DNA of 64,000 nt from the NCBI RefSeq assembly GCF_000832125.1, contig NZ_JPRK01000018.1, forward strand, positions 1 through 64,000. The letters are read 5' to 3'. Below, in pieces: positions 1 to 64,000 of the stretch. Within the stretch, counting starts at the first letter, position 1. Each line of letters opens with the position of its first letter. The translations under genes were made by a program, and so were the position numbers. This DNA is from Flavobacterium hibernum. Its GTDB lineage: Bacteria; Bacteroidota; Bacteroidia; Flavobacteriales; Flavobacteriaceae. The notes under the pieces were generated by a model that was given only the letters and a program-made list of their open reading frames with translations, ran no database searches and was not told the DNA's origin.

Positions 1-90
1 TTTGCGAGATTTAAAAAAAGAACTTTGTAACTAGTTTCTATGTGTTAGAAAAAATTACGTCACTGACTAAAATTACTTTGAAATACCAAC
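1..90 (+). other. Window edge: probable tail of an upstream gene plus leader
   Basis: Two + strand frames stay open from position 1 and close at 28-30 (TAA) and 32-34 (TAG). One of them may be the end of the preceding cluster gene, but about ten codons are too few to identify it. No exact TAnnTTTG element lies before the ATG at 91; the nearest resemblance, around 74-80, is one base short. The first ketosynthase is therefore probably co-transcribed with genes outside the window. Confidence 0.3.
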
Positions 91-1326
91 ATGAATAAAA
101 GAGTTGTAATTACTGGAATGGGAATTTATTCTTGTATTGGAACTTCTCTAGAGGAAGTAAAGGAATCTTTATACCAAGGAAAATCAGGTATTAAATTTGA
201 TTCTGAAAGAAAAGAATTTGGTTTCCAATCAGCTTTGACCGGAATGGTTCCTAAAGCCGATTTGAAAAATTTATTGACCCGAAGACAACGCATGAGTATT
301 GGCGAAGAAACAGAATATGCATATATGGCAACTATTCAGGCTTTGAAAGATGCCAATATAGATGATGCTTTTTTCGATAATCGTGAAGTTGGAATTATGT
401 ACGGAAATGATAGTGTTTCAAAAGCTATTATTGACGCCACAGATATTGTACGCGAGAAAAAAGACACCGCTTTAATAGGTTCCGGAGCAATTTTCAAGTC
501 AATGAATTCTACGGTAACAATGAATCTTTCTACAATTTTTAAACTTCGTGGAATCAATCTTACTATTAGTGCCGCTTGTGCCAGCGGTTCACATTCTATT
601 GGACTGGCTTATTTTTTAATAAAAAGCGGTTTTCAAGATATCATTATTACCGGAGGAGCACAAGAAATCAACAAATATGCGATGAGTAGTTTTGATGGTT
701 TAGGTGTTTTTTCGAAGAGAGAAAACGAGCCCGAAAAGGCTTCTCGTCCTTTTGATGTAGATCGCGATGGATTAATTCCGAGTGGTGGTGGCGCAACCTT
801 AATTCTCGAAAGTTACGAATCTGCCATTGCAAGAGGCGCCAATATTATTGCCGAAGTTGTAGGTTACGGATTTTCATCAAACGGAGGACATATCTCAACT
901 CCAAACGTCGAAGGCCCGTCTATAGCCATGCAACGAGCACTTGACGATGCACAACTAAAAGCTACAGATATTGATTACATAAATGCTCACGCAACCTCAA
1001 CTCCGGTTGGAGACGGAAATGAAGCGAAAGCAATTTTTGAAGTTTTTGGCGAAAAAAACCCATATGTAAGTTCCACCAAATCAATGACAGGTCACGAATG
1101 TTGGATGGCCGGAGCAAGCGAAGTTATATATTCTATCTTAATGATGCAAAATGATTTTATTGCACCAAACATCAATTTAGATAATCCAGATGAAGATGCT
1201 TCTAAATTAAATTTGGTCAAAACTACTTTAAACAAAAAAATTGACATATTTTTGTCCAATTCCTTCGGATTCGGAGGAACCAACTCTGCGTTGGTGGTTA
1301 AAAAGTTTAAATTGAACAATGAATAA
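91..1326 (+). CDS. Beta-ketoacyl-ACP synthase (KAS I/II family), flexirubin/aryl-polyene cluster
   Basis: This is a 411-residue decarboxylating ketosynthase with a complete triad. The nucleophile is Cys163 in SAACASGS, and the two histidines are His300 in NAHATST and His335 in MTGHECW. The opening VVITGMG and the closing NSFGFGGTNSAL are typical of the family. It would extend an ACP-bound acyl or aryl-polyene chain with malonyl units in the cytoplasm. Its last 8 bases overlap the following ACP gene, so the two are translationally coupled and the ACP is the likely partner. The family call is firm. Whether it primes, extends, or makes the fatty chains of the resorcinol cannot be read from sequence. 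Confidence 0.93.
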   Translation: MNKRVVITGMGIYSCIGTSLEEVKESLYQGKSGIKFDSERKEFGFQSALTGMVPKADLKNLLTRRQRMSIGEETEYAYMATIQALKDANIDDAFFDNREVGIMYGNDSVSKAIIDATDIVREKKDTALIGSGAIFKSMNSTVTMNLSTIFKLRGINLTISAACASGSHSIGLAYFLIKSGFQDIIITGGAQEINKYAMSSFDGLGVFSKRENEPEKASRPFDVDRDGLIPSGGGATLILESYESAIARGANIIAEVVGYGFSSNGGHISTPNVEGPSIAMQRALDDAQLKATDIDYINAHATSTPVGDGNEAKAIFEVFGEKNPYVSSTKSMTGHECWMAGASEVIYSILMMQNDFIAPNINLDNPDEDASKLNLVKTTLNKKIDIFLSNSFGFGGTNSALVVKKFKLNNE

Positions 1327-1573
1327 AGAAGAGATTATAGCAAGAATTAATGGTTTTTTGGTTGATGAATTTGAAGTAGACAATGACGACATTGAGCCGA
1401 ATGCTAATTTGAAAGACACACTTGGGTTAGATAGTTTAGATTATGTAGATTTAGTAGTTTCAATTGAATCTAACTTTGGTGTAAAACTGGTTGAAGCTGA
1501 TTTTGTTGGAATCGCTGATTTTCAAAGTTTTTATGACCTTATCGAAACCAAAATAAAAGCCAAAACTGCTTAA
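1319..1573 (+). CDS. Acyl carrier protein (first of two)
   Basis: This 84-residue protein has the phosphopantetheine attachment motif LGLDSLDYVDLV, with Ser near residue 41, followed by an acidic recognition helix. The length and acidic composition are normal for a type II ACP. It would carry growing polyketide or acyl chains for the cluster's ketosynthases and dehydratases. It overlaps the upstream ketosynthase by 8 bp, and its stop shares a base with the next start (TAATG), which indicates tight co-translation. A second, distinct ACP lies at 12346, so the pathway probably uses separate carriers for its two arms or stages. Confidence 0.95.
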   Translation: MNKEEIIARINGFLVDEFEVDNDDIEPNANLKDTLGLDSLDYVDLVVSIESNFGVKLVEADFVGIADFQSFYDLIETKIKAKTA

Positions 1574-2454
1574 TGAGTCAATGGGATGGCAAATCAAAAG
1601 GGACAGTTTTAGGCTATAAAATATTCGTTTTTTTAATACAAAAAGCGGGTGTTAAAGCTGCTTACGGCTTACTTTATTTTGTTGCTTCTTACTACTTTTT
1701 ATTCTTAAAGAAAAGCAATCGCGCTATTTCTTATTATTTTAAAGAGCGACTTCAATATTCCAATTTTAAAACAAAAAAAATGGTTTTCAAAAGTTACTAT
1801 ACTTTTGGACAAACCATTATTGATAAAATTTCCATTTCGGCAGGAATGCGAAATAAATTCACCTATGAATTTGATGGAATCGAAGTGCTAAAAAAACTGC
1901 TAGCCGAGAAAAAAGGCGGTGTTTTAATTAGCGCACACGTAGGTAATTTTGAAATTGCCGAGCACTTTCTTGGCGATATTGATGTTGATTTTCAAATCAA
2001 TTTAGTGACCACTGATTTAGAACATTCGGCGATCAAGAATTATCTCGAAAGCGTTACCCAAAAACCCACCGTAAAATTCATAATTATCAAAGACGATTTG
2101 TCTCATATTTTTGAGATAAATGCAGCTTTGGCAAACAACGAATTGGTTTGTTTTACCGGCGATCGCTATTTTGAAGGTACCAAATCTATTTCTGAAGAAA
2201 TTCTGGGTAAAGAAGCAAATTTTCCTGCAGGTCCATTTTTAATTGCTTCAAGATTAAAAGTTCCAGTTGTATTTGTTTATGTAATGAAAGAACCAAACCT
2301 TCATTATCATTTATACGCGCGCGAAGCAACCGTAAAACATCGTGACGAAAAAGCTTTACTAAAAGAATATATAAAAAGTGTTGAAAGTATTCTGCAAAAA
2401 TATCCCTTACAATGGTTTAATTATTTCGATTTTTGGAATGATTTGAAAAGCTAG
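1573..2454 (+). CDS. LpxL-like lysophospholipid acyltransferase family protein
   Basis: The 293-residue protein resembles the LpxL/HtrB branch of the LPLAT superfamily. It has an N-terminal hydrophobic segment, the catalytic H-x4-E motif in SAHVGNFE, a GDR motif (FTGDRYF), and FPAGPFLIA downstream. Such enzymes move an acyl group from ACP to a hydroxyl at the inner membrane. Flexirubin is an ester of an aryl-polyene acid and a dialkylresorcinol, so this is a candidate for making that ester, since it sits directly behind an ACP. That role is inference from position. It starts on TAATG overlapping the ACP stop and ends before an inverted-repeat element. Confidence 0.85.
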   Translation: MSQWDGKSKGTVLGYKIFVFLIQKAGVKAAYGLLYFVASYYFLFLKKSNRAISYYFKERLQYSNFKTKKMVFKSYYTFGQTIIDKISISAGMRNKFTYEFDGIEVLKKLLAEKKGGVLISAHVGNFEIAEHFLGDIDVDFQINLVTTDLEHSAIKNYLESVTQKPTVKFIIIKDDLSHIFEINAALANNELVCFTGDRYFEGTKSISEEILGKEANFPAGPFLIASRLKVPVVFVYVMKEPNLHYHLYAREATVKHRDEKALLKEYIKSVESILQKYPLQWFNYFDFWNDLKS

Positions 2455-2455
2455 T

Positions 2456-2590
2456 TTTTTCGCCACGAATTACACGAATTTTCACTAATTAGTAATCGCT
2501 TTCTATTTTGTAAATTCTCAAGATACAGTTTTTATACCTTTTTTTGCCACATATAGATTTGCGAAAATTCGTGTAATTCGTGGCGAAAAA
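2456..2590 (+). repeat. Intergenic inverted-repeat element with CGCCACGAATT arms
   Basis: Perfect 28-base arms at 2456-2483 and 2563-2590 are exact reverse complements. Each contains CGCCACGAATTACACGAATT or its complement, and they enclose about 79 bases. The transcript could fold into a long hairpin separating the acyltransferase gene from darA. A relative with the same CGCCACGAATT core is at 19859-19916. No transposase or ORF is inside, so this is a non-coding palindromic repeat, possibly a miniature element. Confidence 0.85.
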
Positions 2591-2631
2591 TTAATCCATT
2601 AAACAAGAAAATTCGTTTAAATAAATTTACT

Positions 2632-2639
2632 TATTTTTG
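2632..2639 (+). promoter_or_regulatory. Predicted -7 promoter element for the darA transcription unit
   Basis: The sequence TATTTTTG fits the Bacteroidota -7 consensus TAnnTTTG and lies 25 bp before the darA ATG. No exact TTG -33 box is seen at the usual distance; TTCG at 2612-2615 is the nearest. It follows the hairpin element, so a new transcript probably starts here inside the pigment cluster. Confidence 0.55.
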
Positions 2640-2664
2640 TTTACCACCAAAGCAAATAACCAAA

Positions 2665-3567
2665 ATGAAAAATGTTCTCGTTATTTATTATTCTCAATCC
2701 GGACAACTGGAATCTATTGCGAAAAATATTGCAAAACCATTTCTAAATTCAGAGGATATAAAAGTAACTTTTCACGAAATACAATTAGAGAAACCATTTC
2801 CGTTTCCTTGGAATAAAGCTTCTTTTTTTGATGCCTTTCCAGAATCTTTTTTACAAATTCCAACAAAGTTAAAACCAGTTTCAGAAGAGATTTTAAATAC
2901 AAAATTTGATTTAATTCTTTTTCATTACCAAGTTTGGTTTTTATCACCATCAATTCCAATCAACTCGTTTTTAAAAAGTCCGGAAGCCAAAACAATATTA
3001 AACAATACTCCCGTTATAACTATTAATGGTTCTCGTAATATGTGGGTCATGGCGCAAGAAAAAATTAAAGTTTTATTGCGTGATGCAAATGCAAAATTGG
3101 TTGGAAATGTTGCATTAGTAGATCGCGTTGGAAATTTAATTAGCGTAATCACGATTGTAAATTGGATGTTTTCTGGTGTAAAGAAAAAATATCTCGGCTT
3201 TTTTCCGCTTCCCGGAGTTTCTGATAAAGATATTCAGGAGTCAGATAAATTTGGAGAAATCATACTTTCAGAATTTAAACAAAATAAACTTGGCGATTTA
3301 CAGCCAAAATTAACCGAAATAGGTGCTGTAAAAATCAGTCCATATTTAGTTACAGTAGATAAAACCGCCAATAAAATTTTTAATAAATGGTCAAATCTCA
3401 TTCATAAGAATCAAAAAAACAGGAAAACGCTTCTTAAAATATTTTATGTTTATTTATTCCTTGCGATATGGCTAATCTCACCAATAGTCTATATATTGCA
3501 TCTTATTACCTATCCATTCAAGTTCAAAACCATAAAAAAAGAAACTCAATATTATCAAGGAGTTTAG
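2665..3567 (+). CDS. darA: Dialkylresorcinol condensing/aromatising enzyme DarA
   Basis: The 300-residue protein matches the DarA family found next to DarB in dialkylresorcinol and flexirubin clusters. Its N-terminus (VIYYSQSGQLESIAKNI) is a flavodoxin-like phosphate-binding loop. A mid-region ITINGSRNMWVMAQEK and a hydrophobic C-terminal stretch (about residues 250-280) suggest membrane association. From knowledge of the family, DarB condenses a beta-ketoacyl and an enoyl thioester to a cyclohexanedione and DarA aromatises it to the 2,5-dialkylresorcinol, the alcohol half of flexirubin. It is followed 16 bp later by darB and appears to have its own promoter. Confidence 0.88.
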   Translation: MKNVLVIYYSQSGQLESIAKNIAKPFLNSEDIKVTFHEIQLEKPFPFPWNKASFFDAFPESFLQIPTKLKPVSEEILNTKFDLILFHYQVWFLSPSIPINSFLKSPEAKTILNNTPVITINGSRNMWVMAQEKIKVLLRDANAKLVGNVALVDRVGNLISVITIVNWMFSGVKKKYLGFFPLPGVSDKDIQESDKFGEIILSEFKQNKLGDLQPKLTEIGAVKISPYLVTVDKTANKIFNKWSNLIHKNQKNRKTLLKIFYVYLFLAIWLISPIVYILHLITYPFKFKTIKKETQYYQGV

Positions 3568-3583
3568 CACACGAAATTTAATT

Positions 3584-4717
3584 ATGTTTGACGTATATAT
3601 TACCAAAGCCGCAAAATATTTGCCTAATGAAGCTGTTTCAAATGACGAAATGGAAGATTATTTAGGTCTGATAAATGACACTGCCTCAAAGGCAAGACGT
3701 ATTATTTTGCGTAATAATAAAATTACAAACCGTTATTACGCTGTAGATAAAAACGGAAAAAGCACACATAGTAATGCAGAGTTAACACGCAATGCCGTTG
3801 CACAACTATTTGATGAAAACTTTACAGATCAGGATTTGGAAGTACTTTCATGCGGAACTTCATCGCCTGATGTTTTGGCGCCGTCACATGCTGCAATGGT
3901 TCATGGTTTATTAAAGAACAGATCTGTAGAATTAAATTCTTCAATGGGTATTTGCTGTTCTGGAATGAATGCGCTTAAATATGGTTTTCTTTCGATAAAA
4001 TCAGGAAACTCTAAAAATGCTATTTGTACAGGATCAGAAAAAGTTTCGACATGGCTTTCTTCTCCAAAATACAATCACGAAATTGTTAATTTAAAAAACC
4101 TTGAAGAACAACCTATAATTGCCTTCAAAAAAGATTTTTTACGTTGGATGTTGTCTGATGGAGCCGGAGCATTTTTATTAGAAAATAAACCAAGCGGAGA
4201 AATTTCATTAAAAATTGAATGGATGGAAGCCTATTCTTATGCATTCGAATTAGAAACTTGTATGTATGCTGGTGGAGATAAACTAGAAAACGGAGAAATC
4301 AAAGCCTGGAGCGATTACAAACCAGAGCAATGGTTAAACGAATCTGTATTTGCGGTAAAACAAGATGTAAAAATATTAGACGAATTTATCCTTCCAAAAG
4401 GTGTCGAAAGTATGAGCGATGCAATGGCAAAGCACAATATCACGGCAGATCAGATAGATTACTTTTTACCACACGTTTCCTCTAACTTTTTTGTAGAAGG
4501 ACTAAGAAAAGGACTAATAGAAAAAGGAGTCGATATTGCCGAAGAAAAATGGTTTATGAACCTTTTAAGAGTTGGTAACGTAGGTTCGGCCTCAATTTAT
4601 ATTGCGCTTGAAGAATTAATGTATTCAGGTAAACTAAAAAAAGGAGATCGCATTTTATTATCAGTTCCGGAAAGCGGAAGATTCTCTTTTGCCTACGCCT
4701 ATTTAACCGTTTGCTAA
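3584..4717 (+). CDS. darB: Ketosynthase III-type dialkylresorcinol synthase DarB
   Basis: This is a 377-residue thiolase-fold KAS III relative. The nucleophile region is MGICCSGMNALKYG, and a catalytic-type His lies in YFLPHVSSNF with Asn in RVGNVGSAS, giving a Cys-His-Asn arrangement. It is longer than FabH (about 320 residues), as DarB proteins are. It would join two thioester substrates to form the cyclic precursor that DarA aromatises. Its stop overlaps the next start (TAATG at 4715-4719). Adjacency to darA makes the assignment strong. Confidence 0.92.
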   Translation: MFDVYITKAAKYLPNEAVSNDEMEDYLGLINDTASKARRIILRNNKITNRYYAVDKNGKSTHSNAELTRNAVAQLFDENFTDQDLEVLSCGTSSPDVLAPSHAAMVHGLLKNRSVELNSSMGICCSGMNALKYGFLSIKSGNSKNAICTGSEKVSTWLSSPKYNHEIVNLKNLEEQPIIAFKKDFLRWMLSDGAGAFLLENKPSGEISLKIEWMEAYSYAFELETCMYAGGDKLENGEIKAWSDYKPEQWLNESVFAVKQDVKILDEFILPKGVESMSDAMAKHNITADQIDYFLPHVSSNFFVEGLRKGLIEKGVDIAEEKWFMNLLRVGNVGSASIYIALEELMYSGKLKKGDRILLSVPESGRFSFAYAYLTVC

Positions 4718-5148
4718 TGGAAACAATTTCTCTATTAAATAAAGAAGCCGTCGAAAATTTATTGCCACAAAAGTTTCCTTTTGTAATGGTCGATAAAATG
4801 TATTCTTATACCGAAACCTCATTAGTTTCCGGTTTAAAAATTCAGAGCGACAATATCTTTGTTGAGAATAATTCTTTTCTGGAAGCAGGTATAATCGAGC
4901 ATATGGCACAATCTGTGGCATTGCATACCGGATATGAGTTTTTTTTGAAAAACGAAACCGCACCAACAGGTTATATTGGCTCTATAAAAGATATTGAAAT
5001 AAAAAAATGCCCAAAAGTCGACGATACAATTCAATCAGCCGTGACTATTCTGCAAGAATTTGCCGGAATAACTTTGGTTGATATTGTGACTACTTTAAAT
5101 AATGAAGAAATTGCCCGCGGACAAATGAAAACCGTTTTGGCAAAATAA
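4717..5148 (+). CDS. FabZ-like hotdog dehydratase, ApeP-like, lacking the catalytic His
   Basis: The 143-residue hotdog protein begins like FabZ (LLPQKFPFVMVDKM). In the active-site helix it keeps the acidic residue (GIIEHMAQS, where FabZ has LEAMAQ). The FabZ signature HFPGxPxxPG is replaced by FVENNSFLEAG, so the catalytic His is absent. This matches the ApeP-type dehydratases of aryl-polyene clusters. It may need a His-bearing partner, such as the product at 17760. I chose the ATG at 4717, which overlaps the darB stop, over the in-frame TTG at 4711. A second similar gene follows 7 bp later. Confidence 0.85.
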   Translation: METISLLNKEAVENLLPQKFPFVMVDKMYSYTETSLVSGLKIQSDNIFVENNSFLEAGIIEHMAQSVALHTGYEFFLKNETAPTGYIGSIKDIEIKKCPKVDDTIQSAVTILQEFAGITLVDIVTTLNNEEIARGQMKTVLAK

Positions 5149-5155
5149 TATACCT

Positions 5156-5620
5156 ATGAAGATTGGAGTTGAAATACAAAATTATCTACCGCACCGGGCG
5201 CCAATGCTTATGGTAGATTTAATTTTGGATATAAATTCAAGTTTTGTAGAAACGACATTTCTGATAAAAGAAGACAACATTTTTGTTGATAATAACATTT
5301 TTGTCGAAGCCGGATTAATCGAAAATACAGCACAAACCTGTTCTGCAATTGTAGGCAAAAAGTATTTTTTTGAAGAAGACGGAACAGAAAATGAAAACGT
5401 AAATGTAATTGGTTTTATCAGTGCTTTAAAAAATCTGAAAATACATTCGCTACCAAAAACTGGTAATACCATTATTACCAAAGCAAATCTGGTTTCGAAA
5501 TTTATTGGCGACGATTATACTTTATGCACAATGAGTTGCGAAAGTTTATTTGAAGACAAACTACTTTTAGAATGCGAAATTAATTTGTTTATTCAAAAGA
5601 CAGTTTCGACAACAACATAA
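5156..5620 (+). CDS. Second FabZ-like hotdog dehydratase paralogue, also His-less
   Basis: This 154-residue hotdog protein is a paralogue of its upstream neighbour. It has LPHRAPMLMVDLI at the N-terminus and FVEAGLIENTAQTC in the position of the FabZ active-site helix. The acidic residue is kept and the HFPG histidine is missing. A role in dehydrating 3-hydroxyacyl-ACP, or in binding as a structural half of a mixed dimer, fits its place in the cluster. The tandem pair suggests duplication followed by specialisation, perhaps one for the polyene and one for the resorcinol chains; that split is inference. Confidence 0.82.
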   Translation: MKIGVEIQNYLPHRAPMLMVDLILDINSSFVETTFLIKEDNIFVDNNIFVEAGLIENTAQTCSAIVGKKYFFEEDGTENENVNVIGFISALKNLKIHSLPKTGNTIITKANLVSKFIGDDYTLCTMSCESLFEDKLLLECEINLFIQKTVSTTT

Positions 5621-5645
5621 TTCTGATCGAAAATAAAAAACCGTC

Positions 5646-6050
5646 ATGGAAAAAGAAAATGTACCTCAGCACGATGGAAATTTAAGCAAAAAGAACCTCA
5701 AAGAACTTGTTTATGCTACAGATGAAAATGGCAATTATACAACCGCTTTAAGCACGGGTTGGGAACCAAAAGCAATTGCACTTTCTAACGCAATTGATGA
5801 TATAAAAGAACGTGCGGAAGAAGCCAAAATAAAAGTTCAGACTGGCGAATTAAGTCCAATTTGTTATTATATGGAACTCAATAAAATGGATCTTACCATT
5901 CTTGCAGGTTATGTAGAAATGTGGAAATGGCGTGTAAAAAGACATTTTAAACCAACTGTTTTTGCCAAATTAAGCGATAAAACTTTACAGAAATATGCCG
6001 ACGCTTTTGAGATTTCAATAGCTGATTTAAAAAACTTTAAAACAGATTAA
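5646..6050 (+). CDS. Conserved flexirubin-cluster protein of unknown function
   Basis: I recognise no domain with a known function in this 134-residue soluble protein. It has no signal peptide or membrane segment. It is rich in charged helices (about residues 40-70 and 105-130) and contains a Trp-rich stretch, YVEMWKWRVKRHF, near residue 90. Its stop overlaps the BtrH-like start (TAATG at 6050), so the two are probably translated together and may act together. Position suggests an accessory role in pigment assembly. Confidence 0.75.
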   Translation: MEKENVPQHDGNLSKKNLKELVYATDENGNYTTALSTGWEPKAIALSNAIDDIKERAEEAKIKVQTGELSPICYYMELNKMDLTILAGYVEMWKWRVKRHFKPTVFAKLSDKTLQKYADAFEISIADLKNFKTD

Positions 6051-7048
6051 TGCAAGTTACTTTTACACATCATCAATCTGCTCATTGTGAAAATGGAGTA
6101 GCTTCAAACCTCTTAAAAAATAGCGGACTCAATATCAGCGAACCTATGGTTTTTGGAATTGGTTCGGGACTTTTTTTTGTGTACCTACCTTTTTTAAAAG
6201 TAAATCATGCGCCAGCAATTAGTTACAGAACTTTGCCTGGACAAATTTTTAATAAAGTTGCCAACCGTTTAAATTTAAAAATAAAAAGACAAAAATTTTC
6301 ATCAACAGTTAATGCCAATAAAGCATTAGATGAAAATCTAAAAAATAATATCCCAACCGGATTACAAGTTGGCGTTTATCATTTAAGTTATTTTCCTGAT
6401 GAATACCGTTTCCATTTTAACGCACACAATTTAGTCGTTTACGGAAAAACCGAAACCGATTATTTAATTAGCGATCCCGTAATGGAAACCGTTACCACTT
6501 TGACACACGAAGAATTAGACAAAGTGCGTTTTGCCAAAGGTGCATTTGCTCCAAGAGGACAAATGTATTATCCAATTCAGATTCCAAAAGATGTTGATTT
6601 AAAAAGTGCCATTATTAAAGGAATCAAAAATACGTGTCGCGATATGTTGGCACCAATGCCAATTGTTGGTGTTCGCGGAATTAAAATGGTTTCTCGACAA
6701 ATTAGAAAATGGCCATTGAAACACGGTGTTAGAAAAGCCAATCATTACCTTGCCCAAATGGTTCGTATGCAGGAAGAAATAGGAACTGGTGGCGGAGGTT
6801 TTCGTTTTATATATGCCGCATTTTTACAAGAAGCTTCGGTTATTTTAAACAATGAAGAATTAAAAGTGCTCTCGAAAGAAATGACTCAAATTGGAGATTC
6901 CTGGAGAGATTTTGCTGTAGAAGCTTCCAGAATTTACAAAAACAGAAGCGCCAAAGAAGATGCTTACAATGCCATTGCCGATGAACTTTTGAGTATTGCC
7001 AACAGAGAAGAAATCTTTTTCAAAAAACTAAAAAAAGCAATTAGCTAA
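6050..7048 (+). CDS. BtrH N-terminal domain protein (acyltransferase/peptidase-like fold)
   Basis: The 332-residue protein starts with THHQSAHCENGVASNLL, the hallmark of the BtrH_N family, named after the butirosin enzyme that moves an acyl group from ACP to an amine. Cys near residue 13 and the histidines around it are the likely active-site elements of a C39-like fold. The second half is helical and matches the accompanying C-terminal domain of unknown function. In this cluster it could transfer an ACP-bound acyl group to an acceptor; that is extrapolated from BtrH. It overlaps the upstream gene by one base and precedes an ABC exporter. Confidence 0.78.
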   Translation: MQVTFTHHQSAHCENGVASNLLKNSGLNISEPMVFGIGSGLFFVYLPFLKVNHAPAISYRTLPGQIFNKVANRLNLKIKRQKFSSTVNANKALDENLKNNIPTGLQVGVYHLSYFPDEYRFHFNAHNLVVYGKTETDYLISDPVMETVTTLTHEELDKVRFAKGAFAPRGQMYYPIQIPKDVDLKSAIIKGIKNTCRDMLAPMPIVGVRGIKMVSRQIRKWPLKHGVRKANHYLAQMVRMQEEIGTGGGGFRFIYAAFLQEASVILNNEELKVLSKEMTQIGDSWRDFAVEASRIYKNRSAKEDAYNAIADELLSIANREEIFFKKLKKAIS

Positions 7049-7057
7049 ATATATATT

Positions 7058-7810
7058 TTGCAATCCATTATAAAAATAGAATCCCTTTCGAAAAAGTACA
7101 AAGATGCAGAAATGTATTCTTTGAACAGTGTTTCGTTGGATATTAACCAAGGTCAGATTTTTGGATTATTGGGCCCAAATGGTGCCGGAAAAACTACTTT
7201 AATTTCCTTGCTTTGCGGATTGATAAAACCAACTTCCGGGCACTTTAGTATTGACGACCTAAACTATTCCAATCATGCTTCAAAAATTAAAAAAATTATT
7301 GGAGTTGTTCCGCAAGAATATGCTTTGTATCCAACATTAACGGCGAGAGAAAATTTGCATTATTTTGGAAGTATGTACGGCTTAAAAGGCAATCATTTAA
7401 AAGATAAGGTAATCGAAACTTTAGATCTTTTGGGTTTATTAAAATTTGCCGACAAACGTATCGACACCTTTTCCGGAGGTATGAAGCGCCGAGTAAATTT
7501 AATCGCCGGAATTTTGCACAACCCAAAAGTTTTGTTTTTAGATGAGCCAACCGTTGGCGTTGATGTTCATTCTAAAAATGCCATTATAAATTATTTGAAA
7601 GTTTTAAACCAAAACGGAACTACCATTATATACACCTCACATCATTTGGCCGAAGCCGAAGATTTCTGTACCAATATTGCCATTTTAGACCAAGGTCAAA
7701 TTTATGCCAAAGGAACTCCAAAGGCTTTAATTGATGCTACTGAAAATGCAAGAAATCTAGAAGACGTTTTTATTTCATTAACCGGTAAAGAGTTGCGAGA
7801 TGATGTATAA
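7058..7810 (+). CDS. ABC transporter ATP-binding protein
   Basis: This is a 250-residue ABC-2-type ATPase. It has Walker A GPNGAGKTT (about residues 40-48), a Q-loop VVPQEYALYP, the signature FSGGMKRR, Walker B VLFLDEPTVG, and the switch His in TSHHLAE. The start is TTG at 7058; the first ATG is 18 codons later and would remove the first beta strand, so TTG is preferred. It overlaps the permease gene downstream and pairs with it. Within the pigment cluster the exporter may move a pigment or envelope lipid across the inner membrane; the substrate is not evident. Confidence 0.92.
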   Translation: MQSIIKIESLSKKYKDAEMYSLNSVSLDINQGQIFGLLGPNGAGKTTLISLLCGLIKPTSGHFSIDDLNYSNHASKIKKIIGVVPQEYALYPTLTARENLHYFGSMYGLKGNHLKDKVIETLDLLGLLKFADKRIDTFSGGMKRRVNLIAGILHNPKVLFLDEPTVGVDVHSKNAIINYLKVLNQNGTTIIYTSHHLAEAEDFCTNIAILDQGQIYAKGTPKALIDATENARNLEDVFISLTGKELRDDV

Positions 7811-9089
7811 AATTTGGATGTCGGTCGTAAAAGAATTCTTGTTGCTCAAACGAGATTTAGGAGGTTTGATCATTTTGTTTATCATGCCTTTGGTTTTGGT
7901 TATTACAGTAACCTTAATTCAGGACAGTGCTTTTAAAACGATTAGCGATAATAAAATTCCCATTTTATTAGTAGATAACGACAACGGTTCAGTCTCAAAA
8001 TCCGTTTTTGAGAACTTAGAAAAAAGCAATTTGTTTAGTGTTATCACACAAATCGACAACAAACCAATTACCGAAGAAGTTGCCAAAGAAGCCGTTTACA
8101 AAGGAAAATATCAATTGGCTATTATAATTCCGCAAAATCTAAGTATTGATTTACAAACCAAAATTGATCAGAATGTCGAGAACATTGTGAGCAAAATGGG
8201 TTTAACAGAAACCGATACTTCCGCGCAAGCTGAAAAACCAAAAGTAATCAAAGAAAAAGAAGTGAAATTGTATTTTGATCCAGCGGTTCAAATGAGTTTC
8301 AAAAATGCGGTTATGAGTTCTATTGATAAAATGATTTCACAAATCGAAACCAAATCAATTTACGCCACTTTTCAAAATCAATTAGGAGAAGGAAATATTC
8401 AATTCGAACAAAAAAGCTTCATTACATTCAAAGAAATAATTCCAAGGATAAACAACAAAGAAGTATTGCCAAATTCAGTACAGCATAACGTTCCTGCGTG
8501 GACACTTTTTGCTATATTTTTTATTGTAATTCCCTTGTCTATAAATATCGTAAAAGAAAAATCCCAAGGAACATTTGTTCGATTATTAACCAATCCGGTT
8601 TCAAATCTAATTGTCATCATCGGAAAAACAATCACGTATTCAATCATTTGTATGATTCAGTTTTATATGATGGTTGCCGTTGCTATTTTCTTGTTTCCGC
8701 ATATTGGTTTGCCTCCACTAAATATCGAAGGACATTTATTTTTAATGAGTATTGTCGCCTTATTTTCAGGTTTTGCCGCCATAGGTTTCGGAATTCTATT
8801 AGGAACTGTCGCAAGTACACAAGAACAATCGGCTCCGTTTGGTGCAACAAGTGTACTTATTTTAGCTGCCGTTGGAGGAGTTTGGGTTCCTGTTTTTGCA
8901 ATGCCAAAAATCATGCAGATTATCGCTAAATCATCGCCTATGAATTGGGGTTTAGAAGCGTTTTATGATGTTTTATTGCGCAACGTTTCTTTCCTTGAAA
9001 TCATTCCAAAAATAAGTTTGCTATTTTTGTTCTTTATAATCACAACATCCATCGCCTTATTTTATGACAAAAAGAAAAGAACAGTATAA
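7800..9089 (+). CDS. ABC-2 type transporter permease
   Basis: The 429-residue membrane protein has the ABC-2/YhgE layout. One TM is near residues 20-40, followed by a large extracytoplasmic domain (about 45-220) and then five to six TM segments to the end, with motifs such as KEKSQGTFVRLL before TM2. It starts inside the last codons of the ATPase gene (11-bp overlap), so the pair forms one exporter. An ATG three bases later is an equally possible start. Its 3' end overlaps the thioesterase gene by 26 bp. Confidence 0.9.
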   Translation: MMYKIWMSVVKEFLLLKRDLGGLIILFIMPLVLVITVTLIQDSAFKTISDNKIPILLVDNDNGSVSKSVFENLEKSNLFSVITQIDNKPITEEVAKEAVYKGKYQLAIIIPQNLSIDLQTKIDQNVENIVSKMGLTETDTSAQAEKPKVIKEKEVKLYFDPAVQMSFKNAVMSSIDKMISQIETKSIYATFQNQLGEGNIQFEQKSFITFKEIIPRINNKEVLPNSVQHNVPAWTLFAIFFIVIPLSINIVKEKSQGTFVRLLTNPVSNLIVIIGKTITYSIICMIQFYMMVAVAIFLFPHIGLPPLNIEGHLFLMSIVALFSGFAAIGFGILLGTVASTQEQSAPFGATSVLILAAVGGVWVPVFAMPKIMQIIAKSSPMNWGLEAFYDVLLRNVSFLEIIPKISLLFLFFIITTSIALFYDKKKRTV

Positions 9090-9513
9090 CGAAGCCACAG
9101 ACTTAACCGTTTCGCACGAAATCAGAATTCGTTTTAACGAAACTGACCCACTCGGAATCGTTTGGCACGGCCATTATATTACCTATTTTGAAGATGGACG
9201 CGAAGCCTTTGGACGCCAACACGCACTCACCTATTTGGATATTGCCAAAACGGGTTTTACAACACCAATTGTAAAATCAAAATGCGAACACAAATTGTCT
9301 TTGCGTTACGGAGATGTTGTAACGATAGAAACAACAGTTGTCGATACGCCTGCTGCCAAAATAATTTATCGTTTTAAAATTTTAGACGCTCAAGGCGAAA
9401 TTGCCTGCACTGGCGAAACCGTTCAGGTATTTTTAGATAAAGAAGGAAACTTAATGCTGACGAATCCTCCTTTTTATGAGGAATGGAAACGAAAAGTTGG
9501 GTTGTTAATGTAA
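9064..9513 (+). CDS. Acyl-CoA/acyl-ACP thioesterase, 4HBT hotdog family
   Basis: The 149-residue protein belongs to the 4-hydroxybenzoyl-CoA thioesterase group. The catalytic-type Asp lies in FNETDPLGIVWHGHYITYFEDGREAF, a stretch typical of YbgC-like enzymes. It could release a finished acyl or aryl-polyene chain from ACP or edit stalled chains; both are inferred. It begins 26 bp inside the permease gene, the close packing seen across the operon. The following gene starts 5 bp after its stop. Confidence 0.88.
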   Translation: MTKRKEQYNEATDLTVSHEIRIRFNETDPLGIVWHGHYITYFEDGREAFGRQHALTYLDIAKTGFTTPIVKSKCEHKLSLRYGDVVTIETTVVDTPAAKIIYRFKILDAQGEIACTGETVQVFLDKEGNLMLTNPPFYEEWKRKVGLLM

Positions 9514-9518
9514 AAGAA

Positions 9519-10034
9519 ATGAATCAATTTAAAACTAGATACAATTACTTAATTCTTGTAGCAAGATTTATCTTCACAATCTTTTTTGGAGCATTATCTA
9601 TTATAATGATTTATGTATTAATTAAAGATTCTAAATCAAACAATTACTTATCTGAATTTTTCTTTGGAATAGTATTCAACATCATTATGATATACCTTAC
9701 TTATCATTTTGCCATTCTTATTATTAAACAATCATATAATTTCAAAATAGAAGAAAATAGTATATTTAAAATTTCAATTTTATCTGGTAGAAAAGAATTA
9801 CTAAAAACGAATCAAATTAAAGGTTTTAGTATTTCAGAGTACCCAATAAAAATTTGGAATTTTAAATCGATAATATTGTATTTGGCGAACGGTAAAAAAA
9901 TAGAACTGCCCCAATTCTTATATTTTAATTTCAATAAAATTGAAAATGAGCTTATTGAAAACTCAATCACAAAATTGGGTCACGAAAAACACAAATGGAA
10001 ATCCTTTGATTCTCGATATTATGAGTATGAATAA
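9519..10034 (+). CDS. Two-TM membrane protein with PH-like C-terminal region, unknown function
   Basis: I start this 171-residue protein at the ATG 5 bp after the thioesterase stop rather than at 9483, because the upstream codons lie inside the thioesterase gene. TM segments are at about residues 10-35 and 48-72. The rest is a soluble domain (KIEENSIFKISILSGRKE onward) resembling the bacterial PH-like domains that follow paired TMs in small Bacteroidota proteins. Nothing suggests a pigment enzyme. It is more AT-rich than its neighbours, and like the gene at 11242 it may be a late insertion into the cluster. Confidence 0.6.
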   Translation: MNQFKTRYNYLILVARFIFTIFFGALSIIMIYVLIKDSKSNNYLSEFFFGIVFNIIMIYLTYHFAILIIKQSYNFKIEENSIFKISILSGRKELLKTNQIKGFSISEYPIKIWNFKSIILYLANGKKIELPQFLYFNFNKIENELIENSITKLGHEKHKWKSFDSRYYEYE

Positions 10035-10061
10035 TAATCTTGACAATCAACGTAATATAAA

Positions 10062-11210
10062 ATGACAAAAGAAATATATATCACACAAACGAATTGTATC
10101 ACGCCTTTAGGTTTTGATGTTGAATCGAACATCGAAGCGATTTTGCGTGGTGAATCTGGAATTCAATTGCATTCCGCTCTTTCTTTAATGCCAATGCCGT
10201 TTTATGCTGCGATTATTAATGATGAAAAAATAAACAGTGCTTTTGAAAAAATCAGCACAGAAAAAAAATATTCCCGTTTAGAGAAAATGATGATCTTGGC
10301 TTTAGAGCCAATTATCAAAAATTCAGGAGTTGAATTAAATTCGAAAACTGCTTTTATACTTTCGACTACAAAAGGAAATGTTACGGCTTTAAAAAATAAT
10401 TCTGAAGAAAGTTTCAATAACGCACATTTAGATGTTTTAGCAAAAAATGTTTCGGATTTCTTCGGATTTAAAACACAACCAATTGTAGTTTCAAATGCTT
10501 GCGTTTCCGGAATTTTAGCAGTTTCTGTTGCCAAAAGAATGATTCAGTCTGAATTGTACGATACTATTTTTGTGGTTGCCGGCGATGAAATTTCAGAATT
10601 TGTTTTGTCTGGATTTAATGCTTTTCAGGCAATGAGTGATTTGCCTTGTAAACCGTATTCTAAAAATAGAACCGGAGTAAGTTTAGGCGAAGCAACCGCA
10701 GCCGTTTTACTTTCGGCGGAAGCCAAAAATGCCAAAATAAAAGTAATTGGCGACAGTTCGATAAACGATGCCAATCATATTTCGGGACCTTCAAGAACAG
10801 GCGAAGGTTTGTTTAGAAGTATTCAGAATGCTTTGAAAGAAGCTCAAATTAATTCCGACAAAATCCATTATATTTCCGCACACGGAACCGCAACTCCGTT
10901 CAACGACGAAATGGAAGCTATTGCTTTAAATCGTTTAAATTTACAAAACGCTCCAATAAATAGTTTAAAAGGATTTTACGGTCATACATTAGGCGCTTCT
11001 GGATTGTTGGAAACGGTAATCGCGATAGAATCTGCAAATCAAAATATACTTTTTGAATCGAAAGGTTTTGATGAAATTGGAGTTAGTGAAGCTATCAATG
11101 TTATTGAGAAAAATCTAGAAAAGAAGATTGAGTATTTCCTGAAGACGGCTTCCGGATTTGGAGGTTGTAATACGGCGGTTGTTTTTGAAAAGATAAAATC
11201 CAACTTGTAA
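10062..11210 (+). CDS. Beta-ketoacyl-ACP synthase, full catalytic triad
   Basis: This is a 382-residue KAS I/II-family protein. The nucleophile is Cys147 in SNACVSGIL; His274 in SAHGTATP and His308 in FYGHTLGAS complete the triad. The C-terminal TASGFGGCNTAVV is typical. It is divergent from the other KAS proteins here and slightly short, suggesting a specialised step such as priming or a chain-length-limited extension. A SUKH-like gene and a KAS-fragment gene follow, so it may originally have been adjacent to the fragment gene. Confidence 0.9.
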   Translation: MTKEIYITQTNCITPLGFDVESNIEAILRGESGIQLHSALSLMPMPFYAAIINDEKINSAFEKISTEKKYSRLEKMMILALEPIIKNSGVELNSKTAFILSTTKGNVTALKNNSEESFNNAHLDVLAKNVSDFFGFKTQPIVVSNACVSGILAVSVAKRMIQSELYDTIFVVAGDEISEFVLSGFNAFQAMSDLPCKPYSKNRTGVSLGEATAAVLLSAEAKNAKIKVIGDSSINDANHISGPSRTGEGLFRSIQNALKEAQINSDKIHYISAHGTATPFNDEMEAIALNRLNLQNAPINSLKGFYGHTLGASGLLETVIAIESANQNILFESKGFDEIGVSEAINVIEKNLEKKIEYFLKTASGFGGCNTAVVFEKIKSNL

Positions 11211-11241
11211 ATTTTCTTTATAAGTTCAAAATTTAAATATC

Positions 11242-11724
11242 ATGAATATAGACGAATCCCTTTTTAAAAAAGCTTTAAAAATTCACGGTTTTGATTTCAA
11301 AAATGATGTAGTAAAAGTAACTGATAAAATTATTGAATTTCTTGAAAGCTTAAATCTATCTAAAGATTTAATAACTTTTTTAAAAGCATTTTCCTTTAAA
11401 GAAGAGATAAATTTTGGAAGCATTTATTTTAATTGTGTAAATAGAATTAGAATAGAAAATCTTGAAAAGGAGAACAAAGAAATCTATAAAAAAGATTTAC
11501 TTATAATTGGTTCAGGTGCAAATGGTGATCCAATTGTTGTAAATACTAAAACACTGAATGTGGGATATATTTTTCATGACATTCTTTGGGAAGAAGAAAA
11601 TATTGAAGATTTGAATAAAGTTTACATTGATCTAAAAATGAGTATTGGAACTTTCTTTTATAAATCGATAACAGAAGAAGATTTTCCTATTGATGCTTAT
11701 CAAGCAGAAGATTATATAAAATAA
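11242..11724 (+). CDS. SMI1/KNR4 (SUKH)-like protein, probable insertion in the cluster
   Basis: The 160-residue soluble acidic protein has the ending expected of the SUKH superfamily: a strand IIGSGANGDPIVVNTKT, then VGYIFHDILWEEEN and a C-terminal helix. SUKH proteins often act as immunity proteins against polymorphic toxins, but also occur as orphan genes. No toxin gene is adjacent. The base composition is more AT-rich than the enzymes beside it, and it is unrelated to pigment chemistry. The family call rests on pattern recognition only; immunity is an inference. Confidence 0.55.
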   Translation: MNIDESLFKKALKIHGFDFKNDVVKVTDKIIEFLESLNLSKDLITFLKAFSFKEEINFGSIYFNCVNRIRIENLEKENKEIYKKDLLIIGSGANGDPIVVNTKTLNVGYIFHDILWEEENIEDLNKVYIDLKMSIGTFFYKSITEEDFPIDAYQAEDYIK

Positions 11725-11725
11725 A

Positions 11726-12343
11726 ATGACTCAAAATAAAACCTACATACAATCCTACATCACCATCCAAAACAACGAAATTGTTTTGAACGGAACTTCT
11801 GTATTCAAAATTGAACCAACAGATTTTGGGGATTTCTCGAAACAAGCGTATCGTAATTTTGATATTCAATACCCGAAGTTTTTCAAAATGGATGCTTTGA
11901 GCAAATTGGCTTTTTTAGGATCTGAATTGCTTTTGAGTCCGATAACTTCGGCTGAACAAGAAAACAATATTGCGTTGGTTTTGGCCAATAAATCGTCAAG
12001 TTTAGATACTGATGTTAAGTATCAGGAATCTATTTCAGACAAAGAAAATTATTATCCGAGTCCTGCGGTTTTTGTTTATACTTTACCAAATATTTGTTTG
12101 GGCGAAATAAGTATTCGTCATCAGCTTAAAAGTGAAAATTCTTTCTTTATATTTGATGCTTTCAATTCGGAGTTTCTGTTGAACTATTCCGAGGTTTTGT
12201 TAAACACAAATAAGGCAGATTCAGTTCTGTGCGGTTGGGTAGAATTTTTTAAGGATGATTACAAAGCATTTCTTTGTGTCATTAGTGCAGAAGAAAACAC
12301 AAAATATACAAACGAAAATATCAATACATTATATAATCAATAA
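11726..12343 (+). CDS. Short ketosynthase-like protein lacking an active-site Cys
   Basis: The 205-residue protein resembles the N-terminal half of a ketosynthase. It opens like the cluster's other KAS proteins (YIQSYITIQNNEI) and contains SKLAFLGSELLL and later VLCGWVEFF, which correspond to KAS strands and helices. It stops at half the normal length and has no Cys nucleophile or catalytic histidines. It starts one base after the SUKH-like stop and ends 2 bp before the second ACP gene. A structural, gating or dimer-partner role with a full KAS is plausible; a decayed ketosynthase is the alternative. The intact reading frame argues for function. Confidence 0.65.
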   Translation: MTQNKTYIQSYITIQNNEIVLNGTSVFKIEPTDFGDFSKQAYRNFDIQYPKFFKMDALSKLAFLGSELLLSPITSAEQENNIALVLANKSSSLDTDVKYQESISDKENYYPSPAVFVYTLPNICLGEISIRHQLKSENSFFIFDAFNSEFLLNYSEVLLNTNKADSVLCGWVEFFKDDYKAFLCVISAEENTKYTNENINTLYNQ

Positions 12344-12345
12344 TC

Positions 12346-12603
12346 ATGGAAGCATTAAAAGAAGAATTAAAAAATAAAATCATTACGACTTTAAACCTTG
12401 AAGATATCGCAATCGAAGACATTGCTGATAACGATCCTTTGTTTGGAGATGGTTTAGGTTTAGACTCAATTGATGCGCTTGAATTAATTGTAATTTTAGA
12501 TAAAGATTACGGAATTAAATTGGTTGACCCAAAAGAAGGTAAAACCATTTTTCAATCGATCGAAACTATGGCGGCGTACATTAGCGCTAACAGAACTAAA
12601 TAG
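12346..12603 (+). CDS. Acyl carrier protein (second)
   Basis: The 85-residue ACP has the attachment motif GLGLDSIDALELI (Ser near residue 41) and an acidic profile. It differs clearly from the ACP at 1319 (DSID-A-LE against DSLDYVDL). It precedes a KS and a Cys-less KS partner, the arrangement seen around the minimal polyketide synthase of aryl-polyene clusters, so it may be the carrier for polyene extension. An AAGTCTAA-type repeat array lies immediately downstream. Confidence 0.95.
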   Translation: MEALKEELKNKIITTLNLEDIAIEDIADNDPLFGDGLGLDSIDALELIVILDKDYGIKLVDPKEGKTIFQSIETMAAYISANRTK

Positions 12604-12608
12604 ACATC

Positions 12609-12736
12609 TTAGACTGACTTAGATTTTTAGACAACTTAGACAATACTTTAAAAAAAATCTAAGAAGTCTAATGTCTAAAAATCTAAGCAAGTCTAATAAA
12701 GAAATCTAAGCAAGTCTAAAAATCTAAGAAGTCTAA
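12609..12736 (+). repeat. Short interspersed repeat array, AATCTAAG(C)AAGTCTAA units
   Basis: Four direct units of 16-17 bases lie at 12656-12671, 12680-12696, 12703-12719 and 12721-12736, each reading AATCTAAGAAGTCTAA or AATCTAAGCAAGTCTAA. Inverted, less perfect copies stand at about 12609-12625 and 12629-12641. The array fills the gap between the ACP and ketosynthase genes and ends one base before the KAS ATG. The inverted halves would pair with the direct units in RNA, giving a hairpin next to the start codon. No leader or cas genes are present. Confidence 0.8.
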
Positions 12737-12737
12737 A

Positions 12738-13934
12738 ATGAAAGGTGTTGCAATAACCGGAATGGGAATTATCTCTTCGATTGGAAATTCAGTCGAGGAA
12801 AATTATACGTCGTTAATCGAAAATAAAATTGGTATTTCTCGTATCACAAATATTCCAACTGTTCATGCCGATGTTATTAAGGTAGGTGAAATTAAAAAAA
12901 CCAACGACGAATTGGTTGACGAATTGAAACTTAGCCAAGATAATAACTTTTCGAGAACGGCGATGATTGGCACAATTGCAGCCAAGCAAGCTGTTGAAAA
13001 TGCAGGAATTACATCGATAAACGAATTTAGAACCGGACTTATTTCGGCTACAAGCGTAGGCGGAATGGACATGACTGAAAAGCATTATTACGATTATTTC
13101 GAACACCCTGAACTTGTCAAATATATTGCTTGCCATGACGGAGGAGATGTTGCTGAGAAAATTGCCGAGGAATTAGGTTTAAAAGGAATTGTTACTACTA
13201 TAAGTACCGCTTGTTCCTCTGCCGCAAACGCAATTATGCTGGGCGCGCGACTAATTAAAACCGGAAAACTAGATCGTGTAATTGTTGGCGGAGCCGATGG
13301 TTTGGCTAAATTCACGATTAACGGATTTAAAACTTTGATGATTTTATCAGACGATTTCAATAAACCTTTTGACAATGAACGAAAAGGATTGAACCTTGGT
13401 GAAGCAGCAGCATATTTGGTTTTAGAATCGGATGAAATTGTTGCCAAACAGAATAAAAAAGTGCTGGCAAGAGTTTCCGGTTACGGAAATGCAAACGACG
13501 CTTTTCATCAAACTGCTTCTTCAGAAAATGGCGATGGCGCTTATTTAGCGATGAAAAAAGCCTTTGAAGTTTCGGGCTTAAAACCTTCGCAAATTGATTA
13601 CATCAACGTGCACGGAACAGCAACTCCAAACAACGATTTATCTGAAGGAAGAGCTTTGTTGAGAATTTATCAAGACATAAAAGTTCCGGATTTTAGTTCT
13701 ACCAAACCTTTTACAGGACATACTTTAGCAGCAGCGGCAGCAATCGAAGCCGTTTACAGTGTTTTGGCAATTCAGAATAATGTGGTTTATCCAAATTTGA
13801 ATTTCGAAAACCCTATGGAAGAATTTGATTTACAGCCAGAAACTTCTTTGAAAAACAAAACTATCGAACACGTTTTATCCAACTCTTTTGGTTTTGGAGG
13901 AAATTGTTCAACCCTTATATTCTCAAAAAGCTAA
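12738..13934 (+). CDS. Beta-ketoacyl-ACP synthase II-type, probable catalytic KS of a KS/CLF pair
   Basis: The 398-residue ketosynthase has Cys159 in STACSSAANA, His292 in NVHGTATP and His328 in FTGHTLAAAA, with NSFGFGGNCSTL at the C-terminus. The triad is complete. The next gene, almost contiguous, encodes a Cys-less homologue, so this looks like the KS subunit of a KS-chain-length-factor heterodimer like the aryl-polyene ApeO/ApeC type. It would extend the aryl-primed polyene with malonyl-ACP. Confidence 0.93.
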   Translation: MKGVAITGMGIISSIGNSVEENYTSLIENKIGISRITNIPTVHADVIKVGEIKKTNDELVDELKLSQDNNFSRTAMIGTIAAKQAVENAGITSINEFRTGLISATSVGGMDMTEKHYYDYFEHPELVKYIACHDGGDVAEKIAEELGLKGIVTTISTACSSAANAIMLGARLIKTGKLDRVIVGGADGLAKFTINGFKTLMILSDDFNKPFDNERKGLNLGEAAAYLVLESDEIVAKQNKKVLARVSGYGNANDAFHQTASSENGDGAYLAMKKAFEVSGLKPSQIDYINVHGTATPNNDLSEGRALLRIYQDIKVPDFSSTKPFTGHTLAAAAAIEAVYSVLAIQNNVVYPNLNFENPMEEFDLQPETSLKNKTIEHVLSNSFGFGGNCSTLIFSKS

Positions 13935-13935
13935 C

Positions 13936-14997
13936 ATGAAAAAAACATATATAAATGGAGTAGGTTGTATTTCGACTCAAAAAACATTTGATACCGTTTT
14001 TTTAGAAGAAGCAATTGAGCACAAAAATGAAACCGTACTTTCGATAGTATCACCGATTTACAAAGATTATATTTCGCCTGCTGCCAGCAGAAGAATGGCA
14101 AAAGGAGTAAAAAACGGAATTGTAGCTTCGGCTTTAGCCTTAAAAGATGCACATCTGGAAAATATTGATGCCATTATTACGGGAACTGGTTTGGGATGCA
14201 TTGAAGATTCTGAAAAATTCCTGAAAAACATTCTCGATAATAACGAAGAGTTTTTAACTCCAACAGCATTTATTCAATCAACGCATAATACAGTTGGCGC
14301 TCAAATCGCTTTAACATTACAATGCAAGGGTTATAATTTTACTTATGTAAATGGAGCTGTTTCTTTTGAATCGGCACTTTTAGATGCCAAAATGCAAATC
14401 GAAGAAAACGAAGCCAATTCGATTTTAGTTGGCGGAATCGACGAAACCGGAGATTATACCATTTCTCTTTTTAAACTCGCAGGACGTGTTAAGGACGAAA
14501 ATAATTTACCCAACGACATTTTAAACTCAACATCCACTGGCGCTATTTATGGCGAAGGTGCCGCTTTTTTTGTTTTAGAAAACGAGAAAAAAGAAAATAC
14601 CTATGCTCAGATTTTAGATGTTGAAATCATAAATACTTTACAAGAAAACGAAGTTGAAGCCAAAATAACTGCATTTCTAAAAGCTAATAATCTAGAGATT
14701 TCAGATCTTGATGCTGTGGTTTTAGGTTTTAACGGAAATATTGATTCTGATATTTATTATAAAAATATTGCCGAAAATGCTTTTGCAAAAATACCTCAAT
14801 TGTATTATAAACATTTAAGTGGCGAATACGATACGGCTTCGGCTTTTGCATTATGGATGGCTTCTAAAGTGATCAAAACTCAGGAAATCCCTGAAATTGT
14901 AAAAGTTAATTCAGTCGAAAAACCGATTTATAGTAACATTTTATTATACAATCAATTGAATGGAAAAAATCATAGTTTTACTTTGATCTCAAAATGA
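13936..14997 (+). CDS. Ketosynthase chain-length-factor-like protein (active-site Cys replaced)
   Basis: I start this 353-residue protein at the ATG 2 bp after the KS stop; the in-frame ATG at 13888 lies within the KS gene. It keeps the thiolase fold (TYINGVGCIS, IITGTGLGCIEDS, FIQSTHNTVGAQIAL). At the nucleophile position the sequence is VNGAVSFESAL, so Cys is replaced by Ala, and the HGT motif is also lost (VLGFNGN). Such proteins act as non-condensing partners that set chain length. Its TGA stop overlaps the deacetylase start. Confidence 0.85.
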   Translation: MKKTYINGVGCISTQKTFDTVFLEEAIEHKNETVLSIVSPIYKDYISPAASRRMAKGVKNGIVASALALKDAHLENIDAIITGTGLGCIEDSEKFLKNILDNNEEFLTPTAFIQSTHNTVGAQIALTLQCKGYNFTYVNGAVSFESALLDAKMQIEENEANSILVGGIDETGDYTISLFKLAGRVKDENNLPNDILNSTSTGAIYGEGAAFFVLENEKKENTYAQILDVEIINTLQENEVEAKITAFLKANNLEISDLDAVVLGFNGNIDSDIYYKNIAENAFAKIPQLYYKHLSGEYDTASAFALWMASKVIKTQEIPEIVKVNSVEKPIYSNILLYNQLNGKNHSFTLISK

Positions 14998-15779
14998 TAA
15001 CGCACAAAAACATATCACTTTTTTTCATTTTAGTCTTGCTCTTATTATTTCTTTCGAATTTTTATATAGCAATAAATATTTGGTGGTTTGTTTTAATAAT
15101 TTTCATTTGGTTCAATTTTAATGCAATTGGTTCTTCGATAATTTCATCCAATTATCATATAAAAGTTTACTGCAATAATCCATCGGAAAAAGAAAAAAAA
15201 ATCGCACTTACTTTTGATGACGGACCAAGTGAATTTACTTTGGAGGTTCTAGAATTGCTGAAAAAACACAACGCAAAAGCCACTTTTTTCTGCATCGGAA
15301 AAAATATTGAAAAGCATCCTGAAATTCTTCAAAGAATTATAGACGAAGGCCATTTAGTTGGAAATCATTCGTATTCTCATTCTAATTTTTTTGATTTTTA
15401 TAATGCATCAACTATAATCGAGGAACTTCAAAAAACAGATGCACTTCTGGAAAAGTTCACTTCTAAAAAAATAAATTTCTTTCGTCCGCCTTATGGTGTA
15501 ACGACGCCATCGATCAGGAGAGCTTTAAAAGTAACCAACCATAAAGTTATTGGCTGGAATATTCGTTCGCTTGACGGTGGAACAAAAAATCAGGATTTGA
15601 TTTTGAACCGAATTAAAAAACGTGTTTCTCCAGGCGGAATTGTACTTTTGCACGACACTGCTCCGCACTCTGTTTTGGTACTGGAACAGTTTTTGCAATT
15701 TTTAGAGCACAGTAATTACGAAGTGATTTCGATTGAAGAACTTTTGAATCTTAAAGCTTATGAAATTGAACGCGGATAA
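14994..15779 (+). CDS. Polysaccharide deacetylase-family protein (NodB domain)
   Basis: The 261-residue protein has two N-terminal TM segments (about residues 7-26 and 28-50) and a NodB/CE4 domain. The domain carries motif 1 LTFDDGPSE, motif 2 GNHSYSH (metal-binding histidines), motif 3 FFRPPYG, and a later VLLHD motif. It is anchored in the inner membrane and would hydrolyse N- or O-acyl groups from a carbohydrate or related substrate. Its link to flexirubin is unclear, but it is co-transcribed (ATGA overlap). The catalytic residues appear intact. Confidence 0.88.
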   Translation: MITHKNISLFFILVLLLLFLSNFYIAINIWWFVLIIFIWFNFNAIGSSIISSNYHIKVYCNNPSEKEKKIALTFDDGPSEFTLEVLELLKKHNAKATFFCIGKNIEKHPEILQRIIDEGHLVGNHSYSHSNFFDFYNASTIIEELQKTDALLEKFTSKKINFFRPPYGVTTPSIRRALKVTNHKVIGWNIRSLDGGTKNQDLILNRIKKRVSPGGIVLLHDTAPHSVLVLEQFLQFLEHSNYEVISIEELLNLKAYEIERG

Positions 15780-15883
15780 AACGGATTCGCTAAAGCGAAA
15801 ACGCAGATTTAAACGGATTTTTCTAATCATTTTAATCGGTGAAATCTGTGGCAAGAAATTTAAAGCATAATTTCTAAAAAAAT
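15780..15883 (+). repeat. Small intergenic repeat-type sequence
   Basis: The gap contains a short perfect inverted repeat (TTCGCTAAAGCGAA near 15786) and the phrases CGCAGATTTAAACGGATTT and GAAATCTGTGGC. The latter recurs as AAATCTGTGGC in the element at 19831-19956. It looks like a degraded copy of a non-coding repeat family. It contains no gene and no clear promoter; the LolA-like start is at its end. Confidence 0.45.
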
Positions 15884-16510
15884 ATGAAAACTAAAATAGC
15901 ACTATTAATTCTATTTATTTCAGGCAATTTATTTGCTCAGGAACAGAAAATGTCTGATGCAGAAATTGCTTCTTTTAAACAAGATGTAAATCTTGTATCA
16001 AAAAAAATCAAAACTTTGAGTACTGATTTTATTCAATACAAACACTTGGATTTTTTATCGAAAGACATTGAAACTTCTGGTAAAATGATTTTTAAAGAAC
16101 CTAGTTTACTGCAATGGCAATATAAAAAACCATACAATTATACTATTGTTTTTAAAAACGGAAAAATCCTGATTAACGACGAAGGAAAGAAAAGTGCGGT
16201 TGATATTGGCAACAGTAAAATTTTTGGCCGTATCAATAAATTAATCGTGGGAAGCGTAAGCGGAAATATGTTTGACGACAAAGAATTTACGATTTCGTAT
16301 TTTAAATTGAAAGGACAAAATCTAGCAAAGTTTATTCCGAAAGACGCAACGCTAAAAAAATACATCAAACAAATCGAACTTACTTTTGATAAAGAAGAAT
16401 CAACTGTGGTTCAAGTAAAACTGCTGGAATCATCTGAGGATTATACTCGAATTGTACTTAAAAATAAAGTAATCAATGCAAAAATCGACGATTCAGTTTT
16501 TACTAATTAA
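15884..16510 (+). CDS. LolA-like outer-membrane lipoprotein carrier family protein
   Basis: The 208-residue protein has a cleavable signal peptide (MKTKIALLILFISGNLFAQ) followed by a LolA-like beta-sandwich (DFIQYKHLDFLSKDIETSG, EPSLLQWQYKKPYNYTIV). LolA-family carriers shuttle hydrophobic molecules through the periplasm. Homologues are regular members of aryl-polyene clusters, where they are thought to carry the pigment or its lipid to the outer membrane. It may work with the MMPL exporter at 19973. Whether it carries a lipoprotein or a pigment ester is inferred from context. Confidence 0.85.
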   Translation: MKTKIALLILFISGNLFAQEQKMSDAEIASFKQDVNLVSKKIKTLSTDFIQYKHLDFLSKDIETSGKMIFKEPSLLQWQYKKPYNYTIVFKNGKILINDEGKKSAVDIGNSKIFGRINKLIVGSVSGNMFDDKEFTISYFKLKGQNLAKFIPKDATLKKYIKQIELTFDKEESTVVQVKLLESSEDYTRIVLKNKVINAKIDDSVFTN

Positions 16511-17111
16511 TTGCTTACTGGCGATTGTTTTGGTTTCTTGTGGCTCTGTTACAAAAAACTACATTCCTAAAAAATTAGACAAAACGGCTATAGAAGTTCC
16601 GTATTTTTCAGATTCAAAAACAGATTATGTTTATAAAACTAATATCACGGTTTATGGAAATGAGTTGTCGGGAATTTTTATTGCAAAAAAAATAAATGAC
16701 ACTTTACACCGAATTGTTTTCACTACTGAATTTGGCAATAAATTAATGGATTTTGAAATTTCTGATAAGAGTTTCAAAGTTAATTCGATTGTATCAGAAT
16801 TAGATCGAAAAATCCTGATTAATACTTTAAAACAAGATTTTCGTTTACTTCTTAAAAAAGAATATCTAATCGAGGAACAGTTTGAAAATGAATCCAATAA
16901 CATCTATAAATCTAAAGATGGAAAGCGAGATAACTACCTTTTTATCTCTAAAAAAGAAGGCAAATTAGAAAAAGTCGTTCATTGCTCTAAAACAAAAGAA
17001 AAATTTACAATAAAATTTAGTTCAAAAAACAATATTTTTGCCGAGAATATTCAGATTATTCATCAAAACATTAAGTTAAAAATTGAGCTTAACCATTTTA
17101 AATCAGAGTAA
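16476..17111 (+). CDS. Cluster lipoprotein of unknown function
   Basis: The 211-residue protein has a lipoprotein signal (FLLINCLLAIVLVSCGS) with lipobox LVSC near residue 22. The mature part is a basic, beta-rich domain (DKTAIEVPYFSDSKTDYVYK onward). The start overlaps the LolA-like gene by 35 bp; a later start would lose the lipobox, so this one is kept. By analogy with LolA-LolB pairs it could be an outer-membrane acceptor, but I see no definite LolB signature. Confidence 0.75.
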   Translation: MQKSTIQFLLINCLLAIVLVSCGSVTKNYIPKKLDKTAIEVPYFSDSKTDYVYKTNITVYGNELSGIFIAKKINDTLHRIVFTTEFGNKLMDFEISDKSFKVNSIVSELDRKILINTLKQDFRLLLKKEYLIEEQFENESNNIYKSKDGKRDNYLFISKKEGKLEKVVHCSKTKEKFTIKFSSKNNIFAENIQIIHQNIKLKIELNHFKSE

Positions 17112-17147
17112 AATTTAAACTAAACCTAAACTTAAAGCAACCAAAGA

Positions 17148-17753
17148 ATGAGAAAAATAACCGTAATTGCCTTTTTTTTATTTGCAAGTATAATGAGTGC
17201 TCAGGTAACCTTTAAACCGGGTTTAAGAGCCGGAGCTTCGTTCTCTAATTTCTCAAATATACGTTCTGATTATAAAACAGATTTTTATGTAGGTGGTTTT
17301 GGCGAAATCAAATTAACTAAGTTTTACACTTTACAACCCGAAATCACATATAGTCAACAGGGTGCTGATAATGTTAAAACTATTATTCGTTATAATAATG
17401 GTCAGGATGTTATCGAATCCAGAAATTTAGAAATTGACTATCTTTCGTTAGCTATGATTAATAAGTTTACTTTTAATGGTGGTTTTCAGCTTCAGGTAGG
17501 TCCAACTTTAGACTTTAGAGTACAGGACAATTTACTTTATCAAAAATCTGACGTCGATTTGGCCTTTATAATGGGTATTGCTTATAAATTGAAATCTGGA
17601 TTAACATTTGAAGCTCGATTTAAAAAAGGGCTAGTTGATGTTTTAGATAGCGATATTTATGAAAGCAGCAGAGACAATGATGAATTTTGGTTGGCTGATT
17701 ATAATACAAATATTAGTTTTCAATTAGGTATTTCATATCCTTTTGGTAAATAA
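17148..17753 (+). CDS. Outer membrane beta-barrel protein (PorT/OmpX-like family)
   Basis: The 201-residue protein has a signal peptide (about residues 1-18, ending ASIMSAQ). It continues with strands typical of small Bacteroidota outer-membrane barrels: FKPGLRAGASFSNF, FYVGGFGEIKLTKFYTLQPEITYSQQG, and a C-terminal ISFQLGISYPF ending close to an aromatic residue. It would span the outer membrane with about eight strands. Its presence in the cluster fits flexirubin being an outer-membrane pigment, but a direct role is not shown. Confidence 0.82.
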   Translation: MRKITVIAFFLFASIMSAQVTFKPGLRAGASFSNFSNIRSDYKTDFYVGGFGEIKLTKFYTLQPEITYSQQGADNVKTIIRYNNGQDVIESRNLEIDYLSLAMINKFTFNGGFQLQVGPTLDFRVQDNLLYQKSDVDLAFIMGIAYKLKSGLTFEARFKKGLVDVLDSDIYESSRDNDEFWLADYNTNISFQLGISYPFGK

Positions 17754-17759
17754 AAAATT

Positions 17760-18131
17760 ATGGTTTTAAAAGATTTTTACAACGTTCTTTCAGAAGAAAA
17801 AACAGGAGATTCTAAATATAGTATAACGATTTTGATCAACGAAAAACATGAAGTTTTTAAAGGTCATTTTCCAGGAAATCCAATTATGCCAGGAGTTTGC
17901 ATGATTCAGATTATTAAAGAACTTACAGCAGCGATTACTAAAAGTACTTTGATTATTCAGACATTATCAAATGTAAAATTCATGGCACTTATTAATCCTG
18001 AGGTAACTCCGGAACTACGTTTAGAACTTGAGATTACGACAACCGAAGAAGATTTGGTTAAAGTAAAAAATACGACTTATTTTAACGACACTGTTGCGCT
18101 GAAACTAAGCAATGTGTACAAAAAAATATAA
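17760..18131 (+). CDS. ApeI-like hotdog dehydratase with His but without the acidic residue
   Basis: The 123-residue protein has the FabA/FabZ signature GHFPGNPIMPGV with the catalytic His near residue 40. The acidic residue expected four positions after PGV is Gln (PGVCMIQIIKE against FabZ PGVLxxEAMAQ). This is the mirror image of the hotdog proteins at 4717 and 5156. The family resembles ApeI-type thioester dehydratases. It starts 7 bp after the barrel gene stop and is probably a cytoplasmic dehydratase for the growing polyene. Confidence 0.85.
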   Translation: MVLKDFYNVLSEEKTGDSKYSITILINEKHEVFKGHFPGNPIMPGVCMIQIIKELTAAITKSTLIIQTLSNVKFMALINPEVTPELRLELEITTTEEDLVKVKNTTYFNDTVALKLSNVYKKI

Positions 18132-18133
18132 TT

Positions 18134-18619
18134 ATGAAGTTATTATTGTCAATACTTTTATGGATTAGTTTTGCCGGCACACCAGATTTGGCGAGCATTA
18201 GAAAAATGTATGCTGATGTGTCAAAATCTGAGGCAAATGCCAAAGAATTTTCCGGAAAACTTACTGGTATTTCAAATAACGACGATAAAATTTTAGTAGC
18301 TTACAAAGCGGCTTCTATTTTGTTAGATTCGAAGTTTGAAAAGAAATTGAAAGATAAAATGGATCGCTTTAAAGAAGGTGCAACATTACTTGAATCAACT
18401 ATAAAAAGTGAACCCAACAATATCGAAATTAGAATGATTCGTTTAAGTATTCAGGAAAATGTGCCTGGAATTACGGGTTATAAAAAAAACATTAAAGAAG
18501 ATAAAAAATACATTACTGAGCATTATGCTGAGCAAAATGCAAGTTTAAAAGAATATCTAAAAAACTTTATTTTACAATCGAAAAGTTTCTCTGAAAAAGA
18601 GCGACAATTTGTGAAGTAA
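18134..18619 (+). CDS. Secreted small helical protein, unknown
   Basis: The 161-residue protein has a short signal-like N-terminus (MKLLLSILLWISFAGTPD) and a helical mature part. The pattern ILVAYKAASILLDSKFEKKLK and NNIEIRMIRLSIQEN resembles a single TPR-like helical unit. It probably acts in the periplasm. It begins 2 bp after the dehydratase stop, so it is part of the same transcript. No catalytic motif is visible, and I do not assign a function. Confidence 0.72.
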   Translation: MKLLLSILLWISFAGTPDLASIRKMYADVSKSEANAKEFSGKLTGISNNDDKILVAYKAASILLDSKFEKKLKDKMDRFKEGATLLESTIKSEPNNIEIRMIRLSIQENVPGITGYKKNIKEDKKYITEHYAEQNASLKEYLKNFILQSKSFSEKERQFVK

Positions 18620-18637
18620 GCTAAAGAAAATCTCCAA

Positions 18638-19819
18638 ATGAAACCTACAATACCACAGCAAGACGTACTTAATTCGACCCATTTTTGTGTCATTGTTCCC
18701 ACATACAACAATCAGAAAACGTTAAAAAGAGTGCTGGATTCTATTTTAGATTTCACTACAAATGTCATTATTGTTAATGACGGATCAACAGACGAAACCA
18801 GCGAAATTCTAAAACAATATTCGCAATTAACGCAAATTCATCATCCTAAAAATTTAGGAAAAGGAAGAGCGCTTCGAAATGGTTTTAGAAAAGCAATCGA
18901 AATGAATTTTGAATATGCCATTACGATCGATTCTGACGGACAACATTTTGCTACTGATATTCCGAAATTTATTGCTGAGATTCAAAACGAGCCTAATTCT
19001 TTATTGATTGGAAGCCGAAATATGACTCAGGAAAATGTGCCAAAGAAGAGCAGTTTTGGAAATAAATTTTCGAATTTCTGGTTTAAGTTCGAAACCGGAA
19101 TTAAATTAGATGATACACAATCTGGCTTCCGTTTATATCCTTTGCGATTAATTCCCAAGCAATTTTATACCAATAAATTTGAGTTTGAAATTGAAGTCAT
19201 TGTAAGATCTGCATGGAAAGGAATTGTGGTGAAAAATATTCCTATTCAGATTTTGTACGATCCAGAAGAACGTGTTTCGCATTTTAGACCCTTTCAAGAT
19301 TTTACCCGAATTAGCATTCTAAATACCGTTTTGGTTCTAAATGCTTTGCTGTATATTAAACCAAGAGATTTTTTAAGAAACGCTAAAAAAAAAGGATTTA
19401 AAAAATTCTTTCTGGAAGATATTTTAGAAAGTAGCGATTCAAATTTCAAAAAATCGGCGGCAATTGCTTTGGGCGTTTTTATTGGGATTTCGCCTTTTTG
19501 GGGATTTCAAACCGTGTTGCTTTTTACATTTGCCGCATTGTTTAAGCTCAATAAAGTCATCGCTTATTTGGCTTCAAATGTGAGTTTTCCGCCATTTATA
19601 CCTTTTGTTATCTATGGTTCTTTAAAAATGGGAAGTTATTTTGTGTCCAATGATGCGCCATTAATTTTAGACAGTTCTGTCACACTCGATGATATTCAGA
19701 AAAATGCAACGCAATATATCGTTGGAAGTCTTATTTTAGCATCCGTTTCTGCGCTGTCTGCCGGTTTTTTGAGTTACTTACTTTTAACCGCTTTTAGTTC
19801 TAAGAAAAAACAACAATAA
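18638..19819 (+). CDS. Family 2 glycosyltransferase fused to DUF2062
   Basis: This is a 393-residue fusion. The N-terminal 230 residues are a GT-A glycosyltransferase (CVIVPTYNNQKTL, VNDGSTDET, the DxD-type TIDSDGQHF, and DDTQSGFRLYP typical of DPM/DPG synthase-like GT2). The C-terminal 120 residues are a DUF2062 membrane domain (IALGVFIGISPFWGFQ, then two further TM segments). It may transfer a sugar to a polyprenyl or lipid acceptor at the membrane. GT2 genes occur in aryl-polyene clusters, but a glycosylated flexirubin is not implied. Confidence 0.85.
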   Translation: MKPTIPQQDVLNSTHFCVIVPTYNNQKTLKRVLDSILDFTTNVIIVNDGSTDETSEILKQYSQLTQIHHPKNLGKGRALRNGFRKAIEMNFEYAITIDSDGQHFATDIPKFIAEIQNEPNSLLIGSRNMTQENVPKKSSFGNKFSNFWFKFETGIKLDDTQSGFRLYPLRLIPKQFYTNKFEFEIEVIVRSAWKGIVVKNIPIQILYDPEERVSHFRPFQDFTRISILNTVLVLNALLYIKPRDFLRNAKKKGFKKFFLEDILESSDSNFKKSAAIALGVFIGISPFWGFQTVLLFTFAALFKLNKVIAYLASNVSFPPFIPFVIYGSLKMGSYFVSNDAPLILDSSVTLDDIQKNATQYIVGSLILASVSALSAGFLSYLLLTAFSSKKKQQ

Positions 19820-19830
19820 TTAAAATATTT

Positions 19831-19956
19831 TGCCACAGATTTAGAGGATTTATACAAATTTTTCGCCACGAATTCACGAATTAATTTATTCTCATTCGTG
19901 AATTCGTGGCGAAAAAACAAAGATTTAAAATAAATATAATCCTTTAAATCTGTGGC
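19831..19956 (+). repeat. Nested inverted-repeat element, CGCCACGAATT family
   Basis: Inner perfect 23-base arms lie at 19859-19881 and 19894-19916 (TTTTTCGCCACGAATTCACG and complement) with a 12-base loop. Outer arms, GCCACAGATTTA at 19832-19843 and TAAATCTGTGGC at 19945-19956, enclose them. The core is shared with the element at 2456-2590. The GTG at 19952 lies in the outer arm. The gap between the GT2 and MMPL genes is otherwise empty. Confidence 0.85.
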
Positions 19957-19972
19957 TAAAAAAAATAAAAAA

Positions 19973-22900
19973 ATGCATCACTATTTTCACGCCATTCATT
20001 TGTTTGTAAACCGAAGAAAATCTCTTTCGGTTGTATTGGCAATCTTGATGCTTTTGCTGTTTGGCTTTTTTGCTTCTCAAATTAAATTTGAAGAAGATAT
20101 TACCAAGCTAATTCCAACAAATGACAAAGCCGATGCCACTGCAAAAGTTTTAAAACAGCTTAATTTTGCCGATAAAATTACCGTTATTTTTAAACTGGAT
20201 AAAAACGGAACAAACGAGGATTTAAAGGAAATGGCAACGGCTTTTTCAGATAGCGTTGCAAAATCCTGTAAACCTTATGTAACAGGAATTCAAGGAAAAG
20301 TTGACGAAGAAAACATTCAGGAAACTATAGATTTCGTTTACAATAATCTGCCTCTTTTTCTAGAAAATAAGGATTATGATGCTATTGCAAAAAAACTTCA
20401 AAAAGACAGTATTGCAGCAACTGTGCAGGGAAATTACAAATCGATTATTTCTCCGTCCGGATTTATTACCAAAGATTTTATTCTGCAAGATCCGTTTGGA
20501 ATATCTTTTATCGCTTTAAAAAAATTACAACAATTAAATATTGGCGACGATTTTACGTTAGATAATGGTTTTGTAATGACCAAGGATAAAAAGAAATTAT
20601 TGTTGTTTATTACTTCAAATCTTCCCTCGAGTGAAACGGAAAAGAATACCATTTTTGCCGAAAAACTAAAATCGATTCAAGACAATTTAAACCAAAAATT
20701 CAAAAGTAAAACCTCTATAAGTTATTTTGGTTCGGCTTTGATTGCAGTTGCCAATGCCAATCAAATTAAAAGTGATATAATCTTAACAATAACAATTGCG
20801 ATGATTACGCTTATGTTGATTTTGATTTTATTCTATCGAAAAATAATGATTCCGCTTATCATTTTTCTTCCAACAGTTTTTGGAGCTTTGTTTGCTGTGG
20901 CGTTTTTATATTTTGTTAAAGAACAAATTTCTGCGATTTCACTTGGAATTGGTTCGATCTTATTAGGAATCACAATTGATTATTCGATACATATCCTCAC
21001 GCATTACAAACACAATAGCGATGTAAAAACTTTGTACAAAGACATTACAATGCCCGTTATAATGAGTAGTTCGACAACTGCGGTTGCTTTTTTATGTTTG
21101 CTTTTTGTAAAATCTGACGCATTAAACGACTTAGGAATTTTTGCTGCTGTAATTGTTATGGCGTCGGCATTTTTCTCGCTTTTAATTGTTCCGCATTTGT
21201 ACAAACCAAAAGAAGGAAATTTTGAACACAAGAAAAACTGGATCGACAAATTGGCTCATTTCTCATTTCATAACAATAAATATTTAATTGGTCTTTGCCT
21301 CTTAATCACAATAGTTTGCTGTTTTACGTATAACAATGTTGGTTTCAACAACGATTTGTCGCAATTAAATTTTGTTCCAAAAGAAATTAAAGCTGCCGAA
21401 AAGGATTTAGAAGAAAGCACGAGTTTAACTTCAAAAACCATTTATGTTGCTTCGTACGGAAATAGTATGGAAGAAGTTTTGCAAAGCAACAGCAAACTTT
21501 TCGCTGATTTATCAAAAGAGAAACAGCAAGACAAAATATTAAATTTCAGTTCGGTTGGTGGAATCATGCTTTCGCAAAAGGAACAGCAACAAAAAATCGA
21601 CAAATGGAATTCGTTTTGGGATGCCAATAAAAAACAATTTTTACAATCGCAATTAATTACCGAAGGTTCAAAACTTGGCTTTAAGCCCACAACTTACACC
21701 GCTTTTTTTGATCATTTAAATGTTAGTTTCAAACCAATTTCGGCGCAAGATTATCTAAAAATTCAAGCTTTACAATTGAAGGAATTTGTAACCGAAAAAA
21801 ATGGATTTTTCACGATTTCTACTTTAGTAAAAGTTACGCCACAACAAAGAGATCGCTTTGTAAAATCGGCTTCAGCCAAAAATAATTTGATAGCGATTGA
21901 TCGTCAGCAAATGAACGAAACCTTTTTCAGCACTTTAAAAACTGATTTTAATTCGCTTGTCAATTATTCTTTTGTTGCTGTAATTTTAATTCTGTTCTTC
22001 TTTTTCCGGAGATTAGAATTAGTTATCGTGAGTTGTATTCCAATTGCTTTAACCGGAATTGTAACAGCGGGAATTATGGGGATTTTTGGCATTCAAATGA
22101 ATATTTTCAGTATGATTGTTTGTACGCTGATTTTTGGTCACGGTGTCGATTTTAGCATTTTCATGACTAGCGCACTTCAAAAAGAATATACTTCGGGCAA
22201 AAACGAAATTGCCATTTATAGAACTTCAATCATTCTGGCAGTTATTACTACTATTTTAGGAATTGGTGCCATGATTTTTGCCGAACATCCTGCATTACGA
22301 TCCATTTCGCTGGTTTCCTTAATTGGTGTTTTTGCAGCACTTATTATTACATTTATCTTCTATCCTATTCTGTTCAAATTATTTATATCAAATCGTTCAA
22401 AAAAAGGTAATCCGCCTTTTGTCTTGCGAACATTTATTCACGGTATAATTTCGTTTGCTTATTATGGACTTGGCGGAATTTTAATGTCACTTTTTAGCAT
22501 TACCATCATGCCGATTCTGCCGATAAAAGAAAAAACAAAAATGAAAGGATTCCGTTATTTCATTTCAAAATTCATGAAATCGGTATTGTATTCGAATCCT
22601 TTTATTCATAAAAAAGTGGTGAATCAATTTGATGAAACATTTGATAAACCTGCTATTATAGTTGCCAATCATTCTTCGTTTATCGATATTTTGGCAATGG
22701 GAATGTTGAGTCCAAAAATTATATTTTTAGTAAACGACTGGGTTTACAATTCCCCCATTTTTGGCGGAACGGTAAGAAAAGCTGGATTTTATCCGGTTTC
22801 AGAAGGTCTTGAAGGCGGTGTCGAACATTTACGCCAAAAAGTAGAAGAAGGATATTCGTTGATGATTTTTCCGGAAGGAACCCGTTCTGAAAGCAATCAA

Positions 22901-23653
22901 ATAAAGCGTTTTCATAAAGGTGCTTTTTATCTTGCCGAAGAATTTAATCTGGATATTATTCCTGTTGTAATTCACGGCGCATCAGAAGCAATTCCAAAAG
23001 GCGATTTTGTCATTCATAACAGCAATCTTACAATTACTATTTTAGAAAGAATTGCGCCTGATAATTTTTCTTTCGGGAAAAATTACACCGAAAGAACAAA
23101 ACAAATAAGCGTTTTCTTTAAAGAAGAATATCGCAAAATCCGTGAAAAATTAGAACGTCCGGATTACTTTAAAAAAATGGTGCTTCATAGTTTTGATTAT
23201 AAAGAAACAGAGATTGTAAATAGTGTAAAAACTGATTTGAAAAAAAATATCGAAACTTATTATCGTCTCAATAAGCATCTTTCGGCCAAAGCCAAAATAT
23301 TGCATTTGTCTAGTGATTACGGACAACTTGATGTTTTATTGGCCTTGCAGGAACCACAACGCAAAATTACTTCATACAATAGCGATGAAGAAAAACTAGC
23401 GGTTTCAAAAACCAATTATATCGTTACAAAAAGAAAGATATCATATTTGGATCAGTTCGAATTGGCGTTCCCAAATCAATACGATGCTATTTTAATTTCT
23501 GATGCACATTATAAGAATGATCTTGAAAAAGTGATTTCCACTACTTCTACAATTATCGCCCTTAACAATTCTATTTCAAAGGACTCTTTGATTAACTTTG
23601 GTTTCGAATGTGTTTTAGAAGAAGATTCTATAATCGTATTTAAGAAAAAATAG
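19973..23653 (+). CDS. MMPL-family exporter fused to PlsC acyltransferase and a methyltransferase-like tail
   Basis: This 1226-residue protein has three parts. Residues about 1-850 form an MMPL/RND-type exporter of two halves, each a TM, a periplasmic domain and a TM bundle (GIGSILLGITIDYSIHIL and LIFGHGVDFSIFMTS). Residues about 885-1100 are a PlsC-like acyltransferase with NHSSFID (N899, H900) and FPEGTRS (966-972). The last about 125 residues resemble a Rossmann methyltransferase with a degenerate SAM loop (ILHLSSDYGQLDVLLA). Such fusions are typical of aryl-polyene clusters, where the exporter is thought to move the pigment and the acyltransferase to attach it. I start at ATG 19973, since the GTG at 19952 lies in a repeat arm. 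Confidence 0.88.
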   Translation: MHHYFHAIHLFVNRRKSLSVVLAILMLLLFGFFASQIKFEEDITKLIPTNDKADATAKVLKQLNFADKITVIFKLDKNGTNEDLKEMATAFSDSVAKSCKPYVTGIQGKVDEENIQETIDFVYNNLPLFLENKDYDAIAKKLQKDSIAATVQGNYKSIISPSGFITKDFILQDPFGISFIALKKLQQLNIGDDFTLDNGFVMTKDKKKLLLFITSNLPSSETEKNTIFAEKLKSIQDNLNQKFKSKTSISYFGSALIAVANANQIKSDIILTITIAMITLMLILILFYRKIMIPLIIFLPTVFGALFAVAFLYFVKEQISAISLGIGSILLGITIDYSIHILTHYKHNSDVKTLYKDITMPVIMSSSTTAVAFLCLLFVKSDALNDLGIFAAVIVMASAFFSLLIVPHLYKPKEGNFEHKKNWIDKLAHFSFHNNKYLIGLCLLITIVCCFTYNNVGFNNDLSQLNFVPKEIKAAEKDLEESTSLTSKTIYVASYGNSMEEVLQSNSKLFADLSKEKQQDKILNFSSVGGIMLSQKEQQQKIDKWNSFWDANKKQFLQSQLITEGSKLGFKPTTYTAFFDHLNVSFKPISAQDYLKIQALQLKEFVTEKNGFFTISTLVKVTPQQRDRFVKSASAKNNLIAIDRQQMNETFFSTLKTDFNSLVNYSFVAVILILFFFFRRLELVIVSCIPIALTGIVTAGIMGIFGIQMNIFSMIVCTLIFGHGVDFSIFMTSALQKEYTSGKNEIAIYRTSIILAVITTILGIGAMIFAEHPALRSISLVSLIGVFAALIITFIFYPILFKLFISNRSKKGNPPFVLRTFIHGIISFAYYGLGGILMSLFSITIMPILPIKEKTKMKGFRYFISKFMKSVLYSNPFIHKKVVNQFDETFDKPAIIVANHSSFIDILAMGMLSPKIIFLVNDWVYNSPIFGGTVRKAGFYPVSEGLEGGVEHLRQKVEEGYSLMIFPEGTRSESNQIKRFHKGAFYLAEEFNLDIIPVVIHGASEAIPKGDFVIHNSNLTITILERIAPDNFSFGKNYTERTKQISVFFKEEYRKIREKLERPDYFKKMVLHSFDYKETEIVNSVKTDLKKNIETYYRLNKHLSAKAKILHLSSDYGQLDVLLALQEPQRKITSYNSDEEKLAVSKTNYIVTKRKISYLDQFELAFPNQYDAILISDAHYKNDLEKVISTTSTIIALNNSISKDSLINFGFECVLEEDSIIVFKKK

Positions 23654-23654
23654 C

Positions 23655-25172
23655 ATGAAGGAGCAATACGATGTAGTAATTGTGGGCAGCGGACTAGGCG
23701 GATTGGTCTCGGCAATTATTTTGGCCAAAGAAGGCTACAGCGTTTGTGTGCTCGAAAAAAACAATCAATACGGCGGTAATCTTCAAACTTTTGTACGCGA
23801 TAAAACCATTTTTGATACTGGAATTCATTACATCGGAGGTTTAGACGAAGGTCAGAATTTGAACAAATATTTTAAATATTTGGGGATTATGGATCATCTT
23901 AACCTGAAAAAATTAGATGATAATGGTTTTGATATCATCTCTTTTGAAGACGATCAAAACGAATATCCGCATGCGCAGGGTTATGATAATTTTGCCAATC
24001 AGCTCGTTCATTTTTTCCCTAACGAAAAAGCCAATATTGAGAGGTATTGCGAAAAAATAAAATCGATTTGCGAATGTTTTCCACTTTATAATTTAGAATG
24101 GGAAGGAAAATATGATAACGAAATTTTAAGCTTAAACGCTAAACAAACGATCGAAGAATGTACGCAGAATGAGAAACTAAAAGCAGTTTTGGCAGGATCT
24201 AATTTCTTGTATGCAGGAATTGCAGATAAATCGCCTTTTTACGTTCATGCCCTTTCTGTAAACTCATACATTCAAAGTTCTTGGAGATGTATAAACGGCG
24301 GAAGTCAGATTACAAAACAACTTTTAAAGCAGCTTAAAAAACACGGCGGCGAATTTTATAAATACAAAGAGGTTACCCGATTTAATGTCACAAACAAAAA
24401 AGTAACTTCGGTAGATATGAAAGACGGAACTCAGGTTTCGGGTTCTTTTTTTATCTCGAATATAGAACCAAAAACCACTCTGAGACTGGCTGGCGAAGAG
24501 AACTTTAGAAAATCATTTTATAGCAGAATTCAAAGTCTTGAAGGCGTAATTTCGGCCTTTAGTTTGTATATCGTTTTTAAGCCCGAAACTTTCAAATATA
24601 TCAATCACAATCATTATCATTTTAAGAAAAGTAGTGAAGTCTGGACTGCGCATGATTATGATGAAGATTCTTGGCCCAAAGCTTTTATGGCTTCAATGAA
24701 TGCCTCAAAAAAACAAGAAGAATGGGCAGAAGGAATGACTTTTATCACTTACATGAAATATGATGATGTTGCACCTTGGATTGATACGTTTAATACAACT
24801 GTAGACGAAAGCGATCGTGGAGAAAGTTACGAAGAGTTTAAATCACGAAAAGCTTCGAAGTTTTTAGATGAAGTCGAAATGAGATTTCCGGGTATCAAAG
24901 ATTGTATTCAATCCCTACATACTTCGACACCGCTCTCCTATCGGGATTACATTGGTGGCGATAATGGTAATATGTACGGTTATGTTAAAGATTCGAATAA
25001 CCCGATGAAAACTCTAATTCCGTCAAAAACCAAATTAGATAATTTGTATCTTACGGGTCAAAGCATAAATATGCATGGAGTTTTAGGCGTCACGATTGGC
25101 GCCGTTGTAACTTGTTCTGAAATTCTTGGTAGAGAATATTTAGTAAACAAAATCAATCAGACACCTGAATGA
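23655..25172 (+). CDS. CrtI-like FAD-dependent oxidoreductase
   Basis: The 505-residue flavoprotein belongs to the phytoene-desaturase/carotenoid-isomerase-like family. It has an N-terminal dinucleotide-binding fold VVIVGSGLGGLVSA, then LEKNNQYGGNLQTF, and a C-terminal NLYLTGQSINMHGVLG typical of the FAD-binding end. In a flexirubin cluster it could oxidise, reduce or isomerise the polyene chain, or act on the resorcinol ring. No carotenoid synthase genes accompany it, which argues against carotenoid use. It begins one base after the MMPL gene stop. Confidence 0.85.
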   Translation: MKEQYDVVIVGSGLGGLVSAIILAKEGYSVCVLEKNNQYGGNLQTFVRDKTIFDTGIHYIGGLDEGQNLNKYFKYLGIMDHLNLKKLDDNGFDIISFEDDQNEYPHAQGYDNFANQLVHFFPNEKANIERYCEKIKSICECFPLYNLEWEGKYDNEILSLNAKQTIEECTQNEKLKAVLAGSNFLYAGIADKSPFYVHALSVNSYIQSSWRCINGGSQITKQLLKQLKKHGGEFYKYKEVTRFNVTNKKVTSVDMKDGTQVSGSFFISNIEPKTTLRLAGEENFRKSFYSRIQSLEGVISAFSLYIVFKPETFKYINHNHYHFKKSSEVWTAHDYDEDSWPKAFMASMNASKKQEEWAEGMTFITYMKYDDVAPWIDTFNTTVDESDRGESYEEFKSRKASKFLDEVEMRFPGIKDCIQSLHTSTPLSYRDYIGGDNGNMYGYVKDSNNPMKTLIPSKTKLDNLYLTGQSINMHGVLGVTIGAVVTCSEILGREYLVNKINQTPE

Positions 25173-25179
25173 AAAAGCT

Positions 25180-26847
25180 ATGAGAAACCGAAGTACACTC
25201 TTTTTCTTTATCGGTTTTTTATTGATGTTGGCTTCGTGCGGAACATCAAAATCTATGCACCATCAGCCTGAAATTTCAAATTATAACGCTACAAAGCCCA
25301 TTGTAACAAAACTGTCTGACAGTATTTTTGTTTCCGGAAAAAATTCTCTTTTAAAAAATAAACAAGGCATTTGGGAATTGTATGTCGAGGGCGATCCATT
25401 AGAAATTGGACTAAACTCCGGCGCTTTGTCTGATTCTCTTTTAAAAAATCAAGAGCACATATTTTTCTCCAAAATACAAGATATAATTCCGTCTAAGTTT
25501 GAGCAAAAAATGCTCCGACACTTTTTAAAATGGTACAATCGAAAATTGTATCTAAATGTTCCTGAGGAATATCAAACTGAGATTTATGGTGTTTCGCAAT
25601 ACACATCGCATGATTTTGATAACATTGCACCACAATATCAGCGCAGTTTGTATTTGCATGCCGCACACGATATTGGACACGCTTTGCAAGATTTGGCTTT
25701 GGTGGGTTGCTCTTCTTTTGCGGCTTGGGGAGAAAAATCTGAAGATGGTAATTTAATTCTTGGACGCAATTTTGACTTTTATGTAAACGACGCTTTCGCG
25801 GAAAATAAAATTATCGCTTTTGTAAATCCAGAAGTAGGAAATCAATTTATGATGGTGACCTGGCCAGGAATGATTGGAGCGGTTTCTGGTATGAATATAC
25901 AAGGTTTAACGGTAACCATTAATGCAGGAAAATCTAAAATTCCGATGAGTGCCAAAACACCTATTTCAATTTTGACCCGCGAAATTTTACAACATGCCTC
26001 AACTATTGATGAAGCTATTGCGATTGCTAAAAAAAGAAAAGTATTTGTTTCTGAATCTATAATGGTAGGAAGTGCCAAGGATAATAAAGCCATTTTAATT
26101 GAGGTTACGCCTAAAAAAATGGATATTTATGATGTTCCAAACAGCGATCAATTAATTTGTTCGAACCATTTTCAGAGCGATGCTTTTAAAGATGAAGAAC
26201 GAAATCTATCGCAAATTGCAAATAGTCACTCTAAATATCGCTTTGACAGAATGCAGGAACTTTTTGCCGAAAACCCCAAAATCAATCCCAAAATTGCATC
26301 AGAAATTCTGCGAAATAAAGAGGGTTTACAAAATATTGCGCTAGGTTATGGAAACGAAAAAGCGCTGAATCAATTAATGGCGCATCACGGAATTATTTTT
26401 AAACCAAAAGAAAAATTGGTTTGGGTTTCTGCAAATCCGTATCAATTGGGCGAGTTTGTTTGTTACAATCTCGATTCAATTTTTAAAGATAGAAAAACAA
26501 ATACAGCCATTTCTTTTGAACAAGAAAATTTGAACATTGCTAAAGATCCTTTTTTGGAAACTACGAAATATAAAAACTATCAAAATTTTAGAATTGAAGA
26601 CCATAAAATAGATTTATATTTGAAAAATAAAACAGCTGTTTCAGCTGAGTTTATTCAAAACTATCAATCCTTAAACCCCGATTATTGGGTTGTATATTAT
26701 AAAACGGGATTGTATTTTTATCAAAAAAAAGACTTTATAAAATCTCAGGATTATTTTGAAAAAGCGTTAACCAAAGAAATTACAACGGCGCCTGAGAAAG
26801 CACAAATTGAAAAATATTTAAAAAAAATCAAAAGAAAATTACAATGA
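25180..26847 (+). CDS. C45-family Ntn hydrolase lipoprotein with TPR-like tail
   Basis: The 555-residue protein has a lipoprotein signal (FFFIGFLLMLASCGTS, lipobox LASC). It then has an acyl-transferase/penicillin-acyl-transferase-like domain in which Cys177 in VGCSSFAAWGE is the expected autoprocessing nucleophile, followed by GNLILGRNFDF. The C-terminal part (about 485-550) contains a TPR-like helix pair. C45 enzymes cleave or form amide and ester bonds in acylated substrates. An envelope-anchored enzyme of this type could form or edit the ester linking polyene and resorcinol; this is inference. Its stop overlaps the next start (ATGA). Confidence 0.78.
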   Translation: MRNRSTLFFFIGFLLMLASCGTSKSMHHQPEISNYNATKPIVTKLSDSIFVSGKNSLLKNKQGIWELYVEGDPLEIGLNSGALSDSLLKNQEHIFFSKIQDIIPSKFEQKMLRHFLKWYNRKLYLNVPEEYQTEIYGVSQYTSHDFDNIAPQYQRSLYLHAAHDIGHALQDLALVGCSSFAAWGEKSEDGNLILGRNFDFYVNDAFAENKIIAFVNPEVGNQFMMVTWPGMIGAVSGMNIQGLTVTINAGKSKIPMSAKTPISILTREILQHASTIDEAIAIAKKRKVFVSESIMVGSAKDNKAILIEVTPKKMDIYDVPNSDQLICSNHFQSDAFKDEERNLSQIANSHSKYRFDRMQELFAENPKINPKIASEILRNKEGLQNIALGYGNEKALNQLMAHHGIIFKPKEKLVWVSANPYQLGEFVCYNLDSIFKDRKTNTAISFEQENLNIAKDPFLETTKYKNYQNFRIEDHKIDLYLKNKTAVSAEFIQNYQSLNPDYWVVYYKTGLYFYQKKDFIKSQDYFEKALTKEITTAPEKAQIEKYLKKIKRKLQ

Positions 26848-28130
26848 TTCCAGCAATAGAAAAGGATTCTTTAGAACAAATTAAAATTTTTCAAGAACAA
26901 AAATTAGCAGAATTTTTACAATACATTAGCCAGAATTCACCTTTCTATAAAAGACTTTTTTCAGCACAAAATATCGATATTTCGAAAGTAAAAACGCTGG
27001 AAGATTTACAATATTTACCTGTTACTACAAAAGAAAATTTACAAGAATATAACGATGATTTTTTGTGTGTACCACAACATAAAATCATTGATTATGCTTC
27101 GACCTCTGGAACGCTTGGCGATCCGGTAACTTTTGGTTTAACAGATTCTGATCTGGATCGATTGGCTTATAATGAAGCTATTTCGTTTGCCTGCGCAGGA
27201 ATTGCCGAAGGTGATGTGGTGCAATTAATGACTACGATTGACAGAAAATTTATGGCTGGTTTGGCTTATTTTCTTGGACTTCGAAAACTAAAAGTTGGTG
27301 TTATTCGCGTTGGAGCCGGAATTCCGGAGTTGCAATGGGATTCTATTCTAAAATATAATCCATCTTATCTAATTACTGTTCCTTCTTTTCTTTTAAAATT
27401 AATTGAATATGCCGAAGCGCACGGAATTGATTATAATAATTCGAGCATAAAAGGTGCCATTTGTATTGGTGAATCGTTGCGAAATCAGGATTTTTCAATG
27501 AATACTTTATCGCAAAAAATTACTGAAAAATGGAATATTAAGTTGTTTTCGACTTATGCTTCGACTGAAATGAGTACGGCTTTTACGGAATGTGAACACG
27601 GACTTGGTGGTCATCATCATCCGGAATTAATTATTGTTGAAGTGCTTGACGAAAATAATATTCCGGTAAAAAATGGCGAAACGGGCGAATTGACTTTTAC
27701 TACTTTAGGTATTGAAGCGATGCCATTATTGCGTTTTAAAACTGGCGATATTGTCGAGCTTCATGACGAACCTTGCGCTTGTGGACGACATACGTTGCGA
27801 GTTGGCCCAGTTGTGGGACGCAAAAAACAAATGATTAAGTATAAAGGTACAACGCTTTATCCTCCAGCAATGAATGATGTTTTGAGCGGTTTTGACAATA
27901 TCGAAAATCATATTATCGAAATTTCAACCAACGATCTAGGCACGGATGAAATTCTCATAAAAATCGCTGTAAAAAATCAATCTGCCGAATTTTTACAGGA
28001 AATTAAAGATCACTTTCGAGCCAAATTAAGAGTGACTCCAAAGATCGAATTCGCCTCAAAAGAAACTTTGAATCCTTTAGTTTTTAACCCAATGAGTCGA
28101 AAACCAATTCGGTTTTTTGATTATAGGTAA
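26844..28130 (+). CDS. PaaK-like AMP-dependent ligase (phenylacetate-CoA ligase family)
   Basis: The 428-residue adenylate-forming enzyme of the PaaK type has STSGTLGDPVTFG (P-loop), FSTYASTEMSTAF, LLRFKTGDIVEL and a C-terminal small domain (VGRKKQMIKYKGTTLYPP). It activates an aromatic or aryl acid as an adenylate and then a thioester. In this pathway it could load a 4-hydroxycinnamate-type starter onto an ACP or CoA, or activate the finished acid for ester formation. It ends the cluster. It overlaps the C45 gene by 4 bp, so both belong to one transcript. Confidence 0.88.
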   Translation: MIPAIEKDSLEQIKIFQEQKLAEFLQYISQNSPFYKRLFSAQNIDISKVKTLEDLQYLPVTTKENLQEYNDDFLCVPQHKIIDYASTSGTLGDPVTFGLTDSDLDRLAYNEAISFACAGIAEGDVVQLMTTIDRKFMAGLAYFLGLRKLKVGVIRVGAGIPELQWDSILKYNPSYLITVPSFLLKLIEYAEAHGIDYNNSSIKGAICIGESLRNQDFSMNTLSQKITEKWNIKLFSTYASTEMSTAFTECEHGLGGHHHPELIIVEVLDENNIPVKNGETGELTFTTLGIEAMPLLRFKTGDIVELHDEPCACGRHTLRVGPVVGRKKQMIKYKGTTLYPPAMNDVLSGFDNIENHIIEISTNDLGTDEILIKIAVKNQSAEFLQEIKDHFRAKLRVTPKIEFASKETLNPLVFNPMSRKPIRFFDYR

Positions 28131-28150
28131 CCTTATTAGTTTCAAAGGTG

Positions 28151-28375
28151 CAAAGGTTCAGAGGGACAAAGGTTTTTATTCTAACTTAGAAATAAGTTTT
28201 ATTTGTCATTTCGACCGAAGGGAGAAATCACACTAGTAATTCGACAAAGATTGGCAACTTTCTGCGTGGAGTTTTTTGTGTGATTTCTCCCTTCGGTCGA
28301 AATGACAAATGCTTGAATATAAAAGGCTTAAAATTCATTTAAAAACCTTCACAACTTTGCTACTCTGAACCTTTG
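28151..28375 (+). repeat. Palindromic repeat element upstream of dusB, copy 1
   Basis: Perfect 33-base arms at 28201-28233 and 28278-28310 contain TGTCATTTCGACCGAAGGGA and its complement, with a 44-base loop including CGACAAAGATTGGCAACTT. A second pair (CAAAGGTTCAGAG at 28151-28163 and CTCTGAACCTTTG at 28363-28375) encloses it. The same loop core and arm ends occur in copy 2 at 29498-29599. The gap from 28131 to 28432 holds this element and the dusB promoter and no gene. Confidence 0.9.
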
Positions 28376-28384
28376 AACCTCAAT

Positions 28385-28417
28385 TTGGTACAAATTGAAC
28401 TAAAAGTTGTAATTTTG
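28385..28417 (+). promoter_or_regulatory. Predicted dusB promoter
   Basis: TAATTTTG at 28410-28417 matches TAnnTTTG, and a TTG at 28385-28387 lies 22 bases before it, within the 17-23 base range described for Flavobacterium promoters. The element is 15 bp before the dusB ATG at 28433, which supports that ATG over the upstream in-frame TTG. Confidence 0.6.
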
Positions 28418-28432
28418 CACAAAATATTGAAG

Positions 28433-29425
28433 ATGGTCAAGATTGGCAACATAGAATTACCCGAATTTCCTTTACTACTCGCACCTATGGAAGATGTGAG
28501 CGATCCGCCGTTTCGCAGATTATGCAAAACGCACGGCGCTGACATGATGTATTCTGAATTTATTTCATCAGAAGGACTGATTCGTGATGCTATTAAAAGT
28601 AGAATGAAGTTGGATATTTTTGATTACGAACGTCCAGTTGGAATCCAGATTTTTGGTGGAGATGAAGAAGCAATGGCGCTTTCTTCTAAAATTGTTTCTA
28701 CCGTGAAACCTGATTTAGTGGATATTAATTTTGGATGTCCGGTTAAAAAGGTAGTTTGTAAAGGTGCCGGAGCGGGAGTTTTGAAAGATGTAGATTTGAT
28801 GGTTCGTTTGACTAAAGCGGTTATTAGAAGTACTGATTTGCCTGTAACGGTAAAAACGCGTTTGGGTTGGGATGAAAGCTCTATTAATATTGACGAAGTT
28901 GCTGAAAGACTTCAGGATATTGGTGTTCAAGCTTTAACGATTCATGCCAGAACTCGTGCTCAAATGTATAAAGGTCACTCTGATTGGTCTCATATTGCTC
29001 GTGTAAAAAATAACCCAAGAATTACAATGCCTATTTTTGGAAATGGTGATATCGATAATCCTGAAAAAGCTTTAAAATATAAAAACGAATACGGTATTGA
29101 CGGTATCATGATTGGTCGTGCTGCAATTGGTTATCCGTGGATTTTTAACGAAATCAAGCATTATTTTAAGACGGGTGAACATTTGGCTTCTCCAACAGTT
29201 GCTGATCGTGTAGAAGCTGCCAGAAATCATTTAATGTGGTCGATGGAATGGAAAGGCGAACGTTTGGGAATTGTAGAAATGCGTCGTCATTATACCAATT
29301 ATTTTAAAGGAATTCATTCTTTTAAAGAATACAAACAAAAATTAGTGACAACTGATGAACCAGAAAATTTGTTCAATATTATGAAAGAAATTGAACAGGT
29401 TTATGCAGGATATGAGTTTGTTTAA
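28433..29425 (+). CDS. dusB: tRNA-dihydrouridine synthase
   Basis: This 330-residue FMN-dependent TIM-barrel enzyme reduces a D-loop uridine to dihydrouridine in tRNA. It shows LLAPMEDVSDPPFRRLC (the FMN region) and DINFGCPVKKVVCKGAGAG (Cys as the general acid). It also has VTVKTRLGWDE, LTIHARTR, IFGNGDI, and MIGRAAIGYPWIF. The DusB subgroup is inferred from overall likeness. The start at 28433 follows a promoter element by 15 bp. It has its own promoter and is bordered by repeat elements on both sides. Confidence 0.93.
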   Translation: MVKIGNIELPEFPLLLAPMEDVSDPPFRRLCKTHGADMMYSEFISSEGLIRDAIKSRMKLDIFDYERPVGIQIFGGDEEAMALSSKIVSTVKPDLVDINFGCPVKKVVCKGAGAGVLKDVDLMVRLTKAVIRSTDLPVTVKTRLGWDESSINIDEVAERLQDIGVQALTIHARTRAQMYKGHSDWSHIARVKNNPRITMPIFGNGDIDNPEKALKYKNEYGIDGIMIGRAAIGYPWIFNEIKHYFKTGEHLASPTVADRVEAARNHLMWSMEWKGERLGIVEMRRHYTNYFKGIHSFKEYKQKLVTTDEPENLFNIMKEIEQVYAGYEFV

Positions 29426-29497
29426 ACACACTTAATAATTGTCGAAATTTAAGACAAAGACTTTAGAATTTAGTTTTAAAAAGAATAGACACAATCA

Positions 29498-29599
29498 TTG
29501 TCATTTCGAGGAACGAGAAATCACACTCGGAAATCGACAAAGATTGGCAACTTTCTATACGGAGTTTCTGGTGTGATTTCTCGTTCCTCGAAATGACAA
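29498..29599 (+). repeat. Palindromic repeat element downstream of dusB, copy 2
   Basis: Perfect 29-base arms at 29498-29526 and 29571-29599 (TTGTCATTTCGAGGAACGAG and complement) enclose a 44-base loop with the core ATCGACAAAGATTGGCAACT. The loop length matches copy 1. The middle of the arms differs from copy 1 (GAGGAACGAG against GACCGAAGGGAG) but remains self-complementary, as expected if structure is conserved. Confidence 0.9.
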
Positions 29600-29630
29600 A
29601 AATTCGCAAACTAACTTTGGTAAAACATAT

Positions 29631-29668
29631 AAAACGAAAGACCTTCAATATTGAAGGTCTTTCGTTTT
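29631..29668. terminator. Bidirectional terminator between dusB and the amidase
   Basis: A perfect 38-base palindrome, AAAACGAAAGACCTTCAAT and its complement with no loop, is flanked by A and T runs on both sides. It lies between convergent genes (dusB + and amidase -), so it can terminate both. Confidence 0.85.
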
Positions 29669-29681
29669 TATATGATCTTTT

Positions 29682-30292
29682 TTACTTTACAGCTTCTAAA
29701 ATATTTAAAGCAATTTCGTTTTGCCCTTTTTCACTGGTAATATAATCACGATCTTTTTCATTTGATAAAAATCCAATTAGCAATGTCATAACAGGACAAT
29801 TAGCATTTTTTAAAATATAAAAAGGTGCTTCAGTAACTTTTCTTTTATTGAGATTTCCATCCTCTGTCATTTTATCAATTACGATTACAGCACTTTCTTT
29901 TGATTTTTCATGAAACATCTCATTTGATGGAACATACGCCTCTGCTCCATTTGCACTCATATTCATATTTGAGTTAACATGAAGAGAAACAACCAAATCA
30001 GGTTTTAGATTATTGATAACAGAAACTCTTTCGCTCAATTCCATCTCATGATCCCCATCTCGAAGTAAAACAATTTCAAGGTTACTATCTTTATTTAATG
30101 CTTTAATTTTTTTGCGATAGTTTCAGTAATCAATTTCTCTTGAAATCCATACATGTTCGCACCAAAATCATGGCCGCCATGACCGGCATCAATTACAATG
30201 ATCTTCTTTTCTTCTATTGGTTTAAATGCAAAACATACTCCTAAAAGAAAAGTTGCACTCAAAAGTCCTAAAATTCTAATTTTGGTTTTCAT
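29682..30292 (-). pseudogene. N-acetylmuramoyl-L-alanine amidase, frameshifted
   Basis: The 5' part (30292-30095) encodes a signal peptide and DAGHGGHDFGANM with the Zn-binding His and EKLITETIAKK with the Zn-binding Glu. The 3' part encodes LRDGDHEMELSER and SLHVNSN with the third Zn ligand. The two halves lie in different frames and join if one extra A is read in the 7-A run (30107-30113 on the + strand as T). The family's C-terminal catalytic Glu (ELGFLSN) reads LIGFLSN, so that residue is Leu. Decay is likely, but a -1 frameshift at A-AAA-AAA could restore the full frame. Periplasmic peptidoglycan amidase is the ancestral role. Confidence 0.85.
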
Positions 30293-30354
30293 ATAAATTT
30301 ATTTTTTGGTTATTGATTTCAAACGAATAAATTTAAGAAATATTGTACAAAATT

Positions 30355-31782
30355 CTAAACCTGAGTACGTTTCCATCTTCCTCTTTTGTAAAAGAAGATA
30401 CCAGCAAGAGTTATCGCTGTCTCGGCTACAGGAATTGCAATGAAAACTCCCTTTGGTCCCATATTAAAATGTTTTGCCAATATATATGCTAATGGAATCT
30501 GAAACAGCCAAAATCCAAAGAAATTAATTCCAGTTGGAGTCCAAGTATCTCCTGCTCCATTAAATGTATTTATTAAAACCATTCCTATTCCGTAGAAAAC
30601 AAAACCAATGCACATGATTTGCAAAGCTTCGACTGCAACAGCTTTCACTATTTCGTCGTTAGTAAAAAATGAAATTATATACTGCCCAAAAACTAATGTT
30701 ATAATCGTTATGGAAGCCATAAAAATGACATTGTATTTTGCTGTTGTATAAACCGATTTTTCGGCACGCTCAATTTGTTTGGCTCCTAAATTTTGTCCTA
30801 CCAAAGTTGCGGCTGCATTACTCAATCCCCAAGCTGGAAGAATAAAAAACATCATTATTCTAAGTGCTGTTTGATAACCCGCAGAACCGTGATCTCCTCC
30901 TGTTGTAGCTACTAATTGCGCCAGAAAAATCCAACTGCAAGAGGCTATTACAAATTGCAAAACTCCGGGAGCGGCAATTTTAACTAAGGCTTTTATTTGT
31001 TTGAAATTTGGAATTAAATAAGACATTTTAATTTTTAAAATTCCATTTCCATAAAACAAATGATAAATCTGATACACGACTCCAATACTTCTTCCTAAAG
31101 TTGTAGCAATAGCTGCTCCAACTAATCCAAAGGCAGGAATTGATCCAAAACCATTAATTAGTATTGGACAAAGGATGATATTACAAATATTGGCTATCCA
31201 AAGACTTTTCATTGCGATTGCTGCATTTCCTGCACCACGAAAAATTCCGTTAATCAGGAATAAAAGTGTGATACATAAACTTGAACCAATCATGATTTGA
31301 GTATATCTAAAACCATGTTCGGCGGCATCTCCAGAAGCTCCCATGAATACAAGAATATCTTTAGCATAGATAATTCCGTAAATACTCATAAAAATACTTA
31401 GTATAAATGCGATAACAATGGCCTGCATTCCGGCTTTTGCAGCGGCAACAGGATCTTTTTCGCCAATTCGTCTTGCTACAACTGCTGTTGCGGCCATACT
31501 TAATCCAATGTCTATAGAATATATAATTGTAAGGACTGACTCTGTTAATCCAACGGTTTGAATGGCAAAACTACTGTGCTCAAGATGACCAACAAAATAT
31601 AAATCGACTAAAGCAAAAACTGATTCCATCATCATTTCTAAAACCATTGGTATGGCCAATAGAATTACGGCTTTCTTGATGCTTCCAGCTGTATAATCGA
31701 AAGATTCGTCGCCATTTAAGGCTTGTTTTAAGGTGGAGAAAATTTTAGAAAATAGACTTTTCTTTATAACTGTTTCTGTCAT
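30355..31782 (-). CDS. MATE family efflux transporter
   Basis: The 475-residue inner-membrane protein has 12 predicted TM segments and the MATE pattern in both halves (AIPMVLEMMMESVFALVDLYFVG near the start, AAATLVGQNLGAKQIERAEKS mid-protein). It exports organic cations or drugs by Na+ or H+ exchange. It is transcribed alone from the - strand, with no exact promoter element seen. The amidase lies downstream, 62 bp away. Substrate cannot be stated. Confidence 0.93.
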   Translation of the reverse strand: MTETVIKKSLFSKIFSTLKQALNGDESFDYTAGSIKKAVILLAIPMVLEMMMESVFALVDLYFVGHLEHSSFAIQTVGLTESVLTIIYSIDIGLSMAATAVVARRIGEKDPVAAAKAGMQAIVIAFILSIFMSIYGIIYAKDILVFMGASGDAAEHGFRYTQIMIGSSLCITLLFLINGIFRGAGNAAIAMKSLWIANICNIILCPILINGFGSIPAFGLVGAAIATTLGRSIGVVYQIYHLFYGNGILKIKMSYLIPNFKQIKALVKIAAPGVLQFVIASCSWIFLAQLVATTGGDHGSAGYQTALRIMMFFILPAWGLSNAAATLVGQNLGAKQIERAEKSVYTTAKYNVIFMASITIITLVFGQYIISFFTNDEIVKAVAVEALQIMCIGFVFYGIGMVLINTFNGAGDTWTPTGINFFGFWLFQIPLAYILAKHFNMGPKGVFIAIPVAETAITLAGIFFYKRGRWKRTQV

Positions 31783-31951
31783 GATATTTAGGATAAATGA
31801 TAAAATTTGTCCAGATGTAATAATCTGAACTGAAGAAAATAAACGTAAGTATCCTAATTATTTAAAAAATAAAAATAGGATTAGGCAGAAACAATCATAT
31901 GCTGTAGATTTTTAAGAGGATAAATATAATCAATATTTTCTTTCAGAAATA

Positions 31952-33157
31952 TTAATCTAACAGCTTTTTACTTACTCGACTACTGGCAATTAAAGATGCG
32001 ATAAAGCCCAGTGATACAATGGTTCCCAAAACTATAAGTACGTTGTTGAGTGTAAAAACTACTGGATATGCCAGGGTTGGCGTAATCATAATGAGTTCGT
32101 ATCGTTGTTGCAATACTACTAAAATAATGCCAAGAAGCAGACCAATTATTCCGCCGAAGAAACTTAGCAATGTTCCCTGAAGCAGGAATATTTTTCGCAA
32201 ATTCTTAATTTCTGTTCCAAGATTAAAAAGGGTTTTAAGATTTCCTTTTTTCTCTAAAATCATCATAATTAATGCTCCAACTAAATTAAATAGTGCTACG
32301 ATGATGACTAATGTAAAAATAAGATAGACAACAATATTTTCGGTATTGAGCATTTTGTATAAAGACTCATTAAGTTGTGCTCTATTTTTTACTGTGATTT
32401 TATTATTGAAAATTGCCTTAAGTTTTGCATCTATAGCACTCTCATCGGCATTTGGTTTTAGCTTAAACTCTACTCCCGAAATTTGGTTGGGTTTGTACAT
32501 CAATAATTCCTGAGCTAAGCCCAAATCAGCAAAAACATATTTTGAATCTACATCTTCGCTTATGGAGTAAATTCCAACGGGCAAAACATCAATTTGATTA
32601 AATGCTTCATCCGGATTTTCGATCGCGCCTGTTCCTGGTTTAGGTGCAAATACTTGCAAAGGATTTTGGAAATCCAGTATTCCCATCGAAAAGTCTCTGG
32701 CGATTCCATATCCTACAATTACCTGATAGGTATCTGGTTTTAGCCATTCGCCTTCTTCATTAAACAGTTTTTTCTTAATAGCGTTTACTACCGTATAATT
32801 GCGATCGACACCTTTTAAATTAGTTACTAGCTGTTTGTCTTTGAATAGGAACAAAACACGTTCTTCGATAATTTTGCTGTACGAAACAATACCATCAATT
32901 TTCTTAATTTCACTTTCCTGACTAGGTGTGATCAAAAATGATTTTCCTAAAGTACTGGTAATTTTTAAATCGGGGTCGATTTCATTTGTAAACGAAAGAC
33001 TAAAAACTTTTAATCCTCCAAAAACTGATAAAACGACAAACAAAGCCATTGCGCCAACAATAATTCCCATGCTGGCAATGCGATTAATAATATTTATAGC
33101 ATTGTTTTTACTTCTGCTAAAAATATAACGTTTGGCTATGTAAAGGGGGAAATTCAA
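31952..33157 (-). CDS. LolC/LolE-like ABC transporter permease
   Basis: The 401-residue protein has the FtsX/LolCE layout. An N-terminal TM (about residues 25-50, IINRIASMGIIVGAMALFVVLSVFGGL) is followed by a large periplasmic domain (about 55-270) and three C-terminal TMs (about 275-395). This family extracts lipoproteins from the inner membrane for transfer to the outer membrane. It starts 1 bp after the rbfA stop, so the two are co-transcribed. The partner ATPase (LolD) is not adjacent, as is common in Bacteroidota. Confidence 0.85.
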   Translation of the reverse strand: MNFPLYIAKRYIFSRSKNNAINIINRIASMGIIVGAMALFVVLSVFGGLKVFSLSFTNEIDPDLKITSTLGKSFLITPSQESEIKKIDGIVSYSKIIEERVLFLFKDKQLVTNLKGVDRNYTVVNAIKKKLFNEEGEWLKPDTYQVIVGYGIARDFSMGILDFQNPLQVFAPKPGTGAIENPDEAFNQIDVLPVGIYSISEDVDSKYVFADLGLAQELLMYKPNQISGVEFKLKPNADESAIDAKLKAIFNNKITVKNRAQLNESLYKMLNTENIVVYLIFTLVIIVALFNLVGALIMMILEKKGNLKTLFNLGTEIKNLRKIFLLQGTLLSFFGGIIGLLLGIILVVLQQRYELIMITPTLAYPVVFTLNNVLIVLGTIVSLGFIASLIASSRVSKKLLD

Positions 33158-33158
33158 T

Positions 33159-33551
33159 TTATGATTTTCTTCTTTTTTCTAAAAGATCACGATTTTCAAT
33201 TGGGTTTTCTCTGTTTGATAAAGCGTTATCAATTTTTTCAATATAATCTAAAGAGTCGTCAATAAAGAATACCAAATTTGGCACTCTACGCAATTGCAAA
33301 CGTACACGTTGCGATAAATCGTGTTTGATTAGTGTCGAATTTGATTTTATTCCTTCTAAAGTTTCTTTGGCTTTGTCTTGAGGAAAAATGCTTAAATAAA
33401 CTGTTGCTACAGATAAATCTGAAGTAACACTAACTTTGGATACTGAAATTACAAGATTAGTAATTCCGTTTTTTCGCACTTCACCTTGCAAAATATCAAC
33501 CAAATCTTTTTGGATGACACCGCCTATTTTTTTCTGTCTATTTGTTTCCAT
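33159..33551 (-). CDS. rbfA: 30S ribosome-binding factor A
   Basis: The 130-residue KH-like protein is a 30S maturation factor acting near helix 1 of 16S rRNA. The match is seen in QKKIGGVIQKDLVDILQ at the start, VTSDLSVATVYLSIF, and the end RVRLQLRRVPNLVFFIDDSLDY. It lies directly before the LolC/E-like permease gene with 1 bp spacing. A -7-type element lies only 4 bases before the ATG, so the transcript may be leaderless or nearly so. Confidence 0.93.
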   Translation of the reverse strand: METNRQKKIGGVIQKDLVDILQGEVRKNGITNLVISVSKVSVTSDLSVATVYLSIFPQDKAKETLEGIKSNSTLIKHDLSQRVRLQLRRVPNLVFFIDDSLDYIEKIDNALSNRENPIENRDLLEKRRKS

Positions 33552-33555
33552 TATG

Positions 33556-33563
33556 CAAAAATA
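33556..33563 (-). promoter_or_regulatory. Predicted -7 element for rbfA
   Basis: Read on the - strand this is TATTTTTG, fitting TAnnTTTG. It ends 4 bases before the rbfA ATG. If used, transcription would begin at or just inside the coding sequence. No clear -33 box is visible at the right distance, so confidence is limited. Confidence 0.35.
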
Positions 33564-33780
33564 CTATTTTTAAATTCAATCGTTGCAATTTCAAATTAAC
33601 TTCGAGTGAATTTACAATCGATTTATCAAAAAAACTCCCGTTTTGGGTTTTCATATTCAAACTATTCTCAAATTTCAACTACTATAAGTACGGATTTGTT
33701 TTGATTTAAAAGCTGATAAATATCATCGACATTGTACGAATTATTCTGCAAATTTGATATGAATTTAAAACGTATCTATT

Positions 33781-34200
33781 ATGAAAAAAAGAGAACCAAT
33801 TAGTCACATTATGACTAAAAGTGTAGTGACTGTAAATCAAAATGACGATTTAAGAAAAGTAGTAGAAAAACTAAAATCGAATTCGATTAGACATATTCCT
33901 GTTGTTAATGGCAAAGAAGTTGTTGGTATTATAAGCCGAACAGATGTTAATCGATTGACTTTTGGTGCTTTGTTTGATGGACAAGAAGGCGTTGATGAAG
34001 CTATCTTAGACATGCTTAGCATTTCGCAGGTTATGACTTCAAAACCCAGAACTCTTCCATCTGACACAATTATCAAGGATTTGGCAGAAGTTTTTGCAAA
34101 AGAGGATTTTCATGCCCTGCCTGTTGTAGATCAAGGAGAACTTAAAGGAATTGTAACAACAACAGATGTTATTAAATACTTTTTAGAACAATATCAATAA
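33781..34200 (+). CDS. Two-CBS-domain protein
   Basis: The 139-residue protein is a tandem CBS pair. The first domain has SHIMTKSVVTVNQNDDLRKVVEKLKSN and the second ISQVMTSKPRTLPSDTIIKDLAEVF. Each ends in a typical GIISRTDVNRL or GIVTTTDVIKY. Such pairs bind adenosyl ligands or ions and usually regulate partners. It has no catalytic domain and no membrane segment, and no neighbour identifies its partner. It is a stand-alone + strand gene, ending at a good terminator. Confidence 0.9.
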   Translation: MKKREPISHIMTKSVVTVNQNDDLRKVVEKLKSNSIRHIPVVNGKEVVGIISRTDVNRLTFGALFDGQEGVDEAILDMLSISQVMTSKPRTLPSDTIIKDLAEVFAKEDFHALPVVDQGELKGIVTTTDVIKYFLEQYQ

Positions 34201-34207
34201 TATTAGA

Positions 34208-34235
34208 AACGGAGTTCAACTGAACTCCGTTTTTT
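34208..34235 (+). terminator. Rho-independent terminator after the CBS gene
   Basis: The stem AACGGAGTTCA/TGAACTCCGTT with a 2-base loop at 34208-34231 is followed by a run of T to 34235, starting 8 bases after the stop codon. Confidence 0.88.
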
Positions 34236-34579
34236 ACGTCCTATTTTATTACTTTTTAGACAAAACAAAACATTTTATCTGTTTATTAACCTATTATTTA
34301 TTATAAACTCAAAACTTAATACATAATATTAATTATTAAATAAATTTATTATTAATAAAAAATTAAGCTTTTATTAAAATAAATCGTTTATTTTTTATCT
34401 AAAAATGATTAAACAATAATTTAGTTAAAAATCAGCATATCAACTATTTATAGAAAAATATAGTTGTTTCATTTATCAAAACAATCGTATTAGCTTCAAA
34501 ATTAACAGGATAGAACAGGATACAAAGAGATTGAGATATAAATAAGTTAGTCTGCTCTAACTAACCAAATTTATACCTT
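34236..34579 (+). other. AT-rich leader region before the SusC gene
   Basis: The 344-base stretch contains no ORF of note. It is very AT-rich (about 34300-34480), as expected for a regulated promoter region of a SusC operon. No exact TAnnTTTG element was found. A small hairpin (GTTAG/CTAAC) lies at about 34547-34562, just before the SusC ATG. No sigma/anti-sigma genes are nearby. Confidence 0.5.
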
Positions 34580-37570
34580 ATGAAAAACAAAATTAATCAT
34601 TTGATTATTTTGATCTTTTCCATTTTACTCCATTGGACAGCTTTTGCCCAAACCAAAATGGTATCAGGATCAATAACCGATTCAAACGGAATTCCTATTC
34701 CCGGAGCAAACATTGTTGTAAAGGGATCACAAATTAGTACTGTATCTGATTTTGATGGAAAATATTCTATCAGTGCAAATACAGGAAGTGTTTTGATTTT
34801 TAGTTCCACAGGATCAAAAACTACCGAAAAAACTGTTGAACAATCCTCAACTCTTAATATTACATTATCCGATGATGTTGCAGAACTTAAGGAAGTTGTT
34901 GTGGTTGGTTACGGAACCATGAAAAAAAGCGACTTAACGGGTTCTGTAGCACAAATAAAAGGAGATGTTTTGACTACTGTAACAAGTTCAAACCCATTAG
35001 AAGCTGTTCAAGGTAGAGCGGCTGGAGTTGCCGTTCTAAACAATGACTCTTCTCCTGGTTCTTCACCAAAAATTAGGATACGCGGAAATGGTTCTGTTAG
35101 TGCCGGTAACGATCCGTTAATTGTTGTAGATGGTTTTCCGTTGGTCAACAGTAACTTAAACGACATTAGTGCAAACGACATCGAATCGATGGAAATTCTT
35201 AAAGATGCTTCGTCTGCTGCTATTTACGGTTCAAGAGGTGCAAATGGTGTTATCCTGATTACAACTAAAAGAGGGAAAAAGGGACAAAACAACATGGAAA
35301 TTGTTGGTACTCAAGGAATCTCTACTCCAACCAGATTACCTAAAACCTTAAACAGAGATAATTTTATTAAGTTTATCAATGACGCTTATACTTATTCTAC
35401 CGGAAAACCTGTTTATTCGGCTACTAATCCAGCTCCAAACATTAATGTGAATTGGCAGGATGAAGTTATTAGAAACATGGCTTTGATGCAAAATTATTCG
35501 CTATCATTTAGCGGCGGAAAAGACAACACTACTTATTTACTTTCGGGAAATCTCTTTTCGCAAGACGGAATTGTAGAAGCTTCCGGATTTAAAAAAATGA
35601 CTCTTCGAACGAATTTAAACCATGAATTTAAATCTTGGCTTACTGTTGGAACACATTTACAAGTGGGACGCTCACAAAGAGATATTCGAAACAATCCTAC
35701 TAGCGATATCTTTAGATACGGATGGCCAACAATACCAGTAAGAAACAGTGATGGAAGCTGGCACTATGCTACCGAAGATCCAAAGATTAGTTCTTACTTT
35801 GAAGGTACTTGGAATCCTGTTTCAGAAGCGGCAGAAATGACGAATCAAATTTCTTCAGATCGTATTTTGGGAGATGTATATGCACATTTTAAGTTGGCGA
35901 AAAATCTAACTTTCAAAACGAATTATGGTGTTGATGTTTCTAACGAAAAACAATATGAATATTATACCTCAAAATCGACTGCCGGAATTGGATCTGGTAG
36001 TACTGGTACGGGTTCTCAATATTACAGAAGACAAACTTCTCAATTAACTGATAACATTTTAAGCTATTCTAATACTTGGAATGACAAACATAGTTTTACG
36101 GCTACTGGCGTTTATTCCTGGCAAGAATATGTTTACGAAGATTTAGGAGTAAGAGGATCTGGTTTTCAAAATGATGCTACTGGTGCAAATGATATTACAT
36201 ATGCAGACAGAAGTAGCATTACCAATTCTTCGACTAAATATTCGAGCAAATTAATTTCGTGGACTGCCAGAACATCTTATGCTTATGCCGAAAAATATCT
36301 TGTTACTTTAACGGGGCGTTACGATGGATCATCGCGTTTTGGCGATAATAATAAATGGGGATTTTTCCCTTCTGTAGGATTAGGCTGGAGAATTGATAAA
36401 GAGAATTTTCTAAAAAACAATTCGGTAATAAATGGATTGAAACTAAGAGCTAGTTATGGTGTAACGGGTAATCAGGAAATTGGTAATTATCAATCATTAT
36501 CAAAACTTGTAAAGGCTAATTATGTTTATGAAAACAACCCAATTTTTGGATTTGTAGAAACTATTGGAAATCCGGATTTAAAATGGGAACGAAACATTCA
36601 ATATAATGTTGGTATCGATTTAAGTTTATGGAAAAGACTGGATTTGAATCTTGATTTTTATCAAAGACAAACTTCAGATTTATTATACAACGTACCAATT
36701 CCAACAACTTCTGGCTACAATAGTATGTTACAAAACATTGGTGAGGTAAAAAATGTTGGTTTTGAAGTTACTGCCAAAGTTCAAATAATCGATTCTAACT
36801 TTAAATGGGATTTAGGAACTAACTTTTCTAAAAATAAAAACGAAATTGTTAGCTTATACGGGGATGTACAACGTATTAACATTGGAAGTTCTTCTGCCGG
36901 AATTGCTAAATATTTAATTGTTGGACAACCTGTAAATAGTGTTTGGGCACGCGAATCAGCCGGTATTATTAAAACACAGGAACAATTAACAGCTTATCAG
37001 CAAATTCGTCCAACAGCAAAACTTGGAGAAGAAATGTATGTTGATAAAAACGGCGATAAAATCATTAATAATGATGATTACATTAATATTGGCTCTACTT
37101 CTCCTGATTTCTTTTACGGAATTTCAACTAATCTAAGTTATAAAAATATGACTTTAGATATCTATGGTCAAGGTGCAACAGGTCTAGCATCTGATGAAGA
37201 TAATAACTATATGATTTTTGGAGAAAATCAAATTCAGAATAGAAATTACATTCCAACTCAATATGCTTACGACAGAATGTGGAGTACCACTAATCCAACA
37301 GGAAATTTCCCAAGAGCGGGTGCACAGGAAGTATATCTTTCAAATCGTACAAACGGTGACTGGAATTATTTTGTAATTAAAAATATCAAACTAGCGTATA
37401 ATTTATCTAACGTAATTAAAAATGTTGATTGGGTAAAACAACTGAATGTGTATGTAAATGCGCAAAACTATATCAATATTGCAAATCACCGAGGATATAA
37501 TCCGGAGAGCGGAAGCGTAAATTCTCCTTATGTAAAAACAATGCTTGTTGGCTTTAGCGCGAAGTTTTAA
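34580..37570 (+). CDS. SusC/RagA-family TonB-dependent outer-membrane transporter
   Basis: The 996-residue protein has a signal peptide (about residues 1-23, ending AFAQ). A carboxypeptidase-regulatory-like domain follows (about 25-110, SGSITDSNGIPIPGANIVVKG). A plug carries the SusC signature (LKEVVVVGYGTMKKSDLTGS and RIRGNGSVSAGNDPLIVVDG), and a 22-strand barrel ends in FSAKF. It imports a polymer fragment with the SusD partner 17 bp downstream, powered by TonB. No glycoside hydrolase, peptidase or regulator is nearby, so the substrate is unknown. Confidence 0.95.
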   Translation: MKNKINHLIILIFSILLHWTAFAQTKMVSGSITDSNGIPIPGANIVVKGSQISTVSDFDGKYSISANTGSVLIFSSTGSKTTEKTVEQSSTLNITLSDDVAELKEVVVVGYGTMKKSDLTGSVAQIKGDVLTTVTSSNPLEAVQGRAAGVAVLNNDSSPGSSPKIRIRGNGSVSAGNDPLIVVDGFPLVNSNLNDISANDIESMEILKDASSAAIYGSRGANGVILITTKRGKKGQNNMEIVGTQGISTPTRLPKTLNRDNFIKFINDAYTYSTGKPVYSATNPAPNINVNWQDEVIRNMALMQNYSLSFSGGKDNTTYLLSGNLFSQDGIVEASGFKKMTLRTNLNHEFKSWLTVGTHLQVGRSQRDIRNNPTSDIFRYGWPTIPVRNSDGSWHYATEDPKISSYFEGTWNPVSEAAEMTNQISSDRILGDVYAHFKLAKNLTFKTNYGVDVSNEKQYEYYTSKSTAGIGSGSTGTGSQYYRRQTSQLTDNILSYSNTWNDKHSFTATGVYSWQEYVYEDLGVRGSGFQNDATGANDITYADRSSITNSSTKYSSKLISWTARTSYAYAEKYLVTLTGRYDGSSRFGDNNKWGFFPSVGLGWRIDKENFLKNNSVINGLKLRASYGVTGNQEIGNYQSLSKLVKANYVYENNPIFGFVETIGNPDLKWERNIQYNVGIDLSLWKRLDLNLDFYQRQTSDLLYNVPIPTTSGYNSMLQNIGEVKNVGFEVTAKVQIIDSNFKWDLGTNFSKNKNEIVSLYGDVQRINIGSSSAGIAKYLIVGQPVNSVWARESAGIIKTQEQLTAYQQIRPTAKLGEEMYVDKNGDKIINNDDYINIGSTSPDFFYGISTNLSYKNMTLDIYGQGATGLASDEDNNYMIFGENQIQNRNYIPTQYAYDRMWSTTNPTGNFPRAGAQEVYLSNRTNGDWNYFVIKNIKLAYNLSNVIKNVDWVKQLNVYVNAQNYINIANHRGYNPESGSVNSPYVKTMLVGFSAKF

Positions 37571-37587
37571 CTCTAAAAATCTATAAA

Positions 37588-39168
37588 ATGAAAATTCTAA
37601 AATATATCTTTTCCGGCTGTGCATTAATGTTATTTGCTCAATGCACGGATTTAACCGAGGAACCTTTTACTTTTTTATCGCCAACGAACTATTATAAAAA
37701 TGCCGACGAGCTAAACACAGCTTTAGTGGGAGTTTATGATGGTTATCAAAATGGTTTTAATGGTTATTATAAATACATCATGTATTTGGAGGTTCTAACT
37801 GAATTTGGTTCTCCTGCTTATGCAAAAGATGATACTCAACTTTGGAATGTATGGGCTGATATGAATAATGCCGATAAAATGGTGATTACAAATTGGGATG
37901 ATGCTTATAATATCATTAACAGAGCTAATCTGGTTGTGGGCAGAGGTGCAAATGTTACTATGGACGAAAATCTTAAAAAGAGATATTTTGCCGAGGCTCG
38001 TTTTCTTAGAGCTGCCACTTATTATAATTTAGTACGTATGTATGGTGGCGTACCTATTCCTGAAACTTTTACCGAAGGACTTAAAAACTTGGCTATTCCA
38101 AGAAAAACAGTTGATGAAACTTATGCTTACATAATCGCGGATCTTTTATATGCCGAAGAAAATCTTCCTTTGAAATCAGCTTATGGAAATGGTAATGCAT
38201 GGAGAGTATCAAAAGGAGCAGCTCAGGCTTTACTTGGCGATTTATACTTAACCAGAGGTGGTATGACTGGCGATAAAACATACTTTCAAAAATCTAAAGA
38301 TTATTGCGCCAAAGTAATTCAATCCAGTCAATATAACTTGCAGCCCAATTTTAAAGATTTATGGTTCTGGTGGAATACTAATAATAAAAACGGAATCGAA
38401 TCTGTTTTTGAATTACAATATGGTAGTGTAGAAAATGAGTACAATAATAATCATGTAATGTTTGGTGTAAATATTACCGAAACTACTCTTGGCTGTTATA
38501 TGTACCATCGTTTTGGTCCTTCTATCCAACATTATCTTTCTTATGATAATGCTGATACTCGAAAAGAAGGTAGTTTTCTAACTAAATTTAATGTCACCGA
38601 AAAAGGTAATCCGTCTCATATTATTCAGACTCTTGAGTTTGTTCCGGCAGACAAAGGTTTTTTCCCGGGATCTAAAGGATGGAAAACGGCATCGCCTGGA
38701 AACTTAAAATTTTATGACAGAACTGAAAGTTCGGCTTCATTAAAAAAACCTCAGGCAAATTCTTATGCCATTCGATACGCTGATGTATTGTTGGATTATG
38801 CTGAAGCAGAAAATGAAATCAATGGTCCGGCAGCTGCTTATTCATACGTTAACAGAATAAGAAACAGAGCAAATTTACCAGATTTGACACCTGGCTTGAG
38901 TAAAGAAGCTTTTGCAGATGCTATTTACAGAGAACGTGGTTGGGAATTTGTTGGTGAAGGGGTATTATTTTTTGATGAAATAAGAACGAACCGTATTGGC
39001 AAGAATGTTGCAAATCATGTAAAATACGGAAATGACAATAAGATTAATATGTATGTTAACAATCCTTTGCAATTTGTGCCTTCAAAGAATTTCTTATTTA
39101 AAATTCCTCGATATGATTTAGATTCTAATCCTGCATTAGTTCAAAATCCGGATAACGTGAGCAACTAA
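37588..39168 (+). CDS. SusD/RagB-family outer-membrane lipoprotein
   Basis: The 526-residue substrate-binding lipoprotein has lipobox FAQC near residue 19. N-terminal TPR-like helices carry AEARFLRAATYYNLVRMYGGVP, the classic SusD motif, and the C-terminal part holds IRNRANLP and ERGWEFVGEGVLFFDEIRTN. It caps the SusC transporter and delivers ligand. It directly follows that gene and ends at a bidirectional terminator. The substrate is unknown. Confidence 0.95.
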   Translation: MKILKYIFSGCALMLFAQCTDLTEEPFTFLSPTNYYKNADELNTALVGVYDGYQNGFNGYYKYIMYLEVLTEFGSPAYAKDDTQLWNVWADMNNADKMVITNWDDAYNIINRANLVVGRGANVTMDENLKKRYFAEARFLRAATYYNLVRMYGGVPIPETFTEGLKNLAIPRKTVDETYAYIIADLLYAEENLPLKSAYGNGNAWRVSKGAAQALLGDLYLTRGGMTGDKTYFQKSKDYCAKVIQSSQYNLQPNFKDLWFWWNTNNKNGIESVFELQYGSVENEYNNNHVMFGVNITETTLGCYMYHRFGPSIQHYLSYDNADTRKEGSFLTKFNVTEKGNPSHIIQTLEFVPADKGFFPGSKGWKTASPGNLKFYDRTESSASLKKPQANSYAIRYADVLLDYAEAENEINGPAAAYSYVNRIRNRANLPDLTPGLSKEAFADAIYRERGWEFVGEGVLFFDEIRTNRIGKNVANHVKYGNDNKINMYVNNPLQFVPSKNFLFKIPRYDLDSNPALVQNPDNVSN

Positions 39169-39172
39169 AAAC

Positions 39173-39218
39173 AAAAAAATCCTTTTCGACAGCTAACGCT
39201 TTGAAAAGGATTTTTTTT
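39173..39218. terminator. Bidirectional terminator between SusD and the M23 gene
   Basis: Arms AAAAAATCCTTTTC and GAAAAGGATTTTTT at 39173-39187 and 39203-39217 enclose a 15-base loop, with T runs in both directions. It separates convergent genes. Confidence 0.85.
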
Positions 39219-39233
39219 ATGTTTAAACTAAAT

Positions 39234-40517
39234 CTATCTGTTTTGCAACCATCCTTCAGGATTGTTGTTTGATGTATTTTGAAGAATTAAAAACTTAATA
39301 ATTGTTTTTCCTGTGTCTCCACTGGTTCTTACTTTACCTATACTTTGTTTGATTTTTACTTTATCTCCTTGCTCAACAAATACCTGACTTAGATTTTGAT
39401 ATACTGTAAAGTAATCTCCATGCTGAATAAAAACGGCTCTGTTAACAGGTGATAAAATAATAACTTTAGATACTTCCCCTTCAAATACTGCACGTGCTGT
39501 TGCTCCAGACTCTGTCGTTATCTCTACTCCTGAGTTGTGAACTGTTAACGACGGATAAAGTGGATGTGGCTGATCTCCGTATCCTAACGAAATAAATCCT
39601 TTTTCTACCGGCCAAGGCAATTTTCCTCGGTTTGCTTTAAAATCAGCAGCTAGTACTTTACCTTCTGGAGTTAATGCAATTCTGTCTGACGACACAACCC
39701 TAGCAGGCTCATCTGCTTCTTTGGTAGCAATACCTTTTTTCTTGTCTTCCTCTATTTTTTTTCTTCTTTCTTCTTCTGCTCTTAAATTGGCCAATCTAAT
39801 TTGTTCACGAATCAACTGTTTAATTTTTGCATCAATTCTTTTCGATTCCTGTTGTTTGGCTTTAGTATCAGCAATAATTTTATTCTTATCTTTTTTAATC
39901 GAGTTAACTAATTTTTGCTGCTCTTGTTTTTCGACTTCAAGACTTTTCTTTTCTTTTTCATTTTCGGCAATGATTTTTTTCTTCACCGTTCTTTGTCCGT
40001 CCAATCGTGCGTTGTAATCTACCAGCTGAGCTGTTTTAGACTGAATCTCTAAACCTTGATTTTTTCTAAAATTGGTATATTGCTTCAAATATTGCGCTCT
40101 TTTATAAGCTTGCAAAAAACTCTCTGAAGACAAAATAAACATCGCTCTACTTTGCTCAGATCTACTTTTATATGATTTCAAGATCATTTTTGCATAATCC
40201 TTTTTTAATATGTCTAACTCTTTTTTGAGTTTGTTAACCTTAACTTGGTTAATATACATATCATTGCTCAAAAGCTTTTCTTGCTTTGCTGTAGTATTAA
40301 TAAGTTTCTCTTTCAGTTTAATTTTGTTCGCCTGAATTAAAAAAACATTTACAGCTGATTTTTCTTTTTTCTTTACAGTCTGCAACATTTTTTCATTATC
40401 TCTAATTTCTTGCTGAATTTGAGCTTTACGTTCTTCCAGTTTTTCTTGTTGCGAATCTTGCGCCCACATAAATGTAGTGGCACATATAAAAATTAGGCTG
40501 AGGAGAAATTTTGGCAT
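39234..40517 (-). CDS. EnvC-like murein hydrolase activator (coiled coil plus M23 domain)
   Basis: The 427-residue protein has a signal peptide (MPKFLLSLIFICATTFMWAQ), a long coiled coil of Lys/Glu-rich helices (about residues 20-250), and a C-terminal M23 LytM domain (about 310-425, SLGYGDQPHPLYPSLTVHNSGVEI). The usual metal-binding HxD is not evident: the typical HxGxD is HNSGVEI. This suggests a non-catalytic EnvC-like activator of cell-separation amidases. I prefer ATG 40517; the further upstream TTG would sit within a promoter element. Confidence 0.88.
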   Translation of the reverse strand: MPKFLLSLIFICATTFMWAQDSQQEKLEERKAQIQQEIRDNEKMLQTVKKKEKSAVNVFLIQANKIKLKEKLINTTAKQEKLLSNDMYINQVKVNKLKKELDILKKDYAKMILKSYKSRSEQSRAMFILSSESFLQAYKRAQYLKQYTNFRKNQGLEIQSKTAQLVDYNARLDGQRTVKKKIIAENEKEKKSLEVEKQEQQKLVNSIKKDKNKIIADTKAKQQESKRIDAKIKQLIREQIRLANLRAEEERRKKIEEDKKKGIATKEADEPARVVSSDRIALTPEGKVLAADFKANRGKLPWPVEKGFISLGYGDQPHPLYPSLTVHNSGVEITTESGATARAVFEGEVSKVIILSPVNRAVFIQHGDYFTVYQNLSQVFVEQGDKVKIKQSIGKVRTSGDTGKTIIKFLILQNTSNNNPEGWLQNR

Positions 40518-40535
40518 GTTTATATTTTCTTTTTG

Positions 40536-40543
40536 CAAATTTA
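40536..40543 (-). promoter_or_regulatory. Predicted -7 element for the EnvC-like gene
   Basis: On the - strand this is TAAATTTG, matching TAnnTTTG, 18 bases before the ATG at 40517 and overlapping the end of the DUF4292 gene. It could add extra transcription of the last gene of the operon. Confidence 0.4.
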
Positions 40544-41326
40544 CTTAATTATAACTTTTTTGTAACCACTTGGCACACTATAAGGAAAAGAAAGTTCTTC
40601 ATTAAATGAAATATTATTATAATTCAAATTAATATTAGTTTTTCCTTTTGGCTGTATTGCATTAATTTCAACAGTTGTTGGCAATGTTCCCTGATTAAAG
40701 ACTTTATTATCAGAATATAAAATTTGCAACAATATATTTTGAGCCGGTTGCGAAATCTCTTCTTTTTGTACCAAGTATTTTTCGGTATCTAAGTAAAATG
40801 ATTTTTTTAAACTAGCCGATTTTTCATCATCTAAACGAAGAAGATTTTCTACAATCGTTTGTGTGTACTTTCCATCTCTTAAATCGTCTAAAGCTTCACC
40901 AACCAATAAATTTTGAACTTTACTATAATTTAATTCAGTTCCTAACCATTGGCTTAAACTTGTAAAGTCTCCCTCATAATAAGTGCTTTTTATTTTTTCG
41001 TAATAACTTACTGTTGTGGGTGTTATTAAGGCTTTTGCCATTGTAATTCCTAAAAATCGTACACTAACTAAAATTTGTTTGTCTTTCTCGATTTTAATCT
41101 CGGCCGTAACATTCTGACTTTGTTTTTCGTCAGCATATCTCGCACTAGCTTTTATGTATAGAGTCGAAAAATCTAACGTGTTTTTATAATGGTTTTCAAT
41201 TATCTTTTTCTCTTCTTTTGGCGAAATTTCTTTGACCTCTTTATTACTGTTTTGCACTGCGACCGCTTTTGATTTACAAGAAACCACAAAAATCGACAAC
41301 AATACTACTACTATATATTTTTTCAT
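40541..41326 (-). CDS. DUF4292 lipoprotein
   Basis: The 261-residue protein has a lipoprotein signal (KKYIVVVLLSIFVVSCKS, lipobox VVSC). The mature domain is beta-rich (YIKASARYADEKQSQNVTAEIKI, LVSVRFLGITMAKALITPT), as in the LolA/LolB-like superfold that DUF4292 proteins are thought to share. It would sit in an envelope membrane and may aid lipid or lipoprotein handling. It lies between the TPR and EnvC-like genes, with a gap of 14 bp to the former. I use the second Met, which better fits the signal peptide. Confidence 0.85.
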   Translation of the reverse strand: MKKYIVVVLLSIFVVSCKSKAVAVQNSNKEVKEISPKEEKKIIENHYKNTLDFSTLYIKASARYADEKQSQNVTAEIKIEKDKQILVSVRFLGITMAKALITPTTVSYYEKIKSTYYEGDFTSLSQWLGTELNYSKVQNLLVGEALDDLRDGKYTQTIVENLLRLDDEKSASLKKSFYLDTEKYLVQKEEISQPAQNILLQILYSDNKVFNQGTLPTTVEINAIQPKGKTNINLNYNNISFNEELSFPYSVPSGYKKVIIK

Positions 41327-41340
41327 CTGCACTTAATCTT

Positions 41341-42693
41341 TTACTTATTTTTCTTTAATAATTCATTTGCTTTCAAAAAGTATTCCTCTTTTTTCTTAGC
41401 ATCTCCCAAACCATTATAAGCCTCTCCTAACTGAATATTAAAATTTGCTTCCAGAGCTTTATCATCTACAACATAATCGAGTCCCATTTCTAAAACGGTT
41501 TTTGCGTTTTTAAATTGTTTTAACTGATTATTTCCTAAGCCGGCATAATAATAAAATTGTGGCTGACTTGGATAAATTTCGATCATAGTCATGGCACGTT
41601 TAGTCATTGGTTCAAATTGTTTTGCCTGAGTATATGCTTCAAGCAAAAGCAAATTGGTTTCGCGATCTGTCTCTGAATTTGATTTTAAATCTTTTTCATA
41701 ATATTTAATAGCGTTTTCAAACTGTCCTTTACTATGATAAAATTTCCCAATTTCTTTTGCTACATCAACATTTGGATCATTATCAAAATAAGAAATTGCT
41801 TTCTCCAAATCCGCAGAATACTGTGGATTCTTGTTTACGTAAATTAAAAATTCGTTTAAAGTACGATGTTTTATTTTTGAATCAATTTTTGAACTTGCCA
41901 AAATCACATTCATTGATTTGATTGCTTTATCAGCCTGATTAGAATCTAAATATGTTTTAAACAAACTCACCTGTCCCCACTCTGAAGTTGGAACTTCCTT
42001 TGCCAATTGCTTCGCGACATCTAAAGCTTTATCTGCCTCATTTGCTTTAGAATATAAAAAAATCAGATCTACATAATTAGATTCCTCTTTAGGATTTTGT
42101 TTAATCTGATTAATCAAATTATTAATCTCTGTATTTTGAAAATTCCCTTGAGATATAATTTGCATTTTATATCTATTACGATCATCAGATTTTCCAAACT
42201 TGGCATCCATTTCGATAATGGTAGCAAGAGCTTTTTCAAACTGATTGGTAATCATATAAAGCGAAATCAAATCGTCTTTATACTCTTCGTCAAATGGAAT
42301 AATTTTCTGAATTGTCTGTATTGCCAACGGATAATTTTTGGTTTGAAAACTTACATCATAAATCCCCAACCAATACCATTTATTTTTTGGATCTAACTGA
42401 GTTGCTTTCTCAAACGAATCCTGAGCTTCTTTATACTGTTTTAGAAACAAATAATTTTTCCCCAGCTCAAAATAAGCTACAGCATCATTAGGTTTTAGTT
42501 TAATACATTTCTCTAATGATACTATTGCTTTATCATAATTTTCGATTCCCTTTTGTTTTAATGATTCATAAAAAGAGTCTTGATATTCATCTGTTGCCAT
42601 AGCAATATCTTCTGGTTCTGTTTGAGCCATAAGTGAAGTTGTATTGCCAAGCAAAACAAAAAATAAAATTACTATAACTCCTTTTTGTATCAT
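41341..42693 (-). CDS. Periplasmic tetratricopeptide-repeat protein
   Basis: The 450-residue protein has a signal peptide (about 1-23, GNTTSLMAQ). It then has multiple TPR units: AVAYFELGKNYLFLKQYKEAQDSFEKATQLDP, VAKEIGKFYHSKGQFENAIKYYEKDL, and FYYYAGLGNNQLKQFKNAKTVLEMGL. Such scaffolds mediate protein contacts in the periplasm. It is co-transcribed with nucleotidyltransferase, DUF4292 and EnvC-like genes, a combination widely seen in flavobacteria, so an envelope role is likely. No specific partner can be named. Confidence 0.88.
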   Translation of the reverse strand: MIQKGVIVILFFVLLGNTTSLMAQTEPEDIAMATDEYQDSFYESLKQKGIENYDKAIVSLEKCIKLKPNDAVAYFELGKNYLFLKQYKEAQDSFEKATQLDPKNKWYWLGIYDVSFQTKNYPLAIQTIQKIIPFDEEYKDDLISLYMITNQFEKALATIIEMDAKFGKSDDRNRYKMQIISQGNFQNTEINNLINQIKQNPKEESNYVDLIFLYSKANEADKALDVAKQLAKEVPTSEWGQVSLFKTYLDSNQADKAIKSMNVILASSKIDSKIKHRTLNEFLIYVNKNPQYSADLEKAISYFDNDPNVDVAKEIGKFYHSKGQFENAIKYYEKDLKSNSETDRETNLLLLEAYTQAKQFEPMTKRAMTMIEIYPSQPQFYYYAGLGNNQLKQFKNAKTVLEMGLDYVVDDKALEANFNIQLGEAYNGLGDAKKKEEYFLKANELLKKNK

Positions 42694-42742
42694 TTCTAAA
42701 ATTTAATCTTTAAACAAAAACGAATCTATCTCTTATAAAAGT

Positions 42743-43759
42743 TTATTCTAAAACCGAATAATCTCCAATGCTTATGCTTGTAAATTTACCATCAAAAACA
42801 ACATGATTTCCAATCATTGCATTGTCTAAATTTGCATTTTTGATCTGAGAATAAGTTTGTACTAAACTATTTTTAATTGAACTATCGATTACGTGACATC
42901 CTTTTCCAATTGAAACATTTGGACCAACTGTTGTGTTTTTCAACACTACATTTTCGCCAATATAACAAGGAGGAATAATAGTTGAGTTTTCTAATTTTAC
43001 ATCATAATCTACTAAATGTTCTCCGTCATTATGTAAGAATCCAAGCATTCTTGAATTGGTTTCAACGGTAACATCTTTGTTTCCGCAATCCATCCATTCG
43101 TCTACACTTCCGGTTTTAAAAACTTTACCGTTAGCCATCATTGCTTTGATTCCGTCGTTGATTTGGTATTCTCCACCATTCTGAATATTATTATCTAAAA
43201 CTCCTTGAAGTTCTTTTTTTAGATCTCCAACTTCTTTAAAATAATAGATTCCAATAACTGCCAAATCACTTACAAACACTTTTGGTTTTTCAACCAATTC
43301 TACAATTTCATTATTAGAATTTAATTTTACAACACCAAATGCTTCTGGTTGCTCTACTTGTTTTACCCAAATTACAGCATCAGCCTCAGGATCTAATTCA
43401 AAATCGGCTCTAATTAAAGTATCAGCGTAAGCAATTACTGCCGGCCCAGACAATGACTCTTTTGCACACATAATAGCGTGACCAGTTCCTAATGGTAAAT
43501 CCTGACGATAGATTGAAGCCTTTGCTCCTAAACTTCCAGCCAATTCTTCTAAACTTGTTACAAGATCGTCTCCAAAAAAAGCTTCGTCTCCTAAAATAAA
43601 AGCAACTTCTTCAATAGGTTCTTTTAATATTTTGGCAATATCCTCGACTAAACGATGTACGATCGATTTGCCTGCAACAGGAATTAATGGTTTAGGAACA
43701 GTTAAAGTATGTGGTCTAAGTCTTGATCCGCGACCCGCCATTGGAACGATTATTTTCAT
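42743..43759 (-). CDS. Sugar nucleotidyltransferase with left-handed beta-helix tail
   Basis: The 338-residue protein starts with the nucleotidyltransferase signature IIVPMAGRGSRLRPHTLTVPKPL. It contains LPLGTGHAIMCAKE and AVIAYADTLI, and has a C-terminal hexapeptide-repeat helix (CYIGENVVLKNTTVGPNVSIG). It forms NDP-sugars from sugar-1-phosphates (glucose-1-phosphate thymidylyl- or mannose-1-phosphate guanylyl-type; the sugar is not decided by sequence). It is between dut and the TPR gene in the envelope operon, and the flippase upstream suggests polysaccharide supply. Confidence 0.9.
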   Translation of the reverse strand: MKIIVPMAGRGSRLRPHTLTVPKPLIPVAGKSIVHRLVEDIAKILKEPIEEVAFILGDEAFFGDDLVTSLEELAGSLGAKASIYRQDLPLGTGHAIMCAKESLSGPAVIAYADTLIRADFELDPEADAVIWVKQVEQPEAFGVVKLNSNNEIVELVEKPKVFVSDLAVIGIYYFKEVGDLKKELQGVLDNNIQNGGEYQINDGIKAMMANGKVFKTGSVDEWMDCGNKDVTVETNSRMLGFLHNDGEHLVDYDVKLENSTIIPPCYIGENVVLKNTTVGPNVSIGKGCHVIDSSIKNSLVQTYSQIKNANLDNAMIGNHVVFDGKFTSISIGDYSVLE

Positions 43760-43819
43760 TTTATATTTTTATTTTATCTGAAGATTAAAAAAATCCTCTT
43801 AGTTTGGTTCTTAATTTTA

Positions 43820-43890
43820 ACCGCAAAGTTCGCAAAGTTTTTTCGCAAAGATTGCAAAGTTTTTCATTTCATTTTTAAGATCGCAAAGTA
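43820..43890. repeat. CGCAAAG short-repeat stretch before the nucleotidyltransferase
   Basis: Five CGCAAAG or TGCAAAG copies occur in about 70 bases (from CGCAAAGTTCGCAAAG at about 43822 to CGCAAAG at about 43882). They are short imperfect repeats between dut and the nucleotidyltransferase gene. No hairpin of note was found. Confidence 0.55.
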
Positions 43891-43922
43891 CAGAAACTGA
43901 CTACTGTGACTTTGACTAAAAA

Positions 43923-44357
43923 CTACTTCACTCCAGTACTTCCAAATCCGCCTTCTCCTCTGGACGTTTCAGAAAGCTCTTCAACTTCAATCCATTCCGC
44001 TCTTTCATGTTTAGCGATAATTAATTGTGCAATTCTTTCTCCGTTTTCGATAACAAAAACTTCATTTGATAAATTTACTAAAATTACACCTATTTCACCT
44101 CTATAATCGGCATCAACAGTTCCTGGAGAATTTAAAACGGTTACTCCTTTTTTAGCTGCCAAACCACTTCTTGGTCGAACTTGTGCTTCGTAACCAATTG
44201 GCAATTCAATAAAAAGTCCTGTTTTTACAATGGTTCTTTCTAATGGTTTTAATGTTATAGACTCTGTTAAATTCGCGCGCAAATCCATTCCAGCCGAAGC
44301 AATTGTTTCGTAATTTGGTAAAGCATGTTGCGATTTATTGATAATTTGTATTTTCAT
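43923..44357 (-). CDS. dut: Deoxyuridine 5'-triphosphate nucleotidohydrolase
   Basis: The 144-residue trimeric dUTPase has its five motifs. Motif 1 is ASAGMDLRA, motif 2 [12 protein letters not shown], motif 3 [14 protein letters not shown], motif 4 ERIAQLII and the C-terminal motif 5 [10 protein letters not shown]. It hydrolyses dUTP to dUMP, limiting uracil in DNA and feeding thymidylate synthesis. It sits between a flippase and a nucleotidyltransferase, an operon order common in flavobacteria with no evident functional link. Confidence 0.96.
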
Positions 44358-44406
44358 TTTTTATTTAAAAAGATTAAAAAATCAAATTGAATATTCTAAT
44401 TCAATT

Positions 44407-45867
44407 CTACTTTCTATTCATAATTCCTTTGATAGTGTCTTTTTCATTATGATAAACAAAATAGACGAATCCTAATAGTAACGGAATCCCAACAAAATAA
44501 TTTTCTCTAAATCCATAAAAAGAAATAGCCGAAAATAAAATTGAAATTCCAAGATAAGCTCCAATTTTGTTCATATCATATGGTATTGGGTAATATTTAT
44601 TTCCTAAAACATAAGAAATCAACATCATACTTCCGTAAGCAGAAATAGTTGCAATTGCAGAACCGTAGTAACTGTATTTTGGAATTAAAAAATAATTTAA
44701 AACCAATGTTACAATAGCTCCAACAATTGAGATATAGGCTCCAATTTTAGTTTTGTCAGTCAATTTATACCAAACTGATAAGTTGTTATAAATTCCTAAG
44801 AAGAAATTAGCCAATATAATTAAGGGAACAACTTTCATTGCTTCCCAATATGATTTATTATCGAGTAAAAGATATTTTAGAACATCGGCAAAAACAATAA
44901 CTCCTAATAAAATCAACGACCCAAAAATGACAAAGTATTTTGTGATCACCGCGTAAGTTTGAGGTGCATTTGCGTTTTTTGCATGACTGAAGAAGAAAGG
45001 TTCAATACCCAACCTAAAAGCTGTCGCAAACAGAACCATAAACAATCCTAATTTATAACAAGCCGAATAGGCTCCAACCTCAGATTTTGCAAGGTTTTCT
45101 GGCAATAAATATCCTAAAAGAATTTTATCAAAATGTTCGTTAACCGCAAATGCAAGTCCAGCAACCAAAATTGGTAAACCATATTTCATCATTTTCTTCC
45201 AAAGTACGGGATCGAATTTTCTGCCTAACGAAAGATAATTTGGAGATAATACTATAAAAGTGGCTAAACTCGCCAATAAATTTGCAATGAAGATATATGC
45301 AATTTGGAAATTTTCGACATATAAATTATCCCAAACTGAATTAGGGTTTGCAGCCGCCAATTTTGGTAAGTACACTAAAAAGAAGAAATTCAGTAACATA
45401 TTGATTACTACGTTTCCTATTTTAATAGCCGCATACATCATTGGTCTCTGATTGGCTCGTAGTTTAGAAAAAGGCACAAGAACTAAAGCATCTAAAACTA
45501 ATATCCAAACGGAATAGGTTATATATTGTACATCAACTTCGGCAAGACTTGCCAATGTATTTCTAAAAATCAAAGCCGCAAACAAAAATATAATTGACGA
45601 CCAGAAAATCGATATTGTGGAAGTTGCAATTACATTTTTCTTGTCATCTTCAGCACTATAAAACCTAAAAAATGCCGTTTCCATTCCGTACGAAAGAACC
45701 ACATTAAAGAAAACCATCCATGACAAAACGATCGAAACCTCACCATATTCTGCAGTTGGTAAAATACCAGTATACAATCTTACCAGTAAAAAACTTAGCA
45801 TTCGTGGCAACACCGTTGCTAGTCCGTAAATAGCAGTTTGTTTGAACAGATTTTTATATAATCCCAA
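44407..45867 (-). CDS. Polysaccharide/lipid-linked oligosaccharide flippase (MOP superfamily)
   Basis: The 486-residue protein has about 14 TM segments and the Wzx-like signature at the N-terminus (NLFKQTAIYGLATVLPRMLSFLLVRLYTGILP). It would flip a lipid-linked sugar chain or related lipid across the inner membrane. The start codon appears to be TTG at 45867; no in-frame ATG lies nearby. A -7 promoter element at 45894-45901 precedes it. It is first in the - strand operon with dut and the nucleotidyltransferase. Confidence 0.88.
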   Translation of the reverse strand: MGLYKNLFKQTAIYGLATVLPRMLSFLLVRLYTGILPTAEYGEVSIVLSWMVFFNVVLSYGMETAFFRFYSAEDDKKNVIATSTISIFWSSIIFLFAALIFRNTLASLAEVDVQYITYSVWILVLDALVLVPFSKLRANQRPMMYAAIKIGNVVINMLLNFFFLVYLPKLAAANPNSVWDNLYVENFQIAYIFIANLLASLATFIVLSPNYLSLGRKFDPVLWKKMMKYGLPILVAGLAFAVNEHFDKILLGYLLPENLAKSEVGAYSACYKLGLFMVLFATAFRLGIEPFFFSHAKNANAPQTYAVITKYFVIFGSLILLGVIVFADVLKYLLLDNKSYWEAMKVVPLIILANFFLGIYNNLSVWYKLTDKTKIGAYISIVGAIVTLVLNYFLIPKYSYYGSAIATISAYGSMMLISYVLGNKYYPIPYDMNKIGAYLGISILFSAISFYGFRENYFVGIPLLLGFVYFVYHNEKDTIKGIMNRK

Positions 45868-45893
45868 AATAAATGTGTAAAAAGTTTATAAAA

Positions 45894-45901
45894 CAAAAAT
45901 A
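45894..45901 (-). promoter_or_regulatory. Predicted -7 element for the flippase operon
   Basis: On the - strand this reads TATTTTTG (TAnnTTTG), 27 bases before the TTG start of the flippase. No matching -33 box was seen at the normal distance. The element suits the position of the operon promoter. Confidence 0.5.
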
Positions 45902-45959
45902 ACCAATTCTTTGGTTTATTATTGATTTTGTAGGTTCAATAAAAAAACTTGTGCCTAAT

Positions 45960-46406
45960 TTATTGTGTTAATTTATTTTCATCTAATATTTTGACAAAAT
46001 GAAAACCTTTTGGCCCGTAACCTTGATTGTAATAAAACCTGTGTGCTCCAAAGTTTCCGGTAAAAGCATCTAAAACGATACTGCTACAATCTAAATCAAT
46101 AGCCTTTTTTTCAACGTAATCTGTCAATAATTTTCCGATTCCTTTAGAACGATGTTCCGGGTTTACAACAAAATTATCTATCTCAAGATATTTCCCTGTC
46201 CACAATTTAGTCGAAGACCAACACCCCGTAATTCCTAAGCAAACATCATTTTCAAAAACTGCAATTTGAAAATAATTATGAGGTACCATTTCTAAGAGGA
46301 ATGATTTGTATTTATCAACAGAAAGATTTGGATAAAGAAATCTCATGGTCTCTAATTGTGCCAACATTTCTTCGATTGTCGTTAATTCTTGTATTTGCAG
46401 TTTCAT
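45960..46406 (-). CDS. GNAT-family N-acetyltransferase
   Basis: The 148-residue acetyltransferase has the GNAT acetyl-CoA loop (VVNPEHRSKGIGKLLTDYVEKKA) and ends with the typical NFGAHRFYYNQGYGPKGFHF strand-helix. The substrate is unknown. The ATG at 46406 is preferred because the upstream ATG at 46427 falls in the promoter element at 46425-46432. It stands alone, divergent from no neighbour. Confidence 0.9.
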   Translation of the reverse strand: MKLQIQELTTIEEMLAQLETMRFLYPNLSVDKYKSFLLEMVPHNYFQIAVFENDVCLGITGCWSSTKLWTGKYLEIDNFVVNPEHRSKGIGKLLTDYVEKKAIDLDCSSIVLDAFTGNFGAHRFYYNQGYGPKGFHFVKILDENKLTQ

Positions 46407-46424
46407 TCTTATAAAAATAGACTT

Positions 46425-46454
46425 CAAAAATACTCAATTTTTCATTGTCGACAA
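46425..46454 (-). promoter_or_regulatory. Predicted promoter of the GNAT gene
   Basis: On the - strand, TTG (46454-46452) and TATTTTTG (46432-46425) are separated by 19 bases, the spacing described for Flavobacterium. The -7 element is 18 bases before the ATG at 46406. Confidence 0.6.
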
Positions 46455-46534
46455 TATAATTCAGAAACAACTACATATGCGAAATCTATAATAAAGTTTA
46501 AAAATTCTATAAGTCTTTCTAGGTACTTGCATGT

Positions 46535-46790
46535 TAACTTTGCTTCACAGGGAATGAGAAAAGCTAATAGATAACCCTTTAAAAAACGTAGAGCTTTAGG
46601 ACTAATAAAGCTAGTTTGTTCCTACAAAAGACAAAGCAAACAGAGGTGATAAATCTGTAAAATAATTTTATAAAATGGTAATGATTCTTGATTTTTGATT
46701 GAATTAAGAATCACCATTTTATAACTAAAATCTAAAAAAATTTCAGCATAAAAAAAGAGCCGATTATCTCACGATAATCGGCTCTTTCAA
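46535..46790 (+). ncRNA. Candidate non-coding RNA or structured region
   Basis: No gene lies in the 400 bases between the GNAT gene and atpG. A + strand TAACTTTG (46535-46542) matches TAnnTTTG. Downstream there is an imperfect hairpin at 46668-46724 (arms TTATAAAATGGT..GATTCTT and complement, with a 3-base bulge), then the strong terminator at 46754-46787. This is compatible with a small RNA of about 240 bases, but no family resemblance was found and the promoter lacks a matched -33 box. Confidence 0.25.
46754..46787. terminator. Terminator of the atp operon
   Basis: Perfect arms AAAGAGCCGATTATC and GATAATCGGCTCTTT (46754-46768 and 46773-46787) with loop TCAC. On the - strand the stem is followed by a T run, so it ends transcription 20 bases after atpG. 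On the + strand only three T follow, but it could still act on a + strand RNA. Confidence 0.9.
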
Positions 46791-46806
46791 TATATTCTTA
46801 AATAAA

Positions 46807-47667
46807 TTATCCGTTCAAAGCTTCTGCTCCACCAACGATTTCCAAGATTTCGTTAGTAATAGCTGCTTGACGAGCTTTATTATAAGTTAATTTCAATTGG
46901 TTTCTTAATTCTGTTGCGTTGTCAGTTGCTTTGTGCATTGCTGTCATACGCGCTCCATGTTCTGAAGCAAATGAATCACGAATACCTTTGTACAGTTGTG
47001 TTTTCAATGATTTAGGAATCAAAGTTAACACGATTTCTTCTTTTGAAGGCTCGAAAATATAATCACCAGCAGAAACTGCTACATCAGATTTAATTGGAGC
47101 TAACGGTAAAAACTGCTCTGTTTGAACAATTTGTGTTGCAGCATTTTTAAACTGATTGTAAATTATCTCGATTCTGTCGTATTCTCCAGATAAAAATTTC
47201 TGAGTTAAGTTATCAGCAATTCCGGCAACATTATCAAAAGTTAAATGATCGAAAATTGCATTATGATGACCGTGAACTTTAAAAGATTTACTTAGTACGT
47301 CATTTCCTTTTTTACCAATAGGAAAAACATCAACTTGTTTTCCAGCGTAAAAAGCAGAACGGTTTTTAACCTCCTTAATAATATTTGTATTAAATGCTCC
47401 ACATAAACCTCTGTTTGAAGTTATAGCAACAAGCAATACTTTTTTTACTTCACGTTGAGTTGTATAATCTCCTCCAACTTCACCATCAAGTGTAGCGGAT
47501 AAATTTTGCAACAACTCTGTTAATTTCTCGGCATAAGGGCGCATTGCAGTGATTGCATCTTGTGCTTTCTTAAGCTTTGCAGCAGAAACCATTTTCATTG
47601 CCGATGTAATTTGCATCGTCGATGAAACGGAAGTAATTCTATTACGGATTTCCTTTAAATTTGCCAT
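46807..47667 (-). CDS. atpG: ATP synthase gamma subunit
   Basis: The 286-residue F1 rotor shaft protein has the conserved N-terminal helix (MANLKEIRNRITSVSSTMQITSAMKMVSAAKLKKAQ), a mid-section SNRGLCGAFN, and the C-terminal coiled coil ARQAAITNEILEIVGGAEAL. It couples c-ring rotation to catalysis in the alpha3beta3 head. It is the last gene of the operon, after atpA, with a palindrome between and a terminator after. Confidence 0.97.
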   Translation of the reverse strand: MANLKEIRNRITSVSSTMQITSAMKMVSAAKLKKAQDAITAMRPYAEKLTELLQNLSATLDGEVGGDYTTQREVKKVLLVAITSNRGLCGAFNTNIIKEVKNRSAFYAGKQVDVFPIGKKGNDVLSKSFKVHGHHNAIFDHLTFDNVAGIADNLTQKFLSGEYDRIEIIYNQFKNAATQIVQTEQFLPLAPIKSDVAVSAGDYIFEPSKEEIVLTLIPKSLKTQLYKGIRDSFASEHGARMTAMHKATDNATELRNQLKLTYNKARQAAITNEILEIVGGAEALNG

Positions 47668-47697
47668 TTTTTCTAATTAGAAAATTTGATAATTAGC

Positions 47698-47734
47698 AAT
47701 TAGATAATTGAAAGAGTCTTTCAATTATCTAATT
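47698..47734 (-). repeat. Palindrome between atpA and atpG
   Basis: Perfect 18-base arms (AATTAGATAATTGAAAGA and complement) at 47698-47715 and 47717-47734 with a single-base centre. It lies in the 81-base gap between atpA and atpG. No T run follows, so it is a stem for mRNA stability or partial attenuation rather than a terminator. Confidence 0.75.
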
Positions 47735-47748
47735 ATCTAATTGTCTTA

Positions 47749-49326
47749 TTAGTTATATTTTGCTGAAATTTCTTTTGCTGCTTTTTCAATAACATCAGTA
47801 ATGTTGTCATCTAATTTTCCAGCTTTTAAAGCGTTAAGCGTATCTTTATGTTTACTGTTTAGGTAAGCTAAGAAATCAGCTTCAAACTCTTTTACTTTAT
47901 TTACAGGAACGTTTCTTAATAAGTTTTTAGAACCAGCGTAAATAATAGCTACTTGATTTTCTACCGTATAAGGATCGTTTAAACCTTGTTTCAAAATCTC
48001 AACGTTTCTTTTTCCTTTTTCAATTACATTTAATGTAACAGAATCTAAGTCAGAACCAAATTTAGCAAAAGCTTCTAATTCACGGAATTGAGCTTGGTCT
48101 AATTTTAAAGTTCCTGAAACTTTCTTCATTGATTTAATTTGAGCATTACCTCCAACACGTGATACAGAAATACCAACGTTAATTGCAGGACGAACCCCAG
48201 AGTTAAACAAATCTCCATCAAGGAAAATCTGACCATCTGTAATCGAAATTACGTTTGTTGGGATATATGCAGAAACGTCACCAGCTTGAGTTTCGATAAT
48301 TGGTAAAGCAGTTAATGAACCACCACCTTTTACGATAGACTTGATAGAATCTGGTAAATCATTCATGTTTTTAGCAATTCCATTATCTGCAATTACTTTA
48401 CACGCACGCTCTAATAAACGAGAGTGTAAGTAGAAAACGTCTCCAGGATATGCCTCACGTCCCGGTGGTCTTCTTAATAAAAGAGAAACCTCACGGTAAG
48501 CAACAGCTTGTTTAGATAAATCATCATAAACGATAAGAGCTGGACGACCAGAATCTCTAAAGTATTCTCCAATTGCAGCACCTGCGAAAGGAGCATAAAC
48601 TTGCATTGGAGCTGGATCAGAAGCATTTGCAGCAACAATAACTGTATAAGCCATTGCACCTTTTTCTTCTAACATTTTAGCGATTCCTGCTACAGTTGAA
48701 GCTTTTTGTCCAATTGCAACATATATACAGAATACAGGTTTTCCTGCATCGTAAAATTCTTTTTGATTTAAGATTGTATCGATACAAACAGTTGATTTAC
48801 CTGTTTGACGGTCACCAATTACAAGCTCACGTTGTCCACGACCAACTGGAATCATGGCATCAACTGCCTTAATACCTGTTTGTAATGGCTCAGTTACTGG
48901 CTGACGGAAGATAACACCAGGTGCTTTTCTTTCTAATGGCATTTCGTATAAGTCTCCACCAATTGGTCCTTTTCCATCAATTGGAAAACCAAGAGTGTTA
49001 ACAACACGTCCTACCATTTGCTCACCTACTTTAAGAGATGCAATACGTTGTGTTCTTTTTGCTGTTGATCCTTCTTTGATACCTGTTGATGGTCCTAAAA
49101 GTACCACACCAACATTGTCCTCTTCAAGGTTCAATACAATAGCTTCAAGTCCGTTATCAAATTCAACTAACTCACCATATTGTACATTCGATAGCCCGTA
49201 AATACGAGCAATACCGTCTCCAACTTGAAGTACCGTTCCTACTTCCTCTAGTGTAGCACCAGATTCAAAACCTTCTACTTGCTTTCTTAATATTGCTGAA
49301 ATTTCAGCAGGTTTGATGTCCGCCAT
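47749..49326 (-). CDS. atpA: ATP synthase alpha subunit
   Basis: The 525-residue F1 alpha subunit has the P-loop GDRQTGKST, the [11 protein letters not shown] region and the C-terminal helical domain. It contains the family signature [14 protein letters not shown]. It forms the non-catalytic nucleotide-binding part of the head. No beta (atpD) or epsilon (atpC) gene is in the window; in Bacteroidota these are usually elsewhere. It starts 27 bases after the stop of the inserted secreted-protein gene. Confidence 0.98.
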
Positions 49327-49352
49327 AATTATTATTTTTACCTACTTTTATT

Positions 49353-50885
49353 TTATTTAAAATTAGAATATAAATCACTAAGATTTTTTAAGCCCTCCAA
49401 ACTGCTGTAGTCAATTTTCTCTAAATCACTACTACCAATTGAATCTCCTACATATTCTTTTAACTTACTTAAAAATTTATCTTCTTTACCTTTTTTTACA
49501 AAAATTTGAAATGCTTTTTCTTGGTTTGGAACTTTAATTACATAAGACTTTGATGGTAAATCTTGATAGATACTCATCTTATCTGTAACATCTACTTCTT
49601 TAAAATACTTCCAAGAAGCTGAAGCTAATGAAACTCCTGCCAAAGCACCTAAATCAAGTGCTGTATTATCTTTTGGAGCAACTGTTTCAAGTTTTACCAA
49701 AAGTGCTTTATATTTTGTTTCTGTATTATCGTCATTAATAACTCCAAACGATACATTTTCTTTTGCTTTGTAAAAGTATTGTCTAAAATTACCTTTTTCA
49801 TTTTTAGCAACGACTTTCACACTTTTACCATCTCCAGCAGCATCTAGATCAATCATACCACTACTACTAGATTTTGGGGCAATCTGCTCAAAATCAATAG
49901 AAAGTACTCCTTCTAATTTTACTCCTTTTTGATCAATTGCATATCCTTTTTTATCATAGATATTTGCTGAATTTAATTTAGCCTCTTCTGTTTTAGCCAA
50001 TTTATCAGCTTTTCTAGCATCTAAAAGAACTTCAGCCTCACTTAAAGTCATGTATTTTTGACCGTTTAAGTATGAATTATCAACTACTTCTTTAACTAAT
50101 CTTTCAGTTTCTGCAGCAGTACTTCTGCTTGTGTAAACAAAAGACGGAGTATAAGTAAATGTTTTACTTGATTCTGTCAATGCAACAACCATTTTTCCTC
50201 CTCTATCAACAGCTTTAACTAAAGATCTTCCATTTAATGTTAAAATATCAACATTTAAAACTGGAAAAGGAGAAGAATCTTGTTTCCAAGAAACAACATA
50301 CTTAGCCACAACTTTAGACATGAACTCTTTGCGTTCAGCATCATTATATTTTGATGTAAAAGCATCTTCTGGAACTTCTCCAGAAAAAACTAATTTTTCA
50401 GTTGTATGAATTTGGTAATTTAGAGTTGCTAATTGCTTCTCATCTACTTTACCTGCTTCTTTTACTTTTTCTATTTCTGCAGAAATACTAGGACGTTCTT
50501 CAGCAAAAAAAGCATCAAGATTTTCAATACCATTTGCAGTGAAAACATTATACTTTTTAGCAAGAAGCTCAGCAACTGCTTTTTTATAATTTAATGTAAA
50601 AGATAATAATTCAAAATTAACCTCTGTTTTTTTAGATCCGTCTAAATTCGTAACAACTAACCAGCTTTTAGAATTTTGAGCATCAATTTTATGCGTTTTT
50701 AAATTGGCAATAATACCAGTTGAACCATCTATTGAAGTATAAGTAAATTGTGTTCCGGTTTTGTCTTTCTCAACCTTTGCAATTGCTTTCCCGTCAAATA
50801 AAATTTTGTTATCGTCTTCTTTAATCTTTTGACCAAACGACAGTAACGATGTACATAAAACAAATAAAATTAATAAATTCTTCAT
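49353..50885 (-). CDS. Secreted protein of unknown function inserted in the atp operon
   Basis: The 510-residue protein has a signal peptide (MKNLLILFVLCTSLLSFGQ) and no recognised domain. The mature part alternates strands and charged helices, with a repeated theme of Lys- and Asp-rich segments (KIKEDDNKILFDGKAIAKVEKDK). It sits between atpH and atpA, where other bacteria have no gene. A diverged copy of the atpH 3' end (50895-50975) precedes it. This indicates insertion by recombination. It has no role in ATP synthesis that I can infer. Confidence 0.75.
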   Translation of the reverse strand: MKNLLILFVLCTSLLSFGQKIKEDDNKILFDGKAIAKVEKDKTGTQFTYTSIDGSTGIIANLKTHKIDAQNSKSWLVVTNLDGSKKTEVNFELLSFTLNYKKAVAELLAKKYNVFTANGIENLDAFFAEERPSISAEIEKVKEAGKVDEKQLATLNYQIHTTEKLVFSGEVPEDAFTSKYNDAERKEFMSKVVAKYVVSWKQDSSPFPVLNVDILTLNGRSLVKAVDRGGKMVVALTESSKTFTYTPSFVYTSRSTAAETERLVKEVVDNSYLNGQKYMTLSEAEVLLDARKADKLAKTEEAKLNSANIYDKKGYAIDQKGVKLEGVLSIDFEQIAPKSSSSGMIDLDAAGDGKSVKVVAKNEKGNFRQYFYKAKENVSFGVINDDNTETKYKALLVKLETVAPKDNTALDLGALAGVSLASASWKYFKEVDVTDKMSIYQDLPSKSYVIKVPNQEKAFQIFVKKGKEDKFLSKLKEYVGDSIGSSDLEKIDYSSLEGLKNLSDLYSNFK

Positions 50886-50894
50886 AGGTGGTAT

Positions 50895-50975
50895 TTAGTT
50901 TTGGGTTAATTCTCTCTTTAACACTTGTAAGCTATTATCTACTGAAGCATTATATTGCTGATCAACAATTCTTAA
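50895..50975 (-). repeat. Diverged copy of the atpH 3' end
   Basis: The 81-base stretch matches atpH 50999-51079 with 9 differences by my alignment (about 89%). Its reading frame would encode LRIVDQQYNASVDNS and further to the same ELTQN stop, compared with LRIGDQQYNASVANR in AtpH. It is a remnant lying between the true atpH stop and the secreted-protein gene. Confidence 0.85.
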
Positions 50976-50998
50976 TTAAAAATTATGAATAGGTCGAT

Positions 50999-51535
50999 CT
51001 AGTTTTGTGTTAACTCTCTTTTTAACACTTGTAATCTATTAGCAACTGAAGCATTATACTGCTGATCACCAATTCTTAAAATAAATCCTCCAATAATTGA
51101 AGCATCTACAATATTCTCTATTGTAATTTTTTTATCTGAAAAAGTTGCAATTTTAGCTAAAACTTTAGCTTCTAATTCTGCATCCATTGGAATTGCTGTT
51201 GTAACTTTCGCTACTTCAATACCATTGCTTTGATCAAATAATGTAATGTATTCTAAAGCAATCGCTTCTAGAATTTCGAACCTTTTGTTTTCAAACAATA
51301 AATGAAATAAACCTTTAGTTACTCCATTTACATTTGCAAAAACTTCTAAAAGAGCACTTTCTTTCACTTCAACTTTAATAGTTGGGCTTTGAATAAATGA
51401 ACTTAATTCTGTATTTGTTCCAATTGCCGTAGCAATTGACTTCATATCGTTATTGACAACTTCGGCAACACCTTTAGAGTTTGCTAAGTCTAGAATTGCT
51501 TTTGCATAACGAATTGCTGCTCTTGTACTTGCCAT
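50999..51535 (-). CDS. atpH: ATP synthase delta subunit
   Basis: The 178-residue stator protein (OSCP-like) has an N-terminal helical domain (RAAIRYAKAILDLANSKG) and the C-terminal segment IGGFILRIGDQQYNASVANRL. It joins the F1 head to the b-subunit stalk. It starts 4 bases after atpF. The 3' end is copied at 50895-50975. Note that the gene named atpH in bacteria encodes delta. Confidence 0.96.
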   Translation of the reverse strand: MASTRAAIRYAKAILDLANSKGVAEVVNNDMKSIATAIGTNTELSSFIQSPTIKVEVKESALLEVFANVNGVTKGLFHLLFENKRFEILEAIALEYITLFDQSNGIEVAKVTTAIPMDAELEAKVLAKIATFSDKKITIENIVDASIIGGFILRIGDQQYNASVANRLQVLKRELTQN

Positions 51536-51539
51536 AATA

Positions 51540-52031
51540 TTAGTTTAACTTTACGTCACCTAACATTTTCTCTACTAATTTAGTTTGAGATTCTTTGTTA
51601 GATAATTCCTCTTTCAATAATTTTTCAGCAATGCTTAATGATAAATTTGAAACTTGTGATTTCAATTCAGCCATAGCAGCATTTTTTTCATTTTCGATCG
51701 CCAATTTAGCTTGAGCTATTAATTTTTGACCTTGCTCTTGTGCTTCATTTTTAGATTCAGCTATCATTTGCTCTTTCATTTCACGAGCTTCTTTTAACAT
51801 TGCGTCACGTTCTGCACGAGCTTCTTTCAAGATACGCTCATTATCTGCAGTTAAATTTTGCATTTCTAAACGTGCAGCTTCTGCAGATGCCAAAGCATTG
51901 TTAATAGATTCTTCACGGCTTTTTACAGCACCTAAAATAGGTTTCCAAGCAAATTTTGCTAAAAGAAAGAAGAAAACAATAAAGATAATTGTTGTCCAAA
52001 AAATTAAACTTTCTGGTGAAGTTAATTGCAT
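51540..52031 (-). CDS. atpF: ATP synthase b subunit
   Basis: The 163-residue stator stalk protein has one N-terminal TM (about residues 8-30, ESLIFWTTIIFIVFFFLLAK) and a long Ala/Glu/Lys-rich helix typical of the b subunit (SREESINNALASAEAARLEM onward). It dimerises and links FO a to F1 delta. It is preceded by a hairpin, after atpE. Confidence 0.96.
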   Translation of the reverse strand: MQLTSPESLIFWTTIIFIVFFFLLAKFAWKPILGAVKSREESINNALASAEAARLEMQNLTADNERILKEARAERDAMLKEAREMKEQMIAESKNEAQEQGQKLIAQAKLAIENEKNAAMAELKSQVSNLSLSIAEKLLKEELSNKESQTKLVEKMLGDVKLN

Positions 52032-52069
52032 AACAGTATATATTTAAAAATTGTTTGTCGTTTTTTGAA

Positions 52070-52104
52070 AAAACTTCCTATAGCCAACCGCTACAGGAAG
52101 TTTT
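52070..52104 (-). terminator. Terminator-like hairpin between atpE and atpF
   Basis: Arms 52070-52084 and 52090-52104 pair as a 15-base stem with one G-U pair (AAAACTTCCTATAGC / GCTACAGGAAGTTTT) and a 5-base loop. On the - strand a run of six T follows. It starts 10 bases after the atpE stop and can attenuate transcription of atpF and later genes. Confidence 0.75.
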
Positions 52105-52113
52105 AAATTTTAA

Positions 52114-52335
<222 letters not shown>

Positions 52336-52357
52336 TTAATAATTAATAAAACTCTAA

Positions 52358-53533
52358 TTAATGATGATCGTGCTCTTCAACAGCCTGACCAATAAATAAT
52401 GCTGAAAGCAATGTAAATACATACGCTTGCAATGCAGCAACCAATAATTCTAATACGCTCATGAACAATACGAATGCTCCCGCAACTGGTCCAACAGCAA
52501 TACTTTTGAAAATGAAAATCAAAGAAACTAAACTCAAAATGATAATGTGACCAGCAGTAATGTTTGCGAACAAACGAATCATTAATGCAAATGGCTTAGT
52601 TAACATTCCGATAATTTCCACAGGAATCATAATTGGAGCCAACCATACAGGAACTCCTGGTGTGTTGAAAATATGTCCCCAGTAAGATTTGTTTCCGCTT
52701 AAAGTTGTAACGATGAAAGTAATAAATGCCATTACGAATGTAAAGTATATATTTCCTGTTAAGTTAGAACTGAATGGGAAGAATGGAATTAAACCGATAA
52801 GGTTGTTAATCCAAATAAAGAAAAAGATAGTTAAAAGGTATGGCATATATTTACCAGCTTTTTTCGTTCCAATATTTGGAACAGCAATCTCATCTCTAAC
52901 ATAAGTAACTAGTGGCTCTAAAAAACCAGCTAATCCTGTTGGTGCATTTGGATTTTTCTTGTATGATCTTGCTACAGCAAAAAATAAGAAAAACAAAATA
53001 ATCGCCGACATTAACATTGAGAAAACATTTTTAGTGATTGAAAAATCTAAAGGTCTTGCATCAAAAGCAAAAGCTCCAGTATTTTTTTGATCAGCCGTCA
53101 TTGTTTCAAATTTGTCAGCATAAAAAATAATTTCTTTATAACGAACTAATTTCTGTCCATTAATATCAACTACGTGCTCACCTGAATTATCGTGGTGAAA
53201 TTTTGAAGATGAAAAAATTTCCAATCCATTATTTGTCCACAAAATAACAGGTAGACTAAAAGAAATAGGATGACCATCCCAATCAGCGATATGAAAATCA
53301 TGTGAATCTCCAATGTGTGAATTAATCAATTCACTTGCGTTGAATTCTTCTTCGATCTTGTGACCAACGGTTTCACCGTGATTACTTGCTTCTGCATGAC
53401 TTACCTCTGTTGTTTCAACAGTTTCGTGATTAACCGAAACACTATCAACAGGAGTTGATGCGAAATTTATCGACGAAGTAAATGCTAATAAGGTAACTAA
53501 TAAGTACTGGACTGGTTTATTTGAAATTATCAT
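52358..53533 (-). CDS. atpB: ATP synthase a subunit with long N-terminal extension
   Basis: The 391-residue FO a subunit is about 130 residues longer than the E. coli protein. The extra N-terminal part has a signal-like peptide (residues about 1-25), then a His-rich soluble segment (HAEASNHGETVGHK, HDFHIADWDGH). Five TMs follow, with the channel Arg in MLTKPFALMIRLFANITAGHIIIL. This extension is usual in Bacteroidota. It heads atpB-E-F-H and has a -7 element 43 bases upstream. Confidence 0.95.
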   Translation of the reverse strand: MIISNKPVQYLLVTLLAFTSSINFASTPVDSVSVNHETVETTEVSHAEASNHGETVGHKIEEEFNASELINSHIGDSHDFHIADWDGHPISFSLPVILWTNNGLEIFSSSKFHHDNSGEHVVDINGQKLVRYKEIIFYADKFETMTADQKNTGAFAFDARPLDFSITKNVFSMLMSAIILFFLFFAVARSYKKNPNAPTGLAGFLEPLVTYVRDEIAVPNIGTKKAGKYMPYLLTIFFFIWINNLIGLIPFFPFSSNLTGNIYFTFVMAFITFIVTTLSGNKSYWGHIFNTPGVPVWLAPIMIPVEIIGMLTKPFALMIRLFANITAGHIIILSLVSLIFIFKSIAVGPVAGAFVLFMSVLELLVAALQAYVFTLLSALFIGQAVEEHDHH

Positions 53534-53575
53534 TATTAAATCTGTATGTAAATTTTAGGTTCCAAAAATTTTTTG

Positions 53576-53583
53576 CAAAGGTA
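53576..53583 (-). promoter_or_regulatory. Predicted -7 element for the atpB operon
   Basis: On the - strand this is TACCTTTG, matching TAnnTTTG, 43 bases before the atpB ATG. No TTG at the -33 position is evident. It may start the F1FO operon separately from the AtpZ-bactofilin genes. Confidence 0.5.
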
Positions 53584-53668
53584 CATTTAAAATTGAAAAT
53601 TGAAAATTTATGACTGTAATTTTTAATATTTACCTTTTATTAGACTAAACTTACTGCTAATAAAGCAA

Positions 53669-54052
53669 TTAACGTCTATTTATTAGTCGGATTGTGAAAT
53701 ACGTTTCGAAAAGTAAAAATAAAAAATAAGGGATAAAAAATGTACTTAAGTCAATTATTGGATCTTTGACCTTCCCTTTTATTAGTGGAATTAGAAAAAT
53801 AATAGCCAACATCATTCTGAAAAAGCTGGCACCCAAAAAGGCAAACCCTGTGTATGTATCGAAATTTTTATTTACAAAAATTAAAAATAGATACACTAAA
53901 AAAGTAGCAACAATATTAAAAGTATAAATGCTCCATGCGGAGTAAAAAAAGACTAATTTGTCTGACAATGCTTGCATCGCAAAATATTGCGCAACAAATA
54001 ATACAACTGAAAAGGGGATAAAATACTTTAGAAAATCGAGAGTTTTGTTCAT
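53669..54052 (-). CDS. Four-TM membrane protein at the head of the atp region
   Basis: The 127-residue protein has four predicted TM helices (about residues 8-28, 40-62, 70-92, 100-120) and no catalytic motif. It lies between AtpZ and atpB, the place usually taken by AtpI-type assembly factors, and it overlaps AtpZ by one base. It may aid FO assembly. The role is inferred from order and topology. Confidence 0.75.
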   Translation of the reverse strand: MNKTLDFLKYFIPFSVVLFVAQYFAMQALSDKLVFFYSAWSIYTFNIVATFLVYLFLIFVNKNFDTYTGFAFLGASFFRMMLAIIFLIPLIKGKVKDPIIDLSTFFIPYFLFLLFETYFTIRLINRR

Positions 54053-54273
54053 TATTTATTTAAATTTTTAACCTGTCTTATTACATTATAAAGTGCTAAA
54101 AAAACAGAGAACAAAGATAGAATTATTGTCCATAACGAACCTCCATTTGAATATTTTTTGTCTAACCATGTACCTAAATAAGAAAACAAAAAAATAATAA
54201 CTCCCATTTGAATCGGAATATTAATTAATGCCAGCCATTTATTATTGGATTTATTATTCGGTTCCTTTTCCAT
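54052..54273 (-). CDS. AtpZ/AtpI-family small membrane protein
   Basis: The 73-residue protein has two TM helices (about residues 14-35 and 44-64) and the AtpZ-type pattern GVIIFLFSYLGTWLDKKYSN. AtpZ/AtpI proteins assist c-ring assembly and may bind magnesium. It overlaps the bactofilin gene upstream by 20 bases and the next gene by one base, so it is translated with them. Confidence 0.85.
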   Translation of the reverse strand: MEKEPNNKSNNKWLALINIPIQMGVIIFLFSYLGTWLDKKYSNGGSLWTIILSLFSVFLALYNVIRQVKNLNK

Positions 54274-54649
54274 CTTTTAGCGTTACTTCTTTAGTATTAG
54301 TTATCATAGTACAAGTCGCAGTAAACTCAGCTCCTGGTTCTATTGACAGTTTTCCAACTGCAACTTCTCCATGAATCTGTGCCGATGCTTTTATATTTAA
54401 AACTTCTAAAACTTTAATTTTTCCCTTAAACTCTCCTTCAATATCTGCATTATTACAAACAATCTCACCTTTTACTATGCCAGATGGGCCTATAACTAAT
54501 TTTCCCTGCGAAGTAAAGTTTCCAATTAATTCGCCGTCCAGTCTAAAATCGGCTTTTGATACAATATCACCTATAATAGATGTTCCTTCAACAATTCTAT
54601 TTGTTTTTCCTAAAAGTTCTGTTCCGTTTTTTTTAACTTTATCAAACAT
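54254..54649 (-). CDS. Bactofilin (polymer-forming cytoskeletal protein)
   Basis: The 131-residue protein is a bactofilin: an N-terminal leader, then a right-handed beta helix (SIIGDIVSKADFRLDGELIGNF, SQGKLVIGPSGIVKGEIVCN, KVLEVLNIKASAQIHGEVAVG). It forms nucleotide-free filaments under the membrane and shapes or scaffolds the envelope. It lies 2 bases after sprE and overlaps AtpZ. Confidence 0.93.
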   Translation of the reverse strand: MFDKVKKNGTELLGKTNRIVEGTSIIGDIVSKADFRLDGELIGNFTSQGKLVIGPSGIVKGEIVCNNADIEGEFKGKIKVLEVLNIKASAQIHGEVAVGKLSIEPGAEFTATCTMITNTKEVTLKDGKGTE

Positions 54650-54651
54650 GA

Positions 54652-57267
54652 TTATGGGGTTTTGGGTGCTAAATAAGCTTCCAGATTTTTTTTGATTTGG
54701 ATTACTGAGTAATTATCACTTGAAATAATAATTGCGGGATGTGAAATTTTATATTTTTTATCGTCTCTTAAGACTCCAGAAACATCTTTTGCATATGCCT
54801 CTGATTTTAATCCATGAATAACTACAAAGCTTTCTGTTTGATTGTACTTATCTAAAGAAGTTGTAAGTCTTTCGAAATTTTCAACTGATAAAAACTTCTT
54901 AATTGCTTCTTCTATTTGTTTCGCTGTTTTGGTATCATCTTTTGAAATTGCATAAATGATTTTCCAATTTTTACTATCAACTGCTGTAAAATCAAGCTTT
55001 TCTAAACTTGGAATTTGTTTTTCTAAAATTTCCCGAGCATTTTTACCTTCATCACTATTAGGATAATTATCTGCAACTGATTCTAGCCCTTTTTTGTAAG
55101 CTGCCAAACCATTTACTTTTCCTAATGTGTTTGCTTTTAACAATTCATACTTAGAAATAATTTCATCCCCAGAATATTGATTGATTAAATTGTCAATATT
55201 ACTTAACACAAGGTCAAACTGTCCCTTCTGATACAATTTATACCATTTTTGATACTCTTTATCGGGCGATGCTAAATCATCTGAATTCGTATTATTCAAA
55301 ATTTGAGCATATCTCGAATTCGGATATTTTGTAGTAATATCAAACTTAACAGATTCAGCTTTTGCCGGATTTGTAATTTGATAAATTTTATACAAATTGT
55401 ACATCGATGGTAGAATAAATTTTTCTTCTGGATTATTTTTTAACAACTGTTCCAGTTTAGCACTTGCCAAATTATACTCTTTAAATTTTTCTTTATAAAT
55501 AAGTCCTAATTGATAATAGGCAAAATTACGTTCTTTACCTATACTATCCATTGCAGATTGGGTTGTTGGGAGTTGCTTTTCATAAAAAGCAGTTGTGTAT
55601 TTTTCAATAACCACAGTATCTTTTAATGCGTTGGCCGCATCCTGACTATTAATTATGCTGTCATTAATCATTGCTGCATTATTGGCTGATTTTACTGCTG
55701 CCAATCGCCAATTGCCAACTAAAGTTCTGTTACCCCACGTTTTTCTAAACTGTAGTTTTCCGTAAGCAACTGTTGTTGGATTATAAAAGTAAAAAGTACT
55801 TGCTGGCTCATTTCCTGACGGAGGACTAAGTGGTCCCATATTAGGATCTGCTTTTCCAAGTGATTGTGGGTTTATTGCCGTTGGACCGTTATTACTATTT
55901 GTATTTCGATCTATATTTGCTAATTTCTCTTTTTCTTTTTCTTCGAGAATACGTTTTGCTTCATCTTTCTTTTTAAGTTCGGCTATATAATTTTCGAAAT
56001 AAATTTTTCTGTCAGCATCAGGCAAATCATGAACTTTAATTATACTATCGTTACGTTTTGCAATTCCTTCATATTTAATTACATCATCTAAGTTTTTTCT
56101 GTTTTTTTGAATTACAGCGTACTCTCTCGTTTTAGGATTTAATTTTACTAATGTACTGTCATAATATTTGGCAGCCATTGTATAATCTGTATTTCTAAAA
56201 TACATATTTCCAATGTTTCGATAAGTTGACGCAATTAAATATGGGTCTTTAGGCTTTCTTGCCAATGATTTGTTATAGAAAAATAAAGCATCGTCTTTTT
56301 GTTTGTATTTATCAAAAAAGACACCCATTTCATAAAACACTATGTCGTAATACGGTCTGTTTTCGCGATCAGCAACTAACTTATTATAGGTTTCGATAAA
56401 TAAATCCTGATTACCGTTTTGATAATCAAACATCTCAGCTTTTTTAGCATAGGCATGCATCATATATTTACGATCGGCTTTACGATTCATGGCAATCACT
56501 CCGTCGTAAAAGTAATTTGCACTGTCCTTTTTTTCTGCCTCTTGATACATTTGACCCAAGATAAAACGGTAACGCGCTCGATCTTCGTTTATTTTGGTAA
56601 ATTTTTCAGCAATTCTAAGTTTAGCAACGGCGCTATCTTTTTGTTGCAGATTTAAAAAAGCTTCTGCCAATAAAGCATTTGCATCAGAAAAAGTCTGTTT
56701 ATCTAAATCGGTATTCTTTAATAAGAGTTTAATATTTTTTAAAGCAATAGCGTCATTTCCTAAACGCATATTGGTTTTTTCGCGCCAAATTTTTGCGGTA
56801 TAAATATTACTGCTGTTTGGGTATTTGTAAAGAATATAATTGAATGCTTCTAAAGCTGGAATAAAACGCTGATCGTAATATCTTGCTTTACCAAGCATTA
56901 AATAAGCTTCATCAATTTGAGAATTTCGTTCTCTACCTCCAATATTCATTGAATGCTTTTGAATGGCTTTTGTTGCTTTAGTTTCGGCCTTTTCAAAATC
57001 TGGATTCTTTGCTTTTTCATCTCCCGAAAAATTTTCGTCGATTTGCATTTTTTCTATGGGCAAAATCTTCCAGAAATTATCCTGATTATTTGCCTGGATA
57101 GATTTTAGTCCTTTATCAAGACCAATTCCTCCATTGTACAAAATGTTATATTTCGTACTCAAAGCATGAGAATTTCTAGCCAGAAAAGTGTTTTTTTTGG
57201 TAGAACATGCTATCAAAAAAAACAAAAAAACAAGACAAAAACTGTATTTCAGAGTATTCTTTTTCAA
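54652..57267 (-). CDS. sprE: SprE/PorW-like type IX secretion and gliding motility lipoprotein
   Basis: The 871-residue lipoprotein has lipobox IACS near residue 20 and many TPR units (AYLMLGKARYYDQRFIPALEAFN, ANALLAEAFLNLQQKDSAVAKLR, YYDIVFYEMGVFFDKYKQKD), with a Lys/Glu-rich linker (about 420-480). The N-terminal STKKNTFLARNSHALSTKYN and the length match SprE/PorW, needed for type IX secretion and gliding. It is the first gene of a - strand run with bactofilin and AtpZ. Confidence 0.88.
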   Translation of the reverse strand: MKKNTLKYSFCLVFLFFLIACSTKKNTFLARNSHALSTKYNILYNGGIGLDKGLKSIQANNQDNFWKILPIEKMQIDENFSGDEKAKNPDFEKAETKATKAIQKHSMNIGGRERNSQIDEAYLMLGKARYYDQRFIPALEAFNYILYKYPNSSNIYTAKIWREKTNMRLGNDAIALKNIKLLLKNTDLDKQTFSDANALLAEAFLNLQQKDSAVAKLRIAEKFTKINEDRARYRFILGQMYQEAEKKDSANYFYDGVIAMNRKADRKYMMHAYAKKAEMFDYQNGNQDLFIETYNKLVADRENRPYYDIVFYEMGVFFDKYKQKDDALFFYNKSLARKPKDPYLIASTYRNIGNMYFRNTDYTMAAKYYDSTLVKLNPKTREYAVIQKNRKNLDDVIKYEGIAKRNDSIIKVHDLPDADRKIYFENYIAELKKKDEAKRILEEKEKEKLANIDRNTNSNNGPTAINPQSLGKADPNMGPLSPPSGNEPASTFYFYNPTTVAYGKLQFRKTWGNRTLVGNWRLAAVKSANNAAMINDSIINSQDAANALKDTVVIEKYTTAFYEKQLPTTQSAMDSIGKERNFAYYQLGLIYKEKFKEYNLASAKLEQLLKNNPEEKFILPSMYNLYKIYQITNPAKAESVKFDITTKYPNSRYAQILNNTNSDDLASPDKEYQKWYKLYQKGQFDLVLSNIDNLINQYSGDEIISKYELLKANTLGKVNGLAAYKKGLESVADNYPNSDEGKNAREILEKQIPSLEKLDFTAVDSKNWKIIYAISKDDTKTAKQIEEAIKKFLSVENFERLTTSLDKYNQTESFVVIHGLKSEAYAKDVSGVLRDDKKYKISHPAIIISSDNYSVIQIKKNLEAYLAPKTP

Positions 57268-57355
57268 TTGAAAAGATTTTAAATCAATTAACTTCTAAAA
57301 AGGATTTTTAGTATAATGACTTGTAAAAATACGCTTCTTTTTGATATATGGAAAT

Positions 57356-58051
57356 TTATACTGCAAAAAACAATTCTAGTTCTTGTAAGGTTTCTCTTGA
57401 AGTTTGAATATCTTTTACTATTTCACCTTTATTAAGAGCAACGATTCGATCGCAAACCTCTACTGTATGCTGCAAATCATGACTGGAAACCAGTACCGTA
57501 ACGTTTGGATTATCTGCTAAATCTTTGATGATTTTTTTTAATCGGCTAACTGTTGTGGGATCTAAATTTGCAAACGGTTCATCAAGAATTACAACTTCTG
57601 GATTTCCTATAAGTGTGGCAATAATCCCCACTTTTTTCTGATTTCCTTTAGACAAATCACGCAAGTATTTTTTATTGTTTAAAATTTCTCCATTAAAAAA
57701 TTCTTCATGTTGCGCTAATAGCGCATCAATATCTGCTTTGTTTTGATGGCGTAAATCTCCAATAAAATAAAAATATTCTTCGGGAGTTAAATAACCTATC
57801 AGGAAACTTTCATCAAGAAATGAACCTGTAAAAGATTTCCAATTTTCGTTTGTATTAACCTGAATATCATTGTTTATTATATTTCCGGTAGATGGCTGAA
57901 TTAAATCTAACAGCAAACTGAAAAATGTAGTTTTTCCCGCACCATTATTTCCCACTAATCCAAAACTTTGTCCTTTTGGAATTTCAAGATTATTAATATT
58001 TAATACTGTTGTTCCGTTATATTTTTTTGAAAGTTGATTTACTTGTATCAT
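57356..58051 (-). CDS. ABC transporter ATP-binding protein
   Basis: The 231-residue ATPase has Walker A VGNNGAGKTTFF, signature LSKGNQKKVG (LSKGN replaces LSGGQ), Walker B VVILDEPFANL and the switch His in SSHDLQH. It follows the large membrane gene by about 100 bases on the same strand, so the two probably form one exporter. The substrate is unknown. Confidence 0.9.
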   Translation of the reverse strand: MIQVNQLSKKYNGTTVLNINNLEIPKGQSFGLVGNNGAGKTTFFSLLLDLIQPSTGNIINNDIQVNTNENWKSFTGSFLDESFLIGYLTPEEYFYFIGDLRHQNKADIDALLAQHEEFFNGEILNNKKYLRDLSKGNQKKVGIIATLIGNPEVVILDEPFANLDPTTVSRLKKIIKDLADNPNVTVLVSSHDLQHTVEVCDRIVALNKGEIVKDIQTSRETLQELELFFAV

Positions 58052-58152
58052 TTTTTAAATGTTTAATTGTTGATTTGGTTAATCGTTAATTTGATTGATT
58101 TTCAATTATTATGAGATTAATTATCTCATTTTCAAATTGCCACATTCTCTAA

Positions 58153-59613
58153 TTAATTCTTTTGTTTATAAGCACTTATCGTACTGTATTTTTCGATTTT
58201 ATATCTTTTTTCGATTAAAGAAAAAACCTTGTCTTTAAAAATAAATCCTAAAACTCCTGCACCAGCCACTAGTATTAATCCAAGAGTTTTATCACCTAAA
58301 TAAAGTCCTAATCCATATAATGCCAATGGTAACAATATTTTGGGCAAGGATAACAACATCGTATTCACATTAAAAGCTTTTTTGTCTCCAAATGCCCCTC
58401 CTGCAGAACTTAAATCAATTGGTGTTTTTGTAAATGCACCACCTAAAAGTACTAAGTGAGAGTTTACTCCAATGTTATAAATCGCTCCTACTACGATAGT
58501 TAAATAAATTTCCCATCCATAAAAAAGGTAAAAAGAGGCAATAATTGTCGAAACGAAAGTAGCAATAACAATTAACCACCATTTTGCAGTAATATAACCA
58601 CGATAAGGAATATTTTGCGTCATCATTAATTGATAATAAGAACTATCCCAACTTGGTACAAACTGTCCGAAGACAAATAAGAATCCCCCAGAAACAAATA
58701 TTCCGGCAAAAATGTGCATTACTACTGGTTGATGAGAATTTCCAAAAAAGATCAATCCGTAGAACAAGAAGAAAAAGCTCATTATGATAGTTGTCTTCGA
58801 TCTTTTATTTCTCTTAATCAATTTAATGTCATTCTTTAGAAACGTTCCTAAAGTTCCAAACTGATTTAACCATGAAAGATTTTCTGTTGTTGCAATGTCT
58901 TCTTTTTTCGAAAGTCCAGCATCTAAAAATAAATTACTCTTAAAGTACTTAAATGTAAATAAATATAGACCCACTAATCCTAAAACAGGAATTAAAAACA
59001 GTCCTTCTATATCATAAAATCCTTGAAAAAATGGCGTTGTAAAAACAGTAATATCAAATAATTTATAATATTGAGCGGCAGCAAAAGCCAATGCAATTCC
59101 AACAAAAACAACAAACAATTTATCGATATTACTTAAAATAATATTTAAAAAATTATTGATATAAATTAAAGAGAAAACAGCAATGAGCCAAAAAACAATT
59201 CCCACAACATCATATCCTTCTAATATTAATACTATAGAAAATGGAATAAAAAAAAGTCCGTGAACCCAGTTAAAAAAAGACAACGCAGTTTTACCTAACG
59301 AAAAATGAACAATTGTTGGTTTTTTAAATGGTAAAATTAAAAGTGGCTTGATATTTAGAACCGGTATAGCCTGCATTAACAGTCTAATAACCAAATCGAA
59401 TAAAAAATAATAAATCAAAAATTTATTGATCGTCACTAATGGTTCCAGATTCATTTTTTTTAGGAAGTAAAAGGCTCCTACTCCAGCTCCAATAAAAATT
59501 ATGGAAAAATATACCATAAAAAAACCAATTAAAACTTTCATCGCCATGCTTGCGCCAAACGATGCAGATCTTGAAAAGGCTTTCCATTCTAGGTAAATAA
59601 ACTTTTTAATCAT
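58153..59613 (-). CDS. ABC-type membrane protein (DUF5687-like)
   Basis: The 486-residue protein has about 12 TM segments and N-terminal YLEWKAFSRSASFGASM, typical of the large DUF5687 permeases paired with small ATPases in Flavobacteria. The cytoplasmic region mid-protein (LGTFLKNDIKLIKRNKRSK) carries basic residues. It is transcribed first, before the ATPase, with a -7 element at 59648-59655. Confidence 0.85.
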   Translation of the reverse strand: MIKKFIYLEWKAFSRSASFGASMAMKVLIGFFMVYFSIIFIGAGVGAFYFLKKMNLEPLVTINKFLIYYFLFDLVIRLLMQAIPVLNIKPLLILPFKKPTIVHFSLGKTALSFFNWVHGLFFIPFSIVLILEGYDVVGIVFWLIAVFSLIYINNFLNIILSNIDKLFVVFVGIALAFAAAQYYKLFDITVFTTPFFQGFYDIEGLFLIPVLGLVGLYLFTFKYFKSNLFLDAGLSKKEDIATTENLSWLNQFGTLGTFLKNDIKLIKRNKRSKTTIIMSFFFLFYGLIFFGNSHQPVVMHIFAGIFVSGGFLFVFGQFVPSWDSSYYQLMMTQNIPYRGYITAKWWLIVIATFVSTIIASFYLFYGWEIYLTIVVGAIYNIGVNSHLVLLGGAFTKTPIDLSSAGGAFGDKKAFNVNTMLLSLPKILLPLALYGLGLYLGDKTLGLILVAGAGVLGFIFKDKVFSLIEKRYKIEKYSTISAYKQKN

Positions 59614-59647
59614 GGTTATTTTGGTTTTGAGTTTTGTAGTAAGAGAT

Positions 59648-59655
59648 CAAATGTA
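59648..59655 (-). promoter_or_regulatory. Predicted -7 element for the DUF5687 gene
   Basis: On the - strand this is TACATTTG (TAnnTTTG), 34 bases before the ATG at 59613. No matched -33 box was seen. Confidence 0.45.
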
Positions 59656-59718
59656 AGAAAACGTTACAAAAAAAGTTAAAAAAAATAACTTAGTGCTTCT
59701 CAATTAGCTGTCGTTTGC

Positions 59719-59726
59719 TACTTTTG
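59719..59726 (+). promoter_or_regulatory. Predicted -7 element for the PaaE-like reductase
   Basis: TACTTTTG (TAnnTTTG) lies 16 bases before the ATG at 59743. It faces away from the DUF5687 promoter, so the pair forms a divergent promoter region. Confidence 0.6.
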
Positions 59727-59742
59727 CATAAAATATACAATC

Positions 59743-60795
59743 ATGCCTTCATTCTTAAAACTAATAATTAAAGAGGTAAAACGTGAAACGACTGATGCTG
59801 TTTCTATACTTTTTAATGTTCCTGAAGAACTAAAACCAGATTACAAATTTATAGCTGGACAATACATAAATCTAAAATTAACACTTGATAATCAAGAGAT
59901 TCGTCGTGCTTATTCGATATGTTCAGCACCAGAAAGCGGTGAATTGCGTATTGCTGTAAAAGCTGTAAAAAACGGTTTGTTTTCTCAATTTGCAAATACT
60001 AAACTTAAAGCAGGCGATGTTCTTGAAGTAGGTCATCCAGAAGGAAAATTTACTTTTGAGCCAGATCCTGAAAGACAAAAAAACTATGCAGCTTTTGTTG
60101 CCGGAAGTGGTATTACTCCAGTATTGTCTATCATAAAATCTGTTTTAAAAAGCGAACCAAAAAGCTCATTTGTATTGGTTTACGGAAATAAAACACCAGA
60201 AGAAACTATTTTCTATCAAGAATTACACGATTTGCAATTGCAATATGTGGGTCGTTTCTTTGTTCATTATGTTTTTAGTCAGGCTAAAGCCGAAAATGCT
60301 TTGTTTGGAAGAATCGAGAAATCGGCAGTTAATTTTGTTTTGAATAACAAACACAAAGAAATGCAGTTTGACAAGTTTTTCTTGTGTGGACCAGAAGAAA
60401 TGATCAATACTGTTTCTAATGTTTTGAAAGAGAAAAATGTAAAAGAATCTGCTATTAAATTTGAACTTTTTACTTCTTCAACTCAAGAGCATGAAATAAA
60501 AACTTCATTAGAAGGGCATACAAAAATTACTGTTTTAGTTGATGATGACGAAGTTTCATTTGAAATGTCTCAAAAACAAACCATTCTTGATGCGGCTTTA
60601 AAACAAGGAATTGACGCTCCATATTCTTGCCAAGGCGGAATTTGCAGCAGTTGTTTAGCACGCGTTACAAGTGGTAGTGCAGAAATGACTAAAAACTCTA
60701 TTTTGACTGATAAAGAAATTGCTTCAGGTTTAATTTTAACCTGTCAAGCACATCCAACATCAGAGTCTATTTATGTAGATTATGATGATGTTTAG
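59743..60795 (+). CDS. PaaE-like ferredoxin/flavin oxidoreductase
   Basis: The 350-residue protein has three parts. An FAD-binding barrel (RRAYSICSAPESGELRIAVK) and an NAD-binding domain (AAFVAGSGITPVLSIIK and FLCGPEEMINT) are followed by a C-terminal plant-type 2Fe-2S domain with CQGGICSSCLARV plus a distal LTCQ. It transfers electrons from NADPH through FAD to the iron-sulphur cluster, as in phenylacetyl-CoA epoxidase reductase. No oxygenase partner is adjacent, so the acceptor is unknown. Confidence 0.93.
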   Translation: MPSFLKLIIKEVKRETTDAVSILFNVPEELKPDYKFIAGQYINLKLTLDNQEIRRAYSICSAPESGELRIAVKAVKNGLFSQFANTKLKAGDVLEVGHPEGKFTFEPDPERQKNYAAFVAGSGITPVLSIIKSVLKSEPKSSFVLVYGNKTPEETIFYQELHDLQLQYVGRFFVHYVFSQAKAENALFGRIEKSAVNFVLNNKHKEMQFDKFFLCGPEEMINTVSNVLKEKNVKESAIKFELFTSSTQEHEIKTSLEGHTKITVLVDDDEVSFEMSQKQTILDAALKQGIDAPYSCQGGICSSCLARVTSGSAEMTKNSILTDKEIASGLILTCQAHPTSESIYVDYDDV

Positions 60796-61158
60796 ACGTT
60801 AAATTTTCAATCCCGAAGCCTCGGATAAAATTCCAAATTCCAATTTTAAAGTTGGAATTTGGAATTTTTTTTGTCTTATAATTATTAACAAGATTTATCA
60901 AGATTTAAAACTTTGACAATTTGGTTATGAAGACCAAATTATGATGCCACAATTTCGAACCTAAAAACTTACATTTTTACCAGATGTTGATAAATGAAAA
61001 TTTGGTTATAATTTAGATTACAATAAAAACAAATTTTTATTAAAATATTGTCAAATTTTCATTATTTTAGTGGTGTAAATACGGTAATCGCAATCTTGTT
61101 CCTTTTGAGAATTGTAGAGCTACATCAAATTTGTCAACACGTTTAAATATTAAATATT
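60796..61158 (+). other. Intergenic region: terminator, hairpin, no gene
   Basis: The 363-base gap contains the terminator at 60827-60872 and a small hairpin (AATTTGGT/ACCAAATT at 60918-60940). Beyond this no gene, repeat or exact promoter element was found before the small membrane protein gene at 61159. Confidence 0.6.
60827..60872 (+). terminator. Terminator after the PaaE-like gene
   Basis: The arms AAAATTCCAAATTCCAA and TTGGAATTTGGAATTTT at 60827-60843 and 60852-60868 are perfect complements with an 8-base loop, followed by T to 60872. Confidence 0.88.
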
Positions 61159-61572
61159 ATGACAATGCATCACTTTCTTCGTTTATCATTTATAGTACTT
61201 TTTGTAATAACAGCCTTATTTTGTGTCTATTTTATAATTAAAAAGCAACGAAATAAAAAAGGTCCAAAATTACTAACCCAAGAAAAGTATAACTCAACAA
61301 TGCTTGGGAAAATGACTGAAATAACAACTTCTGACAAAAACATCTTTAATTTTTGGCCTTATATAAGCAAATTAAAAGCTGCTAAAGTAATATCGAACAA
61401 AATTAAAGAGTCACAATTAGTGCACAAAATCTACAGAAATTCAACTGACGATTTTGAACACATTTTGTTGTCTACAGAAAAAGAAAATCATTTTGTTGTG
61501 ATTGTTGCTAATAGAAACAAAAAGAAAACAATTGGCTATTACATCCAAGATTTAGATGGATTATATGCTTGA
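61159..61572 (+). CDS. Small single-TM protein of unknown function
   Basis: The 137-residue protein has one N-terminal TM (about residues 7-28, RLSFIVLFVITALFCVYFII) and a soluble domain with NSTDDFEHILLSTEKENHFVVIV. I recognise no family. The gene overlaps the 3' end of the glycosyltransferase gene on the other strand by 12 bp. Confidence 0.65.
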   Translation: MTMHHFLRLSFIVLFVITALFCVYFIIKKQRNKKGPKLLTQEKYNSTMLGKMTEITTSDKNIFNFWPYISKLKAAKVISNKIKESQLVHKIYRNSTDDFEHILLSTEKENHFVVIVANRNKKKTIGYYIQDLDGLYA

Positions 61573-62598
61573 TTGTATTTTTTGAACGATTTCGTTTGGA
61601 GAAATACTTCTCATTGCGTCTTGGTAACCCTCAACAATTTTGTTTCCATAAACTGATGTTGGCAATTTAGGATATTGATTTCGGTCTGAGGTTAAAGCAT
61701 TATCTAAACTTTGATTAAACGGTAAAAAACCAGCGTACGGATGGGTTGCACCCCAAAGTGTAATTACTTTTACTCCTAACATTGCTGCAATATGTGCGTT
61801 TCCGGAATCCATAGAAAGCATTACATCAAGATTACTTATAAGTTGTAATTCTTGCTGAAATTTAATTTTTCCGGCCATATTAACTACATTTTCAAATGGT
61901 TTTGAAAGGGAATCCAGAATTTCGATTTCTTTTTTTCCTCCTCCAAAAAGTAGAATTTTATGGGCTTTATTCTCCGCTAATTTTGCAATAACTTCTGTCA
62001 TTAGATCTATCGGATAAACCTTAGAATCGTATTGTGCAAAAGGTGCAATACCAATTAATTTTTGGTTTTCATATCCAATAATTTCTAGGATATCATCTTT
62101 TAATTTTGCCTTTTCAGGAAATTCCGGGTTCGATAAATCTAAAGGAAATCCGAATTCTTCGAACACTTTTGCATGTCTTTCGAACATGGTTGGCAATTGT
62201 TTAAAGATCTTATTTTCTTCACGAGTTAATTCTTTTTTACCTTCTCTCCCTTTATCAACAGTTGCTCTTTTTTTCCCGTTTAAAGCAAAAAGCAAACTCA
62301 CAACTTTAGATCTCAGAACGTTATGAAGGTCTGCAAAAGCATTTATTTTGAATTTTTTCACATCTCGAAATAATCTCAATAATCCTAAAAAACCCTTGTG
62401 ACGCTCTTTTTCATCAAAAGCAAAAAAATCAAGATTTGGAATTCTATCAAAAAATGGCTTAAAAAACGGACGTGAAATTACCGTTAATTTAACTCCTGGA
62501 TACTGTTTTACAAAGGCGCGTAAAACAGGAACCGTCATGGCGACATCTCCCATTGCGGAAAGTCTCATGACGGCTATATGCTTAATTTTACTAGACAA
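61561..62598 (-). CDS. Glycosyltransferase family 9 (heptosyltransferase-like)
   Basis: The 345-residue GT9 enzyme begins with AVMRLSAMGDVAMTVPVLRAF and has the C-terminal NDP-sugar site LLFGGGKKEIEILDSL and MLSMDSGNAHIAAMLGVKVITLWGATHP. It adds a heptose or similar sugar to the LPS core at the cytoplasmic face of the inner membrane. The DUF4254 gene lies upstream on the same strand and may share a transcript. Confidence 0.92.
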   Translation of the reverse strand: MSSKIKHIAVMRLSAMGDVAMTVPVLRAFVKQYPGVKLTVISRPFFKPFFDRIPNLDFFAFDEKERHKGFLGLLRLFRDVKKFKINAFADLHNVLRSKVVSLLFALNGKKRATVDKGREGKKELTREENKIFKQLPTMFERHAKVFEEFGFPLDLSNPEFPEKAKLKDDILEIIGYENQKLIGIAPFAQYDSKVYPIDLMTEVIAKLAENKAHKILLFGGGKKEIEILDSLSKPFENVVNMAGKIKFQQELQLISNLDVMLSMDSGNAHIAAMLGVKVITLWGATHPYAGFLPFNQSLDNALTSDRNQYPKLPTSVYGNKIVEGYQDAMRSISPNEIVQKIQSSI

Positions 62599-62685
62599 TT
62601 TCTTTATGTTTTTAAATTCAAGTCTTTTTCCGGTTCTGTACTTTTAGCCCAGATTGAAATGAAAATCCCGGAGCAAAAAAAATAA

Positions 62686-62741
62686 AGTTTCTTGTTTAAA
62701 AAAAGCGACCAACGGAAGCTCTTTTTTGAACAATAGAAACT
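62686..62741. repeat. Imperfect inverted repeat between GT9 and DUF4254 genes
   Basis: AGTTTC at 62686-62691 and GAAACT at 62736-62741 end two arms that also pair through A and T runs and AGC/GCT, enclosing GACCAACGGAA. It resembles a non-coding hairpin in the 193-base gap. It lacks a clear terminator tract on the - strand. Confidence 0.4.
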
Positions 62742-62791
62742 CTATTTTTTTGTGAGGAATTGAAATGGAAAGCTGGAAATAGCTCCAGAAA

Positions 62792-63397
62792 TTATTTCTT
62801 ATTTTGGTATAAAACAGGATTTAATTCATCGTCATTGTACATTTTCATTTGTTTGTACACTTTCATGAATTTATCTCCATTTTCGATATCTGTAAGTAAA
62901 TCGTCAATTGCTGTCGATAAATCACTTCTTTGTTCTAAAAGAATGTTTAATTTTTCCTGACATTTATCTCTATGTTCTTGTGTAGCCTCTGCACGAGTAG
63001 CTTCTTCATGCATGTGATAAATTTTTAGAGCCAAAATAGACAATCTGTCAAATGCCCAAGCTGGACTTTCAGAATTGATTTTTGCGCCATCTTTTACTTT
63101 TACATCGCTGTATTTTTGTAAAAAGTAGCTATCGATATATTCAACCATATCAGTACGTTCCTGATTTGATGCATCGATTCTTCTTTTTAAAGTAAGAGCT
63201 GCTACCGGATCAATTTGTGGATCACGAATGATATCCTCAAAATGCCATTGAACAGTGTCAATCCAATTTTTCAGATATAATAAATGCTCGAATTTATCCT
63301 TTGGATATGGATTGTTTATAGGTTGATCTACATTATCAAATTTATGATAATCTTTGATGCTTTGTTCGAAAACAGAATATGCTAATTTTGAAAACAT
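62792..63397 (-). CDS. DUF4254 family protein
   Basis: The 201-residue protein is helical and soluble (FSKLAYSVFEQSIKDYHKFD, WAFDRLSILALKIYHMHEEATR). It belongs to DUF4254, a family often near LPS core genes, here before GT9. Function is unknown. I start at ATG 63397; the longer ORF to 63457 would include the promoter element. Confidence 0.85.
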   Translation of the reverse strand: MFSKLAYSVFEQSIKDYHKFDNVDQPINNPYPKDKFEHLLYLKNWIDTVQWHFEDIIRDPQIDPVAALTLKRRIDASNQERTDMVEYIDSYFLQKYSDVKVKDGAKINSESPAWAFDRLSILALKIYHMHEEATRAEATQEHRDKCQEKLNILLEQRSDLSTAIDDLLTDIENGDKFMKVYKQMKMYNDDELNPVLYQNKK

Positions 63398-63417
63398 GTC
63401 TTTATTTGTTAGAGACA

Positions 63418-63425
63418 CAAAGATA
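63418..63425 (-). promoter_or_regulatory. Predicted -7 element for the DUF4254/GT9 genes
   Basis: On the - strand this is TATCTTTG (TAnnTTTG), 21 bases before the ATG at 63397. It supports that start. Confidence 0.55.
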
Positions 63426-63508
63426 CTTTTTATACTTTTATAGTGCGAAAAAAACAATTAATTTTTCGTTTACAAATCATAACCAATTGATTATACTAAA
63501 ATTTTATT

Positions 63509-64000
63509 ATGAAAATTCATTATATCTCTGAAAAAAATAGCGTGTTAAACCATTTTTTAGGTCAAATTAGAAATATTAACGTTCAGAACGACAGCATGCG
63601 TTTTAGAAGAAATATTGAACGAATTGGCGAAATTATGGCCTATGAATTAAGTAAAGATCTGGCTTATAAAAATGTAGATATCGAAACTCCTCTTGGCATT
63701 AAAAAAACTACCGAGATTGAAAGTGATTTGGTTTTATGTTCGATTTTAAGAGCTGGTTTACCACTTCACAATGGTTTCTTAAATTACTTTGATCACGCCG
63801 AAAATAGCTTTGTTTCTGCTTGCAGACATCATCCAAATAACGATGATGAATTCGAAATTTTAGTTGAATATCAAGCTGTTTCAAACATCAATAATAAAAC
63901 TGTTTTACTTCTTGATCCTATGTTGGCAACCGGTCAATCGATTGTTGCTGTTCATGAAAAATTAATTCAAAATGCGACTCCAAAAGAAATTCACATTGTT
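63509..64000 (+). CDS. upp: Uracil phosphoribosyltransferase, 5' part
   Basis: The gene runs off the window: 164 codons are present without a stop, against about 210 for the family. It begins IHYISEKNSVLNHFLGQIRN. It shows the uracil phosphoribosyltransferase pattern with VLCSILRAGLPLHNGFL and the PRPP-binding loop LLLDPMLATGQSIVAV. It converts uracil and PRPP to UMP in pyrimidine salvage. Confidence 0.93.
   Translation, partial: MKIHYISEKNSVLNHFLGQIRNINVQNDSMRFRRNIERIGEIMAYELSKDLAYKNVDIETPLGIKKTTEIESDLVLCSILRAGLPLHNGFLNYFDHAENSFVSACRHHPNNDDEFEILVEYQAVSNINNKTVLLLDPMLATGQSIVAVHEKLIQNATPKEIHIV

Follow-up and report, generated by a model that had tools for sequence, protein, structure and literature searches.

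A putative split-residue dehydratase with one histidine subunit and two acid subunits in a predicted flexirubin cluster of Flavobacterium hibernum

Genes of the locus

The window, a stretch of 64,000 nucleotides from Flavobacterium hibernum, carries a run of plus-strand genes whose content is that of an aryl-polyene-type cluster. The run includes a ketosynthase (91–1326), an acyl carrier protein with a PP-binding domain (1319–1573), a lipid A-type acyltransferase (PF03279; 1573–2454), a probable DarA (2665–3567) and DarB, the dialkylresorcinol ketosynthase (3584–4717; NCBIfam NF053539, 672 bits against a cut-off of 550). The probable DarA was named by its position before DarB and by its distribution; searches of domain families gave no family match, and a plasmid search returned three Streptomyces records whose proteins are annotated as hypothetical. 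The start codon of P1 (4717–5148; 143 aa), an ApeP/FabZ-like hotdog protein, overlaps the DarB stop codon by one base, and P1 is followed by a second such protein, P2 (5156–5620; 154 aa), with which it shares 27% identity. Next come DarG (5646–6050; NF053545, 202 bits, cut-off 170), the BtrH-related acyltransferase DarH (6050–7048; NF053550, 522 bits, cut-off 300), an ABC transporter ATPase with an ABC-2 permease (7058–9089, as 7058–7810 and 7800–9089), which belongs to the block accompanying P2, and a hotdog thioesterase (4HBT_2, TIGR00051; 9064–9513). Further along lie a ketosynthase (10062–11210), a second PP-binding acyl carrier protein (12346–12603), a ketosynthase with a partial ketosynthase-like protein (12738–14997, as 12738–13934 and 13888–14997), a LolA-like carrier (15884–16510) and I (17760–18131; 123 aa), an ApeI/FabZ-like hotdog protein. 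A family 2 glycosyltransferase with DUF2062 (18638–19819) adjoins I, as its homologue adjoins ApeI in E. coli CFT073.

From DarB, DarG and DarH, all three above their NCBIfam cut-offs, the locus is, judged by its sequence, a flexirubin cluster. The gene CI04 beside the cluster of F. johnsoniae matches Pfam Lyase_aromatic and is the predicted aromatic ammonia-lyase starter gene; F. hibernum has a 95% homologue on a contig other than that of the cluster (C20:2210-3727). Scans for promoters (82 found against 75.9 in shuffles, sd 7.8) and for terminators (18 against 11.5, sd 3.5) gave no firm indication of operon limits.

Catalytic residues of P1, P2 and I

Residue columns were defined by the FabZ domain of the same genome, which lies in a 468-aa frame (probably LpxC-FabZ, the name being taken from the frame length) and is intact, carrying both His and Glu. 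In alignments to this domain, Glu61 of P1 and Glu56 of P2 occupy the acid column and both proteins show a 5-residue deletion at the HFPG site, while I carries His36 within GHFPGNPIMPG and Gln50 at the acid column. None of the three has the HFPG His and Glu on one chain, the pattern of a FabZ homodimer. The first-pass annotation had read the products of 4717 and 5156 as keeping the FabZ Glu without the HFPG His, and that of 17760 as keeping HFPG with Gln; the reading frames (4717–5148, 5156–5620 and 17760–18131) lie where it placed them, and alignment across 40 genomes confirmed the residues.

P was found in 29 genomes of a family sample of 100, of which 28 carry a full-length I and the 29th an I fragment of 42 residues; in a phylum sample of 198 genomes, strong P and strong I matches fell, among the matches listed, in the same 13. 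Before counting, matches in frames of ~410–610 aa, other weak FabZ-like matches, P1 genes picked up by the P2 query and the I fragment were dropped. The Pfam ApeI-like family was useless for the phylum survey (48 of 148 genomes matched, one above the cut-off, mostly FabZ by frame length), and our own alignments were therefore used. Genomes with P and I carry one I gene each; two P genes accompany the single I in 30 of the 40 genomes, the other 10 having a single P. Cluster stretches were obtained for 18 of the 40.

The Glu is kept in 70 of 70 P proteins from the 40 genomes, F. hibernum included, and the His in 39 of 39 full-length I proteins, none of which has an acid at the acid column (37 Gln, 1 Met, 1 His); being kept throughout, this pattern is not a matter of chance. 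Glu was likewise present in 80/80 P1 and 80/80 P2 proteins from the best 80 of 114 named stretches, all of them close Flavobacterium relatives. That I is a FabZ bearing a sequencing error is excluded by the same count of acids (0/39). HFPG is kept in no P protein, including those with a His near its site: the single-P genome G039 has 'GHF' 8 residues before the P Glu instead of 14 (1 of the 70 P proteins), and in G042 and G027 a His aligns within the shortened loop. A catalytic role was also considered for the His that follows the P1 Glu (IIEHMAQ) and was excluded: among 40 P1-type proteins this position holds His 23 times and Asn 17 times, so that 'EHMAQ' provides no conserved replacement His.

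The predicted structure of P1 (pLDDT 89.2) superposes on chain B of PDB entry 6QSR with a TM score of 0.84 and an rmsd of 2.0; 6qsr_B ranked 14th by E-value, had the top query TM among the 50 matches listed and was joint top by Z (19.2), and since FabZ chains score about equally, the fold cannot separate ApeP from FabZ. I modelled alone reached a pLDDT of 33.6, too poor to use.

Entry 6QSR, from Xenorhabdus doucetiae, is entitled 'The Dehydratase Heterocomplex ApeI:P', and a passage of PMC8041823 describes the ApeI:ApeP dehydratase of aryl polyene clusters as a heterodimer that has one active site. With this precedent, and with the counts for I and P in the same genomes, the idea of the first-pass annotation that one protein brings the His and the other the acid is supported. 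We infer that I pairs with P, in which case one active site would form at the interface, with His from I and Glu from P, and the mirror site would have neither His nor acid. As homodimers of I or of P would each be one residue short, the heterodimer alone could work. I:P1 very probably works like ApeI:P, and it would dehydrate the growing aryl-polyene chain.

P2 and the dialkylresorcinol genes

The further suggestion, that the two acid-bearing paralogues give two different enzymes, has indirect support only: a single I gene stands with a pair of P genes, and P2 follows the distribution of the dialkylresorcinol genes. A DarA homologue was present in 29 of 30 P2 genomes as against 2 of 10 single-P genomes, and in the sole P2 genome without it the P genes lie on a contig of 5.4 kb. 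Among the 29 cluster genomes of the family sample, P2 and the DarA homologue were distributed 21/1/0/7 (both, P2 only, DarA homologue only, neither; Fisher p 5e-6, uncorrected for kinship, the genomes not being independent). The order DarA-DarB-P1-P2-DarG-DarH-ABC-permease-thioesterase was observed in 80/80 named loci, the best 80 of 114. Two genomes outside Flavobacteriales (G116 and G198) have a DarA homologue with a single P, and the Azoarcus dar gene table in PMC3949708 does not list a dehydratase, indicating that P2 is dispensable in some such pathways. In a tree of the P proteins, P2 formed one group with support of 92/71, below the tool's mark of 95/80, and in 100% of 200 bootstrap trees a branch had the P2 proteins as one of its sides; the single P proteins were placed on the side of P1. 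The P1/P2 split is unrooted in this tree, since a very long branch leads to E. coli ApeP and the bootstrap had yet to settle.

We consider it probable that I, P1 and P2 belong, as its subunits, to a split 3-hydroxyacyl-ACP dehydratase, in which P2 may serve the dialkylresorcinol branch. P2 would be an alternative acid subunit on the same I, and the balance tips slightly towards an active I:P2 dehydratase. DarB-class synthases take an alpha,beta-unsaturated thioester, as stated in portions of PMC4578411 and PMC5515871, and in Flavobacteriales the most likely product of I:P2 would be the alpha,beta-unsaturated acyl-ACP condensed by DarB. This link of I:P2 to DarB through substrate supply is put forward tentatively; the housekeeping FabZ could supply DarB instead. 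With similar reserve, we propose a combinatorial enzyme with a common I, in which I:P1 would serve the polyene acid and I:P2 the DarB enoyl-ACP, and whose split may be derived independently from FabZ. With I common to both pairs, the two halves of flexirubin would draw on the same catalytic subunit.

It could be argued that the dehydratase is I:P1 alone and that P2 is a non-catalytic paralogue acting as scaffold, regulator or stabiliser. One P suffices in the single-P clusters, and in the tree the P proteins of these clusters side with P1; however, an inert subunit needs no Glu, and P2 has it in 30/30 sample proteins and 80/80 named loci, which makes this explanation rather unlikely. Less likely again is a role for P2 as well as P1 in dehydrating the polyene chain, for instance in early and late rounds, as the mycobacterial HadAB and HadBC do with different chain lengths. 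P2 adjoins P1, and in the portions of PMC3245277 on these enzymes HadB partners HadA or HadC, HadBC favours longer substrates, and HadAB and HadBC each contact their own condensing enzyme. Yet P2 tracks the resorcinol genes and not the polyene genes: seven single-P genomes of the family sample have neither P2 nor a DarA homologue, and polyene genes, ketosynthases among them, occur in six of the seven single-P stretches obtained, the remaining one (G031) showing P, I and a glycosyltransferase only. Finally, the intact His and Glu of the genome's own FabZ domain would allow dehydration by the housekeeping enzyme, with I and P as thioester-binding proteins or pseudo-enzymes; this is very improbable, given that the complementary residues are kept in all relatives examined and that ApeI:P offers a precedent.

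In F. hibernum, synthesis of the orange pigment seems to involve a split-residue dehydratase. If the proposed assignment of P1 and P2 to separate branches is correct, it would represent a natural enzyme whose catalytic residues are fully split over two genes and recombined in two ways; it would put forward a candidate dehydratase for each half of flexirubin, offer a possible basis for the balance between the two pigment halves, and provide a small system open to experiment in a bacterium that is tractable in the laboratory.

Relation to known dehydratases

The flexirubin clusters of Chitinophaga pinensis and Flavobacterium johnsoniae, as set out in parts of PMC3992019, likewise contain an aromatic ammonia-lyase, DarA/DarB, ketosynthases, LolA and an exporter. 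For C. pinensis the step is attributed in the same parts to 'a dehydratase (FlxF, FlxS)', and a split site is not mentioned there.

Sequence scores fail to single out ApeI:P as the nearest relative. A profile of the P proteins matched the genome's own FabZ at E 1e-13 and E. coli ApeP at 2.6e-11, and FabZ chains topped its search of the PDB, in which 6qsr_B was matched at 5.4e-8; the I profile matched FabZ (3.1e-8) and ApeI (7.3e-9) about equally, and I matched 6qsr_A at E 0.0019 as a single sequence and at 3.2e-7 as a profile. In single-sequence searches of the PDB, P1 gave no match to 6qsr and P2 matched it at E 0.13; phmmer found no match between the window's P1 or P2 and E. coli ApeP. I scored 20.3 bits on Pfam ApeI-like, below the cut-off of 28.5, P1 had no Pfam match at E 1, P2 had one weak, unrelated match, and in NCBIfam both matched FabZ far below cut-off. 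The I and P profiles were barely alignable to each other (E 0.029). The split could accordingly have arisen separately, and on these scores it may have come from FabZ independently of ApeI:ApeP.

With FabZ and FabA the proteins share the predicted fold of P1 and the His and acid positions; FabZ has both residues on each chain, whereas P1, P2 and I each lack one of them. HadAB and HadBC, in the portions of the literature describing them, likewise have one common subunit with two alternative partners, and the HadAB heterodimer has a single site. Both catalytic residues are on HadB, however, and the motif differs; here they are divided between I and P, and the common subunit I carries His with Gln.

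The ApeI/ApeP systems compared were those of E. coli CFT073, where the gene table of PMC8253772 distinguishes ApeI from ApeP, of A. baumannii and of Xenorhabdus doucetiae. ApeI:ApeP also comprises two hotdog proteins, E. coli ApeP having the Glu without the HFPG His and ApeI the His, and its cluster also has ketosynthases, ACP, LolA, thioesterase and a glycosyltransferase beside ApeI. At the acid position I has Gln, in contrast to the Asp of E. coli ApeI, of 6qsr_A and of 3esi_A, a similar uncharacterised chain, and the F. hibernum locus has two P subunits where ApeI:ApeP has one. That a hotdog dehydratase can be split in this way is already known from ApeI:ApeP; what differs from that system is a His subunit without the acid, and one I for two P.

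Residue pattern and genomic setting of the three hotdog proteins

The active sites of FabA and FabZ take their His and their acidic residue from different chains. Alignment with the FabZ domain of the Flavobacterium hibernum genome (G000) bore out the residue pattern proposed in the first-pass annotation, and ORFs were located at the three positions it had given. P1 (4717-5148) and P2 (5156-5620) retain the FabZ Glu at the acid column but lack the HFPG His, the HFPG region being five residues shorter in both; in I (17760-18131) the motif GHFPGNPIMPG is retained and Gln occupies the acid column.

The window is the beginning of a 90.6-kb contig. NCBIfam models identified DarB (3584-4717), the flexirubin DarG (5646-6050) and DarH (6050-7048) above cut-off, and 2665-3567 is probably DarA, judging from its position and distribution. 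Surrounding genes encode ketosynthases, two acyl carrier proteins, a lipid A-type acyltransferase, a LolA-like carrier, a polysaccharide deacetylase and a glycosyltransferase, a gene content that agrees with the flexirubin clusters described for C. pinensis and F. johnsoniae in the available text of PMC3992019. Because genes for an aromatic amino acid lyase and for a short-chain reductase lie upstream of the cluster in F. johnsoniae CI04, and a 95% homologue of that lyase lies elsewhere in the F. hibernum genome (contig C20:2210-3727), the contig end probably truncates the cluster in the window. The pair encoded at 34580-39168, a TonB-dependent receptor and a SusD-family lipoprotein, is followed by an unrelated gene on the opposite strand.

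Further hotdog proteins are encoded elsewhere in this genome. One of FabA/FabZ-like type (G000:C2:207078-207437; fetched stretch L270:6549-6962, minus strand; 137 aa, PF07977 26.5 bits) keeps the Glu and has Ser at the His column, and is an orphan acid-only paralogue; its gene adjoins a thioredoxin reductase-like gene, and no polyketide genes were evident within the 13.5 kb retrieved. Another, FabZ-like (G000:C23:28708-28998; L271:4182-4619), has both His and Glu; its gene is close to one resembling a type III polyketide synthase (Pfam chalcone/stilbene synthase), with ketosynthase-like and ACP-like neighbours.

Co-occurrence of P and I in related genomes

Family (n=100) and phylum (n=198) samples, sharing three genomes by handle (G000, G001 and G032), were searched for P and I, FabZ-like hits being excluded before P proteins were counted. 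P proteins were found in 29 family-sample and 13 phylum-sample genomes, 40 different genomes in all with F. hibernum included, and full-length I accompanied them in 39 of the 40; the remaining genome (G015) has an I fragment of 42 residues only. Among the matches listed, neither sample contained a strong I match without P. Every P protein (70/70, from the 40 genomes) has Glu at the acid column; one, from G039, contains a 'GHF' whose spacing is wrong, and in two others a His aligns within the shortened loop. All 39 I proteins have the His and none has an acid at the acid column (37 Gln, 1 Met, 1 His). In G023 the flexirubin cluster lies in two parts of one contig, with P1, P2 and a DarA homologue at 0.68 Mb and I at 2.10 Mb (L116, L117).

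P2 and the dar block

P2 forms one group in the P tree (support 92/71), and the proteins of genomes with a single P fall, poorly resolved, among or beside P1. Cluster stretches were retrieved for 18 of the 40 genomes: DarA, DarB and DarG homologues adjoin P1 and P2 in all 11 double-P genomes and were found beside P in none of the 7 single-P genomes within the retrieved stretch. Genome-wide, a DarA homologue is present in 29/30 P2 genomes versus 2/10 single-P genomes. In the P2 search the closest relatives with a name belong to Flavobacterium, and the order DarA-DarB-P1-P2-DarG-DarH-ABC-permease-thioesterase was found in 80/80 loci, the best 80 of 114 named loci, from close relatives. A strict coupling of P2 to dar genes is contradicted by two genomes with a DarA homologue yet a single P (G116, G198), and by the Azoarcus dar gene table in PMC3949708, in which a dehydratase is absent.

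On the most likely reading, I and P would meet to form a single active site between them. I:P1 would be the polyene dehydratase, the role that the single P would have in single-P clusters, and P2 would pair with this I protein to carry out another task. Ketosynthases of the DarB class link a beta-ketoacyl thioester to an alpha,beta-unsaturated thioester (available text of PMC4578411 and PMC5515871). A dedicated I:P2 might supply DarB with the latter, which would explain the location of P2 in the dar block, since a dehydratase yields the unsaturated thioester that this class uses. We put forward I:P2 as DarB's supplier tentatively, as a possibility somewhat short of probable.

Comparison with known heterodimeric dehydratases

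The central idea of the first-pass annotation, a His on one protein and the acid on another, proved right in kind, and the split-dehydratase principle is already known from ApeI:P of aryl polyene clusters ('The Dehydratase Heterocomplex ApeI:P from Xenorhabdus doucetiae', PDB 6QSR). From sequence comparison, PMC8041823, in its available text, describes ApeI/ApeP as dehydratase heterodimers that have a single active site and take the place of homodimeric FabZ. In E. coli CFT073, where the two were distinguished via the gene table of PMC8253772, which treats both as seemingly duplicated functions, ApeP has the Glu and lacks HFPG, and ApeI has the His. Chain A of 6QSR was matched by I (E 0.0019) and by the I profile (3.2e-7), and chain B by the P profile (5.4e-8); the P1 model (pLDDT 89.2) fits 6qsr_B with TM 0.84 and Z 19.2, FabZ chains fitting about equally well.

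Whether the likeness extends to common descent is a separate matter. A GT2 gene adjoins both I and E. coli ApeI, a neighbourhood that favours descent in common with ApeI:P. Compared with E. coli ApeP (2.6e-11), the FabZ encoded in this genome (E 1e-13) is the closer match to the P profile, whose PDB search placed FabZ chains on top; 6qsr was not matched by the P1 single-sequence search of the PDB and was matched by that of P2 only at E 0.13. The I profile is roughly equidistant from ApeI (7.3e-9) and FabZ (3.1e-8), and I scores under the Pfam ApeI-like cut-off. We confine to the mode of working, not descent, our claim that I:P works like ApeI:P, which we consider likely.

In the literature accessible to us, mostly outside subscription journals, on ApeI/ApeP, flexirubin clusters and heterodimeric dehydratases, no published account was found of one His-only with two acid-only subunits. 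This arrangement differs from ApeI:P in two respects. The acid column is Asp in E. coli ApeI, 6qsr_A and the similar uncharacterised chain 3esi_A (3/3 seen), whereas the Bacteroidota I proteins have no acid there; as read from sequence, the catalytic division is thus complete here, and the acid cannot come from I. In addition, 30 of the 40 genomes have two P genes per one I gene. In this the proposed I:P1 and I:P2 resemble mycobacterial HadAB and HadBC, in which, according to the available text of PMC3245277, one common subunit, by taking either of two partners, can act for different condensing enzymes.
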